A DNA stretch of 64,000 bases from positions 21,997,853-22,061,852 of the forward strand of contig NC_088296.1 of NCBI RefSeq assembly GCF_032854445.1. The letters are read 5' to 3'. Source of the stretch: Liolophura sinensis. Its lineage: Eukaryota > Mollusca > Polyplacophora > Chitonida > Chitonidae. Positions 1 to 64,000 of the stretch are shown in pieces (the first letter of the stretch is position 1; the number at the start of each line of letters is the position of its first letter). The notes below the pieces were generated by a model. The model saw only the letters and a list, made by a program, of their open reading frames with translations. It did not search any database and was not told where the DNA came from. A program made the translations under genes and the position numbers.

Positions 1-452
1 TATTCTATCAAGATTCACAACGCTTATGTTTTCACCAGGAGTGACCATGCGTTTGAAATCCTATAGTCATTTATTATAAAAGTGCCATGTCTTCTAACCA
101 TATACGTGAAGTCACATACAAAAACAAAATGTCAACTGTTTATGCACAATATTTCTTGGGAGTCTTAATCATGATCTTTCTTTTGAGTTTGAACTATACC
201 GACGAGCTAATGGATTTACAAACAACAGCCTGGACGTGATATGTCGGATTTTCGTGGTTAACTATCAATTTATGAAATCTGACACATTTGCAATAAGTTG
301 TTTCGTTGAATTTCACAACGCCAACATGTTGTGGTGGTGGACATTGGCTAAAGTCTTGTCAGCTACTGGAGAATCCACTCTGCAGTTTGGTAGGAGAAGT
401 TCCTTCATTCAGAGTGGGCGGAAAACGATTAATCCCAATCTTGACATATACA
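1..452. other. Left edge, no gene recognised
   Basis: AT-rich sequence. A 78-codon open frame (236-472) has no recognisable domain and no flanking splice context, so I do not call it. Nothing else stands out before the SINE that starts near 453. Confidence 0.5.
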
Positions 453-610
453 CAGGGGCCCACGTGACCTAGAGGTTGGCGTGTTAGTGAAGGGCAGGGC
501 CCTAGGAGTCTCTAACCAGTGCGATCGTTATGAGTTCAGCCCATGCTGGCTTCTTCTCCAGCCATATTTAAGAAGATCTACTAGCAATTTGCAGATCGTG
601 GTGGGCTTCC
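453..610 (+). repeat. SINE, 5' (tRNA-like) half
   Basis: This aligns by eye to the head and middle of the fuller SINE at 27,335: a degenerate tRNA-like head with a B-box-like GAGTTCAGCCC, then the 'catgctggcttc' segment and the 'gcagatcgtggtgggcttcc' segment. It stops abruptly at about 610, where the duplicated unit begins. A matching SINE 3' half reappears at about 7,783. Confidence 0.65.
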
Positions 611-659
611 TACTAGGTACAAACCTGATTGTCACTTGAGCTTCAGAGAAATCACCATG

Positions 660-1112
660 AAGATTGACAGGATCGAAGATTCTGTATTGTAACAATGACT
701 GGATCGACGTGAAGATTCTGTATTTTAAAAATGACAGGATCGACATAAAGATTCTGTATTGTAACAATGCCTGGATCGACGTGAAGATTCTGTAGTGTAA
801 CAATGACTGGATCGACGTGAGATTCTGTATTGTAACAATGACTGGATCGACGTGAAGATTCTTTAGTGTAGCAATGACTGGATCGACCTAAAGATTCTGT
901 ATTATCATAATGACTGAATAGAGTTGAAGAATCTGTATTGTAACACTGATAGGATCGACGTGAACATTCTGTTGTGTAACAATGACAGGATCGACGTGAA
1001 GATTCTGTATTGTAACAATGACTGGATCGACGTAAAGATTTTGTATTATAACAATGACTGGATTAACGTACAACTTCAGTATGGGAATAATGACTGGATC
1101 CTAGTAAAGAAC
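660..1112. repeat. 36-bp tandem array A1, copy 1
   Basis: About 13 monomers of 36 bp. The skeleton is GGATCGACGTGAAG followed by ATTCTGTATTGTAACAATGA, with scattered substitutions. The counterpart at 8,180 has about 16 monomers. The period is a multiple of three, so short open frames appear on both strands without meaning. It grades into array A2. Confidence 0.85.
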
Positions 1113-1169
1113 TCTTAACGTGAATTTAATGTACGGGAATAATTATTAGATTATTTTGAAGTGTATGTA

Positions 1170-1452
1170 CTGGAAAAATGACTGGATGCACGTGAAGTGT
1201 AGGCATGGAATAATGACTGGATGCACGTGAAGTGTAGGCGCGGAATGATGACTGGATGCACGTGAAGTGTACGTACGGAATAATGGCTGGATGCACGTGA
1301 AGTGTAGATACGGAATAATGGCTGGATGCACGTGAAGTGTAGGCACGGAATAATGACTGGATGCACGTGAAGTGTAGGTACGGAATAATGCCTGGATGCA
1401 CGTGAAGTGTAGACACGGAATAATGACTGGGTGCACGTGAAGATTCTTAAAT
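1170..1452. repeat. 35-bp tandem array A2, copy 1
   Basis: Eight monomers of 35 bp with the skeleton GGATGCACGTGAAGTGTAG plus CACGGAATAATGACT. The shared GGAT..CACGTGAAG and AATGACT blocks show it is a diverged sister of array A1. The second unit (8,805) has five monomers. Confidence 0.85.
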
Positions 1453-2416
1453 GGTAGAAAAAATGACCTCTGCAAAGCCGAACAGGAGATATCATACACA
1501 AACGTGCATTACCATGAACTGTACTATCTGTCTGTATGGCGAATTTCCTTGTATAGCGGAGATAGAGATTACTGTGCATATTTAATTAAATGCTTCCTTA
1601 TATAAAAGAGCTACAATAGCTGATGTTACATGTACATACTTAAAGCCCATACATTTCATGTGTGCCTTGTAGGTGCGAAATACATACGAACGTAGGTCAA
1701 ACATGTCAATCGTAAGCTGATCAAAACAGAGGGACGTATGACTTGATCAACGATGATTAGCCTGGGTGGTCTCTTCGTAACACGTGAGTAATGATTTTAT
1801 TTTATCATCTTCCAGCTGAAAAGTTTTATGCATGTGTTCAGAGTGCTTGGATATGCGTGCCACATGACTGAAACATGGTCACGTGTCGGATGTATAAACA
1901 GGTGATGTGTAGTCAGCGACCTGTCAGTATTGCAGCACATTATCAGTGAAAATGCCTTGCCGACCCGAATCCAGGCTTGCTTCAGTGTTAGTCTCAGCCT
2001 GTACCACTGTAAAAAGGTCTGCCACAGGTCTAGAATGGCAATGGAAACGGACATAAGCCAGCACCGTGTAAACCGTTGATATTACTAACATAAATACTGT
2101 TATTACCGGTATGACCTTTATTAGCACCGTTACATGTACAGCTACCACTACCATTAATATTACTAGTGTTGCTACAACTAACACTATCACTACTACTGCC
2201 ACTGTTGCTACATATACTAGTACCACTACTAATACATATGTATTTCTAATACTAAAGGCTATTTGCACAGACGTTACCGTATGTACTAACATTTCTACCG
2301 CCACAAAATACCACTACAAATATTACTGTTCCTGCCACTTCTACTACTGCAAATGCTACTACAGAACCCTATAATATTTTCACTCTTGGAGTTTCTGTTA
2401 CTTGTTCGTGGGACGG
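1453..2416. other. Non-repetitive part of unit 1, including an ACN-rich tract
   Basis: Conserved in the second unit (about 8,966-9,937) but with no recognisable gene. From about 2,110 to 2,370 it is rich in ACT/ACC/GCT trinucleotides. The Thr-rich open frame there (2,111-2,374) is a composition effect. This tract resembles the monomer of the ACT-rich array downstream and may be its seed. Confidence 0.5.
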
Positions 2417-2544
2417 TATGTCACCAACCTGTTTATGGTGGCTGTTTTCACCTGTCCTTTGTCCTGTTTCCTCCCACCATAACGCTGGTCGCCGTCCTAT
2501 AAGTGAACTATTCTTGCACATCATCAATAAATAAATAAATAAAT
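2417..2544 (+). repeat. SINE 3' part, left of array B
   Basis: A degenerate 'caccaacctg...tcctcccaccataacgctgg' segment is followed by 'cgtcctataagtgaa' and a (AAAT)n tail. It matches the 3' two thirds of the SINE at 27,335. Array B starts directly after its tail. Confidence 0.75.
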
Positions 2545-2545
2545 T

Positions 2546-3856
2546 ACTGCCACTACATGTACAATCACTACTACTGCTCTTACTGCCACTACATGTACAA
2601 TCACTACTACTGCCCTTACTGCCACTACATGTACAATCACTACTACTGCCCTTACTGCCACTACATGTACAATCACTACTACTGGTCTTACTGCCACTAC
2701 ATGTACAATCACTGCTACTGCTCTTACTGCCACTACATGTACAATCACTACTACTGCCCTTACTGCCACTACATGCACAATCACTACTACTGCTCTTACT
2801 GTCACTACATGTGCAATCACTACTACTGCCTTTACTGTCACTACATGTACAATCACTACTACTGCCCTTACTGCCACTACATGTACAATCACTACTACTG
2901 CCCTTACTGCCACTACATGTACAATCACTACTACTGCTCTTACTGCCACTACATGTACAATCACCACTACTGCTCTTACTGCCACTACATGTACAATCAC
3001 CACTACTGCCCTTACTGCTACTACATGTACAATCACTACTACTGCCCTTACTGTCACTACATGTACAATCACTACTACTGCCCTTACTGCCACTACATGT
3101 ACAATCACTACTACTGCCCTTACTGCCACTACATGTACAATCACTACTACTGCTCTTACTGCCACTACATGTACAATCACTGCTACTGCTCTTACTGCCA
3201 CTACATGTACAATCACTACTACTGCCCTTACTGCCACTACATGCACAATCACTACTACTGCTCTTACTGTCACTACATGTGCAATCACCGCTACTGCCCT
3301 TACTGTCACTACATGTACAATCACCACTACTGCCCTTACTGCTACTACATGTACAATCACTACTACTGCTCTTACTGTCACTACATGTACAATCACTACT
3401 ACTGCCCTTACTGCCACTACATGTACAATCACTGCTACTGCCCTTACTGCCACTACATGTACAATCACTACTACTGCTCTTACTGCCACTACATGTACAA
3501 TCACTACTACTGCCCTTACTGCCACTACATGCACAATCACTACTACTGCCCTTACTGCTACTACATGTACAATCACTACTACTGCCCTTACTGTCACTAC
3601 ATGTACAATCATTACTACTGCCCTTACTGCCACTACATGTACAATCACTACTACTGCCCTTACTGCCACTACATGTACAATCACTACTACTGCCCTTACT
3701 GCCACTACATGTACAATCACTGCTACTGCTCTTACTGCCACTACATGTACAATCACTGCTACTGCTCTTACTGTCACTACATGTACAATCACTACTACTG
3801 CCCTTACTGTCACTACATGTGCAATCACCGCTACTGCTGTTACTGCTACTACATCT
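2546..3856. repeat. 36-bp ACT-rich tandem array B, copy 1
   Basis: About 36 monomers of 36 bp, built of ACTACTACTGC, CCTTACTGCC and ACTACATGTACAATC with few variants. The monomer has no stop codon in any plus-strand frame or in two of the three minus-strand frames, so five of six frames stay open over 1.3 kb. The Tyr/Cys/His-rich, Leu-rich and Val-rich products are therefore artefacts. The array is flanked by SINE 3' ends on both sides. Unit 2 has about 18 monomers. Confidence 0.9.
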
Positions 3857-3869
3857 GTGACTGGTCCAG

Positions 3870-4037
3870 CTAATGCTAGCTTCCTCTCCGGCCTAACGTG
3901 GGAAAGTCTGTCAGCAACCGTAGGTTCCCTCCGGGCTCAGCCCGGTTTCCCCCCACAATAATGCTGGCTGCCGTCGTATAAATGAAATATTCTTGAGTAC
4001 GGCGTAAACTCCAATGGAACAAATAAATTAAATAAAT
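3870..4037 (+). repeat. SINE 3' part, right of array B
   Basis: It runs from 'gctagcttcctctccggcc' through 'cccacaataatgctggctgc' and 'aatattcttgagtacggcg' to a short (AAAT)n tail. It has the same orientation as the SINE left of the array. An ACT-rich tract resembling the array follows to about 4,110. Confidence 0.8.
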
Positions 4038-4335
4038 GTTGCGACCACTACCATTACTACTACCAGTGCTACTTCACAACAACAACAACTACTACTACAT
4101 CACTGGAAGTACTAGTACTGCAGATATGAAATAGGCAAAGCCAAGGTGTGCACCCAGTGAATTACTTAACCTAGTAAATTATGGACACTGTGTGCTAACA
4201 ATACAATGTACATGTATACATTGATCTGCAAATTACTCTCACTAATTATGTATATGTAAAATTTGCAAGAGCTTGGTCCATTAGCTGATACCTCTTTCTT
4301 GCCTGATAAGGTTGCCCTTGGCTACTCCCTAACCC

Positions 4336-5112
4336 TGATAAGCTATACTGGAGGTATATATTACTTGAGGTACATCAGAGGTGTACCACTGAGGTGTATG
4401 ATATCTGATCTGAAGTGTATGTGAAGGTGTATCTGAGGGTCTGCAAATTATGGATATTAATACCTCAAGTATATCTATAGTACACCTTAGTGAATGTTTA
4501 CCCTGGAAAGAACAGGTAAAAGAACTGAATGTCTGAGGTGTGCCCGAGGTATATGCTTATCGGTGGATGTTACCTGAGTGTAACGTGACAGATTCTGCAG
4601 CAGAAAGCATCAGTCAGTGCATAATTGGGTTTATTTTTCCACAGTCTAGACATCCACATTTTTAGAGGCAGTCATCTTGGAATAATTGAGGGGAAAATAT
4701 TTTCATGCTTTCTTGCTTATATTTATTAAGTGAACATTTTTATTTTTGCAGATGCACAAACATTTGTAACTTTGTAGTCACCATTTTGTCAGAAATAAAA
4801 TGTCAAAATCTGATTTCTTATTTTAGAACTTTCCATATCTCTAAGGTGTACCTGAGATACATCATTTATTTTTTTTCAACTTTCAAAGTTTCTGTGGTGC
4901 ACCTGAGGTATATCTTTTAAGCGTTTATTTTTTTTCAAAGCTGCCGAAGTGTATCTGAGGTACATTATCTCGTATTCAAAAAGTGTTCCGAGCTCCTGAG
5001 GTATATCTGAGGTATATGCATATGACTGAGGTATACCTCATCTATGCCTCACACTGAGGTGTACACTGGGTGTTCACCCTCATATGTGCCTCACACCGAG
5101 GTGTAATCCTCA
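4336..5112. repeat. Degenerate GAGGTRTA-rich domain, copy 1
   Basis: About twenty occurrences of GAGGTATA, GAGGTGTA, GAGGTACA or close variants occur in under 0.8 kb, often preceded by CT and followed by TCTGAGG. Spacing is irregular, so this is not a clean tandem array. It includes a perfect 14-bp palindrome TGAGGTATACCTCA (5,027-5,040). It is conserved in unit 2 at about 11,215-11,985. Confidence 0.6.
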
Positions 5113-6882
5113 ATTCTATAAGGGTGCTAGCTGCTGCTTAGTCAGTCAAGGTGAAAATTAAAAAAATGAGATATGGTAATTAAGTTAAGTATAAAGGGGT
5201 TCTTCACTCTTACGCCACTCATATTAAGTGTACCCTTGATATACGTGAGTATTTTCAAATGTTCAGATTTGTGCTTGACTAGTTCTGTTCAACACTTGCA
5301 TATTTTCCAACATTGTGTAATTATAGTGTAAGGTGGTACTGGCTTATTTATCTTCAGTCACACGAGTCTAGTCAACATATTCAATGCTATGAACTATAGA
5401 ATTTCCAAAAATCACAAGCATGGTGCCTTATATGTATATGTCCGGCCCATTGTATCTTTTAATTTACACCTATGAGAATGGAAAGAGAACTATAAAACTC
5501 ATTGTTTTATATTAAGGAATTGTCTGTGAAATCTATTAGGTATGCCGTAATTCAGATTTGTGTGTGTACTCTCAATGTGATAGGAATTATTTTATTAAGT
5601 TCAGTATAAACAAAATATAGTTGAGTAATAATTTGCTGAAATATCACACACCATGTAAGTTGGTTGTATACATGGAGAAAATTGGAATACCTGGGGTAAA
5701 CAACCGCCATTTGACAAGTCATTAAGACTAACTTTACCGTAGCAAAATCGCAACAGTTGGTCAAGAGTTACCTCCCTTACGATAGCTTGTCGATTTCAGT
5801 TTACTTTAACGACATTCACGTAGTATAAAAACACAACGCTATTGTTGGATTTTCGGTACAGGGGAACAATGTAATTCAAAAGACTCAATAAACTGTGAAG
5901 TAAAACTCCTATCAATTAGTCAGATAATAACAACATCCCTGCTATATATGATGCCACTTATAAAATTTATATTGCTTTCATAATACGTGCACAGAAACAG
6001 CTAAAAAACGGTCTAAAATTCATTTTAGAGCATCAAGAAAATCCAGCGGATGGGAGCCTGCCCCAGGATAATTTTGGTCAGATTTGCCTCGCTGCGCTTA
6101 GTTACAATTTTTCTAAAAAATCAAATTTAAAAGGATTTTTGGATTCAACCCTCGTATGTGTGTGTGCGTGTGTGTGTTCGCAGAAGAAACTTCAGGTTGT
6201 TTACCTTTGTCAGTAGCCTAGTGATATGGCTGACCGAGGAGCAGTCTGGTATCAGGAGATTCCTGCTTAAGTGTTACGTGATCGGTTGGCTGACTGTAAG
6301 TGTTGTTACCAGTCCACATATCCAAGCTCCCGTCTTTAAATGGCAGAGCAAGTTAGAGGCTGGAGAGCGTTTTCGTACAACTGACGGAGATTTTTCTCCG
6401 CGCGTTTGTACAACCAAGTTGTAGTTTAGTCTTTACAACTACGTTGAAGGTGGGAATATTTTCGTGGAAAGTTTTGTATGTTCTGATAAATCTGATATGT
6501 TATGATAAATCGGTGTATGTACTCAACAACACCGGAAGGAAACGGGCATTCCCGATTCGAGCGCGAGTGGAACTGTAAATTGTTTGAAAGTTTGGTCGAA
6601 TGTGTACTGGTGCAAGTCTAAGTCGGATGCTAACGGGATCTTCTTTATCAGAATAAAATAAAATTGCCGTGGAAATCTCCCAAATTACACCGTTCCAAGA
6701 TGGATGCGTGACAGAGCCTTAATGCAGTTCAGAACGAGGCACGTTTTGCACGAGACAGTCGATTCTGCCAGAACTTTTTCACTTGCTGAGACTGTAGATA
6801 AGGGTAGATAACTCTGCCTATTTTCGTACACACGCTACCTGTTACACGTACTGCGTACGTTATCATCTACATTTACAGTATC
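5113..6882. other. Non-repetitive part of unit 1
   Basis: No recognisable gene. It contains a short (TG)n/(TGCG) tract near 6,155 and small open frames that recur in the second unit. The copies are so similar that this recurrence is not evidence of selection. Confidence 0.45.
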
Positions 6883-6955
6883 TGAACCCACCATAATTCT
6901 GGCCGCCGTCGTATAAGTGAAATATTCTTGAGTAAGGCGTAAAACACCAATCAAA

Positions 6956-6986
<31 letters not shown>

Positions 6987-6988
6987 AA
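6883..6988 (+). repeat. SINE tail
   Basis: 'ccaccataattctggccgcc', 'cgtcgtataagtgaaatatt', then a pure (AAAT)n run of about eight repeats. The counterpart in unit 2 (13,812) has a shorter tail. Confidence 0.85.
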
Positions 6989-7747
6989 CATAGACCCTTT
7001 GCTTTGATATAGGAATTTGCTGCAGGCTGTGACCTCATACCAGTAACACCCATGTTAAGCTACCGCCTCCTACTTAGATCAATCTGGATGGTATTATGTT
7101 GTAAACTTGTGTGACTGATTCTCTTTTCTGTCTTATAGCCTTATACATCAACAGGGATTACTGTCCATGTTTGTAGCTCTGACAGGAAACTGCGATATCC
7201 TTAATTTGCATGTTAATATTCATTTTTAAATACAGAGAGCATACGTGAACTACGGTAGGTAACTGCTTTAAAGATGTAATTCACAATACAAAGTGACAGG
7301 TAGGTTATTAGGGAGTATGGCGAATTGTTTTCTCCAGGCTCTATATCTGGTTTTATTTACCCACAGAACTGACCGACACCCTGCAAGTGAGCAAGTGAAT
7401 GTACGGCATAAAAAACAAACAATTGTGTAACTGGTTAATAAAAAGTTTAACAAAAGGTACCACATAAATTCGCTGCATGTTTAAAACATGTGAATTTCAC
7501 AAAATGGTTTATATTGAGAACATTTTAACCTCTGACCATGCTGCCATTTTGGCATAAAGCAGAGATACATGTATACATTTCAACAATTTGTAAAACATAA
7601 GTATTTGTTGATTTCAAAATCTGTAATGTATATGGGACTAAGAACTAAACAAACAAAAAAGAAGCAGGAAGTAGGAGATGAAAACATGTTTGTAATAGAA
7701 TAAAATACAAGTATATTATTTATGCTGATTATGTAATGGGTGTCTTT
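6989..7747. other. Right part of unit 1, no gene
   Basis: AT-rich non-repetitive DNA, nearly identical to about 13,905-14,664. Nothing recognisable. Confidence 0.45.
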
Positions 7748-7867
7748 ATTTATTTATTTGATTTGGGTTTTAAACTGTAACGAACTCTGTCCGATTTCCC
7801 ACCATAATGCTGACCAACGCCTTATACTTCAGTGCAGTGTAGAACAACAAATCAAATAAATAAAAAA
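7748..7867. repeat. Junction of two SINE pieces at the right end of unit 1
   Basis: The first 35 bp read as a minus-strand SINE tail (TTTATTTATTTATTTGATT and onward), shared with unit 2. At about 7,783 the sequence switches to a plus-strand SINE 3' half (CGAACTCTGTCCG, then 'cccaccataatgctgacc', then an (AAAT)n tail). In unit 2 the minus-strand SINE continues unbroken instead. Confidence 0.7.
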
Positions 7868-8126
7868 ATGAAATATATACCAGATAGGCCATGCAGCATG
7901 AAAAAGTGTTTTGTTCTGTTTAAAAGATTATCTATCAAAATAAAAAAACTAAGGCTGTGCTTAAATACTTGCTTTTACGTCATTCTTACACGTGCTGTTT
8001 CAAAAGTCATTTATACAAATGTATAGCTATTTAATTTTGACCATTATGTTAAACATATGTTCTCAAGAGCTAGAGCGAAACACATAGATACTGGCACACA
8101 TATCGTCTTCCTTTCTGGATATATCC
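7868..8126. other. Spacer between the two duplicated units
   Basis: A single-copy AT-rich spacer with a 64-codon open frame (7,832-8,026) that has no domain or splice context. Nothing recognised. Confidence 0.5.
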
Positions 8127-8179
8127 TACCAGGTACAAACCTGATTGTCACGTGAGCTTCAGAGAAATCACCATGAAGA

Positions 8180-8728
8180 TTGACAGGATCGAAGATTCTG
8201 TATTGTAACAATGACTAGATCGACGTGACGATACTGTATTTTAAAAACGACAGGATCGATATAAAGATCCTGTATTGTAACAATGCCTGGATCGACGTGA
8301 AGATTCTGTAGTGTAACAATGACAGGATCGACCTGAAGATTCTGAATTGTAACAATGACTGGATCGACGTGAAGATTCTGTAGTGTAGTAATGACTAGAT
8401 CGACGTGAAGATTCTGTATTGTAACAATGACTGGATCGAGTTGAAGATTCTGTATTGTAACACTGACAGGATCGACGTAAAGATTCTGTATTGTAACAAT
8501 GACTGGATCGATGTGAAGATTCTGTAGTGTAACAATAACTGAATAGAGTTGAAGATTCTGTATTGTAACACTGACAGGATCGACGTAAAGATTCTGTTGT
8601 GTAACAATGACTGGGTCGACGTGAAGATTCTGTATTGTAACAATGACTGGATCGACGTAAAGATTTTGTATTATAACAATGACTGGATTAACGTACAACT
8701 TCAGTATGGTTATAATGACTGGATCCTA
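8180..8728. repeat. 36-bp tandem array A1, copy 2
   Basis: About 16 monomers of the same 36-bp unit as at 660, so it is larger than in unit 1 although the other two arrays are smaller. Confidence 0.85.
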
Positions 8729-8804
8729 GTAAAGAACTCTTAACGTGAATTTAATATACGGGAATAATTATTAGATTATTTTGAAGTGTATGTACTGGAA
8801 AAAT

Positions 8805-8965
8805 GACTGGATGCACGTGAAGTGTAGGCACGGAATAATGACTGGATGCACGTGAAACGTAGGCACGGAATAATGACTGGATGCACGTGAAGTGTAGGTA
8901 CGGGATAATGGCTGGATGCACGTGAAGTGTAGATACGGAATAATGACTGGATGCACGTGTAGATT
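8805..8965. repeat. 35-bp tandem array A2, copy 2
   Basis: Five monomers of the GGATGCACGTGAAG-type 35-bp unit, against eight in unit 1. Confidence 0.85.
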
Positions 8966-9937
8966 CTTATATGGTAGAAAAAAATTACCCCTGCAAAGCC
9001 GAACAGGAGATATCATACACAAACGTGCATTACCATGAACTGTACTATCTGTCTGTATGGCGAATTTCCTTGTATAGCGGAGATAGAGATTACTGTGCAT
9101 ATTTAATTAAATTCTTCCTTATATAAAAGAGCTACAACAGCTGATGTTACATGTACATACTTAAAGCCCATACATTTCACGTGTGCCTTGTAAGTGCGAA
9201 ATACATACGAACATAGGTCAAACATGTCAATCGCAAGCTGATCAAAACAGAGGGACGTATGACTTGATCAACGATGATTGACCTGGGTGGTCTCTTCGTA
9301 ACACGTGAGTAATGATTTTATTTTATCATCTTCCAGTTGAAAAGTCTTATGCATGTGTCCAGAGTGCTTGGATATGCGTGCCACATGACTGAAACATGGT
9401 CACGTGTCGGAAGTATAAACAGGTGATGTGTAGTCAGCGACCTGTCAGTATTGCAGCACATTATCAGTGAAAATGCCTTGCCGACCTGAATCCAGGCTTG
9501 CTTCAGTGTTAGTCTCAGCCTGTACCACTGTAAAAAGGTCTGCCACAGGTCTAGAATGGCAATGGAAACGGACATAAGCCAGCACCGTGTAAACCGTTGA
9601 TAACGGTAACATAAATACTGGTATTACCGGTATGACCTTTATTAGCACCATTACATGTACAGCTACCACTACCATTAATATTACTACTGTTGCTACAACT
9701 AACACTATCACTACTACTGCCACTGGTGCTACATATACTAGTGCTACTGCTACTACATATGTATTTCTAATACTAAAGGCTATTTGCACAGACGTTACCG
9801 TATGTACTAACATTTCTACCACCACAAAATACCACTACAAATATTACTATTCCTGCCACTTCTACTACTGCAAATGCTACTACAGAACCCTATAATATTT
9901 TCACTCTTGGAGTTTCTGTTACTTGTACGTGGGACGG
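8966..9937. other. Non-repetitive part of unit 2
   Basis: Counterpart of 1,453-2,416, including the ACN-rich tract at about 9,632-9,890. No gene recognised. Confidence 0.45.
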
Positions 9938-10062
9938 TATGTCACCAACCTGTTTATGGTGGCTGTTTTCACCTGTCCTTTGCCCTGTTTCCTCCCACCA
10001 TAATGCTGGTCGCCGTCCTATAAGTGAACTATTCTTGCACATCATCAATAAAAAAATAAATT
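9938..10062 (+). repeat. SINE 3' part, left of array B in unit 2
   Basis: Counterpart of 2,417-2,544, ending in an A-rich AAAT tail directly before the array. Confidence 0.75.
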
Positions 10063-10728
10063 ACTGCTACTACATGTACAATCACTACTACTGCTCTTAC
10101 TGCCACTACATGTACAATCACTACTACTGCTCTTACTGTCACTACATGTACAATCACCGCTACTGCTGTTACTGCCACTACATGTACAATCACTACTACT
10201 GCTCTTACTGCCACTACATGTACAATCACTGCTACTGCTCTTACTGCCACTACATGTACAATCACTACTACTGCCCTTACTGCCACTACACGTACAATCA
10301 CTACTACTGCCCTTACTGCCACTACATGTGCAATCACTACTACTGCCCTTACTGCCACTACATGTACAATCACTACTACTGCCCTTACTGTCACTACATG
10401 TACAATCACTACTACTGCCCTTACTGCCACTACATGTACAATCACTACTACTGCCCTTACTGCCAATACATGTACAATCATTACTACTGCTGTTACTGCC
10501 ATTACATGTACAATCACCGCTACTGCTGTTACTGCTACTACATGTACAATCACTGCTACTGCTCTTACTGCCACTACATGTACAATCACTACTACTGCCC
10601 TTACTGCCACTACATGTACAATCACTACTACTGCCCTTACTGCCACTACATGTACAATCACTACTACTGATCTTACTGCCATTACATGTACAATCACCGC
10701 TACTGCTGTTACTGCTACTACATCTGTG
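10063..10728. repeat. 36-bp ACT-rich tandem array B, copy 2
   Basis: About 18 monomers of the same ACT-rich 36-bp unit, half as many as in copy 1. Long overlapping frames on both strands come from the stop-free monomer. Confidence 0.9.
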
Positions 10729-10738
10729 ACTGGTCCAG

Positions 10739-10905
10739 CTAATGCTAGCTTCCTCTCCGGCCTAACATGGGAAAGTCTGTCAGCAACTGTAGGTTCCCTC
10801 CGGGCTCAGCCCGGTTTCCCCCCACAATAATGCTGGCTGCCGTCGTATAAATGAAATATTCTTGAGTACGGCGTAAACTCCAATGGAACAAATAAATTAA
10901 ATAAA
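10739..10905 (+). repeat. SINE 3' part, right of array B in unit 2
   Basis: Counterpart of 3,870-4,037, with the same 'cttgagtacggcg' and (AAAT)n ending. Confidence 0.8.
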
Positions 10906-11214
10906 TGTTGCCACCACTACCATTACTACTACCAGTGCTACTTCACAACAACAACAACTACTACTACATCACTAGAAGTACTAGTACTGCAGATATGAAA
11001 TAGGCAAAGCCAAGGTGTGCACCCAGTAAATTACTTAGCCTAGTAAATTATAGACACTATGTGCTAACAATACAATGTACATGTATTCATTGATCTGCAA
11101 ATTACTCTCACTAATTGTGTATATGTAAAATTTGCAAGAGCTTGGTCCATTAGCTGATACCTCTTTCTTGCCTGATAAGGTTGCCCTTGGCTACTCCCTA
11201 ACCCTGATAAGGTA

Positions 11215-11985
11215 TACTGGAGGTATATATTACTTGAGGTACATCACAGGTGTACCACTGAGGTGTATGATATCTGATCTGAAGTGTATGTGAAGGTGTA
11301 TCTGAGGTTCTGCAAGTTATGAATATTAATACCTCAAGTATATCTATAGTACACCTTAGTGAAGGTTTACCCTGGAAAGAATAGGTAAAAAAACTGAATG
11401 TCTGAGGTGTGCCCGAGGTATATGCTTATCGGTGGATGTTACCTGAGTGTAACGTGACAAATTCTGCAGCAGAAAGCATCAGTCAGTGCATAATTGGGTT
11501 TATTTTTCCACAGTCTAGACATCCACATATTTAGGGACAGTCATCTTGGAATAATTGAGGGGAAAATATTTTCATGCTTTCTTACTTATATTTATTTAGT
11601 GCACATTTTTATTTTTGCAGATGCACAAACAGTTGTAACTTTGTAGTCACCATTTTGTCAGAAGTAAAATGTCTAAATCTGATTTCTTATTTTAAAACTT
11701 TCCATATCTCTAAGGTGTATCTGAGATACATCATTTATTTTTTTCAACTTTCAAAGTTTCTGTGGTGCACCTGAGATATATCTTTTAATCGTTTATTTTT
11801 TTTCAAAGCTGCCGAAGTGTATCTGAGGTACATTATCTCGTATTCAAAAAGTGTTCCGAGCTCCTGAGGTATATCTGAGGTATATGCATATGACTGAGGT
11901 ATACCTCATCTATGCCTCACACTGAGGTGTACACTGGGTGTTCACCCTCATATGTGCCTCACACCGAGGTGTAATCCTCAATTCT
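11215..11985. repeat. Degenerate GAGGTRTA-rich domain, copy 2
   Basis: Counterpart of 4,336-5,112, with the same palindrome TGAGGTATACCTCA at 11,895-11,908. Confidence 0.6.
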
Positions 11986-13811
11986 ATAAGGGTGTTAGCT
12001 GCTGCTTAGTCAGTCAAGGTGAAAATTAAAAAATGAGATATGGTAACTAAGTTAAGTATAAAGGGGTTCTTCACTCTTACGCCACTCATATTAAGTGTAC
12101 CCTTGACATACGTGAGTATTTTCAAATGTTCAGATTTGTGCTTGACTAGTTCTGTTCAACACTTGCATATTTTCCAACATTGTGTAATTATAGTGTAAGG
12201 TGGTACTGGCTTATTTATCTTCAGTCACACGAGTCTAGTCAACATATTCAATGCTATGAACTATAGAATTTCCAAAAATCACAAGCATGGTGCCTTATAT
12301 GTATATGTCCGGCCCATTGTATCTTTTAATTTACACCTATGAGAATGGAAAGAGAACTATAAAACTCATTGTTTTATATTAAGGAATTGTCTGTGAAATC
12401 TATTAGGTATGCCATAATTCAGATTTTTGTGTGTACTCTCAATGTGATAGGAATTATTTTATTAAGTTCAGTATAAACAAAATATAGTTGAGTAATAATT
12501 TGCTGAAATATCACACACCATGTAAGTTGGTTGTATACATGGAGAAAATTGGAATACTTGGGGTAAACAACCGCCATTTGACAAGTCATTAAGACCAACT
12601 TTATCGTAGCAAAATCGCAACAGTTGGTCAAGAGTTACCTCCCTTACGATGGCTTGTTGATTTCAGTTGACTTAAATACTATTGGTGCTAACGACATTCA
12701 CGTAGTATAAAAACACAACGCTATTGTTGGATTTTCGGTACAGAGGAACAATGTAATTCAAAAGACTCAATAAACTGTGAAGTAAAACTCCTATCAATTA
12801 GTCAGATAATAACAACATCCCTGCTATATGATGTTGATGCCAGTTATAAAATTTATATTGCTTTCATAATACGCGCACAGAAACAGCTAAAAAACGGTCT
12901 AAAATTCATTTTAGAGCATCAAGAAAATCCAGCGGATGGGAGCCTGCCCCAGGATAATTTTGGTCAGATTTGCCTCGCTGCGCTCAGTTACAATTTTTCT
13001 AAAAAATCAAATTCAAAAGGACTCATATTTTTGGATTCAACCCTCGTATGTGCGTGTGCGTGTGTGTGTTCGCAGAAGAAACCGTAGAACAAGTTGTTTA
13101 CCTTTGTCAGTAGCCTAGTGATATGGCTGACCGAGGAACAGTTTGGTATCAGGAGATTCCTGCTTAAGTGTTACGTGATTGGTTGGCTGACTGTAAGTGT
13201 TTTTACCAGTCCACATATCCAAGCTCCCGTCTTTAAATGGTAGAGCAAGTTAGAGGCTGGAGAGCGTTTTCGTACAACTGACGGAGATTTTCCTCCGCGC
13301 GTTTCTACAACCAAGTTGTAGTTTAGTGTTTAAAACTACGTTGAAGGTGGGAATATTTTCGTGGAAAGTTTTGTATGCCCTGATAAATCTGATATGTTAT
13401 GATAAATCGGTGTATCTATTCAACAACACCGGAAGGAAACGGGCATTCCCGTTTCGAGCGCGGGTGGAACTGTAAATTGTTTGAAAGTTTGGTCAAATGT
13501 GTAGGCCTACTGGTGCAAGTCTAAGTCAGATGCATGTTGTTTTCGTAAGTAGACCTTTGCTAACCGGATCTTCTTTGTCAGAATGGAATAAAATTGCCGT
13601 GGAAATCTCCCAAATTACACCGTTCCAAGATGGATGCGTGACAGAGCCTTAATGCAGTTCAGAACGAGGCACGTTTTGCACGAGACAGTCGATTCTGCCA
13701 GAACTTTTTCACTTGCTGAGACTGTAGATAAGGGTAGATAACTGCCTATTTTCGTACACACGCTACCTGTTACACGTACTGCGTACGTTATCATCCACAT
13801 TTACAGTATCT
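11986..13811. other. Non-repetitive part of unit 2
   Basis: Counterpart of 5,113-6,882. It has small insertions relative to unit 1 (for example near 12,670 and 13,530). No gene recognised. Confidence 0.45.
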
Positions 13812-13904
13812 GAACCCACCATAATTCTGGCCGCCGTCGTATAAGTGAAATATTCTTGAGTATGGCATAAAACACCAATCAAATAAATAAATAAATAAAT
13901 AAAA
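13812..13904 (+). repeat. SINE tail
   Basis: Counterpart of 6,883-6,988 with about five AAAT repeats. Confidence 0.85.
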
Positions 13905-14664
13905 CATAGACCCTCTGCTTTGATATAGGAATTTGCTGCAGGCTGTGACCTCATACCAGTAACACCCATGTTAAGCTACCGCCTCCTACTTAGATTAATC
14001 TGGATGGTATTATGTTTTAAGCTTGTGTGGCTGATTCTCTTTTCTGTCTTATAGCTTGATACATCAACAGTAATTACTGTCCATGTTTGTAGCTCTGACA
14101 GGAAACTGTGATGTCCTGAATTTGCATGTTAATGTTCATTTTTAAATACAGAGAGCATACGTGAACTACGGTAGGTAACTGCTTTAAAGATGTAATTCAC
14201 AATACAAAGTGACAGGTAGGTTATTAGGGAGTATGGCGAATTGTTTTCTCCAGGCTCTGTATCTGGTTTTATTTACCCATAGAACTGACCGACACCCTGT
14301 AAGTGAGCAATTTGAATGTACTGCATAAAAAACAAACAATTGTGTAACTGGTTAATAAAAAGTTTAACTAAAGGTACCACATAAATTCGCTGCATGTTTA
14401 AAACACGTGAATTTCACAAAATGGTTTATATTGAGAACGTTGTAACCTCTGACCATGCTGACCTTGTGGCATAAAGCAGAGATACATGTATACATTTCAA
14501 CAATTTGTAAAACATAATTATTTGCTGATTTCAAAATCTGTAATGTATATTAGACATAGAACTAAACAAACAAAAAAGAAGCAGGAAGTAGGAGATGAAA
14601 ACATGTTTGTAATAGAATAAAATACAAGTATATTATTTATGCTGATTATGTAATGGGTGTCTTT
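13905..14664. other. Right part of unit 2, no gene
   Basis: AT-rich non-repetitive DNA shared with unit 1. Nothing recognised. Confidence 0.45.
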
Positions 14665-14762
14665 ATTTATTTATTTGATTTGGGTTTTAAACTGTAACGA
14701 AGGGTGTTTGACCACGTCAATGGCAAGCATTATGGCGGAAGAAAACCGGGATATTTGCCTAA
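14665..14762 (-). repeat. SINE 3' part, minus strand
   Basis: It starts with the (TTTA)n tail and continues through a diverged 'gaccacgtcaatggc' segment to 'agcattatggcggaagaaaa', as expected for a reverse-oriented SINE. The unit 1/unit 2 homology ends inside it at about 14,702. Confidence 0.65.
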
Positions 14763-15771
14763 AATTATATTGAAATTCAGATAGTATTTTATTTTAAAAA
14801 CCTCCTGTAATCTAAGTATTCAATATAGAAAAAAGACAAAATAAAAGACAAAAATTATGATTGGCCTACACATGTGGAAATGCCGATATAAAAGTCTCTT
14901 TCATGAATCACATTTCACCTGCCTGAAACAGACTATCACATGTCATTTACACTTCACTTGCTGCACCATGCATTTTTCGTTGTAGGCCTGCATGTACTCA
15001 TGTCTCTACTTCTTTCGGGTAACTGTTTACTCATTTTACCAGTCGAATGTGATGTACTGGAAAAAAATTGCTGATGAAATATAAGATCATTGATAACACG
15101 ACATAGTAAAAGTAAATAAACGATTTTTCTATTTTTTTTTGCCTGCGTCTGCCGATGAAATGACCGATCTATATAGGCCTTTATGTAAGTTATGGTGTGT
15201 ACTGTCTGTACCTTAACAAAAAATAAATAAATCAAAATAGCAAATAGTTTGTGACTAGTAAATACTGACTGAAATATCTAGTCAAACTTTCCATTCCAAA
15301 AACATCAGTTTACTTTCAACTGTGTCATGTGAAACTGAAAATCCGTTGCAGCTAGTAAACACACTCAACCAATCGCTGATTTGCACGTGATTGCTAGGAT
15401 ACCTAAACGCTGAACTTTTCACGTCTTTGGTTAAAAGTGGCCTACAAAGAAAACGCTGTTTAAAAGATTAATGGTGATGGTGTGTCACACGGCAGTGAAA
15501 ATCATAAGTGCGGAGTGCTTATATCTTTAGATTCTGGTGCGGATGACACTTTATTGCTATTTTGCCCATGATTCTTTCAACATGGCAAGTATCATGAAAA
15601 CCGGAATTTCGGCGGCTATATTAACCGTGTCTCACGAATATGATGAGTAAATGAATTCAACTTACACGTTACCTGTAACCTATCTTCCCTCGGTTAGGCC
15701 TTCAGCCTCACCTCATTACGTTCGGTATTAGCAGTATTAGTTCTGTTACTGCTGTCTGTGGTACATGTACC
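14763..15771. other. Upstream region of the Ig receptor gene
   Basis: About 1 kb without a recognised gene. A minus-strand 93-codon frame (14,954-15,235) lacks domain signals. Part of it probably holds the promoter or a 5' UTR exon of the receptor, but I see no clear TATA or CCAAT element. Confidence 0.4.
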
Positions 15772-16138
15772 ATGACTACTTCTATTGAATGTAAATATAC
15801 TATTTCAGTTGTGTGTGTGCTCTGGAGTGTTGAGTGTGTTCTAAACTTAACCGCTTGGGAGGAAGACCCAGTTACCCTTCCGTGTCTCGTGTCAGGGGAG
15901 AAAACCGATGTGGAGTGGTACTGGTGTAACCAAACATGTGATCACACGCAGCGTGGATTGGTTTTTGCACACTTTGGGAATGATTCCACGGTGATTGGAG
16001 AGCCTTGGCGCCCAGCTGGAGTGGACCTTCTGAAAAATTCCTCAGTGAGGATCAAGTCCGTGTTGTCTGGCAGGGACAACCGGAGATTTGTGTGTGTGAA
16101 GGGAATTCGTGAAAGCACCATCTATCTTACTGTCTTAC
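15772..16138 (+). CDS. Ig receptor exon 1: leader and V-type Ig domain
   Basis: It encodes a modest hydrophobic stretch (residues 11-24), then an Ig fold. C38 and C108 are the expected disulphide pair and W49 is the core tryptophan. An extra C52/C56 pair follows the tryptophan. Sequons occur at N25, N53, N70 and N89. The donor is C|GTACGT, phase 1. The leader is weak, so translation may start on an upstream exon joined at the acceptor-like site near 15,808, which would also be phase 1. Confidence 0.75.
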
Positions 16139-19100
16139 GTACGTATATAATGCTCTTATAATCTCTCAGTGCTTTTATGTGATCTTGTTTGAACACGTTT
16201 TAGTACAACTACAACTACGGCCATTTAAATTACTAGTAATAGTGCTACTAATACCACTAGTATTACCAGTTATATTTCTAATAAAAGTACTCCCAATAAT
16301 TCCATTAGTCACTGCTCCATGTGCCACTCTTCTGGACGCAAAACAGATTTCATGAAATTTTCTATTGATAGTTTGTTTTAACGGGTTTCTGTCATCGTAT
16401 TTTTTACTTGAATGTTGTTAAACAATGTACTCTAATGGAGGAAATCATACAGAACCAATGGGGAAGATTTGCATAACTAGTGAGGAAACCGTATAGAACC
16501 ATTGAGGAAACCGTATAGAACCATTGAGAAAACCGTATAGAACCAGAGAGAACCATACGGAACCACTAAATAAACGTAAATAACCACTGAGAAAATGGTA
16601 CAGAATCTCTGAGGAATTGCCACAAAACTACTGAAAAAACATCTGCACATAGTAACTGAATGTCAGACTCCGTGACGCCAAGCTATGGTTGGTCTAACCA
16701 GGCCATAGTGTACTCACTCGGCACGTTAGTAGGTATTGTGCCTCCATTCCCGAGCACAGCACCTCAGATCGCTCTTATGACAAGTGCGCTGAGAAATACC
16801 GGAGAAAAGCTTTCCCAAACAATTTTATAAAGAAAAACAAAATTAAACGACGCGTGTAAAATTAACTCCTGTTGAATGAAATGAAGATTGTGGTTCTGAT
16901 TTGTTTGTCGAGGATAACTTGTTTAGAACTTTTAGAGGGTTTGGGAGGTTTCCGTCTTATTATCAAAATGTTTCTCTGGCTGGCGCATTCGGCAAAGATA
17001 CCAGACTTCCATTCTGTAAGTCAAAAATATTGACTTTTGCTATAAGGACCTAGCGGAATAGCAGATAAATAAACAATGCCCTGTTTCCTGATAAAAAAAA
17101 TGCAGAATCTGCTGATTCGTGTGGGTTTTGAACGAGCTCTGTATAGTTTCTTATAATAATGCTAGCTCCGTCGTATAATTCGTGAGTGTGGAATAGTTTA
17201 AAAACACCAGTTAGATAAATAAATAAAAATTCCAGATTCAGACGAAACTTGACAACAGTCACATCTTTTTGCCAGAAATGCCAAGAAAAGTGACGTTGAA
17301 AGGCCCGTGTTCAGTTCGACCCGACAAAACAGTGACGTATACATGTCATGTGTACGGCGGAAACCTCGCTCCAGTCCTCAGTTGGTATCTGGGTCAATCC
17401 ACAAAAGCACTGACGTCACAGATAGGGTCTGATGAGAGGAGTGATGTCACACTGAGTGTGAAGAAGGAGATGAACGGGAAAAGCTTGAGATGTGAAGCGT
17501 CAGTGTATGACCGTGTTGTCTCGGAGGAGAGGATTCTTGATGTGAGATGTAAGTGTCCAGTTTACTGAGATCAGTAGATGTCATTTAGAAATCTGACAAA
17601 AGTTTGTTTTAGGTGACTTTGGCAACGGTGTTGTGCGAATTTGTTATTTAAAACCCAAAGGAAAGAGTGTGTAACTCGAACACATGTAGTTCTCGTAGAT
17701 GTGTGTAACTACAAATTGTGTGGAGATTCTTTAAGTTTACAATTATATATTGTAATATCCTTTAAACTGTTCATTAATGGGGCAGCATTATATATTTCTT
17801 TAAACTAAGACGCAAAAAGACACTAATTTTTCACATGACTGTTTTTGATGCATAGAAATAAGCAACTTGTCTGGTTCATAGCTATTATTGATAACCTTTT
17901 CCACAGACAAGCCTGCTATGAAGGTTGAAGAGCGACCAGCCTTGTACTCTAGTAGTGACGAACTGCTTTTGATTTGTACAGCCGATGGTAACCCTCCGCC
18001 AGAAATAACCTGGTCGTTCAAAGGCACAGTTATAGCCAAGAATAGCAATAATAGCAGCCATAACAACAACGAGAGAAGTCATGAAGAGGAGAGAGACAAG
18101 TCGGTGGAGCTTAGCAACAATAGTTCTTCAAGCGATATTTACAGCTCAACACATAATGGACACGAAAACAACCCCAGCATCAGTGGAGACAAACTAGTGT
18201 GCCCACCAAACAGAGAGAGTAGACTCAACTCCGACCTTGTCCATAAAATCACAAAGTTGGGTGTGCATCTTGGAGTCTACAAGTGCATTGCGGAGAATTC
18301 AGAAGGAATATCCACCGAGCTCCTGGTGGTTAGTATTTTAAGTGAGTAACATTATGTGTAATTTTACATTATATACCGCCAAGAAAAAATTTTAGCAGTC
18401 TTTTCTTTTCAGCTTAATTTCTACACAGTGTGAAAGAAGTTTAGCCTAGTTCCAAGTTACAATATATATTCTTTAAGCCTGCTTGTCTACATTTCTCGGC
18501 CCTGCATGTATACGACATTAGCTGACACAGTACGACGTACCCATGGAGTACACCGTTAAGCCACATGCGACAGCTTCCCGATTTGTTTTGTTTAAACACA
18601 TTGTATAGTTGAAAAAGAAGCGCACTCACCATTTTACAAACCATAGCAAAACACTCACGAAAACACATTTACGAGGCGTAAAAACCGATCTACGTATGGT
18701 GGATCGCTGATACATGTAAACCTTGAACTTCCGTTGTCATCTGACCACTCAACTCGCTTGTGTCCATTTAGTAAAATCTAAATTTAAACACGGAATCAGA
18801 GACAAGTTCAGTATGCTTAGGCGATGAGTTCAGGAAGAAATTTGATGCGACCAAGCTGATTGGTAAATAACAAGGTCAACCACTGGTCTGTATGCTTGAG
18901 TTTATCTAAATTTGACCAGACTCTTCAACGCAGCCCTGACATGACCGATGCTAATCTTGCTTCACTGGAGGCGCTCAGATTATTGAATATTACACGTGCA
19001 CGATTTACTGGAATGGAATACATCTAGCCTCGGTAAGACAAATTGTGTTTCACTTTAATTTTATTTTATCATCCTCTCAGAGGGATGCAGAAGTTGTAAA

Positions 19101-22100
19101 ACTCACATCGGGTCTTGCCGTAAATATACATTCACATTGCGCTGAAGATGTTTCACCATGTTAGAGCCTTGGATTTCAACACTATTTGATTCTAATTCTT
19201 TCGCGTTATGTTCACATGTGGGGATTTTTTGTGATTTAATGCAAGTGAGAAGGAGGGGAAAGGGGGTGTAGGCCAAATATTAGTCATGTCTGGTAGTCGA
19301 CGATGCTCTAGTGAGGCAGTGCTAAACTCGTGTTGACTTGTACATGTACATATGTAGGCAACACCTGCTACAAGGTGATACCGCCTTGAAATTGCTGTCA
19401 ACAAGGTGAAAGCGCCGGTGAAATTCAAGAAAGCAGTAACACTTCAAAGTAATACCCCGGCTGAGATACTGCCAATATGCCGTTAAACTTGAATCATTCA
19501 TTCAGCCAAGCTTTTGTCTGTTGTAGATCCATTGCGTCCAAGCCAGGAGCAGCTGAGTTTGTCGACGTTTCTCCCTTTCATAGCTGTTGCAGCGGTGGTT
19601 GTCGTTGTTGCAGTTGTCGTCGTTGTTATTGTTGTAATAAAGTACAGTTGCTCGGCACAGGGTAAGGATCATGAGCAGACTATGAAAAAATAAATAATAA
19701 TAATAATAAACTACGAAAAACAACTATAAAAAAAATGAAATAACCGTTGCGTAACCCAGTAGTCAACCTATGTAGCTTGTAATCGCTATAATACAGTCCC
19801 TTTGCGTATTTGTGCTGAGACAAGTAACATAAAACGGACATTTTATCTACTGGTATGAAAACCTGTAACCTGAATTTGTTACCTCAAAAAATGGTGGCAC
19901 TTCCAGTGTTATGGGCTGTTACCAGTTGGTGGCATCTAAGACGACTTGCATCACACACTCACCTAAAAATATATATTTGGCAAAGTCATTCTTCCCGGAA
20001 CTGTAATAAAGAATGTGAATTAAAACTTATCCTATTTGTACACTTACTTAATTCCACAGGCCGACACGAAGCACTCAGGCTGTCTGATGGACATCTGAAC
20101 CACAATGAGGCGGAGATGCCTGATATTCAAGGTATGCCGTTTTGATCAATTTTCAAAACAGAGAAACAAATATGTAATGGCCAGAATATATTTGGTTGTT
20201 TTTGTGTAAGTACGCGTATTATAACGCTCAAGTCGATAATGGCTGTCTCATTAGCGGTGTAAGGGACATAGCTCCATGGCTCCGTGATTTGTTTATTTGC
20301 CCTCTTTTTGGCGCTAAATTCAGTCACAAATATGGCGACGCCCTAGTCCGGGCATGTTCGGCGTGGGAACCGGTATGAAGCCTCAAAACGTCAATGAATG
20401 GTCAGTCACATCAGCACTTAAGCATATCAGCACATGAACTCATCATTGTGTCGTAACATAATCGCATCATGAGTCATCGCACCATCAGTCATGTCATGCA
20501 CTGAAAAGCCTTGAATAAAATAGACATGAGTGACAGCATGAGAATTGCGTTTTGCCTTCATACTGAACTCCATCCGTTACAAAATAATCACTCAATAATT
20601 ACGGAAATTTTTTTTTTCGGAGGTTTACGTTAGCGGGAAATGCCCATATATGTACATTCCCTCCCAGTCCAGCTGTGTCAAGTTTTGACTGACCCAAGCG
20701 TCCATTAAGTGTTCCAGTATGACGACATTGGCCAAGAAGCCGTCGGTCCCAGATCTGGTAGCTGTCATAGAATTGATCAGACACAAGATTTTTAATTTAA
20801 TATTAAGGATTGCTTTAGACCTTCATGACAAGAATGAAAATTAGTTTTACGTTCAAATCTTATTAATAATAAGATTGAGTAATACCTCATGTTAAAATTT
20901 TATTCACGTTTAGGACAGGTTTGTGACCTTGACCCTGGCCGTTCAGGCCACGTTTTCTAGCCTAGGTCATATTGCTATGACCGGCTTTAAGTCAGAAGAT
21001 TTGTAAGGTTTATGTCATGCATATGGCGGTAATTTCCGGCAGGCCCTCGTGATCTCTAACATAAAAGTGAAATATTTGCGGAAAGCATAATTAGCAAGTA
21101 TTGGGAGCTGTCGTATTAGAATGTATTCATTAACTTTATTTATTTGTTTCTTGGTTTATTTGTATTTGTTTTTTGTAGTTCTCAAGAAATATTTCATTTA
21201 TGTAAAAGGTTGTGAAGGGCTTTGGGTAGAAAGGAACCGGGGTACACGCAGTTAATCACCGGCATTTGCCGGGTATATTTGTATGAATAAACTCCTCTCT
21301 TATCATGTTACAAGCAAGTTAAACGTGGATAAAATCGAGGTATGCGTTAACTAGGGTGTCACTATATGATTACCTCAATACACGACAACTAGTATAATTT
21401 GAGATGTTCGTTACAGATAACTTCTCCTATATTCACCCAGTGTTCGTGACTAGTGGTGAGTATTAACCATTTCTTGAGACACAATTAAGTTTACAGGTAG
21501 TTGGCAAACATAAGTACAAAAGCGAAGCTACGTTCAATTAAACAGGCAATTGTAAAGAGATACACACTTTTTATACCCGAATTTTTATGTACACTCTTAG
21601 ATACTGTAATGACAGCATTGGATAGAATCCTCAGGTGCAAAACCGCACCATAGAGTTGTTCTCGTGATGTGTATATTTGAATCCATTTTTCAAAGAAATC
21701 CTTTCATTCGTGCTTGTAGCAACCACAAGTGTTCGCCATCATCCGGTTCAAGCTCCTAAAGGTCAGTGTACATTTCATTTCCGGTTAATAACCATGATTA
21801 CAGGGGCCACTTGATAAGAAGGTCAAGCGAAATGGAGTTCTTATTATCTTTTTGTATAAGTTTGACCGAAATCCGCGTTACTTTAAAAATGTGATTTCTA
21901 ACTTTTACAATACACAGAACGTCTACCACAAAACTGTGCTAACTCTTCTCATCGCCCATCATGGTGACAAATACTTAACCTGGTGCTAGATTTAATGATG
22001 TCATTCATGGCACGTTTACAAATTATCTTTTTAAACAAATTAAATCTCTAACTATTTTGCATTTCCCTTGTTGTAGATATCCGTCATTTCAAGAAACGAG

Positions 22101-25100
22101 GTATCGTATATCACGGAGGATTTTAATTTCCTAATTGTCTTCTACATGTTAATTTCTCATTATAGGCATACAGCAAACCATCACACAACCGTCAGGTCAA
22201 AAGAAAATTCTGTGTGTACTTACCCCTTAATCTTTATTTTTGTCAGGTGTAGTTGTCAGGGTCACGCTACTGGCTAATCGCTAACTAGATCTGAAGTACA
22301 AACGTAAAGTTACTGCACAATGCATCTCCCTAAACTCACCTACCACTGATTGCATGTAAGTCGTCAAGACTCTCACTTAAAGGATACAAAATCGATTCTG
22401 GTTGACATTGCTAAGTTTTGGGTGCGATACATGCGTGACCAAGGCCGCTGGTTCTCCAGTGCCAGCCAGTAGGCATCAATTCTTTATCCCTTTAAGTCAG
22501 AAGTCCGTGCCGCTCCCTAATCCGATTTAGCTCTGATTAAATCTGAAGAAGCACTTTCCCTCATCCTACCAAGTTGTTGGATCAAATGATTGCTTAGCTC
22601 AGCGTCCTTAGATTATTTGAATTTTTTATTTTTTAAAAATAATTCAGAAAGAAACAACTGAAAAGAAAAACTGGAGTTAATATCACTATGCATTGTTTTC
22701 AGTCTGCTTTTCCAGCCCGGAAATCCTATATCGAGACGAGGAAGGTAACTTTAAACTGATTTGTTCATTTGTCGGTTTTCGAGATAGAAAATGTCAACTC
22801 ACCAGTAATGCTCTTCATTTTATTGAATTATTTATTCTTATTTAATGTCGGACTAACTTTTTCACTCATACGATGGCTGTTAGTTTTATGGCTGGTAGAA
22901 ACTACAGTAACTGGGGGAAATCATATTCCGAATTACCGACGAACTGTGCTTTCTTATACCCACATTCCATATTGATGGAAGACATGTTGTCTGAAACAAA
23001 CGGTAGAGTGGACAGACGACCACGAAATAATTTATTTATTTATTTGATTGGTGTACTCAAGAATATTTTACTTATACAACGGCGGCCATCATAATGGTGG
23101 TATTAAACCGGGCTGAGCTCTGGTGGAAACCCATGACCATCCACGAGTTCCTCCACCCGAACATCGTCAGCCGCTTGTTTTCAGAGGGGGCGTAATGATG
23201 TTTTAAGTTAAATGACATCACAAGTACCTGATTACAGTAAAGAAAAAACGTTTTGTTACATTTTTAGGATGAGAGTATACGATAACTGTTAATTAATCAA
23301 ACAGTTTATTTTGTAAAACTTAAAACTCTTCGCAATTTAATATGAAAATTTGAAAATTTAAAAATCCTCTTTTGAAAAGTTTGTTCACTATTCCAATTGC
23401 TGTTTAACATCTAGAACTGCTCATTGTGTACATGGCGGTCCTGATTGTAGATGGACCAAACCTAAGTGCACCGCATAAACTGACAATCCTCCTGACTAAT
23501 TGCCTTCGAGCTAGATCCAAGTTAAGAATCTCACTGGACAAGAGTCCATTACTTGGGGCGAAAGGGATGTTTGCTTAAAAATCAGGCCATTTTATTATAC
23601 TAACGCAAAGAAATGTTTGTTTTTCTATATTATTATTACATATATTGCAGATCATTTCAATGTTAATATCAGTTTATACAGATTTTTCTGCTGCTACGGA
23701 TTACATGCGTCCTGATAACGTCATCTTTGACAGAGCAGGTGTCCCAGGTAAATTTGCAATGCAGTTTATGAATGTACATTAGAAATGGTTGTCATACATC
23801 ATTTTGACTTATTTTAACATTAGTTTAGTTTCGAGCTCGCGCGTTATTTCTGGGAAATCACTGTTAAAGTAAAAGGAAACCAAAATATGAAGTGAGGTTT
23901 ACCATGAAGACACCTCAGTTTATTTCTTCAGATTTTTTGAGAGTGTTGAAAGGCATTCAAATATTTGAAAACTAAGGTGGGCTTTATGAGCATACTGACG
24001 GTATCCAGGAAGTCTGATATTACATCACCATTTCCCCTGATGTTCACCAGAAGGAAATAATTTTTGGGAACATTATTTTCAATAATCTTTCACCCATGGG
24101 TAAAAAGAGTTATTTCAACATTCAGTGTCGTGATTGTGTTGGATAAACTTTCTGTGACGTTCCTAGCCCCTGACAGTATGATCCATTAAGCCCACCTCAC
24201 AAGTCAAATGTTTGAGCGCCTTCCACTCTTTTCACAAAAATCTTAAAAAAATAAATGAACGTATATTTACGCATAGTTTTAAGTTGTCTGCTTAATGATG
24301 CCTACTTCGATTTTTAGCGGTCTTCTCTTTTAACAATGAATATCCGTTATAGTGCACGCTACCAAATCTAGAACACTACCAAAAGACTCCATGGGCTTTA
24401 TGAGCATACTAACGGTATCCAGGAAGTCTGATATTACATCACCATTTCAAAAGATTGTTCAAAAGTGCCTTCAAATAGTTAAATCAGACATAATGTGAAT
24501 ACAAGATTTACTCTAAACGAATACTTATTGTACCTTAAACCAATTTTAAAATTATGCTTAAGTCTAACATCCTTCTGAATTGTGGACTAAAGCATATGAA
24601 GAATTTATAAATTCAGGCGAGTCGAAAATGTAGCCTGAACTACTTAATATTTTAGTGACTATATGTTTCTTGTTGTTATATGATGACACTGTCCCTATTT
24701 ATGTGCATTGTTTTTCTCTGTAGAGGAATACGACCCATACGAAACACCATTTCCGTTAGCTCCTAAGCGTAAGTAATTCTCGCATTCTCCCAAGCATTCT
24801 ATGTATAAGTTAATGTCGCACTTTACAGTTTTTCATTCATGTTACGACGAGGAGTCATTATTTGTGGGTACATATATTGTGTGCTTGTGGCAGAGCGAGT
24901 CAATGCCGCCAAAGTGCTGCCAACACGGAAGTGTCCTTGCAGAGGACACCAGTCATGACAGCCACCCAGTCTCTCCCCAACGTCTCTGGACTTCTTAAAT
25001 GTTTTATAAAATACTCCTCAAGACACGGTTCATACATAATCATTACTATCATACGCCCAATGAAATGAAGTAGTTTGGAGTTTTGGCACAAAGAAGATAC

Positions 25101-25165
25101 GTTCATTTTGGAAAGATATACTTTAAAACTGTATTTATTTGGGTGTTTCAGGACACACGTTCTAA
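15772..25165 (+). CDS. Ig-superfamily single-pass receptor, 13 exons
   Basis: Predicted 527-residue type I membrane protein. The joined exons are 15772-16138, 17276-17548, 17907-18341, 19527-19661, 20060-20131, 21417-21455, 21720-21761, 22077-22100, 22166-22195, 22703-22744, 23682-23747, 24724-24768 and 25152-25165. Every intron has GT-AG ends and every junction is phase 1, which makes the model self-consistent over 12 introns. Residues 1-122 hold a leader-like start and a V-type Ig domain, 123-213 a second Ig domain, 214-358 a third with a polar insert, and 374-396 the membrane helix. Residues 397-527 form a cytosolic tail with tyrosines at 432, 482, 494, 511 and 514. Ig receptors of this layout act in cell adhesion or recognition; ligand and pathway cannot be read here. 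The start is uncertain: an acceptor-like 'actatttcag' at about 15,808 could mean the leader lies on an upstream exon. No AATAAA lies close behind the stop. Confidence 0.8.
16432..16610. repeat. Short 22-bp degenerate minisatellite in intron 1
   Basis: Repeats of GAGGAAACCGTATAGAACCA with a 22-bp spacing, clearest at 16,488-16,560 and decaying on both sides. Confidence 0.65.
17120..17229 (+). repeat. Decayed SINE 3' part in intron 1
   Basis: 'gtgggttttgaacgagctct', 'ataataatgctagctccgtc', then an AAAT tail. It is truncated and diverged from the SINE at 27,335. Confidence 0.7.
17276..17548 (+). CDS. Ig receptor exon 2: second Ig domain
   Basis: A 91-codon phase 1-1 exon. The acceptor is 'ctttttgccag' and the donor T|GTAAGT. 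It shows the strand B cysteine in YTCHVYGG, the core tryptophan in LSWYLG and the strand F cysteine in LRCEAS, with a run of T/S/V residues between. An extra cysteine near the start (GPCSV) is unpaired in this domain. It joins exon 3 through a short LDVRY linker typical of tandem Ig domains. Confidence 0.85.
17907..18341 (+). CDS. Ig receptor exon 3: I-set Ig domain with Asn/Ser-rich insert
   Basis: A 145-codon phase 1-1 exon. The acceptor is 'ccttttccacag' and the donor A|GTGAGT. It has the I-set hallmarks LLICTADGNPPPEITW and GVYKCIAENSEG. Between the core tryptophan and the second cysteine lies an unusually long polar insert of roughly 55 residues, rich in Asn, Ser, Glu and His and holding several N-x-S/T sequons. 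The family norm is a loop of a few residues there, so the insert probably projects from the fold. It reads through AAC/AAT/AGC-rich DNA, which suggests growth by triplet slippage. Confidence 0.85.
19527..19661 (+). CDS. Ig receptor exon 4: transmembrane helix
   Basis: A 45-codon phase 1-1 exon. The acceptor is 'tttgtctgttgtag' and the donor G|GTAAGG. In the frame set by exon 3 it encodes a short juxtamembrane stalk and then a 23-residue helix of almost only Val, Ala and Ile (residues 374-396), followed by K397-Y398 as the stop-transfer edge. An overlapping frame gives a Cys-rich peptide and is rejected because it does not match the upstream phase. The GTT/GTC-rich DNA is near-microsatellite, so its length may vary between alleles. 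Confidence 0.8.
20060..20131 (+). CDS. Ig receptor exon 5: tail
   Basis: A 24-codon phase 1-1 exon, acceptor 'cttaattccacag', donor G|GTATGC. It encodes a hydrophilic His/Glu-rich segment (residues 404-427) without tyrosine. Confidence 0.75.
21417..21455 (+). CDS. Ig receptor exon 6: tail mini-exon with YIHP
   Basis: A 39-nt phase 1-1 exon, acceptor 'gttcgttacag', donor G|GTGAGT. It encodes DNFSYIHPVFVTSG. Y432 sits in a YxxP motif, a known SH2 docking pattern of Crk-type adaptors. Confidence 0.7.
21720..21761 (+). CDS. Ig receptor exon 7: tail mini-exon
   Basis: A 42-nt phase 1-1 exon, acceptor 'cgtgcttgtag', donor G|GTCAGT. It encodes a basic His/Pro-containing segment without tyrosine (residues 441-454). 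Confidence 0.65.
22077..22100 (+). CDS. Ig receptor exon 8: 24-nt tail mini-exon
   Basis: Eight codons, phase 1-1. There is a strong pyrimidine tract (TTTCCCTTGTTGTAG) and a weaker donor G|GTATCG. It encodes DIRHFKKR. The intron to exon 9 would be only 65 nt, so this exon and the next are the least certain of the chain. Confidence 0.5.
22166..22195 (+). CDS. Ig receptor exon 9: 30-nt tail mini-exon
   Basis: Ten codons, phase 1-1, acceptor 'tttctcattatag', weak donor G|GTCAAA. It encodes GIQQTITQPS. Its support is mainly that it is stop-free and keeps the phase. Confidence 0.45.
22703..22744 (+). CDS. Ig receptor exon 10: tail mini-exon with Y482
   Basis: A 42-nt phase 1-1 exon, acceptor 'cattgttttcag', donor G|GTAACT. 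It encodes VCFSSPEILYRDEE. Y482 has acidic residues behind it but no ITIM-type +3 hydrophobic residue. Confidence 0.65.
23029..23162 (-). repeat. SINE 3' part in an intron of the Ig receptor
   Basis: A minus-strand copy: (TTTA)n tail, 'gattggtgtactcaagaata', 'ggcggccatcataatggtgg', then the 'gctctggtggaaacccatga' segment. It lies between exons 10 and 11. Confidence 0.85.
23682..23747 (+). CDS. Ig receptor exon 11: tail exon with YMRP
   Basis: A 66-nt phase 1-1 exon, acceptor 'agtttatacag', donor G|GTAAAT. It encodes 22 residues including ATDYMRPDNVIF; Y494 is a YxxP motif. A second acceptor-like site at 23,650 would add a frame with a stop and is not used in this model. Confidence 0.7.
23927..24247. 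mobile_element. Candidate foldback (MITE-like) element in the Ig receptor intron
   Basis: The stretch at about 23,927-23,985 and the reverse complement of about 24,185-24,247 align over roughly 60 bp, sharing 'gatttttt', 'aaggc', 'caaa.atttga' and 'aggtgggctt'. The arms are diverged, about 75% by eye. A 57-bp piece starting in the left arm region (23,978-24,034) recurs at 24,392-24,448 with one mismatch. Confidence 0.5.
24392..24448 (+). repeat. Direct repeat of 23,978-24,034
   Basis: A 57-bp copy with one visible mismatch, starting TGGGCTTTATGAGCATACT. It is probably a fragment of the same intronic element. Confidence 0.75.
24724..24768 (+). CDS. Ig receptor exon 12: tail exon with YDPYETP
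   Basis: A 45-nt phase 1-1 exon, acceptor 'tttttctctgtag', donor C|GTAAGT (strong). It encodes EEYDPYETPFPLAPK. Y514 forms a YxxP motif and Y511 precedes it by three residues. Confidence 0.75.
24838..24985 (+). repeat. Second SINE family, fragment
   Basis: 'tacgacgaggagtcatta', 'gtgcttgtggcagagcgagt' and the following 'gtgctgcc..cacggaagtg' match the repeats at 28,625 (reverse) and 29,395. It sits in the last intron of the Ig receptor. Confidence 0.65.
25152..25165 (+). CDS. Ig receptor last exon (C-terminus)
   Basis: Acceptor 'ttgggtgtttcag'. The exon completes CGA and adds His, Thr, Phe and TAA, ending the protein in PKRHTF. The 3' UTR follows. It is very short in coding content, so the exact end is moderately certain. 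Confidence 0.65.
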
Positions 25166-25839
25166 CTGCCAACTGTTCTGAACATGGTACGTTTTTCTCG
25201 AATGATGAAGCGAGTTGATGATTCCTGCAGTGTATTGGAATGGTTGACAGATTCACCCAAACTCGGATTTACCCCTGCTGGGATATATATCAGCACGAGT
25301 GGTCCCCCCTTACATTCCTCACCATATACAGACAGGTGTGCGGGCATACTGATTGACAGACAAATATCTGGACGGACGACGACTGAAAATGGGCACAAAC
25401 TGAAATTCTTATACCACTGCACAATATGTGTACAGAAGCATAAACAATGTGTTCTGTACAAACAAATACACTATACAGCGGTAAGCGATGGCTCTGTCCT
25501 GAAACAGCGGCTTCATTGAGAAACCGGGAACAAGTAACCAGTCGCACACTTCCACTTGATATGAGTCCTCCCATGTTCTAGGACACAGTTAACTTGGGAT
25601 CTGTTTGATCACTGTTCGACGAATTTAATCTGTGGATCATTGGATTTTGAACTTCTATATCTACTTTAGAAATACCGCGCATGTCCATCTTAACTGAAAT
25701 GAATTACCACAGATTTTCTGCTGGCGCATACTGTCACCAGAACATCAGGGCATGTGATCAATGTACCCGTTGTTACATTTGTTTGTGCTTTTACAATTCC
25801 ACTATCAATTCTTAATTGCTGGGGAACATTTCTCTATGA
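25166..25839. other. Probable 3' UTR and intergenic DNA
   Basis: Overlapping open frames on both strands (for example 25,184-25,519) have no domain or splice context. I see no clear AATAAA polyadenylation signal, so the transcript end is unknown. Confidence 0.4.
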
Positions 25840-26150
25840 CCGACGCCGCGACGTTTATGTATACAGTCTTCTATCAATTCGCCGGTGCTCGACGTGGCTT
25901 GGTGGTAAAAGTGTGCAACTCCAACCGCTCTTTTACCTAGTGCTGAGACGCCTTACCGAAGGGGAGTAAGCCGCCCCGCCCTAGCCATTATACTGATACG
26001 GGTCAACCAGTCGTTGCACTATCCCCTTCATACTAAAGCCAAGCGAGGAAGTTACAACTTTGTCTGTTAAGGTCTTAGGTGCGACTCGATCCAGGATTGA
26101 CCCCGAAGCGGACGCTCTACCAACTGTGCTAGGGGGCCGGCCCCCTATTT
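25840..26150 (-). repeat. tRNA-derived SINE, second family, with head
   Basis: Read on the minus strand it starts with a tRNA-like head: A-box-like TAGCACAGTTGGTAGAGCG and B-box-like GGATCGAGTCGC. The body contains CAACGACTGGTTGACCCG and the 'taagccgccccg' segment seen also at 29,545. Confidence 0.75.
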
Positions 26151-27330
26151 GACTAGAAACCGTTGTTGAAAACACTGGTGCTGATCCGGATAAAGTAAAC
26201 GGATAGAATAAACGAGCAGAATAAAACGAATAACGGAAGTGCACATTTAGCTGATGTGACAACACTTTGCATGCCGAGGTATCACAGTGTCATCGACGCT
26301 CTGACTGAAGTCTTTTCCCACCATCTACATCTTCACAAAGTCTGAAATACTGGACGTTGTAATTAGCATCGGTGTTCTCACCAACCGTCATCAGGATGGA
26401 TCGGTTACATACACTATTTCCGAAGCCTCACATGGCATAATACAAGTTTACAATCCAGTACAGACACATATGGCATAAATTTCGCGTGGTACCTTACCAT
26501 ACATATAGCAACAAATGCAGCTTTCACTTTGCATTACAACACATTGAAATATCAACCTAGCTTGACCATCATTTTGATCTGTTGTTGATGTTAGTGAAAT
26601 CACAGCATTTTATCACCTTAGTACAGGTAAACTTCTGGTGGGGTGCGTTATAACACTAAGCAAGGATTTTTCAGTTCTTTCCAAAGTAGAAAAAATGTTT
26701 GGTATATTTGAACTAAGTGCAAAACAACTGTGCAGGAATTTATAGTGTGGTGACAACCTATAATGTCTTTGTGACAGCATTATCAAATCAATGCCCATCC
26801 ACTTCGGAGGCAAATCTTGCACCAGACTCCTCGACTTGCGCATGCGTGTGTAACCTTCAAACGATTATGAGACTGTGCAAGTTGCCAAAAGAACGTTTAT
26901 TGTAATTTAGGCCGCTTTTCAGAGTGAGAACGAGGGAATCCAGTTGTTCGGTCTACCTCAAATTCCGTATGACTGTCAGCTTTCCTATAAAACCTAAACG
27001 GTGAATGGCTTGTCGAATGGGCTTGGATTGTAGTATTTTATCAGGGCGCTTGGAAGACTGTTAGCCTTTAATCAGTGAGGTTGCAGATTCAAATCTAGCT
27101 CCTGCTGCAAGGTGCCGTGTATTTCACTATTCTCTGCACAGTTCTATTTGATGACAAAGGCAATCGCATCAATGGAAGTATCCTTGCACAATCATAACCA
27201 CATGAGGCTATGGGATTTACAATCGAAGTCTTTTATCACACCAATATTGTCACAATGATTCATGTGAGATCCATATTTTGTGATCGACAACTTAAATTCT
27301 AGCATGGTACACCATTTGATTACTGATGTC
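26151..27330. other. Intergenic DNA, no gene recognised
   Basis: No open frame with domain signals and no clear repeat. A few short frames around 26,613-26,905 are not supported. Confidence 0.45.
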
Positions 27331-27334
27331 ACTC

Positions 27335-27567
27335 GGGGCCTCCGTGGCTCAGTTGGTTAGTGCGCTAGCGCAGCGCAATGACCCGCGAGTCTCTCACCAA
27401 CGCGGTCGCTGTGAGTTCAAGTCCAGCTCATGCTGGCTTCCTCCCCGCCCGTATGTGGGAAGGTCTGCTAGCAACCTGCGGATTGTTGTGGGTTTCCCCT
27501 GGGCTCTGATCGGTTTCCACCCACCATAATGCTGGCCGCCGTCGTATAAGTGAAATATTCTTGAGTC
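27335..27567 (+). repeat. Most complete SINE copy, tRNA-derived
   Basis: The head carries a near-perfect A box (TGGCTCAGTTGG) and B box (GTTCAAGTCC), followed by 'catgctggcttcctccccgc', 'agcaacctgcggattgttgt', 'cccaccataatgctggccgc' and 'gtcgtataagtgaaatattc'. The copy is cut right after 'cttgag', before the usual (AAAT)n tail. I used it as the reference for the other copies. Confidence 0.9.
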
Positions 27568-28195
27568 GTCTACAACATCATTGAAAATTGTTGACTGGTT
27601 CCTGTAATATTGTCCTATGTTCGTGGTTTATATACTTTCTTAACTGTTTGGTGTTATGCGTCGTGTTGGGAATTAGCCGTGCGATTATTGACCGGGAACG
27701 TTCTTATTGGTTGACGGCTGGTATACGAATCTCTGTTTCGATGCATAGATTCTCAAAACGTAAAGGAAGTTTTGATGACATTTTAATTGATCGATTATCT
27801 TCCTCGCACAGCGAGAACAGAACAAAAGACAAAAGGGCACAAACGACATATTTTTGTTAACTTAAGTTCACAGATGTTGAGCTCCTACAATTTCTCTATC
27901 GTTTGTCTACTCTAAATAACTTTTCTTGAAACTTTTTTTTCCTGACCCCCATGTCAAAGAAAATGTAATAAACACAGTTACCTAACTTTTGCGACCAGGA
28001 TTAGAGGACATCTTTACCATTAGCAATAAAAAAGATTAAACTCAAAAAATCCCATTTGTAAACTTTAAAAGTGACATGTTTTATTTAGCAAAAACCAAAA
28101 AAATTAACAGTTTAATATTTCTATCGATTAAAATGATCTGGACTTGGGCAGAGGAATTCTGGATTCGCTGTCGGAGTTCTTAGGGCTACGATAGC
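27568..28195. other. Intergenic DNA, no gene recognised
   Basis: A 90-codon frame (27,588-27,860) reads a hydrophobic stretch and then a basic segment. I recognise no domain, and there is no splice or promoter context. Confidence 0.4.
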
Positions 28196-28372
28196 AATGA
28201 TCTGCCTTCTCTTCGGTAGTACGTGGGAAGGTGTGACAGCAACCTGCGGATGATCGTTGGCTTTCCCTGGGCTGTGTCACATTTTCTCTTACCACCATAA
28301 TGGTCGCCTTCGCATAGATGAAGTATTCTTGAGTACGGCTTAAAGCACCAGTCAAATAAATAAATCAATAAA
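28196..28372 (+). repeat. SINE 3' part
   Basis: 'gtacgtgggaaggtgtgaca', 'ccaccataatggtcgcc', 'gtattcttgagtacggct' and an (AAAT)n tail. Confidence 0.85.
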
Positions 28373-28429
28373 CAATGAGCTAATAACATATCTTGTGGAT
28401 CCGTTTGTGTATACCTACATGTTCACTAA

Positions 28430-28578
28430 TACTGCGAGGTCTTCGGCAACCTGTGGATGGTCGTGGGTTTCCCCCGAGCTCTGCCCGGTATCCTCCCACC
28501 ATAATGCTGGCCGCCGTCGTATAAGTGAAATATTCTTGAGTACGGCGTAAAACACTAATCAAATAAATAAATAACTAA
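28430..28578 (+). repeat. SINE 3' part
   Basis: 'ggcaacctgtggatggtcgt', 'cccgagctctgcccgg', 'cataatgctggccgccgtcg' and an (AAAT)n tail. It is closer to the apparent consensus than most copies. Confidence 0.9.
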
Positions 28579-28624
28579 ACTAAAACTGCGTGTCAAAGTC
28601 GGGAGACAGGGGATCAAACCATAG

Positions 28625-28865
28625 AATTTACAAATGATACATGCTGATGCTTCGTTTGTCGCTCAGAACTGGGAGGATAGTGAAAATAAACAGCACTGGT
28701 TGGCCCGGTGTCAGTGTAATATGGCTGTGAGAAGTGTCATATCTGGTGTCTTCGGTGTGATGCTTCAGTGGCGACAGCATTTTGACGATATAGACTCGCC
28801 CTGCCACAAGGAGACACAGTATATGTTCACACACCTAATGACTCCTCGTCGTCATATCACTGATT
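28625..28865 (-). repeat. Second SINE family, minus strand
   Basis: The reverse complement carries TATGACGACGAGGAGTCATT, CTCCTTGTGGCAGGGCGAGT and the following block, matching 24,838 and 29,395. The open frame over it is not a gene. Confidence 0.7.
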
Positions 28866-29394
28866 TTAAGTACGGCGTTATAAAACAAGTATCCATGTTT
28901 TCATTCTAAAACTGCGTGTAATACCGTACTTGGTATTTGGTTGACCAAGACACTCCGGTTTTCTCCACCAGGGATATTCTTGGACATAACCTTACATAAC
29001 ACCCCTTTTAAAAAACTTCCCTGAAAAATTACCACTCATTTTATGTGACACGGGTAAACTTCACAGCAACTGAGTTCTAACCCTTTGACTAGCAGAAACC
29101 TCATGTCTCCCACACACATTTAAAACCTCAATTATATGTCTTTTTTTGGTAACAGTGTCTTCGTGTTAGGCAATACACTCGGTATCCTCGGGGTACACCA
29201 TGGGTTTTTTGGTATTTGAGGAATTTTCCTAAACGTGACAGACGGATGTTATTCTGATGGACGATAGGTAATCTGCGACAAACTTAAAGTAAGACCTGCT
29301 ACAAGCTTGACTGAATAATTGATCAGTTGATTGATTAACAAATTTGTCTTGGAGGAGGTAAGTTTTATCGTTTACCTTGTACACACCCTTATTG
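28866..29394. other. Intergenic DNA, no gene recognised
   Basis: Nothing recognised. Confidence 0.45.
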
Positions 29395-29660
29395 GGTGAG
29401 TGAGTGCTTGGGGTTTAACGTCATACTCAACATTTTTTTTCAGTCATATTACGACGAAGGAATCCTTATGATGTATGTAATGTGCCTCCTTGTGGCAGGA
29501 CGGATTTCCACCGCTCTTTTATCTAGTGCTGCTTCGCTGAGACGACATGTAAGCCGCCCCGTATACTGTTACGGGTCAACTGATGCGGGTCAACCAGTCG
29601 TTACACTATCTCCTTCGTGCTGAAAGCCAAGCGAGTAAGTTACAACTTTGTGTATGTCTC
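29395..29660 (+). repeat. Second SINE family, long copy
   Basis: It starts 'gagtgagtgcttggggttta' and contains 'attacgacgaaggaatcctt', 'gtgcctccttgtggcaggac', 'taagccgccccgtatactgt' and 'cgggtcaaccagtcgttaca'. The tRNA-like head seen at 26,150 is missing here. Confidence 0.75.
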
Positions 29661-29773
29661 GCATGAACACTGTCTAAAAGTATCTTGTGTATCCATGCAT
29701 TTATATGTTTGATTTGGGTTTGGGTCGTCAATAATAATTCTTTATTTATACGACGGCTTCCAGTTTCAAATCT

Positions 29774-30500
29774 GGAGGACAACCAGAGCAAATACCCCTT
29801 ACGGTACGCGGCCTTGAGCGACCTTAGCTTCGTGGAGGACAAGCAGAGCAAATATCCCTTACAGTACGCGGCCTTGAGCGACCTAAGCTTCGTGGAGGAC
29901 AACCAGAGCAAATACCCCTTACAGTACACGGCCTAGAGCGACAGTAGCTTTGTGGAGGACAACCAGAGCAAATACCCGTTACAGAACGCGGCCTTCAGCG
30001 ACCTTAGCTTCGTGGAGGACAAGCAGAGCAAATACCCTTTACAGTACGCGGCCTAGAGCGACAGTAGCTTCGTGGAGGACAAGCAGAGCAAATACCCCTT
30101 ACAGTACGCGGCCTAGAGCGACAGTAGCTTCGTGGAGCACAAGCAGAGCAAATACCCATTACAGTACGCGGCCTTCAGCGACCTTAGCTTCGTGGAGGAC
30201 AACCAGAACAAATACCCCTTACAGTACTCGGCCTTGAGCGACCTTAGCTTCGTGGGGGACAACCAGAGCAAATACCCCTTACAGTACACGGCCTAGAGCG
30301 ACAGTAGCTTCGTGGAGGACAAGCAGAGCAAATACCCCTTACAGTACTCGGCCTTGAGCGACAGTAGCTTCGTGGAGGACAACCAGAGCAAATACCCCTT
30401 ACAGTACGCGGCCTTCAGCGACCTTAGCTTCGTGGAGGACAACCAGAGCAAATACCCCTTACAATACGCGGCCTTCAGCGACCTAAGCTTCGTGGAGGAC
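29774..30500. repeat. 60-bp minisatellite, about 12 units
   Basis: An exact 60-bp period over 12 units: TGGAGGACAACCAGAGCAAA, then TACCCCTTACAGTACGCGGC, then a variable end. Two unit types exist. One ends GCCTTGAGC or GCCTTCAGC, the other GCCTAGAGC and is mostly followed by GACAGTAGC. One frame reads a 20-residue unit (VEDNQSKYPLQYAALSDLSF) through, but four of the twelve units carry an in-frame TAG. As it stands this is a minisatellite, perhaps of coding origin. Confidence 0.85.
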
Positions 30501-30812
30501 CATTTAAACGCTATCTTTTATTCATCAGGGCCAGAGAAACAGGGAAGGTTGTGCAATATCGAAAACTCACAGTCCTAGTGTTTGGTTTATTTGAACACCA
30601 TTTTAATCTCACCGGCTTTATGTGAATTAGCTCACAAGTCGTCCTGCTGAGATTTCGTCATCATGGATACCTTGGCACCAGGTACATACAAATAAGTCGC
30701 ACTTGTTGGAAACTGAGAGATTTTCAATCTTTTTAATATAATAACTTTTCAGTTTGGTATGTACATGTATATATTATATACATGTACATTTATATTTAAA
30801 ATGAATAGAACA
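30501..30812. other. Spacer before the transporter units
   Basis: Unique sequence. It contains none of the E-box-rich sequence that precedes transporter copies 2-4. Confidence 0.5.
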
Positions 30813-30907
30813 GATTAGTCTCCCGTTTCTCTGGTCCACCATTTTGATGTCTCATCAGAACGTTTGGCTGCGCCTGTAAGAGGCATTCAAGAGTTCAGTC
30901 TAAAACA

Positions 30908-30915
30908 TGACGTCA
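30908..30915. promoter_or_regulatory. Palindromic CRE, unit 1
   Basis: TGACGTCA, the perfect CREB/ATF palindrome, 743 bp upstream of the copy 1 ATG. A second hyphenated pair TGACGT/ACGTCA lies about 100 bp downstream. Matches of this length can occur by chance. Confidence 0.4.
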
Positions 30916-31657
30916 TGCCAAACTGTTGATATATGCTAGCTGCTATATGATGTTTCACGGCGCAGGCGTGCACAAGCCGTATACACCCGCTGTCATTCCA
31001 TTATGCATTTACTGACGTTGACAGGACGTCAGAAACGTGATATCAACATCTGTTTGCGGTGTTTTGATTCAGAGAGAGTTGCACGAAAGCATGCAACAGA
31101 AAAAATACATTAGATAAAAGTAAATGTAAGAAAATGTTATACCCTTTCACAGTCTCTTTGCTGAGTAAGTGCACTTGTATGGCCTTGTATTTTACCTGGT
31201 GAAGGTTCAGTCTGCCCGCCTCAACCTCAGGCGCTAACAGTTGAGTATTTTCTCACATGTCCTTTCTCGCTTACTGCGAGTCTTTCGTGTACGTCTGTAA
31301 AAATCTGTATGCGAGAAATTGCCGTTTCAAGTGTAAATACGCAACGCCTAACGGCTAGTACATAAAGTAAATGTTGTCGTCAATGACCTGGCAAACCAAG
31401 CGTGTCAACATACAAGAATATCTCTTAAACATGTCTTAAAAGTACATTGTACTTGTAGATTAATTTATAGAAACGCTCATCAACACTTATACACGTGAGA
31501 AAATTTAACAACCAAGATACAAGGGCTTATCTACATGCTTAATTAGGTTAACACTCTCTGCTACAGGTAATTTATAAAAATAACGGATATATTCTATACA
31601 TATTTATGATGACAAAAGAGCATTGTTGAACGGTTTTCGTGTGCTTACCCCACGATC

Positions 31658-34365
31658 ATGATGGAGAGACAGATGTTTCTGCTCGGACTCCGGGTTATCT
31701 TCGCTTTGTTCTGTGCTGTGATCAACGGGATAGATCTGTCCTTCAACGTTTATGCGGTCCCACTGAAAGACACGTTCGACTTTACCCAAACTCAAGGTAA
31801 GACTCAGTGTAACATTACCACAGTATATATGTACGTACACGTCCATATGTAAATTTGTTTAAGAGTTTCACACCGCCATAGTGGGGTTTGTTGTAAGAAC
31901 GAACAGCGGGTTAGAATAGCCGGCAATGAAAGGTTGCAATCAGTCAGGTTGAGAACATATATTTTATACAACTTCCCACCATCACTACCCCCTCCCCCCC
32001 CCCCACCCATCTCCACACCCCTCCACTACTTCAACCTCACCAACACTGCGATATAACATTAACACTCATACTATTATGATGGGGAAATATATAATGTAGC
32101 AACAAGGCAATCCCAGATAATTGTATATCGAGAAGATGTAACATCTAGAAATAAGGCGAAGTCCCTAAGTCGGAAATTGTCTAAACTGACGTCTTGAAAT
32201 GAATTCAAAGAAAACGTTGGATCGGCTTAGTTCTAGGAGCGTGGAGTTTGTTAGTATTTAAGCATTTACACCAACAGTTAGAATAAAACCCAAACTGAAC
32301 AGCTTGACAACAAGTTGCATTTCACAGGTCATTTATAAGCACACTTTCGTCCTTCTCTGGTTTTACTCTCAATGATGAACTTACTTTTTATCATCTTATG
32401 GCTGGTAACTACCGTGTAAACTCGCACTTGGAGCTTAAAGTGAATAAAATACAATTAAAATTCAAACACACAAAGTTTGCCAGTTACATGTCCTTGTTGT
32501 TGTTCCTTGTATCTGCAGTTGAAGCTTTGGCCTCAATGGTTTGTGTTGGATTTGGTCTGGCGTTCATAGAAATCCTGCTCAGCTCTAAGTTTGGGTACAT
32601 TACAACATTCATCGTTACCTGGATCACATTACCTCTCACCAGCGGACTATTTGGCCTTGCGGCTGTACACAACGAGTTCATGCACTCCCAGCCAGTGTGA
32701 ATCTATGTCATACAGATATGCATGTGTAAGTTAGTAGAAATAGCCAAACTTTCCACAGGAATATACAAAATTTGAAAGTGCTGGTTACCTTGTATAGGCC
32801 TCAGCTGTAATGAGAACAAAACCCCAGGTTCGACCTAGTTTCCTTCCAGCACACTACTAGCCTCCATCGTATATGTGAAATATTCATGCACAGGGTGTAT
32901 AAATCATACAAAAAAGTAATACGCAGAAACAAAGTAAAGGCAGATGTGACTTGTAAAACGGATTAACATTTTACAAGGGAAAAAAGGTGAAGAGTTTAAA
33001 ATTGTACCCTACGGTATTTACGGGCAACAAGAACTTACTTCTGCTTATGGTTTACTGGAATGCGTCTTTTTGACAATTTTACTCGTAAGTGAATGTAACA
33101 TTGGATAATATTGCACAGCGCCACATGACACATTTAGTCTCAACTTATGTTATAAGCCCAGAATAATTTTTAAAATGTTTGAAATATTGTCTTTCCTTCT
33201 TTCAGCTTTAAGTAATGTGGTAACATTGACTTTGGTGAGAAACGTTGTTGTTGGTATTTTACCAAAAAGATTCGTCGGAACCATAATTGGACTTACCGGC
33301 TCAACTGTTTGTTTCGGCAAGATAGCTTACTCTGGCCTGCTGGAGTTGATTTGTCATAACGACTTAGCCAAATTTTTCTTCACCATATCGATTGTGTCGG
33401 GTGTATTTCTCAGCTTGTTTTACCCATTGTTGTATCCCGCGGCCAGGGAACTGGAGAGCCACAGATATAGGCAGTAGCATGAGGAAAGTCACACAGAAAA
33501 AGAGTCGCTAAACAACTACCAGCGTGACGGGGAGTCGCACGACCACCAAGACACGGAGTCGCAAGGAACCTACCGGCAAAACGAGGAGTCGCACGACCAC
33601 CAAAGTGCGGAGTCGCTAGAAAACTACCAGCGAGACGGGTAGTCGCAAGACCACCAAGACACCGAGTCGCAAAGAAACTACAAGCAAGACAAGGAGTCGC
33701 AAGAAAAGAGTTATCTTAAGGAGTACAAAAAAGAAAACACACCTCTTGAGGACATGATAAGGGGTAGGTATTTCCACATGACATTTTGGACATCCACAGT
33801 TTTCGCCTCAGCTGCGTACACCGTTCTCAATAACATCACCTCCATTACCAGTTCCATCGGGATGAAGGAGTCATTTAACATTATCACCACCATGTCCGTG
33901 AGCATAATGATCATTCGCGTAGTCTATGGTATGTTATTTGATAAAGTCGCATCTCAAACATTTGCCTTTTGGCTTTTGTTCAGCATGTATTTCAGTTTTG
34001 CTCTTGGACTGATACTCGGTTTGTGCTATCTTAATAGTACCACCGTTTATATCATCGGGGTTCTGTGTGGGATAGCTGTGGGTCCGGCATGCGAACTTCC
34101 CGTGTTAGTGCTGGTGTTCCAATACGGGCGGTCGAACTTAAATCTAATATTTGTTGCGTTTTACTTCACATAGGCTGCCGGTCAACTAATAATGCAAATG
34201 ATGACTGGATACCTATATGACAGAAACGTTATAACTGGAACTTCATGTCAAGGCACACACTGTTTCTGTTGGTCCTTCGTCTTTCTTCTGGGCCTGACTG
34301 TTCTTATCACCACTTTTCAATTTATAAATTACTTGATGACATTCCACAAGTGTATAAAGTCGTGA
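31658..34365 (+). pseudogene. MFS-type transporter copy 1, four in-frame stops
   Basis: Same three exons as copy 4: 31658-31796, 32519-32725 and 33206-34365. Splice sites are intact and no frameshift was seen. Four premature stops are present: TGA at 32698-32700 (TGG in the others), TAG at 33475-33477 (TCG), TAG at 33640-33642 (GAG) and TAG at 34171-34173 (TTG). The cytosolic loop has one 54-bp repeat fewer than copies 2 and 4. This copy also lacks the E-box block that precedes copies 2-4, because it is the first unit. Several readable fragments (for example 33,754-34,173) are pieces of this gene. Confidence 0.85.
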
Positions 34366-34585
34366 AGACACATTGAGCTGCTGTCAGCGGGGAAAAATAA
34401 ATATTACACGGAGCCCACATGAAAGAGTATCAAAAGTTAGTTGTAAATGTGGTCTTCAATATTTTTTTACATAAAGAGAAAAAGACACTTGAAAATATTT
34501 TTGTAGGATGGGTATTTTTACGGCCTTTTGGTATATACACTGTCTTTCTGTAATAATGGTATAAATAGGGATGTAACACATGTTT

Positions 34586-34591
34586 AATAAA
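34586..34591 (+). terminator. AATAAA polyadenylation signal, copy 1
   Basis: AATAAA about 220 bp after the stop, in TGTTTAATAAATATATTTGC, conserved behind all four copies. Confidence 0.6.
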
Positions 34592-34797
34592 TATATTTGC
34601 ACTTGAATCTGCCCTGTTAAGGTAACAAGTGTGTTGAATCTGAATTTTGGTCATAATTACTTTTTTAATACATAGAGGTTATCATCACACTGTGCTGATC
34701 TGCATCGTCGTATCTGCTCGAGTTCTCTGCGGTTGCGTCGCCGTATCGACCGGGCCCGACTTCTTCATAAATTACTGCCACTAAGACCGAGACATTT

Positions 34798-34811
34798 CTT
34801 ACCATAGAAAC
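34798..34811. promoter_or_regulatory. Decayed X-box position, unit 1
   Basis: CTTACCATAGAAAC, the degenerate counterpart of the perfect X-box in units 2-4. Confidence 0.4.
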
Positions 34812-36240
34812 CGGCAGGTCGTTGGCCGGAGTGGATTTTAATCCTGACAATGCCCTTTCATGCAGTTCTGTTTGGAAATGGAGAAGTTCAATATAAAATT
34901 TGTCCTGACGCACCTAACGCAACATTGTGGAGAATTCCATATTTGTGTATAAGAAACGGAGGGGGCAAGTGTATTGCTTTAAATAAAGACCTATTCGTAA
35001 ATACGGCAATTTATGAATTATGAATGTTTGATTATTTGCAACAAAGAAAAGTCACTAATTGTTTGATATGGCTGGCTGGAATGTTTTTGTTTATCTACTT
35101 TCATTTCGCTAAGACTCACTGTTGCCCGTCAGCTTAGAAATATATACTATAGACTAGTGGACCGTGACAAGACGGGAGCTGCTGAGTTTCCTGCACCAAT
35201 CGCCCAGATTCGAAATACAGGTAGATACAATATTCTCCCGGCCACTATCTGGTTTCTCACACCTTCATTAAGTTTATTTCATTCAGTTTATTCACCACAT
35301 ATTTTCAGCAAACAATTTTTTTTGTATATACTTTGACGTAAACACATGGGTAATCTCTTATTCATATCAGATTGATTGGTGTTACCTGAAAGTAACCTGG
35401 TTGTCTGTTACATTGGAAGTGTAACTGTGATTACCTGACTGTTCTCAGTATTTCACATGAAATACATGATCTGTATTACACCAACAACCACAACACGGAA
35501 ATGGCGCAAAATATTCATAAATAACTGTCCACTGCAGCAGCTTTTCTGTACCTCTGCTTTTAACTTCTAAAACAATAACCCAATACTGCATGAATATTCA
35601 GAGCAACACTCGTATCGCCTGATCGAATCAGAGACAAGCAATCACCACAATCGAACATTAGACCTAGAGATATATATTGGACATTGAACTGTTAGTCCTC
35701 CTACATGTCTTATGCATGTTTAACATTTTATTGTTAACGAAAATAAAATATAAGAAGACGTGGCTATTTTTGATAGAGGTATGTGTTGTTGACGACTGAT
35801 TACAAAAACAACAGTCAAATTTCATTGACCGATTGTCACAGAATGTTGGTATAAAAATGTACTCAATATTGATTTAGAGCCCACAGTTTATGAAACAGGT
35901 ATAAATTGTTGGAGTTTCTATGGTTTTACCTTAATCTGGGTATTTATTTCCGACCGAAATGATTCCAGTCACTTCGTCGTGGTTTGTAAAGTCCGCCATG
36001 ATGTTCAGCATTTCAGTTAGGAGGCTTTAGAATCAAGGATTTTAATAATTATGAAATGGTTCATGTGTTATGTTGGTGTCGTTAGAAAGAGTAGATTTTA
36101 TAGTATTTGTGTTCTTCAAATTAATAACACAGATACTATTTCACTATTTGATAGAAATTACACGGCTTTTCTTTATGTTGGCATGGGGAAAATTACGCTA
36201 TTTTGGCCATATTGGTTTCAATACATTATTCGCTCTATTC
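34812..36240. other. Intergenic part of unit 1
   Basis: Conserved between units. Relative to units 2-4, the segment behind the X-box is deleted here (joined at about 34,870). No gene recognised. Confidence 0.45.
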
Positions 36241-36247
36241 ACGTCAG

Positions 36248-36309
36248 CCAATCAAAATTTAGGATTTTTGGTGGTTAGAACAGCCTGCTGTCTACGTGCT
36301 ATAAAAGGG
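36248..36309 (+). promoter_or_regulatory. CCAAT and TATA pair, unit 1
   Basis: CCAAT at 36248-36252 (within CAGCCAATCAAAA) and TATAAAAGGG at 36300-36309, 52 bp apart, the spacing of a core promoter. A purine-rich GGCAAGATCAAGGCAAAGAC stretch follows. The transcript is not identified. It could be a 5' UTR exon of the next transporter copy about 3 kb downstream. Confidence 0.5.
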
Positions 36310-36910
36310 TATAGATCATGGCGCGGGACAGATGGTCCTGGAAGTCTACGACAGTCAAGACAGGGGCAAAGGCAAGATCAAGGCAAAGACAAGATCAAAA
36401 CAAGGCACAGAGGATTACTGTGACTATATGTGTTACTTCTCAGTTAGGTAGAAATTCCAGCACCTATACCCGTCGTAATATTTCTAAATTGCTAAAGATT
36501 GTTCACCGTGTATAGTCCGTGTCAAAAACCGGCCCAGAGTTATTCACCCTGAAACTCTCTCTCACAAATGGTATTGCTGATTCTGAAGGAATATTTGATG
36601 ATTTGACCGTATATATGTGAATAAATCGATATTTCTGTGGTGTTGTCTCCAAAATACTTGAGGTAAATATCGGTCTCATACGTTTCAAAATTATTAAACG
36701 TTTTACCTCGGAGTCGATAGAGATTAACTGGTGATAAACAGAGAGCAGAGCAAAGCCTGTTTTCTTAATCTCTAAAGGTCATAAGGCTGAGTTTTAAAGA
36801 AAAATGCGCTATAATGGTATATTAAGCTATGCTCTATATATTTAAACATAAGAGAAATATTTTTGAGTACGCCTTAATACGCCTCAGTTAAGAAACGACT
36901 CCCTCGTCTT

Positions 36911-36918
36911 ACATATAT

Positions 36919-37009
<91 letters not shown>
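36911..37009. repeat. (TA)n microsatellite, unit 1
   Basis: A nearly uninterrupted TA run of about 95 bp between conserved flanks CCCTCGTCTTACA and CCTAACCTGAGC. Confidence 0.95.
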
Positions 37010-37012
<3 letters not shown>

Positions 37013-37751
37013 AACCTGAGCACAATACCTGTAGTACATTTGTGACATGTTGTTAAAGGTAAGTCAGTAAAAAAAGTAACTACTGCTAGGCCTGGCAGTT
37101 TGATGGTACTTCAGATGTAGTTATGGGCAAGTCATGATATAATGTAGGTAACGGGTAATAGACCATAAACTGTACTGATGGTTGAAATTCCACACTTACA
37201 AAACAGGGGGTACATCAGTTTTCATACACCCCTGGGTTCAAGGCCCCTCATGCAGATGTGGCTAAAGTCGTATTTAATGCCTACGGGTCGCATATAATCC
37301 CCTGCTATTTAAGATATGTTTACTTTTGATTCCTAGGGTGTCCCATGTCAATTTTTTCTACTTTTAAGTGGTATCATTTTGTAGCTGAGGCCTCAAAGCT
37401 TTATTCTAGGTATAAATTTGCATGTTGTTTAGAGAATGGTGGCGGATGCACACCAGGAAAATGTAGTGAAAAGTCCTGTTTCACCGGCCTTTGTTTGGCC
37501 TCGAAAGTACCAATTTTCATCAGTTTTACGTCTCAAAAGTCTTCTTTGCTGTAATAAATTCGCCTTGGAAAAAATAGCATCGGTCTCTTTCGCGAGACAC
37601 TGACTAACTTTCACACACGTAAAGCACATTTTTTCAATTGCAGAGCCGGTTCATTGAGAATTCCAGTTTGGTAGAAAGCAAGTGATCTTAAACGAATTTT
37701 TCACAATATCCCCCTATAGATCATACGAGAACCCAAACGTCGACGCAAGCC

Positions 37752-37888
37752 GATAAACGGCCAGACGAGTGCCTATACAGCTAGACGAGTGCGTATACGG
37801 CCAGACGAGTGCCTAAACGGCCAAACGAGTGCCTAAGCGGCCAGATTGGCAACTAAACGACCAGATTAGCACGCAACTAGGCGGCCGG
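37752..37888. repeat. 20-bp array, unit 1
   Basis: About seven degenerate repeats of ACGGCCAGACGAGTGCCTAA. Confidence 0.8.
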
Positions 37889-38481
37889 TAAGAACAATAC
37901 AGACAATGAAATCTTTAACATGACAGTTAGGGAAGGAATCGTTATTTCATATGTTCAACTACAAGACAAGCATCTTATCCGCTAAGCCACTAAGTGCATT
38001 TTGATCTTAAACTTCCTAGAACACATAGTTGGTGCACGAATGAATAACTCGCAACCTGGATTATATGATTTGTTTCTTACTGTATATTACATATAATTTC
38101 AGAGATGGCTAGGAAGTTTGAATCAATCAAAAGTTTTAACCGAGCAAAGCACTAAAATTGGACTGTAACTTCTTGCGTTCTGTAACTCGCCCAAATTCAT
38201 TACTGTAACTTTAGTGAATGTAAACATCCCGAAACCCAAGAAACCGATTCAAAATTCATGCGGGCGCTAATGAAACCCGGGCGTTGTGTGTGGAAGCTTT
38301 AAACCAAGCCAGGCATTGACATGCGCCAATCTTTCTGCGGAAATACCGGCGTTGACCATTGCGCCCCAGCGCAATCTTTCAGTCTAAAGGTGATCAGAGG
38401 AGAAGTGTAAGGGGTAAAGCAATGAAAGTCTCCTGTTAACAAAATCAACATGGCGAACAGCCGATTTTTCTTCGACACACG

Positions 38482-38717
38482 AAAGCACGTGCTTTATCCG
38501 ATGTAAATAAAGGTTAGTACGGGTACTATATCATAATTTCTCACTTCACCTATTTACAAGCTTATTAAAATAGTGCAATATCTATACTCGGTCAAAATTT
38601 GACTTCGGATTAAAATATTTGAAACAAGTACGAACGCACAGTCGACACCAAGGTACACAATGAATGGGGAAAACAGGTCTTACATGAAGGAAAGAACCAC
38701 GTGACATTTTCCACGTG
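38482..38717. promoter_or_regulatory. E-box cluster upstream of copy 2
   Basis: Three CACGTG sites: one inside the perfect palindrome AAAGCACGTGCTTT (38482-38495), and two at 38698-38703 and 38712-38717. Just upstream, at 38,330-38,390, the DNA is richer in CpG and contains a 7-bp inverted repeat ATTGCGC..GCGCAAT. This is a plausible promoter region about 0.6-0.8 kb before the copy 2 ATG. Confidence 0.45.
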
Positions 38718-38815
38718 ATGATTAGTCTCCCGTTTCTCTGGTCCACCAGTTTGATGTCTCATCAGAACGTTTAGCTGCCAGGTGTGTGAGGCATTCAAGA
38801 GTTCAGTTTAAAACA

Positions 38816-38823
38816 TGACGTCA
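38816..38823. promoter_or_regulatory. Palindromic CRE, unit 2
   Basis: TGACGTCA upstream of copy 2. Confidence 0.4.
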
Positions 38824-39268
38824 TGCCACATTGTTAATATATGCTACCTGCTGTCTCATGTTACACGGCGCTGGCGTGCACAAGTCGAATTCACCCGCTG
38901 TCATTCCATTATTTATTTATTGACGTTGACAGGACGTCAGAAACGTGATATCAACATCTGTTTGCGGTGTTTTGATTGAGAAAGAGTTGCACGAAGGCAT
39001 GCAACAGAAAGGATACATTAGATGAAAGTAAATGTAAGAAAATGTTATACCCCTTCACAGTCTGTTTGTTGAGTTAGTGCGCTTGTATGACCTTGTATTT
39101 TACCTGGTGAGGGTCAGTCATGTTTAAATACGCAACGCCTAACGGCTTTTACATAAAGTAAATGTTGTCGTCAATGACCTGGCAAACCAAGCGTGTCAAC
39201 ATACAAGAATATCTCAAAAAAGACAAAACAGCGTTGTTGAACGGTTTTCGTGTGCTTACCCCACGATT

Positions 39269-41962
39269 ATGATGGAGAGACAGATGTTTCTGCTTGGAAT
39301 CCGCGTTATCTTCTCTTTGTTCTGTGCTATGATCAACGGGATAGATCTGTCCTTCAACGTTTATGCGGTCCCACTGAAAGACACGTTCGACTTTACCCAA
39401 ACTCAAGGTAAGACTCATTGTAATATTACCACAGTATACATGTATGTACACGTCCATATGTAAATTTGTTTAAGAGTTTCACACCGACATAGTGGGGTTT
39501 GTTGTAAGCACGAACAGCGGGTTAGAATAGCCGGCAATGAAAGGTTGCAATCAGTCAGGTTGAGAACATATATTTTATACCCCTTCTCACCATCACTACA
39601 CCCCACCCCCACCCCCCTCTTCCCCTCTCTATCTCCACACCCTTCCACTACATCAACCTCACCAACACTGCGAGATAACATCAACTCTCATACTGTGATG
39701 ATGGGGAAATGTATAATGTAGCAACAAGGCAATCCCAGACAATAGTATATCAAGAAGATGTAACATTTAGAGATAAGGCGAAGTCTAATAATTCGCGATG
39801 AAAAAATACATCAGAATAGAAAACAATAAAAGTTGATATCTATATTTTCCTCCCAAAGTCAGACATTTTCTAGAGCGTGGAGTTTGTTAGTATTTAAGAA
39901 TTTACACCAACAGTTAGAATAAAACCCAAACTGAACAGCTTGACAAGAATTTCACAGGTCATCTATAATCACACTTTCGTTCTCCTCTGGTTTTATTCTC
40001 AATGGTGAACTTACCTTTTTATCATCTTATGGCTGGTAACTACCGTGTAAACTCGCACTTGGAGGTTAAAGTGAAAAAAGTACAAATAAAATTCAAACAC
40101 ACAAAGTTTGCCAGTTACATGTCCTTGTTGTTGTTCCTTGTATCTGCAGTTGAAGCTTTGGCCTCAATGATTTGTGTTGGATTTGGTCTGGCGTTCCTAG
40201 AAATCCTGCTCAGCTCTAAGTTTGGGTACATTACAACATTCATCGTTACCTGGATCACTCTACCGCTCACCAGCGCACTATTTGGCCTTGCGGCTGTACA
40301 CAACGAGTTCATGCACTCCCAGCCAGTGTGGATCTATGTCATACAGATATGCATGTGTAAGTAAGTAAAAATAGCCAAATTTTCCACAGGAATATACAAA
40401 ACTTGAAAGTGCTGGTTATCTTGTATAGGCCTCAGCTGTAATGAGAACAAAACCCCAGGTTCGACCTAGTTTCCTTCCAGCACACTACTAGCCTCCATCG
40501 TATATGTAAAATATTCATGCACAGGGTGTATAAATCATACAAAAAAGTAATACGCAGGAACAAAGTAAAGGCAGATGTGACTTGTAAAACGGCTTAACAT
40601 TTTACGAGGGAAAAGAAGTGAAGAATTTAAAATTGAACCCTACGGTATTTATGGGCTACAAGAACTTACTTGTGCTTATGGTTTACGTCATGTTGTAAGC
40701 CCAGAATAATTTTTAAAATATTTGAAATATTATCTTTCCTTCTTTCAGCTTTAAGTAATGTGGTAACAATGACTTTGGTGAGAAACGTTGTTGTTGGGAT
40801 TTTACCAAAAAGATTTGTCTGAACCATAATTGGACTTACCGGCTCAGCTGTTTGTTTCGGCAAGATAGCTTACTCTGGCCTGCTGGAGTTGATTTGTCAT
40901 AACGACTTAGCCAAGTTTTTCTTCACCATGTCTATTGTGTCGGGTGTATTTCTCAGCTTGTTTTACCCATTGTTGTATCCCGCGGCCAGGGAACTGGAGA
41001 ACTACAGATATAGGCAGTCGCATGAGGAAAGTCACACAGAAAAGGAGTCGCTAAACAACTACCAGCGTGACGGGGAGTCGCTCGACCACCAAGACACGGA
41101 GTCGCAAGGAATCTACCGGCGAATCGAGGAGTCGCACGACCACCAAAGCGCGGAGTCGCTAGAAAACTACCAGCGAGACGTGGAGTCGCAAGACCACGAA
41201 GACACGGAGTCGCAAAAGAACTACCAGCGTGACTGGGAGTCGCAAGACCACCAAGACACGGAGTCGCAAAGAAACTACAAGCAAGACAAGAAGTCGCAAG
41301 AAAAGAGCTATCTTAAGGAGTACAAAAAAGAAAACACACCTCTTGAGTACATGATAAAGTGTAGGTATTTTCACATGACATTTTGGACATCCACAGTTTT
41401 CGCCTCAGCTGCGTACACGGTTCTCAATAACATCACCTTCATTACCAGTTCCATCGGGATGAAGGAGTCATTTAACATTATCACCACCATGTCCTTGAGT
41501 ATAATGATCATTCGCGTAGTCTACGGTATGTTATTTGATAAAGTCGCATCTCAAACATTTGCCTTTTGGCTTTTGTTCAGCATGTATTTCAGTTTTGCTC
41601 TTGGACTGATACTCGGTTTGTGCTATCTTAGTACTACCACCGTTTATATCATCGGGGTTCTGTGTGGGATAGCTGTGGGTCCGGCATGCGAACTTCCCGT
41701 GTTAGTGCTGGTGTTCCAATACGGGCGGTCGAACTTAAATCTAATATTTGTTGCGTTTTACTTCACATTGGCTGCCGGTCAGCTAATAATGCAAATGATG
41801 ACTGGATACCTATATGACAGAAACGTTATTACTGGAACTTCATGTCAAGGCACACACTGTTTCTGTTGGTCCTTCGTCTTTCTTCTCTGCCTGACTGTTC
41901 TTATCATCACTTTTCAATTCATAAACTACTTGATGACGTTCCACAAGTGTATAAAGTCGTGA
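39269..41962 (+). pseudogene. MFS-type transporter copy 2, one in-frame stop
   Basis: Exons 39269-39407, 40150-40356 and 40749-41962 have the same lengths as copy 4 apart from one extra start codon. A single substitution makes TGA at 40820-40822 where copy 4 has GGA, in exon 3 after RFV. Everything downstream (from 40,889) is open and differs from copy 4 at only a few residues, so the inactivation looks very recent. If this base is a sequencing error or polymorphism the gene is intact. Confidence 0.75.
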
Positions 41963-42196
41963 AGACACATTGACCTGCTGTCTGTGACGTTATACTTAAA
42001 GCGGGGAAAAATAAATATTACACGGAGCCCACATGAAAGAGTATCAAAAGTTGGAAATTTGGTCTTCAATATTTTTTTACATAAAGAGAAAAAGACACTT
42101 GAAAATATTTTTGTAGGATGGGTATTTGTTACGGCCTTTTGGTATATACACAGCCTTTCTGTAATAATGGTATAAATAGGGATGTAACACATGTTT

Positions 42197-42202
42197 AATA
42201 AA
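42197..42202 (+). terminator. AATAAA polyadenylation signal, copy 2
   Basis: AATAAA about 235 bp after the stop. Confidence 0.6.
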
Positions 42203-42408
42203 TATATTTGCACTCGAATTTGGCCTCTTAAGGTAACAAATGTGTTGAATCTGAATTTTGGTCATATTTACTTTTTTAATACATAGAGATTATCATCACA
42301 CTGTGCTGATCTGCATCGTCTTATCTGCTCGAGTTCTCTGCGGTTGCGTCGCCGTATTGAATGAGCCCGACTTTTTCATAAATTACTGCGACTAAAACCG
42401 AGACATTT

Positions 42409-42422
42409 GTTACCATGGTAAC
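42409..42422. promoter_or_regulatory. Perfect RFX-type X-box, unit 2
   Basis: GTTACCATGGTAAC, a 14-bp palindrome matching the known RFX X-box pattern GTTRCCATGGYAAC. It lies about 210 bp behind the polyadenylation signal. A 97-codon frame starts at its ATG (42,415-42,708) but is not preserved in the other units. Confidence 0.55.
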
Positions 42423-42714
42423 CGGCAGGTCGTTGGAAGGAGTGGATTTTAATCCTGACAATGCCCCTTCATGCAGTTCTGTTAGAAAAGAAATTCGTAT
42501 CTACTTTGTGTGCAAACTAACTGTACAAATATGTATAGCTTTTTACCGATCGAAAAATGTGGGGGTGGAAATATTATCCAAAGAATGGCCCGGAGACCTA
42601 TTCAATTTAGTGAAGACAGACCACAGTAATCAATTTTGTAACACTCGGAATTTGTTGCTTTTTTTGTTTTGTTTTGTTTCTTTTTGTTCTTGTTTTTTAT
42701 TTTTTTAACAAATG

Positions 42715-42722
42715 TGACGTCA
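42715..42722. promoter_or_regulatory. CRE within the T-rich insert of unit 2
   Basis: TGACGTCA at the end of a T-rich insert of about 100 bp found only in units 2 and 4. Confidence 0.3.
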
Positions 42723-44110
42723 TTACCAAATATAACAACATCAACAGGTAACACGGTTTGGAAATGGAGAAGACCTCTATAAAATTTATCCTGACGCACC
42801 TAACGCATCATTGTGGAGAATTGCATATTTGTGTATAAGAAACGGAGGGGGCAAGTGTATTGCTTTAAATAAAGATCTGTTCGTAAATACGGCAATTTAT
42901 TAATTATGAATGTTTCATTATTTGCAACAAAGAATAGTCACTATTTGTTTTATATGGCGGGCTGGAATGTTTTTGTTTATCTATTTTCATTTCGCCAAGA
43001 CTCACTGTTGCCCGTTAGCTTAGAGATATATACTATGGACTAGTGGACCGTGACAAGATGGGAGCTGCGGAGTTCCCTGCACCAATCGTCCAGCGTCGGA
43101 ATACAGGAAGATACAATATTCTCCCCAGCACTATCCGGTTTCTTACACCTTCATTAAGTTTATTTCATTCAGTTTATTCACCACATATTTTCAGCAAACA
43201 ATTTTATTTGTATATACTTTGACATAAACACATGGATAATCTCTTATTCATATCAGATTGATTGGTGTTACCTGAAAGTAACCTGGTTGTCTGTTACATT
43301 GGAAGTGTAACTGTGATTACCTGACTGTTCTGAGTATTTCACATGAAATACATGATCTGTATTACACCAACAACCACAACACGGAAATGGCGCAAAATAT
43401 TCATAAATAACTGTCCACTGCAGCAGCTTTTCTGTACCTCTGCTTTTAACTTCTAAAACAATAACAGAATACTGCATGAATATTCAGAGCAACACTCGTA
43501 TCGCCTGATAGAATCAGAGACAAGCAATCACCACTATCGAACATTAGACCTAGAGATTTTTATTGGACATTGAACTGTGAGTTTTCCTACATGTCTTATG
43601 CATGTTTAACATATTATTGTTAAGGAAAATTAAATATAAGAAGAGTTTCACGTGGTTATTTTTGATAGAGGTATGTGTTGTTGACGACTGATTACAGCAA
43701 CAACAGTCAAATTTCATTGACCGATTGTCCCAGAATTCTGGTATTAAAATGTACTCAATATTGATTTAGAGCCCACAGTTTATGAAACAGGTATAAATTG
43801 TTGGAGTTTCTATGGTTTTACCTTAATCTGGATATTTCAGTCACTTCGTCGTGGTTTGTAAAATCCGCCATGATGTTCAGCATTTCAGATAGGAGGCTTT
43901 AGAATCAAGGATTTTAATAATTATGAAACGGTTCATGTGTTATGTTGGTGTCGTTAGAAAGAGTAGGTTTTATAGTATCTGTTCTTCAAATTAATAACAC
44001 AGATACTATTTCACTATTTGATAGAAATTACACGGCTTTTCTTTATGTTGGCATGGGGAAAATTACGCTATTTTGGCCATATTGGTTTCAATTCATTATT
44101 GGCTCAATTC
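42723..44110. other. Intergenic part of unit 2
   Basis: Conserved between units, no gene recognised. Short frames such as 43,268-43,477 recur, but so does all the surrounding non-coding DNA. Confidence 0.45.
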
Positions 44111-44117
44111 ACGTCAG

Positions 44118-44179
44118 CCAATCAAAATGTAGGATTTTTGGTGGTTAGGACAGCCTGCTGTCTACGCGCTATAAAAGGG
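44118..44179 (+). promoter_or_regulatory. CCAAT and TATA pair, unit 2
   Basis: CCAAT at 44118-44122 and TATAAAAGGG at 44170-44179, again 52 bp apart. Confidence 0.5.
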
Positions 44180-44779
44180 TATAGATCATGGCGCGGGACA
44201 GATGGTCCTGGAAGTCTACGACAGTCAAGACAGGGGCAAAGGCAAGATCAAGGCAAAGACAAGATCAAAACAAGGCACAGAGGATTACTGTGGCTATATG
44301 TGTTACTTCTCAGTTAGGTAGAAATTCCAGCACCTATACCTGTCGTAATATTTCTAAATTGCTAAAGATTGTTCACCGTGTATAGTCGTGTCAAAAACCG
44401 GCCCAGAGTTATTCACCCTGAAACTCTCTCTCACAAATGGTATTGCTGATTCTGAAGGAATATTTGATGATTTGACCGTATATATGTGAATAAATCGATA
44501 TTTCTGTGGTGTTGTCTCCAAAATACTTGAGGTAAATATCGGTCTCATACGTTTCAAAATTATTAAACGTTTTACCTCGGAGTCGATAGAGATTAACTGG
44601 TGATAAACAGAGAGCAGAGCAAAGCCTGTTTTCTTAATCTCTAAAGGTCATAAGGCTGAGTTTTAAAGAAAAATGCGCTATAATGGTATATTAAGCTATG
44701 CTCTATATATTTAAACATAAGAGAAATATTTTTGAGTACGCCTTAATACGCCTCAGTTAAGAAACGACTCCCTCGTCTT

Positions 44780-44794
44780 ACATATATATATATA

Positions 44795-44888
<94 letters not shown>
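44780..44888. repeat. (TA)n microsatellite, unit 2
   Basis: A TA run of about 105 bp with one TTTA interruption. Confidence 0.95.
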
Positions 44889-44891
<3 letters not shown>

Positions 44892-45630
44892 AACCTGAGC
44901 ACAATACCTGTAGTACATTTGTGACATGTTGTTAAAGGTAAGTCAGTATAAAAAGTAACTACTGCTAGGCCTGGCAGTTTGATGGTACTTCAAATGTAGT
45001 TATGGGCAAGTCATGATATAATGTAGGTAACGGGTAATAGACCATAAACTGTACTGATGGTTGAAATTCCACACTTACAAAACAGGGGGTACATCAGTTT
45101 TCATACACCCCTGGGTTCAAGGCCCCTCATGCAGATGTGGCTAAAGTCGTATTTAATGCCTACGGGTCGCATATAATCCCCTGCTATTTAAGATATGTTT
45201 ACTATTGATTCCTAGGGTGTCCCATGTCAATTTTTTCTACTTTTAAGTGGTATCATTTTGTAGCTGAGGCCTCAAAGCTTTATTCTAGGTATAAATTTGC
45301 ATGTTGTTTAGAGAATGGTGGCGGATGCACACCAGGAAAATGTAGTGAAAAGTCCTGTTTCACCGGCCTTTGTTTGGCCTCGAAAGTACCAATTTTCATC
45401 AGTTTTACGTCTCAAAAGTCTTCTTTGCTGTAATAAATTCGCCTTGGAAAAAATAGGATCGGTCTCTTTCGCGAGACACTGACTAACTTTCACACACGTA
45501 AAGCACATTTTTTCAATTGCAGAGCCGGTTCATTGAGAATTCCAGTTTGGTGGAAAGCAAGTTATCTTAAACGAATTTTTCACAATATCCCCCTATAGAT
45601 CATACGAGAACCCAAACGTCGACGCAAGCC

Positions 45631-45767
45631 GATAAACGGCCAGACGAGTGCCTATACAGCTAGACGAGTGCGTATACGGCCAGACGAGTGCCTAAACAGC
45701 CAAACGAGTGCCTAAGCGGCCAGATTGGCAACTAAACGACCAGATTAGCACGCACCTAGGCGGCCGG
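45631..45767. repeat. 20-bp array, unit 2
   Basis: About seven repeats of the GGCCAGACGAGTGCCTA unit. Confidence 0.8.
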
Positions 45768-46370
45768 TAAGAACAATACAGACAATGAAATCTTTAACAT
45801 GACAGTTAGGGAAGGAATCGTTATTTCATATGTTCAACTACAGGACAAGCATCTTATCCGCTAAGCCACTAAGTGCATTTTGATCTTAAACTTCCTAGAA
45901 CACATAGTTGGTGCACGAATGAATAACTCGCAACCTGGATTATATGATTTGTTTCTTACTGTATATTACATATAATTTCAGAGATGGCTAGGAAGTTTGA
46001 ATCAATCAAAAGTTTTAACCGAGCAAAGCACTAAAATTGGACTGTAACTTCTTGCGTTCTGTAACTCGCCCAAATTCATTACTGTAACTTTAGTTAATGT
46101 AAACATCCCGAAACCCAAGAAACCGATTCAAAATTCATGCGGGCGCTAATGAAACCCGGGCGTTGTGTGTGGAAGCTTTAAACCAAGCCAGGCATTGACA
46201 TGCGCCAATCTTTCTGCGGAAATACCGGCGTTGACCATTGCGCCCCAGCGCAATCTTTCAGTCTAAAGGTGATCAGAGGAGAAGTGTAAGGGGTAAAGCA
46301 ATGAAAGTCTCCTGTTAACAAAATCAACATGGCGAACAGCCGATTTTTCTTCGACACACGAAAGCACGTG

Positions 46371-46596
46371 CTTTATCCGATGTAAATAAAGGTTAGTACG
46401 GGTACTATATCATAATTTCTCACTTCACCTATTTACAAGCTTATTAAAATAGTGCAATATCTATACTCGGTCAAAATTTGACTTCGGATTAAAATATTTG
46501 AAACAAGTACGAACGCACAGTCGACACCAAGGTACACAATGAATGGGGAAAACAGGTCTTACATGAAGGAAAGAACCACGTGACATTTTCCACGTG
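46371..46596. promoter_or_regulatory. E-box cluster upstream of copy 3
   Basis: Palindrome AAAGCACGTGCTTT at 46371-46384 and CACGTG at 46577-46582 and 46591-46596. Confidence 0.45.
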
Positions 46597-46694
46597 ATGA
46601 TTAGTCTCCCGTTTCTCTGGTCCACCAGTTTGATGTCTCATCAGAACGTTTAGCTGCCAGGTGTGTGAGGCATTCAAGAGTTCAGTTTAAAACA

Positions 46695-46702
46695 TGACGT
46701 CA
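46695..46702. promoter_or_regulatory. Palindromic CRE, unit 3
   Basis: TGACGTCA upstream of copy 3. Confidence 0.4.
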
Positions 46703-47147
46703 TGCCACATTGTTAATATATGCTACCTGCTGTCTCATGTTACACGGCGCTGGCGTGCACAAGTCGAATTCACCCGCTGTCATTCCATTATTTATTTATT
46801 GACGTTGACAGGACGTCAGAAACGTGATATCAACATCTGTTTGCGGTGTTTTGATTCAGAAAGAGTTGCACGAAGGCATGCAACAGAAAGGATACATTAG
46901 ATGAAAGTAAATGTAAGAAAATGTTATACCCCTTCACAGTCTGTTTGTTGAGTTAGTGGGCTTGTATGACCTTGTATTTTACCTGGTGAGGGTCAGTCAT
47001 GTTTAAATACGCAACGCCTAACGGCTTTTACATAAAGTAAATGTTGTCGTCAATGACCTGGCAAACCAAGCGTGTCAACATACAAGAATATCTCAAAAAA
47101 GACAAAACAGCGTTGTTAAACGGTTTTCGTGTGCTTACCCCACGATT

Positions 47148-48036
47148 ATGATGGAGAGACAGATGTTTCTGCTTGGACTCCGCGTTATCTTCTCTTTGTT
47201 CTGTGCTATGATCAACGGGATAGATCTGTCCTTCAACGTTTATGCGGTCCCACTGAAAGACACGTTCGACTTTACCCAAACTCAAGGTAAGACTCATTGT
47301 AATATTACCACAGTATACATGTATGTACACGTCCATATGTAAATTTGTTTAAGAGTTTCACACCGCCATAGTGGGGTTTGTTGTAAGCACGAACAGCGGG
47401 TTAGAATAGCCGGCAATGAAAGGTTGCAATCAGTCAGGTTGAGAACATATATTTTATACCCCTTCTCACCATCACTACACCCCACCCCCACCCCCCTCTT
47501 CCCCTCTCTATCTCCACACCCTTCCACTACTTCAACCTCACCAACACTGCGAGATAACATCAACTCTCATACTGTGATGATGGGGAAATGCATAATGTAG
47601 CAACAAGGCAATCCCAGACAATAGTATATCAAGAAGATGTAACATTTAGAGATAAGGCGAAGTCTAATAATTCGCGATGAAAAAATACATCAGAAAAGAA
47701 AACAATAAGAGTTGATATCTATATTTTCCTCCCAAAGTCAGACATTTTCTAGGGCGTGGAGTTTGTTAGTATTTAAGAATTTACACCAACAGTTAGAATA
47801 AAACCCAAACTGAACAGCTTGACAAGAATTTCACAGGTCATCTATAATCACACTTTCGTTCTCCTCTGGTTTTATTCTCAATGATGAACTTACCTTTTTA
47901 TCATCTTATGGCTGGTAACTACCGTGTAAACTCGCACTTGGAGGTTAAAGTGAAAAAAGTACAAATAAAATTCAAACACACAAAGTTTGCCAGTTACATG
48001 TCGCTGTTGTTGTTCCTTGACGTTATCTGACGTTAT
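47148..48036 (+). pseudogene. MFS-type transporter copy 3, exons 2 and 3 deleted
   Basis: Exon 1 (47148-47286) and its donor are intact. Intron 1 runs to 48,019 and then jumps into the 3' UTR. Relative to copy 2, positions 40,141-41,986 (1,846 bp) are missing, including the exon 2 acceptor, exons 2 and 3 and the stop. The junction carries a 10-base insert, so GACGTTAT occurs twice (48019-48026 and 48029-48036). No functional protein can be made. Confidence 0.9.
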
Positions 48037-48243
48037 ACTTAAAGCGGGGAAAAATAAATATTACACAAAGACCACATGAAAGAGTATCAAAAGTTAGTTG
48101 TAAATGTGGTTTTCAATATTTTTTTATATAAAGAGAAAAAGACACTTGAAAATATTTTTGTAGGATGGGTATTTGTTACGGCCTTTTGGTATAAACACAG
48201 TCTTTTTGTAATAATGGTATAAATAGGGATGTAACACATGTTT

Positions 48244-48249
48244 AATAAA
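48244..48249 (+). terminator. AATAAA polyadenylation signal, copy 3
   Basis: Conserved AATAAA. With the gene body deleted it lies only about 0.96 kb from the end of exon 1. Confidence 0.5.
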
Positions 48250-48455
48250 TATATTTGCACTCGAATTTGCCCTGTTAAGGTAACAAATGTGTTGAATCTG
48301 AATTCTGGTCATATTTACTTTTTTAATACATAGAGATTATCATCACACTGTGCTGATCTGCATCGTCGTATCTGCTCGAGTTCTCTGCGGTTGCGTCGCC
48401 GTATCGACCGGGCCCGACTTCTTCATAAATTACTGCCACTAAAACCGAGACATTT

Positions 48456-48469
48456 GTTACCATGGTAAC
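48456..48469. promoter_or_regulatory. Perfect RFX-type X-box, unit 3
   Basis: GTTACCATGGTAAC, same position as in unit 2. Confidence 0.55.
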
Positions 48470-48672
48470 CGGCAGGTCGTTGGCCGGAGTAGATTTTAAT
48501 CCTGACAATGCCCCTTCATGCAGTTCTGTTAGAAAAGAAATTCGTATCTACTTTGTGTGCAAACTAACTGTACAAATATGTATAGCTTTTCACCGATCGA
48601 AAATGTGGGTGTGGAAATATTATCCAAAGAATGGCCCGGAGACCTCTTCAATTTGGTGAAGACAGATCACAG

Positions 48673-48703
48673 TAATGGCCTGAACTATTTTGTCAGGCCA
48701 TTA
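48673..48703. repeat. Short inverted repeat, unit 3 only
   Basis: Perfect 11-bp arms TAATGGCCTGA and TCAGGCCATTA around a 9-base loop. In units 2 and 4 the same site holds the T-rich insert instead. Confidence 0.7.
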
Positions 48704-50105
48704 TCAAATATAAAAACATCAACAGGTAACACGGTTTGGAAATGGAGAAGTTCAATATAAAATTTGTCCTGACGCACCTAACGCATCATTGTGGAGAATT
48801 CCATATTTGTGTATAAGAAACGGAGGGGGCAAGTGTATTGCTTTAAATAAAGACCTATTCGTAAATACGGCAATTTATGAATTATAAATGTTTGATTATT
48901 TGCAACAAAGAACAGTCACGATTTGTTTTATATGGCGGGCTGGAATGTTTTTGTTTATCTATTTTCATTTCGCCAAGACTCACTGTTGCCCGTCAGTTTA
49001 GAAATATATACTATAGACTAGTGGACCGTCACAAGACGGGAGCTACTGAGTTCCCTGCACCAGTCGCCCAGCTTCGAAATACAGGTAGATACAATATTCT
49101 CCCGGCCACTATCTGGTTTCTCACACCTTCATTAAGTTTATTTCATTCAGTTTATTCACCACATATTTTCAGCAAACAATTTTTTTTGTATATACTTTGA
49201 CGTAAACACATGGATAATCTCTTATTCATATCAGATTGATTGGTGTTACCTGAAAGTAACCTGGTTGTCTGATACATTGGAAGTGTAACTGTGATTACCT
49301 GACTGTTCTGAGTATTTCACATGAAATACATGATCTGTATTAGACCAACAACAACAACACGGAAATGGCGCAAAATATTCATAAATAACTGTCCACTGCA
49401 GCAGCTTTTCTGTACCTCTGCTTTTAACTTCTAAAACAATAACACAATACTGCATGAATATTCAGAGCAACACTCGTATCGCCTGATCGAATCAGAGACA
49501 AGCAATCACCACAATCGAACATTAGACCTAGATATATATATTGGACATTGAACTGTTAGTCCTCCTACATGTCTTATGCATGTTTAACATTTTATTGTTA
49601 ACGAAAATAAAATATAAGAAGACGTGGTTATTTTTGATAGAGGTATGTGTTGTTGACGACTGATTACAAAAACAACAGTCAAATTTCATTGACCGATTGT
49701 CACAGAATGTTGGTATAAAAATGTACTCAATATTGATTTAGAGCCCACAGTTTATGAAACAGGTATAAATTGTTGGAGTTTCTATGGTTTTACCTTAATC
49801 TGGGTATTTATTTCCGACCGAAATGATTCCAGTCACTTCGTCGCGGTTTGTAAAGTCCGCCATGATGTTCAGCATTTCAGATAGGAGGCTTTAGAATCAA
49901 GGATTTTAATAATTATGAAACGGTTCATGTGTTATGTTGGTGTCGTTAGAAAGAGTAGGTTTTATAGTATCTGTGTTCTTCAAATTAATAACACAGATAC
50001 TATTTCACTATTTGATAGAAATTACAGGGCTTTTCTTTATGTTGGCATGGGGAAAATTACGCTATTTTGGCCATATTGGTTTCAATTCATTATTGGCTCA
50101 ATTCA
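48704..50105. other. Intergenic part of unit 3
   Basis: Conserved between units; no gene recognised. Confidence 0.45.
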
Positions 50106-50111
50106 CGTCAG

Positions 50112-50173
50112 CCAATCAAAATGTAGGATTTTTGGTGGTTAGGCCAGCCTGCTGTCTACGCGCTATAAAAGGG
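50112..50173 (+). promoter_or_regulatory. CCAAT and TATA pair, unit 3
   Basis: CCAAT at 50112-50116 and TATAAAAGGG at 50164-50173, 52 bp apart. This is the pair nearest upstream of the intact copy 4. Confidence 0.5.
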
Positions 50174-50770
50174 TATCGATCATGGCGCGGGACAGATGGT
50201 CCTGGAAGTCTACGACAGTCAAGACAGGGGCAAAGGCAAGATCAAGGCAAAGACAAGATCAAAACAAGGCACAGAGGATTACTGTGGCTATATGTGTTAC
50301 TTCTCAGTTAGGTAGAAATTCCAGCACCTATACCTGTCGTAATATTTCTAAATTGCTAAAGATTGTTCACCGTGTATAGTCGTGTCAAAAACCGGCCCAG
50401 AGTTATTCACCCTGAAACTCTCTCTCACAAATGGTATTGCTGATTCTGAAGGAATATTTGATGATTTCACCGTATATATGTGAATAAATCGATATTTCTG
50501 TGGTGTTGTCTCCAAAATATTGAGGTAAATATCGGTCTCATACGTTTCAAAATTATTAAACTTTTTACCTCGGAGTCGATAGAGATTAACTGGTGATAAA
50601 CAGAGAGCAGAGCAAAGCCTGTTTTCTTAATCTCTAAAGGTCATAAGGCTGAGTTTTAAAGAAAAATGCGCTATAATGGTATATTAAACTATGCTCTATA
50701 TATTTAAACATCAGAGAAATATTCTTGAGTAGGCCTTAACACGCCTCAGTTAAGAAACGACTCCCTCGTC

Positions 50771-50771
50771 T

Positions 50772-50862
<91 letters not shown>
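50771..50862. repeat. (TA)n microsatellite, unit 3
   Basis: A TA run of about 90 bp with two A insertions. The conserved right flank CCTAACCTGAGC is lost here. Confidence 0.95.
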
Positions 50863-50863
<1 letters not shown>

Positions 50864-51542
50864 CAGTATAAAAAATAACTACTGCTAGGCCTAGCATTTT
50901 GATGGTACTTCAGATGTAGTTATGGGCAATTCATGATATAATGTAGGTAACGACTATAAACTGTACTGATGGTTGAAATTCCACACTTACAAAACAGGGG
51001 GTACATCAGTTTTCATACACCCCTGGGTTCAAGGCCCCTCATGCAGATGTGGCTAAAGTCCTATTTAATGCTTACGGGTCGCATATAATCCCCTGCTATT
51101 TAAGATATGTTTACTATTGATTCCTAGGGTGTCCCATGTCAATTTTCTCTACTTTTAAGTGGTATCATTTTGTAGGGGAAGCCTCAAAGCTTTATTCTAG
51201 GTATAAATTTGCATGTTGTTTAGAGAATGGTGGCGGATGCACACCAGGAAAAAGTAGTGAAAAGCCCTGTTTCACCGGCCTTTGTTTGGCCTCGAAAGTA
51301 CCAATTTTCATCAGTTTTACGTCTCAAAAGTGTTCTTTGCTGTAATAAATTCGCCTTGGAAAAAATAGGATCGGTCTCTTTCGCGAGACACTGACTAACT
51401 TTCACACACGTAAAGCACATATTTTCAATTGCAGAGCCGGTTCATTGTGAATTCCAATTTGGTGGAAAGCAAGTGATCTTAAACGAATTTTTCACAATAT
51501 CCCCCTATAGGTCATACGAGAACCCCAACGTCGACGCAAGCC

Positions 51543-51675
51543 GATAAACGGCCAGACAAGTGCCTATACAGCTAGACGAGTGCCTATACGGCCAGACGAG
51601 TGCCTAAACGGCCAAACGAGTGCCTAAACGGCCAGATTTGCAACTAAACGACCAGATTAGCACCTAGGCGGCCGG
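51543..51675. repeat. 20-bp array, unit 3
   Basis: About seven repeats of the GGCCAGACGAGTGCCTA unit. Confidence 0.8.
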
Positions 51676-52267
51676 TAAGAACAATACAGACAATAAAATC
51701 TTTAACATGACAGTTAGGGAAGGAATCGTTATTTCATATGCTCAACTACAAGACAAGCATCTTATCCGCTAGGCCACTTAGTGCATTTTGATCTAAACTT
51801 CCTTGAACACATAGTTGGTGCAAGAATGAATGACTGGCAACCTGGATTATATGATTTGTTTCTTACTGTATATTACATATAATTTCAGAGATGGCCAGGA
51901 AGCTTGAATCAATGAAAAGTTTTAACCGAACAAAGCACTAAAATTGGACTGTAACTTCTTGCGTTCTGTAACTCGCCCAAATTCATTACTGTAACTCTAG
52001 TGAATGTAAACATCCCGAAACCCAAGAAACCGATTCAAAATTCATGCGGGCGCTATTGAAACCCGGGCGCTGTGTGTGGAAGCTTTAAACCAAGCCAGGC
52101 ATTGACATGCGCCAATCTTTCTGCGGAAATACCGGCGTTGACCATTGCGCCCCAGCGCAATCTTTCAGTCTAAGGGTGATCAGAGGAGAAGTATAAGGGG
52201 TAAAGCAATGAAAGTCTCCTGTTAACAAAATCAACATCACGAACAGCCGATTTTTCTTCGACACACG

Positions 52268-52503
52268 AAAGCACGTGCTTTATCCGATGTAAATAAAGGT
52301 TAGTACGGGTACTATATCATAATTTCTCACATCACTTATTTACAGGCTTATTAAAATAGTGCAATATCTATACTCGGTCAAAATTTGACTTCAGGTTAAA
52401 ATATTTGAAACACGTACGAACGCACAGTCGACACCAGGGTACACAACGTATGGGGAAAACAGGTCTTGCATGAAGGATAGCACCACGTGACATTTTCCAC
52501 GTG
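52268..52503. promoter_or_regulatory. E-box cluster upstream of intact copy 4
   Basis: Palindrome AAAGCACGTGCTTT at 52268-52281 and CACGTG at 52484-52489 and 52498-52503, about 0.55-0.8 kb before the copy 4 ATG. Confidence 0.45.
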
Positions 52504-52601
52504 ATGATTAGTCTCCCGTTTCTCTGGTCCACCAGTTTGATGTCTCATCAGAACGTTTAGCTGCCAGGTGTGTGAGGCATTCAAGAGTTCAGTTTAAAAC
52601 A

Positions 52602-52609
52602 TGATGTCA
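52602..52609. promoter_or_regulatory. Mutated CRE, unit 4
   Basis: TGATGTCA in place of the TGACGTCA of units 1-3, a C-to-T change at the central CpG. Confidence 0.4.
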
Positions 52610-53057
52610 TGCCACATTGTTAATATATGCTACCTGCTGTCTCATGTTACACGGCGCTGGCGTGCACAAGTCGAATTCACCCGCTGTCATTCCATTATTT
52701 CTTTATTGATGTTGACAGGACGTCAGAAACGTGATATCAACATCTGTTTGCGGTGTTTTGATTGAGAAAGAGTTGCACGAAGGCATGCAACAGAAAGGAT
52801 ACATTAGATGAAAGTAAATGTAAGAAAATGTTATACCCCTTCACAGTCTGTTTGTTGAGTTAGTGCGCTTGTATGACCTTGTATTTTACCTGGTGAGGGT
52901 CAGTCATATTTAAATACGCAACGCCTAACGGCTTTTACATAAAGTAAATGTTGTCGTCAATGACGTGGCAAACCAAGCGTGTCAACATACAAGAATATCT
53001 CAAAAAAGACAAAACAGCGTTGTTGAACGGTTTTCGTGTGCTTACCCCACGATTACG

Positions 53058-53193
53058 ATGGAGAGACAGATGTTTCTGCTTGGACTCCGCGTTATCTTCT
53101 CTTTGTTCTGTGCTATGATCAACGGGATAGATCTGTCCTTCAACGTTTATGCGGTCCCACTGAAAGACACGTTCGACTTTACCCAAACTCAAG
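53058..53193 (+). CDS. Transporter copy 4, exon 1 (TM1)
   Basis: 45 codons plus one base. It encodes TM1 (about residues 6-33) and the first loop ending FTQTQ. The donor is G|GTAAGA. Confidence 0.85.
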
Positions 53194-55748
53194 GTAAGAC
53201 TCATTGTAATATTACCACAGTATACATGTATGTACACGTCCATATGTAAATTTGTTTAAGAGTTTCACACCGCCATAGTGGGGTTTGTTGTAAGCACGAA
53301 CAGCGGGTTAGAATAGCCGGCAATGAAAGGTTGCAATCAGTCAGGTTGAGAACATATATTTTATACCCCTTCTCACCATCACTACACCCCACCCCCACCC
53401 CCCTCTTCCCCTCTCTATCTCCACACCCTTCCACTACTTCAACCTCACCAACTCTGCGAGATAACATCAACTCTCATACTGTGATGATGGGGAAATGCAT
53501 AATGTAGCAACAAGGCAATCCCAGACAATAGTATATCAAGAAGATGTAACATTTAGAGATAAGGCGAAGTCTAATAATTCGCGATGAAAAAATACATCAG
53601 AAAAGAAAACAATAAGAGTTGATATCTATATTTTCCTCCCAAAGTCAGACATTTTCTAGGGCGTGGAGTTTGTTAGTATTTAAGAATTTACACCAACAGT
53701 TAGAATAAAACCCAAACTGAACAGCTTGACAAGAATTTCACAGGTCATCTATAATCACACTTTCGTTCTCCTCTGGTTTTATTCTCAATGGTGAACTTAC
53801 CTTTTTATCATCTTATGGCTGGTAACTACCGTGTAAACTCGCACTTGGAGGTTAAAGTGAAAAAAGTACAAATAAAATTCAAACACACAAAGTTTGCCAG
53901 TTACATGTCGTTGTTGTTGTTCCTTGTATCTGCAGTTGAAGCTTTGGCCTCAATGATTTGTGTTGGATTTGGTCTGGCGTTCCTAGAAATCCTGCTCAGC
54001 TCTAAGTTTGGGTACATTACAACATTCATCGTTACCTGGATCACTCTACCTCTCACCAGCGCACTATTTGGCCTTGCGGCTGTACACAACGAGTTCATGC
54101 ACTCCCAGCCAGTGTGGATCTATGTCATACAGATATGCATGTGTAAGTAAGTAAAAATAGCCAAATTTTCCACAGGAATATACAAAACTTGAAAGTGCTG
54201 GTTATCTTGTATAGGCCTCAGCTGTAATGAGAACAAAACCCCAGGTTCGACCTAGTTTCCTTCCAGCACACTACTAGCCTCCATCGTATATGTAAAATAT
54301 TCATGCACAGGGTGTATAAATCATACAAAAAAGTAATACGCAGGAACAAAGTAAAGGCGGATGTGACTTGTAAAACGGCTTAACATTTTGCGAGGGAAAA
54401 GAAGTGAAGAGTTTAAAATTGAACCCTACGGTATTTATGGGCTACAAGAACTTACTTGTGCTTATGGTTTACGTCATGTTGTAAGCCCAGAATAATTTTT
54501 AAAATATTTGAAATATTATCTTTCCTTCTTTCAGCTTTAAGTAATGTGGTAACAATGACTTTGGTGAGAAACGTTGTTGTTGGGATTTTACCAAAAAGAT
54601 TTGTCGGAACCATAATTGGACTTACCGGCTCAGCTGTTTGTTTCGGCAAGATAGCTTACTCTGGCCTGCTGGAGTTGATTTGTCATAACGACTTAGCCAA
54701 GTTTTTCTTCACCATGTCTATTGTGTCGGGTGTATTTCTCAGCTTGTTTTACCCATTGTTGTATCCCGCGGCCAGGGAACTGGAGAACTACAGATATAGG
54801 CAGTCGCATGAGGAAAGTCACACAGAAAAGGAGTCGCTAAACAACTACCAGCGTGACGGGGAGTCGCTCGACCACCAAGACACGGAGTCCCAAGGAATCT
54901 ACCGGCGAATCGAGGAGTCGCACGACCACCAAAGCGCGGAGTCGCTAGAAAACTACCAGCGAGACGGGGAGTCGCAAGACCACGAAGACACGGAGTCGCA
55001 AAAGAACTACCAGCGTGACTGGGAGTCGCAAGACCACCAAGACACGGAGTCGCAAAGAAACTACAAGCAAGACAAGAAGTCGCAAGAAAAGAGCTATCTT
55101 AAGGAGTACAAAAAAGAAAACACACCTCTTGAGTACATGATAAAGTGTAGGTATTTTCACATGACATTTTGGGCATCCACAGTTTTCGCCTCAGCTGCGT
55201 ACACGGTTCTCAATAACATCACCTTCATTACCAGTTCCATCGGGATGAAGGAGTCATTTAACATTATCACCACCATGTCCTTGAGTATAATGATCATTCG
55301 CGTAGTCTACGGTATGTTATTTGATAAAGTCGCATCTCAAACATTTGCCTTTTGGCTTTTGTTCAGCATGTATTTCAGTTTTGCTCTTGGACTGATACTC
55401 GGTTTGTGCTATCTTAGTACTACCACCGTTTATATCATCGGGGTTCTGTGTGGGATAGCTGTGGGTCCGGCATGCGAACTTCCCGTGTTAGTGCTGGTGT
55501 TCCAATACGGGCGGTCGAACTTAAATCTAATATTTGTTGCGTTTTACTTCACATTGGCTGCCGGTCAGCTAATAATGCAAATGATGACTGGATACCTATA
55601 TGACAGAAACGTTATTACTGGAACTTCATGTCAAGGCACACACTGTTTCTGTTGGTCCTTCGTCTTTCTTCTCTGCCTGACTGTTCTTATCATCACTTTT
55701 CAATTCATAAACTACTTGATGACGTTCCACAAGTGTATAAAGTCGTGA
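53058..55748 (+). CDS. MFS-type 12-helix transporter, intact copy 4
   Basis: Three exons (53058-53193, 53936-54142, 54535-55748), both introns phase 1, 518 residues. Six hydrophobic helices lie before and six after a long polar loop (about residues 193-320), the standard major-facilitator layout. TM1 with IDLSFNVYAVPLKDTF resembles the start of nodulin-like/NFD4-type MFS proteins. YGMLFDKVAS between TM8 and TM9 resembles the MFS GxLxDR motif. The loop is made of four 18-residue repeats with a DHQDTESQ core. The substrate cannot be inferred; such proteins move small molecules across a membrane. The first of two start codons in the other copies is ACG here, so the protein begins at the second. 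An AATAAA lies about 235 bp behind the stop. The class could also be another MFS branch, such as monocarboxylate-like. Confidence 0.85.
53936..54142 (+). CDS. Transporter copy 4, exon 2 (TM2-TM3 and start of TM4)
   Basis: 69 codons, phase 1-1, acceptor 'gttccttgtatctgcag', donor T|GTAAGT. It encodes VEALASMICVGFG through WIYVIQICM. Codon TGG in QPVW is TGA in copy 1. Confidence 0.85.
54220..54330 (+). repeat. Old SINE relic in intron 2 of the transporter
   Basis: 'tttccttccagcacactact', 'gcctccatcgtatatgt' and 'aaatattcatgcacaggg' resemble a very decayed SINE 3' part. Counterparts lie at about 32,810-32,930 and 40,440-40,550, so it predates the tandem duplication. Confidence 0.5.
54535..55748 (+). 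CDS. Transporter copy 4, exon 3 (rest of TM4 to TM12)
   Basis: Acceptor 'ctttccttctttcag'. It encodes residues 115-518: the rest of TM4, TM5, TM6, the repeat loop and TM7-TM12, ending CIKS-TGA. The loop repeats (54 bp each) lie at about 54,837-55,060. Confidence 0.9.
54837..55060 (+). repeat. 54-bp coding minisatellite in the transporter loop
   Basis: Four 18-codon repeats with the pattern (N)NYQRDGES.DHQDTESQ, followed by a partial fifth. Copy 2 has the same number; copy 1 has one fewer, exactly 54 bp, so the frame is kept. Confidence 0.85.
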
Positions 55749-55982
55749 AGACACATTGACCTGCTGTCTGTGACGTTATACTTAAAGCGGGGAAAAATAA
55801 ATATTACACGGAGCCCACATGAAAGAGTATCAAAAGTTGGAAATTTGGTCTTCAATATTTTTTTACATAAAGAGAAAAAGACACTTGAAAATATTTTTGT
55901 AGGATGGGTATTTGTTACGGCCTTTTGGTATATACACAGCCTTTCTGTAATAATGGTATAAATAGGGATGTAACACATGTTT

Positions 55983-55988
55983 AATAAA
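55983..55988 (+). terminator. AATAAA polyadenylation signal, copy 4
   Basis: AATAAA about 235 bp after the stop of the intact gene. Confidence 0.65.
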
Positions 55989-56188
55989 TATATTTGCACT
56001 CGAATTTGGCCTCTTAAGGTAACAAATGTGTTGAATCTGAATTTTGGTCATATTTACTTTTTTAATACATAGAGATTATCATCACACTGTGCACATCGTC
56101 TTATCTGCTCGAGTTCTCTGCGGTTGCGTCGCCGTATTGAATGAGCCCGACTTTTTCATAAATTACTGCCACTAAAACCGAGACATTT

Positions 56189-56202
56189 GTTACCATGGTA
56201 AC
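56189..56202. promoter_or_regulatory. Perfect RFX-type X-box, unit 4
   Basis: GTTACCATGGTAAC, same position as in units 2 and 3. Confidence 0.55.
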
Positions 56203-56494
56203 CGGCAGGTCGTTGGAAGAAGTGGATTTTAATCCTGACAATGCCCCTTCATGCAGTTCTGTTAGAAAAGAAATTCGTATCTACTTTGTGTGCAAACTAA
56301 CTGTACAAATATGTATAGCTTTTTACCGATCGAAAAATGTGGGGGTGGAAATATTATCCAAAGAATGGCCCGGAGACCTATTCAATTTAGTGAAGACAGA
56401 CCACAGTAACCAATTTTGTAACACTCGGAATTTGTTGCTTTTTTGTTTTGTTTTGTTTCTTTTTGTTCTTGTTTTTTATTTTTTTTAACAAATG

Positions 56495-56502
56495 TGACGT
56501 CA
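56495..56502. promoter_or_regulatory. CRE within the T-rich insert of unit 4
   Basis: TGACGTCA at the end of the T-rich insert shared with unit 2. Confidence 0.3.
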
Positions 56503-57950
56503 TTACCAAATATAACAACATCAACAGGTAACACGGTTTGGAAATGGAGAAGACCTCTATAAAATTTATCCTGACGCACCTAACGCATCATTGTGGAGAA
56601 TTGCATATTTGTGTATAAGAAACGGAGGGGGCAAGTGTATTGCTTTAAATAAAGATCTGTTCGTAAATACGGCAATTTATTAATTATGAATGTTTCATTA
56701 TTTGCAACAAAGAATAGTCACTATTTGTTTTATATGGCGGGCTGGAATGTTTTTGTTTATCTATTTTCATTTCGCCAAGACTCACTGTTGCCCGTTAGCT
56801 TAGAGATATATACTATGGACTAGTGGACCGTCACAAGACGGGAGCTACTGAGTTCCCTGCACCAGTCGCCCAGCTTCGAAATACAGGTAGATACAATATT
56901 CTCCCGGCCACTATCTGGTTTCTCACACCTTCATTAAGTTTATTTCATTCAGTTTATTCACCACATATTTTCAGCAAACAATTTTTTTTGTATATACTTT
57001 GACGTAAACACATGGATAATCTCTTATTCATATCAGATTGATTGGTGTTACCTGAAAGTAACCTGGTTGTCTGATACATTGGAAGTGTAACTGTGATTAC
57101 CTGACTGTTCTGAGTATTTCACATGAAATACATGATCTGTATTAGACCAACAACAACAACACGGAAATGGCGCAAAATATTCATAAATAACTGTCGACTG
57201 CAGCAGCTTTTCTATACCTCTGCTTTTAACTTCTAAAACAATAACACAATACTGCATGAATATTCAGAGCAACACTCGTATCGCCTGATCGAATCAGAGA
57301 CAAGTAATCACCACTATCGAACATTAGACCTAGATATATATATTGGACATTGAACTGTGAGTCTTCCTACATGTCTTATGCATGTTTAACATATTATTGT
57401 TAAGGAAAATTAAATATAAGAAGAGTTTCACGTGGTTATTTTTGATAGAGGTATGTGTTGTTGACGACTGATTACAACAACAACAGTCAAATATCAGTGA
57501 CCGATTGTCGCAGAATTCTGGTATTAAAATGTACTCGATATTGGTTTAGAACTCATAGTTTATGAAACAGGTATAAATTGCTGGAGTTTCTATGGTCTTT
57601 TACCTTAATTTAGATATTTTTTTCCGACCGAAATGATTCATGTCACTTCGGCGTGGTTTGTAAAGTCCACCATGACTTTCAACATTTCGGATTGGAGGCT
57701 TTAGAGTCAAGGATTTGAATAAATATGAAACGGGTCATGTGTTATGTTGGTGTCATTAGAAAGTGTAGATTTTATTGTATCTGTGTCCCTTAAATTAATA
57801 TTTAATATAGCACTATTTGATAGAAATTACAGGGCTTTTCTTTATCTTGGCATGAGGAAAATTACGCTATTTTAGCCATACTGGTTTACTGGCCATCATA
57901 GTAAATTATAGGTGGGGCGTAGCAAGAGGCAATCGATGCTCAATTCACGG
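56503..57950. other. Intergenic part of unit 4
   Basis: No gene recognised. To about 56,820 it matches unit 2, then mostly unit 3, then unit 2 again near 57,400. Divergence from all units rises after about 57,480. Confidence 0.5.
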
Positions 57951-57953
57951 TAG

Positions 57954-58018
57954 CCAATGAAAATGTAGGATTTTTGGTGGCTAGCACCACCTACTCCTGT
58001 CTACACTCTATAAAAGGG
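57954..58018 (+). promoter_or_regulatory. CCAAT and TATA pair, unit 4
   Basis: CCAAT at 57954-57958 and TATAAAAGGG at 58009-58018, 55 bp apart. Both motifs are kept although the surrounding unit has diverged, which supports function. Confidence 0.55.
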
Positions 58019-58214
58019 CATCGATCAAGGCGCGGGGCAGATGGTCCTGGAGGTCTATGACAATCAAGACAAGGCCAAAGGCAAAGGGAAGATCAAGGCA
58101 TAGGCAAGATTAAGGCAAGGGCAAGATCAAAACAAGGCACAGAGGATTAGTTACCACAGATGAAGATTTACAGTAACTGAAATATACAGATGCAAGACAA
58201 CAAGACAGCTATAC

Positions 58215-58436
58215 ATGGACGAGCATCCCATAGGGAATCAGCATAGAGATTTGTCAGGTATCGCCGATCTTCCCAAGAGGAGCCGAGATCTTGATGGACA
58301 GCGGGCGGAGCTTGTGTATTTGATCCCGCGGGAGATGCACTCGATCAGGCGGGAGTTTTGCTCGATCCGTAGGGATATATGCTATCTTCTGTATATTAAG
58401 CAGGAGGGATTTAGAGTTATACTGAAGGGACTGTGA
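58215..58436 (+). CDS. Hypothetical 73-residue protein downstream of the TATA box
   Basis: An open frame starting about 200 bp behind the TATA box, with a charged N-terminal half and an Arg/Ile/Leu-rich second half (RREFCSIRRDICYLLYIK). No domain recognised. The segment from about 58,147 to 58,433 is absent from units 1-3, which read straight through. Upstream ATGs in the same transcript weaken the case, so this may be non-coding. Confidence 0.25.
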   Translation: MDEHPIGNQHRDLSGIADLPKRSRDLDGQRAELVYLIPREMHSIRREFCSIRRDICYLLYIKQEGFRVILKGL

Positions 58437-58559
58437 CTATATGAGTTAAATAGTTACTTCTCCTACATTAAAATATACCTAAGGATTACAGTTAGGTAGA
58501 AATTCCAGCACCTATACCCGTCGTGATATTTCTAAATTGCTGAAGACTGTTCACCGTCT

Positions 58560-59494
58560 ATAGCCGTGTCAAAAAGCGTCCCAGAGTTATTCCCCCTGAA
58601 ACTCTCCCTCACAAATGGCATTGCTTATTCTGAAGGAATATTTGATGGTTGGACGGTATATATGTGAATAAATTGGATTTCACTGTTTAGTGTTCGAAAT
58701 AAAAAAAAAAAATCTTCGGATCTTATATTATTCTGTTCTTGCCGATTTATTGAAATACCTCGTAAGACTTGAGTTTTCCTCCAAGAGTTATCTCGGAACA
58801 ATACAGACTGGGCATACATCTGGTGTATTAAATAGAATAACAGCACTGAACTAATGAGCGTATTATTGAGAGTAAATCCATATTCCTGTTGTCTCCAAAT
58901 ACTTGAGGTAAATATCGGTCTCATACGGCACCAAAATATAAAACTTTTTACCTCGGAGTCGATCAAGATTAACTGGTGATAAACAGAGAGCAGAGCCTGT
59001 TTTCTTAATCTCTAAAGGTCATAAAACTGGGTTTTAAAGAAAAATCCGCTACACTAGTATATTATGCTTTGCTCTTTATATTTAACATAAGTGAAATATT
59101 CTTGAGTACGAAGTAAAACACCAATAAAAAAATCGAAATATATTTAAACAAAGAACTTTTTATATGTCTTCAATAAATAACAACTCATAAGACTGCGAGG
59201 ATGAATTATGTATTAGTATGTAATTCATTTTGCAAATAAAAATTAAGAAAAAACAAAACAGTAAAAAACACAAATTAATAAGACATTAGTAAACTTAGAA
59301 TTGGCAGTAAAGCTATCAAAGAGGTCGTCTGTAGGAGACGCATCAACGCGAAACTTTAGTTTCATATACACATGTACAAAGTGCTTAAACATGTACCTTA
59401 ACAAGCATTCTGAAATAGAAAAAAGAGGTGAAGACATGAATTTGGAACTTTACGGTAATTAACACGCCTCAGTTAAGAAACGACTCCCTCGTCT
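58560..59494. other. Diverged intergenic part of unit 4
   Basis: Matches units 1-3 in blocks, with insertions of about 190 bp (from 58,680) and about 330 bp (59,130-59,460). A decayed SINE tail (AAGTGAAATATTCTTGAGTA) lies at about 59,085. No gene recognised. Confidence 0.45.
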
Positions 59495-59532
59495 TACATA
59501 TGTATATATATATATATATATATAGATATATA
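59495..59532. repeat. Short (TA)n microsatellite, unit 4
   Basis: Only about 35 bp of TA, against about 90-105 bp in units 1-3, at the same place between the same flanks. Confidence 0.9.
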
Positions 59533-61872
59533 CTTAGCCTGAGCACATTACCTGTAGTACATTTGTGACATGTTGTTAAAGGTAAGTCAGTATAAAAAAT
59601 AACTACTGCTAGGCCTGGCAGTTTGATGGTACTTCAGATGTAGTTATGGGCAAGTCATGATATAATGTAGGTAACGGGTAATAGACCATGAACTGTACTG
59701 ATGGTTGAAATTCCACACTTACAAAACCGGGGGTATATCAGTTTCCATATACCTCTGGGTTCAAGGCCTCTCGTGCTACAGTCCTATTTAATGCTTCCGG
59801 GTCGAATGTAGTCCCCTGCTATTTTCAATATGTTTTCTTTTGCTCCTTGGGCTGCCCCTTTTCTTTTTTTCCGCTTGTTAAGTTGTATCATTTTGTATCA
59901 GAGGCTTCAAAGTTTCATTCTAGGTATAAATTTGTGTGTTTTTCAGAGAATGATGGCTGATACACACCAGCAAAAAGTAGGGAAATGTCCTGTTTCACCA
60001 GCCTCTGTCTGGATGCCTTGGCTTGAGGTCAAAAAAACGAGAGAAATCCGCGAAAGCAACCGGTCTGGCGTCAAAAGCGTCAATCGTCCTCAGTTTTACG
60101 TCTCAAAAGTGCTCTTCACGGTTTGGCTGTCGACCTTAGCCAAATATCTACCCGTATACCTTCGGAAAGTCGTCATATAGATATGCCTAATAATATAGGC
60201 CTACGCTAACATGGTAGTTATAGCCTTAATTTGGTACGTCAGCAAGACTTGTAGCAAATCAAAATTTGTAGGAATCCAAAGTTTAACTTTTTCATGCATT
60301 CTTGGCGTTTTTTTTTAAATGACGACGAGAATGGGAACGCCGTACAATGGACAAATAATAAATTCAAAGTTTTATTACTATCTGGTTTTTCAAAACATAT
60401 GAAACCAATGAAATATAATCAGCAACGGCTTAATTCAACATTTTCCACCTTTATTCCACAATGGCGGTAACCGTAATGACACAAGAATGTGGAGGAAGAA
60501 GAAACGTACCATCACCGGGTTATGTCAGCTGTAACAAACAGTTCTATGGGAGAAAAGACAATCGTTGTTGTTGTTGTTGTTGTTCGAGATGGCGTTGTTC
60601 ATGTTCTCGATCGTGGGTAGCAGTTTTGAAATGCGCATGCTTCTCTGCACCTTTTTTCTTGTCCCTGGTTTGCAATCGCGTGTAAAGCGGTCTCATACTT
60701 TGATATACATATATATATATACATATCACTAAAGCATTATGAAAGAAGAACTTCACAAGGACAACAACTTCGTCCATCCACAGAGCTGCTTATCCCGAGC
60801 TGCTAAAAAGGCTTAGCTTACACCAAAAATCTTTTCTTTTCTTTTCATTTTTTCATTCCTTGGATTATTATTGGGAGTGGTTGATAATAATACCACAAAT
60901 GAACAGCACGACCATCGCGGAAATGAAAAATAAAAGATGGCCAAGTCAGTGGTAATCAAAGACACACTGCTTGTATGAACAGACTTATGAAATCAAACCC
61001 ATAGAGCTATCAATTACCATTTTCAGCTTCCGGGTTTCTGTAGCCAATCGCCTGTTGTGGTCGCCACTGTGTTATGGCGCCACTACACTATCATTAATGG
61101 GTGACTGTATCCGATGTCAATTGCTCCGTACACTACTTAGGCAAGACAATTCATATTACGTTTTACTACATGCATGTCGAATTCTATTAAAAAATCAAAC
61201 AAGGAAAAATCACACATGTCGTTAAAGGATTGCATTTACTAGGTCTGTGGTGGGAAAAGACTTGGTTCTGATCCAAAGCACATATAGTATCGAATGATTG
61301 TAAAGCTTAAACATTAATGTAAAATTCGAAATATCAATAGTACAAAAGCAAACTAAGTGTCTATTTTTTGTTTTTTTTTTCTGATCACAACGCTATTTTT
61401 AACGAGAAGCCTTGAGACATTAATAAGTGTGTCCTGAAACAGAAATAAAACAGTTATGTTGAATTAGTATTTCGCCCAAAATGCCGTTATGATATCAATG
61501 CCAAATGTGAAATTAAAGTTCTTCATGGAGGACTGACTTGATAGGCTATACTGTGCATTAAATGCATTGTAAGGAACAACACGAGACGATAAATAATGCT
61601 GACAGACTTAATTGGTTTCACTGATGGCCTTTTAACGTTGAATCTCACTCATAAGACGGCCGTTCGACTTATTTGTTGAGATAGTCGCATTGCCCGTACA
61701 AAACCAACGGCCTTTCGCAAGAAAATGACTAACTTTCACACATGTAAAGCACATATTTTCAATTGCAGAGACAGTTTATTGTGAATTCCAATTTGGTGGA
61801 AAGCAAGTGGTCTTAAACGAATTTTCATAATAATCGCCCATCAGTCATACGAGAACCCAATCGTCCACGTCA
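59533..61872. other. Diverged right part of unit 4 with non-homologous inserts
   Basis: 59,533-60,170 is a diverged copy of about 44,890-45,440. From about 60,180 to 61,700 I see no unit homology. There is a (GTT)n run near 60,565 and a short (TA)n run at 60,705. Open frames (59,830-60,180; 60,461-60,685) have no domain signals. Confidence 0.45.
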
Positions 61873-62031
61873 GCTGATAAACGGCCAGACGAGTGCCTAT
61901 ACGGCCAAACGAGTGCCTAAACGGCCAAACGAGTGCCTAAACGGCCAGACGGATGCCTAAACGGCCAGACGACTGTCGAAGTGGCCCGATTGGCACCTAA
62001 ACGGCCAGATTAGCACCTGGGCGACCGGAAA
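61873..62031. repeat. 20-bp array, unit 4
   Basis: About eight repeats of ACGGCCAGACGAGTGCCTAA, more regular than in units 1-3. Confidence 0.8.
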
Positions 62032-62125
62032 GAACAATGCAGGGAATGAAATCTTTAACATGACAGCTAGGGAATAAGTCGTTATTTCATGTCATTAATT
62101 ACAAAACAAGCATCTTATCCACTAG

Positions 62126-62680
62126 GTTACAGCCTTCTCCCAAAGCGCTCTGTGAAATCGGCTACTATTTCTACTTACATATGACAGACAAGTAACCCTA
62201 CTCTAACTGTCAATTTGTACTTACGTTTGGGAGCGGAAGGGAACGGTAGCTCATACGGATTCTTATCGTCAACTGAAAAAAATCAAAAGGAAATAGTACT
62301 TCTTTTGACGAACTGGTTAGATAAGACAACAGTTTCAACATACACACAGCAGATTCAAACACAACAGAACCCGGTCATTAAAACTAATTCACTCATTTAA
62401 TTTGGGTTTTTAACGCAGTTCTGAAGAAAGCATATTAAATGCGGTTACATGCAGTATATGAGATCCGTGTGTGAGTAAATCGACACATCTCGTGGTCAGG
62501 CACTTGACCAATATCATGACATAAACCAACATCGGAACTAGCGGGATACTGATTTCAAGTCCGTGGCCAGGACATTTCTAGAGATAAATGTACCAGTCAC
62601 CATAACAAGACAATGACAACCATACAACAGTAAATCATAACAGGCAATCTGCACTCAGACTTCCCTGAGCTGTAGGAAGT
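62126..62680. other. Intergenic DNA right of the tandem units
   Basis: No unit homology and no recognised gene. A 61-codon frame at 62,215 is unsupported. Confidence 0.45.
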
Positions 62681-62805
62681 TATATTTATTTATGTATTTG
62701 ATTGGTGTTTCACGCCGTACTCAAAAGTATTTCACTTATACGACCGCATCCAGTATTATGGTGAGAAGAAACCGGTCAGAGCCAGGAGGAAGCCTGGATA
62801 GTCTG
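62681..62805 (-). repeat. SINE 3' part, minus strand
   Basis: (TTTA)n tail, 'gattggtgtttcacgccgta', 'tatacgaccgcatccagtat' and 'ggtgagaagaaaccgg'. Confidence 0.85.
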
Positions 62806-62870
62806 AGTACTATATATTGTATACCCCTATATATACAGTAAATACCTGAGCTAAACGAACTTAACCGCAA

Positions 62871-62942
62871 TATATTTATTTATTTATTTCATTGGTGTTT
62901 CGGCCGGAGAGGAAGCCAGCATGAGCTGGACTCACAGCGAAC
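62871..62942 (-). repeat. SINE with internal deletion, minus strand
   Basis: The (TTTA)n tail and 'cattggtgttt' join directly to 'cggagaggaagccagcatga', which belongs near the head. The middle of the element is missing. Confidence 0.75.
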
Positions 62943-63207
62943 TGCAGTATACGACCACGCCCTGTTGTAAATCGCTATAATCTAGAACACCTCATTAGAA
63001 GCAGCTCCATGTAGCGAAAAAATAGTTATTGCTAGACTTACCCAGATTTTCCAGCTTGCCCGAAGAGCCCTTAATCGGACTAGGATAATCTACAAGTATA
63101 GCACATATTCAAGGTTTGAAATAAAATTTCATATTTTAATACAATTTTAATTTAACATTCTAGCCCATTATTAAACTTTAAAACATCAATAAATGTGGTA
63201 CTTCACG

Positions 63208-63678
63208 TTAAGCAGAACGCGTGATACGGAAACCATATGGTAGATAGGGGCCTACATACTGAAGAGCCGAATGCTTATATTTAGCATCTATTTTATTCAT
63301 TTATTTGATTGGTGTTTTACGCTGTACTCAAAAATATTTCACTTCTACGACGGCAGCCAGCATTATGGTGAGAGTAGATAGGGAAGAGCCCGGGGGAAAC
63401 CCACGACCATCCGTAGGCTGCTCCCAGACCTTCCCACGTAAGGTCGGAGAGGAAGCAACCATGGGCTGCATTTAGCATCTAGAATACATCTTGAACATTT
63501 GTCCAGTGGATAAAACCAATGGACAGTTTTAGCAAAAAGTATTCTGCGAAATACGAGTAACTGTATTTTGGGATTTTTGGCCATACGTATGATGCTGCCT
63601 CACTGAATAGCCATGCGGAAGACCAATGGTGATGTCCTGTCTAGTCGCAGTATAACTGATCTAACGCGTTCTGCTTAA
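63208..63678. mobile_element. Candidate TTAA-flanked inverted-repeat element
   Basis: TTAAGCAGAACGCGT at 63208-63222 and its exact reverse complement ACGCGTTCTGCTTAA at 63664-63678 bound a 463-bp interior. The outer TTAA on both sides fits the target duplication of piggyBac-type transposons, so this may be a non-autonomous member. A minus-strand SINE sits inside. No transposase is present. Confidence 0.55.
63291..63470 (-). repeat. SINE 3' part, minus strand, inside the TTAA element
   Basis: (TTTA)n-like tail, 'gattggtgttttacgctgta', 'cgacggcagccagcattatg', 'cccgggggaaacccacgacc' and 'ggtcggagaggaagcaacca'. Confidence 0.85.
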
Positions 63679-63689
63679 ACCATGATGCT

Positions 63690-63840
63690 AGGGGGCGTGT
63701 AAATTGCTACTATTTATGCATTTACATAAAGAGTTAGAATTAAACCCTGACTGAGGTAAAGTGACAAGAGGCCGTATTTCATCAGGTAAGTGTGACTATT
63801 TGAATTTTCTCTCTATGCTGTAACGTCTTCATTATATTCT
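63690..63840 (+). repeat. Diverged copy of transporter intron 1
   Basis: 'gcatttacataaagagttag', 'aattaaaccctgactga' and 'gtgacaagaggccgtatttc' align in order with 32,260-32,360 of copy 1 at clearly reduced identity. It may belong to a fifth, older transporter copy. No exon 2 is visible before the window ends. Confidence 0.45.
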
Positions 63841-64000
63841 TACCTTCAGTTTTTGCAGTCTTCAGTTCAGGACTGGAAATGCAAACTGAGAAAAACAACA
63901 ACAACAATACATTACTGTGATGACGCCTAACCCTCATTTATACATGTAGTATTCATCAAATACATTTGCATTGTTCCGCTCTGTTGAGTTTCAGATTTAG

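Follow-up and report, generated by a model that had tools for sequence, protein, structure and literature searches.

Paired immunoglobulin-domain receptor genes of a chiton with predicted cytoplasmic tails composed of symmetric phase-1 mini-exons

Results

Two convergent, probable receptor genes

In the 64,000-nt stretch of Liolophura sinensis DNA analysed here (the window), the + strand carries what is probably a chiton gene for a receptor with three immunoglobulin (Ig) domains (gene A). Exon 1 (15772–16138), whose donor is weak and whose start is a candidate, contains the candidate ATG, a signal-like stretch recognized by eye, and the first, V-like Ig domain; an in-frame acceptor-like site is present at 15809, and a separate signal exon may lie upstream of it. 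The second Ig domain (C2-set-like) is encoded by exon 2 (17276–17548), the third (Ig_3/I-set), with an N/S-rich low-complexity insert, by exon 3 (17907–18341), and the juxtamembrane and transmembrane segments by exon 4 (19527–19661). All predicted exons are open with AG/GT borders throughout, and 12 of the 12 introns in the model are in phase 1. Pfam gave matches to Ig_3 (5.6e-16, with three stretches), I-set, and C2-set_2 and none to an SH3, FAT-like, or SH2-like domain, while PDB matches (Dscam and other Ig-cell-adhesion proteins) confirm the Ig domains only. Gene A thus combines the Ig domains and the single membrane-spanning segment that characterize surface receptors of the Ig superfamily.

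A sister gene (gene B) is convergent to gene A and lies partly outside the window, past whose right end it was traced as far as about window coordinate 74849, its start not being among the parts located. Its order is Ig1, Ig2, Ig3, membrane exon, mini-exon chain, and stop piece, in phase 1 throughout. The first Ig domains of the two genes are 42% identical, and exon 2 of gene A is 70% identical to its gene B equivalent; exon 4 also has a counterpart in gene B, the hydrophobic membrane segment being recognized by eye in gene A and by a simple composition rule in gene B.

The mini-exon chains

Following the membrane exon, gene A continues with eight open exons of 24–72 nt (72, 39, 42, 24, 30, 42, 66, and 45 nt in order, all multiples of three), each with AG/GT borders and phase 1 on both sides, and then with a stop exon; the observation made in an earlier note on this DNA was confirmed exactly. 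On the + strand, these are mini-exon 1 (20060–20131, 72 nt), which has the top splice score within the chain; mini-exon 2 (21417–21455, 39 nt), encoding FSYIHPVF with a YxxP motif; mini-exon 3 (21720–21761, 42 nt); the doubtful mini-exons 4 (22077–22100, 24 nt), with a weak donor, and 5 (22166–22195, 30 nt), with the weakest donor among the eight; mini-exon 6 (22703–22744, 42 nt; CFSSPEILYRDEE); mini-exon 7 (23682–23747, 66 nt), with the YxxP motif DYMRP; mini-exon 8 (24724–24768, 45 nt), encoding EYDPYETPFPLAPK, again with YxxP; and the 14-nt coding part of the stop exon (25152–25165), where GACACACGTTCTAA after tttcag encodes RHTF and the stop.

The mini-exons of gene B measure 57, 39, 42, 24, 30, 42 (an extra one), 42, 48, and 48 nt before a 14-nt stop piece, so that nine symmetric 1-1 exons are found in gene B and eight in gene A. 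Those inside the window, all on the − strand, are the coding part of the stop exon (61420–61433, RHTY and stop), the 48-nt counterpart of mini-exon 8 (62225–62272), the 48-nt exon containing DYPSP that corresponds by position to mini-exon 7 (63042–63089), and the 42-nt counterpart of mini-exon 6 (63844–63885). The 24- and 30-nt exons of gene B have 13 identical nucleotides in common in the same register, the longest such stretch in 300 shuffled sets being 12, and the pair probably represents one exon duplication; the 30-nt exon is weak here, too. Among the gene A exons, shared stretches reach no more than 9 nt, below the longest in many shuffled sets.

Comparison of the chain with chance expectation

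Splice sites were scored at permissive thresholds with generic metazoan matrices. On the + strand between 19662 and 25151, nine candidate 1-1 mini-exons were found; eight of these make up the chain, and the other is a shortened version of mini-exon 7. The chain scored 46.8, a value attained by none of 309 overlapping comparison windows and phases of the same size (mean, 11.0; sd, 7.3), among which the highest-scoring rival (42.3) overlaps the sister gene. When candidates scoring at least 4 were simply counted, which is a cruder measure, the seven in the chain interval were reached in 2 of the 309. In a scan of 258 kb, moreover, the top five of 1,110 overlapping windows all fell on the two tails, the best on gene A (37.1) also taking in membrane-exon sequence outside the exact interval. 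Removal of 26 windows near genes A and B left a null set of 1,084, one of which (31.2) marginally surpassed the stricter score of the exact interval (30.8). As an explanation of the entire chain, a chance series of AG/GT pairs was rejected, mini-exons 4 and 5 excepted. Because the null windows (5.5 kb, n = 1,084) hold on average about 2.4 candidates scoring at least 3 (1.5 scoring at least 4), one or two weak links of the chain could nevertheless be false.

The earlier note held it unlikely that phase had been preserved by chance over so many junctions, but uniformity of phase is less surprising than that view implied, since all 12 introns are in phase 1 and any exon inserted or duplicated into one of them must be 1-1 for the frame to be kept.

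Conservation between the two tails

Mini-exon matches between the genes were evaluated with 2000 shuffles per exon, eight exons being tested. The clearest match was that of mini-exon 8 with a 48-nt exon of gene B (DDKNPYELPFPSAPK; 9/14 residues identical, equalled by 0/2000 shuffles), which aligns at the DNA level too, followed by mini-exon 6 (42 nt in gene B; 6/13, equalled by 1/2000) and mini-exon 2 (39 nt, YTCYLHPVSVQR; 5/12, equalled by 12/2000). Mini-exon 3 (42 nt; 4/13, equalled by 73/2000) is borderline given the eight exons tested. Sequence is kept in the sister in mini-exons 2, 6, and 8 and in the stop exon (RHTF versus RHTY). Whereas the earlier note had regarded the eighth and ninth exons as the weaker ones, those at 24724 and 25152 proved to be the best conserved, and the exons weak by splice score are those at 22077 and 22166.

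For mini-exons 1, 4, 5, and 7, the best match in the shuffle test was not the positional partner, although two of the four agree with it in length. The counterpart of mini-exon 1 (57 nt) has no recognizable likeness in sequence, mini-exons 4 and 5 have partners that are also 24 and 30 nt long with 0/7 and 0/9 residues identical, respectively, and the alignment of mini-exon 7 with its 48-nt partner was insignificant in the shuffle test. Synonymous divergence of the tails is near saturation (dS 1.76 and dN 0.71 over 68 codons; dS 2.41 and dN 0.82 over all 101), and mini-exons 4 and 5 taken alone gave dN > dS. Intron DNA of the two genes has diverged, its alignment being limited to one repeat and weak matches, and a single run of tail DNA comparison revealed no conserved intronic signal. 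Most exons of the chain look real, because a sister so diverged keeps their layout. The proposal of the earlier note that the receptor tail is a chain of symmetric mini-exons is strengthened by the same layout in gene B; skipping of any subset, its second part, is allowed by the frame but finds no conserved intronic signal on its side.

Tyrosine motifs in the tails

Of the 12 tyrosines in the two tails, seven (3/5 in gene A and 4/7 in gene B) stand in YxxP and five outside it. Only 3 of 100,000 shuffles gave as high a number, in a test picked after the tails had been seen. The seven sites are not fully independent, because two of them correspond by homology between genes A and B and another belongs to the 24-nt exon of gene B; those recurring in matching exons are YIHPV/YLHPV and PYETPFP/PYELPFP. 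An inhibitory-type tail was also considered: by eye, 0/12 tyrosines fit the ITIM motif, [SILV]xYxx[ILV]. The neuronal microexon signal of the SRRM4/eMIC type is a UGC near the 3′ splice site; TGC was present there in 8 of the 17 exons (background, 0.30 per 30 nt), without clear enrichment.

Several YxxP sites in a predicted cytosolic region are, at the sequence level, what an array for CRK docking consists of. Phospho-YxxP is the consensus of the CRK/CRKL SH2 domain, and in choanoflagellates a CRK SH2 domain binds phosphopeptides of membrane proteins that contain YxxP repeats (PMC5043372).

Discussion

From the DNA sequence itself, we derive the predicted gene anatomy, a chain that has been retained in the sister, an excess of YxxP, and, in gene B, what is probably one duplicated exon. 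The reading that we favour, with a probability of roughly 0.6, is that of convergent sister receptors whose tails of phase-1 mini-exons would offer docking sites, tuned by gain, loss, or skipping of whole exons. Each gene would encode a surface receptor that has three Ig domains and crosses the membrane once, and the cytoplasmic tails of both would be assembled from independent phase-1 mini-exons, many with a short tyrosine motif, typically YxxP. Ligand binding would presumably lead to tyrosine phosphorylation of the tail, and phospho-YxxP could then draw SH2 adaptors of the CRK type, or perhaps of the NCK type, to the membrane, with adhesion, engulfment, or cell-shape responses as the putative output. 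Whole mini-exons that are gained, lost, or skipped would alter the number or kind of docking sites with the frame intact.

The tail may be read as a symmetric-exon modular phosphotyrosine tail, new in its details but with precedents of the same kind in chicken BG and PECAM-1. Chicken BG is likewise an Ig-type surface protein with many very small cytoplasmic exons after the membrane exon, which are alternatively spliced and differ in number between copies; it has, however, one V domain and 13–36 exons of 21 or 24 nt encoding heptads of a supposed coiled coil (PMC4046983). In contrast, three Ig domains are found here, with eight or nine exons of 24–72 nt, mostly unlike in sequence and carrying tyrosine motifs; in gene A, one of eight is 24 nt long, and no heptads were seen by eye. 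PECAM-1 (CD31) is also an Ig receptor with a multi-exon tail, whose eight exons undergo alternative splicing and whose variants without exon 14 do not bind SHP-2 (PMC5664058). It has six Ig domains and ITIMs, whereas the present genes have three Ig exons, YxxP, and no ITIM. Short cytoplasmic exons with tyrosine motifs also occur in CEACAM1-like receptors; these have exons Cyt1–Cyt4, exchanged between relatives along with the membrane exon, ITIM/ITAM motifs, and an intron in phase 0 that interrupts the first ITAM (PMC2110893), unlike the present genes, where all is phase 1 and every YxxP lies inside a single exon. Multiple YxxP sites are shared with the BCAR1/p130Cas substrate domain and with the choanoflagellate YxxP proteins, the latter also transmembrane, in which they constitute a CRK SH2 docking array (PMC5043372). 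Here, in contrast to both, the ectodomain is of the Ig type and the sites are spread over separate symmetric exons. Oyster IgIT is another molluscan Ig-domain receptor with presumed signalling through tail tyrosines. Its motif is of the ITIM (inhibitory) type, unlike YxxP here. Among the matches listed in the mollusc and splicing literature, no title or abstract described such a tail, and a search on chiton Ig-receptor or immune gene families, with most subscription papers outside its scope, found nothing.

Several alternatives are partly compatible with the favoured reading and with one another. The chances are about even that splicing is constitutive and every transcript includes the full set of mini-exons, giving a single invariant tail, in which case modularity matters for evolution and not for isoform choice, and the uniform phase merely reflects insertion or duplication of exons into phase-1 introns. 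The phase of all introns in the model, the probable duplication and one extra exon in the sister, the lack of conserved intron elements in the one DNA comparison, and the absence of clear TGC enrichment near the 3′ splice sites agree with such a tail; the weak donors of mini-exons 4 and 5 and the weak 30-nt exon of the sister would instead suit optional exons, and the precedents, chicken BG and PECAM-1, splice alternatively. Somewhat less probable, though to be taken seriously, is that some links, chiefly 22077–22100 and 22166–22195, are chance AG..GT pairs and that gene A in reality has a shorter tail. Besides the frequency of candidates in null windows, this would account for the two lowest summed splice scores of the eight and the lack of identical residues in their positional partners, but it leaves unexplained two sister exons of identical order and lengths (24 and 30 nt).

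Regulated choice of mini-exon subsets by cell type or state, with up to 256 subsets from the eight exons of gene A and varying docking valency, appears unlikely: any skip keeps the frame, several units have a short motif, and two have weak donors, but symmetry of phase alone does not imply skipping. More doubtful still is the extended proposal of a splice-programmable phosphotyrosine tail, in which cell-type-specific subsets of YxxP mini-exons would set adaptor valency and the chain would evolve by single-exon duplication. That gene A is a decaying copy with the chain as its relic is very improbable: the weak donors at the first exon and mini-exons 4 and 5 and interrupted copies of another gene, observed among the neighbouring repeats in the window, could suggest decay, but the predicted exons of gene A are all open with AG/GT borders and conservation of residues is concentrated in motifs.

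Should the tail work in the way that its anatomy implies, symmetric exons carrying short motifs would make receptor output tunable by splicing or exon duplication without damage to the frame. Such use would provide a molluscan YxxP counterpart of chicken BG and PECAM-1, which use other motifs, and the sister pair offers a simple natural test of the constraint on mini-exons.

A genome-wide search with the tail found no relatives; its query missed gene B too, which makes it uninformative. Likewise, comparison of candidates with one another (E 1e-3) paired no mini-exons of genes A and B with those of a relative and was too insensitive, since A–B pairs were also missed. In line with the favoured reading, three (L027, L029, and L030) of six distant relatives read on the same chromosome show tyrosines in candidate tail exons of phase 1, the lengths and motifs being other than those of genes A and B; for the remaining three (L026, L028, and L031), the tails were not resolved within 10 kb.

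Structure of the receptor gene and its convergent sister

Gene A, a three-Ig-domain receptor gene on the + strand, was modeled with a first exon (15772-16138) containing a candidate ATG, a signal-like stretch, and Ig1, followed by the Ig2 exon (17276-17548), the Ig3 exon (17907-18341), the membrane exon (19527-19661), eight mini-exons, and a stop exon (25152-25165), with every intron in phase 1. The start is uncertain because an acceptor-like site occurs at 15809 in the same frame. Pfam assigned Ig domains and nothing else (Ig_3, 5.6e-16, three stretches). The earlier note's account of the tail, in which eight exons measure 24-72 nt and the stop falls in a ninth, proved exact.

The sister gene B, convergent with gene A, has three Ig domains and the same tail layout with one extra mini-exon; all of its exons are in phase 1. 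It spans 61420-64000 inside the window and continues outside to about 74849. In window numbering continued beyond 64,000, its - strand exons are Ig1 (74849-74529, the most upstream exon located), Ig2 (73605-73327), Ig3 (72513-71929), the membrane exon (71107-70985), mini-exons of 57 nt (68334-68278), 39 nt (67989-67951), 42 nt (67106-67065), 24 nt (66279-66256), 30 nt (65956-65927), 42 nt (64422-64381, without a counterpart in gene A), 42 nt (63885-63844), 48 nt (63089-63042), and 48 nt (62272-62225), and the stop exon (61433-61420). The third Ig domain of both genes contains a long N/S-rich low-complexity insert, whose length differs greatly between the sisters (Ig3 exons of 435 nt in A and 585 nt in B). 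A short dispersed repeat at 27419-27566 and 28446-28574 recurs inverted at 63293-63473 (81-88% complementary), one copy being near the gene B tail exons.

Exon retention between the sister genes

Each gene A exon was compared with 23 candidate gene B peptides using 2000 shuffles. The A/B peptides of mini-exon 8 (EYDPYETPFPLAPK/DDKNPYELPFPSAPK) were identical at 9/14 residues, those of mini-exon 6 (CFSSPEILYRDEE/CISSPELKTAKTE) at 6/13, and those of mini-exon 2 (NFSYIHPVFVTS/YTCYLHPVSVQR) at 5/12, with 0, 1, and 12 of the 2000 shuffles as good, respectively; mini-exon 3 (TTSVRHHPVQAPK/NTRTIRHPVPLDR; 4/13 identical, 73/2000 shuffles as good) was borderline, given that eight exons were tested. The stop exons read RHTF (A) and RHTY (B). 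In the same test, mini-exons 1, 4, 5, and 7 showed no significant A/B likeness, their best matches not being the positional partners; for mini-exons 4 and 5, length is the same in the two genes (24 and 30 nt), with 0/7 and 0/9 identical residues. At the DNA level, one blastn setting (plus strand, E < 0.01) aligned the two tails only at a repeat at ~23052-23144 of the window, at two shorter matches overlapping or adjoining it, and at the mini-exon 8 region; the stop-exon region (E 0.067) was no better than some intron matches. The peptide matches in mini-exons together with the few DNA alignments thus indicate that the exons were kept while the introns drifted, which supports the reading of this region as a receptor tail. 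Such retention is strong evidence for the predicted mini-exons 2, 6, and 8 and the stop exon, and fair evidence for mini-exon 3; support for the candidate mini-exons 1, 4, 5, and 7 is positional. The earlier suggestion that exons 8 and 9 are the weaker ones was not borne out, as both are the best conserved with respect to gene B.

Chance occurrence of the mini-exon chain

Using generic splice matrices with no training on this genome, we found nine phase 1-1 candidates on the + strand after the gene A membrane exon, namely the eight of the chain and a shortened form of mini-exon 7. The chain scored 46.8, a value reached by none of 309 overlapping same-size windows/phases elsewhere in the window; these averaged 11.0 (sd 7.3) and peaked at 42.3, and the comparison window holding the maximum pointed to gene B. 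The plain count of candidates scoring >=4 (seven in the gene A interval) was matched by 2/309. Moreover, the five best among 1,110 overlapping windows (258 kb) were located at the gene A and gene B tails. Under a stricter per-exon penalty, however, the exact gene A interval scored 30.8. Of the 1,084 windows that remained once 26 near the two genes were dropped, one was higher, at 31.2. These 1,084 windows averaged 2.4 candidates scoring >=3; therefore, the two weakest links of the chain need independent support.

Tail motifs and comparison with known receptors

With all predicted mini-exons joined, the two tails are 123 and 127 residues long. Seven of their 12 tyrosines are in YxxP sites (YIHP, YMRP, and YETP in A; YLHP, YEDP, YPSP, and YELP in B), and no tyrosine among the 12 conforms to the ITIM pattern. 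Composition-preserving shuffles gave seven YxxP in 3/100,000 cases, a figure that is too favourable because the tails had already been inspected when the test was chosen and because A and B have two of the sites in common by homology. According to PMC5043372, phospho-YxxP, the CRK/CRKL SH2 consensus, is old, YxxP repeats are present in choanoflagellate membrane proteins, and a choanoflagellate CRK SH2 bound two phosphopeptides representing 5/10 motifs of one such protein. From the YxxP excess and this consensus, we infer a putative adaptor-docking tail in both genes.

The gene A layout resembles those of chicken BG, PECAM-1, and CEACAM receptors. Chicken BG tails comprise 13-36 alternatively spliced exons of 21 or 24 nt (PMC4046983), the PECAM-1 tail comprises eight alternatively spliced exons, variants without exon 14 showing no SHP-2 binding (PMC5664058), and CEACAM receptors carry ITIM or ITAM on short cytoplasmic exons (PMC2110893). 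However, gene A falls outside these three by the features tested, having three Ig domains and YxxP and no ITIM or heptads.

Possible growth and optional use of the chain

The 24- and 30-nt exons of gene B have CCAACATTTACGA (13 nt) in common in the same register, the longest shared stretch in 300 shuffled-exon sets being 12 nt. This pair looks like a duplication of one mini-exon, and the phase-1 neighbourhood is tolerant of such duplication. The idea that gene A mini-exons 4 and 5 are direct counterparts of this pair is weakened, because they appear unlike it and have no long stretch shared with each other. In theory, any subset of the eight mini-exons could be skipped in frame, which would allow up to 256 tails; the donors of mini-exons 4 and 5 are weak, which would suit optional use. 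One blastn comparison found no intron element common to A and B, and the occurrence of TGC upstream of 8/17 exons is unconvincing against a background of 0.30.

Relatives in the wider Ig2 family

The Ig2 query gave at least 34 matches in the genome. At least 13, including A and B, were on the same contig, C2, at E 1.2e-4 or better; the Ig2-related loci there are scattered across 13.9-28.3 Mb of one chromosome. The other matches listed were one on C2 (0.012), one on contig C143 (5.5e-7), and 19 weaker ones elsewhere (E > 0.003). The 10 kb downstream was scanned for 6 of the 32 listed matches besides A and B. In three of these six relatives (L027, L029, and L030), candidate phase-1 tail exons bearing tyrosines lie downstream of a membrane exon; within the 10 kb read, no tail could be made out for L026, L028, and L031. 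A candidate 42-nt exon of L029 and L030 (YEDISEDILSDNS/YEDIAEDILTEDS) was, by eye, 9/13 identical. Mini-exons of A or B gave no pairs with those of the relatives at E 1e-3, a search that is uninformative as A-B pairs were likewise missed. A modular phase-1 tail may be a general trait of this family, and among the loci read, the predicted short YxxP chain has so far been seen only in the A/B pair. In L026 (G000:C2:16855347-16865346, reverse-complement ~2231-3099), the 3' part of the membrane exon recurs in tandem, with six copies spaced 101 bp apart and three variant copies, and the exon is still open with splice-like borders.

Repeats elsewhere in the window

The region 30900-60000 holds a repeated unit in tandem copies coding membrane-transporter-like stretches (label by eye). 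In the copy near 32300-34365, the reading frame is interrupted by stops at 33475, 33640, and 34171, where the ~41-kb and ~55-kb copies stay open; the 41-kb copy has its own stop at 40820. At 1400-14300, a stretch of ~7 kb that contains a 36-nt minisatellite occurs twice in tandem; the largest minisatellite family has 56 register positions, at least 30 of them at 2400-3743.
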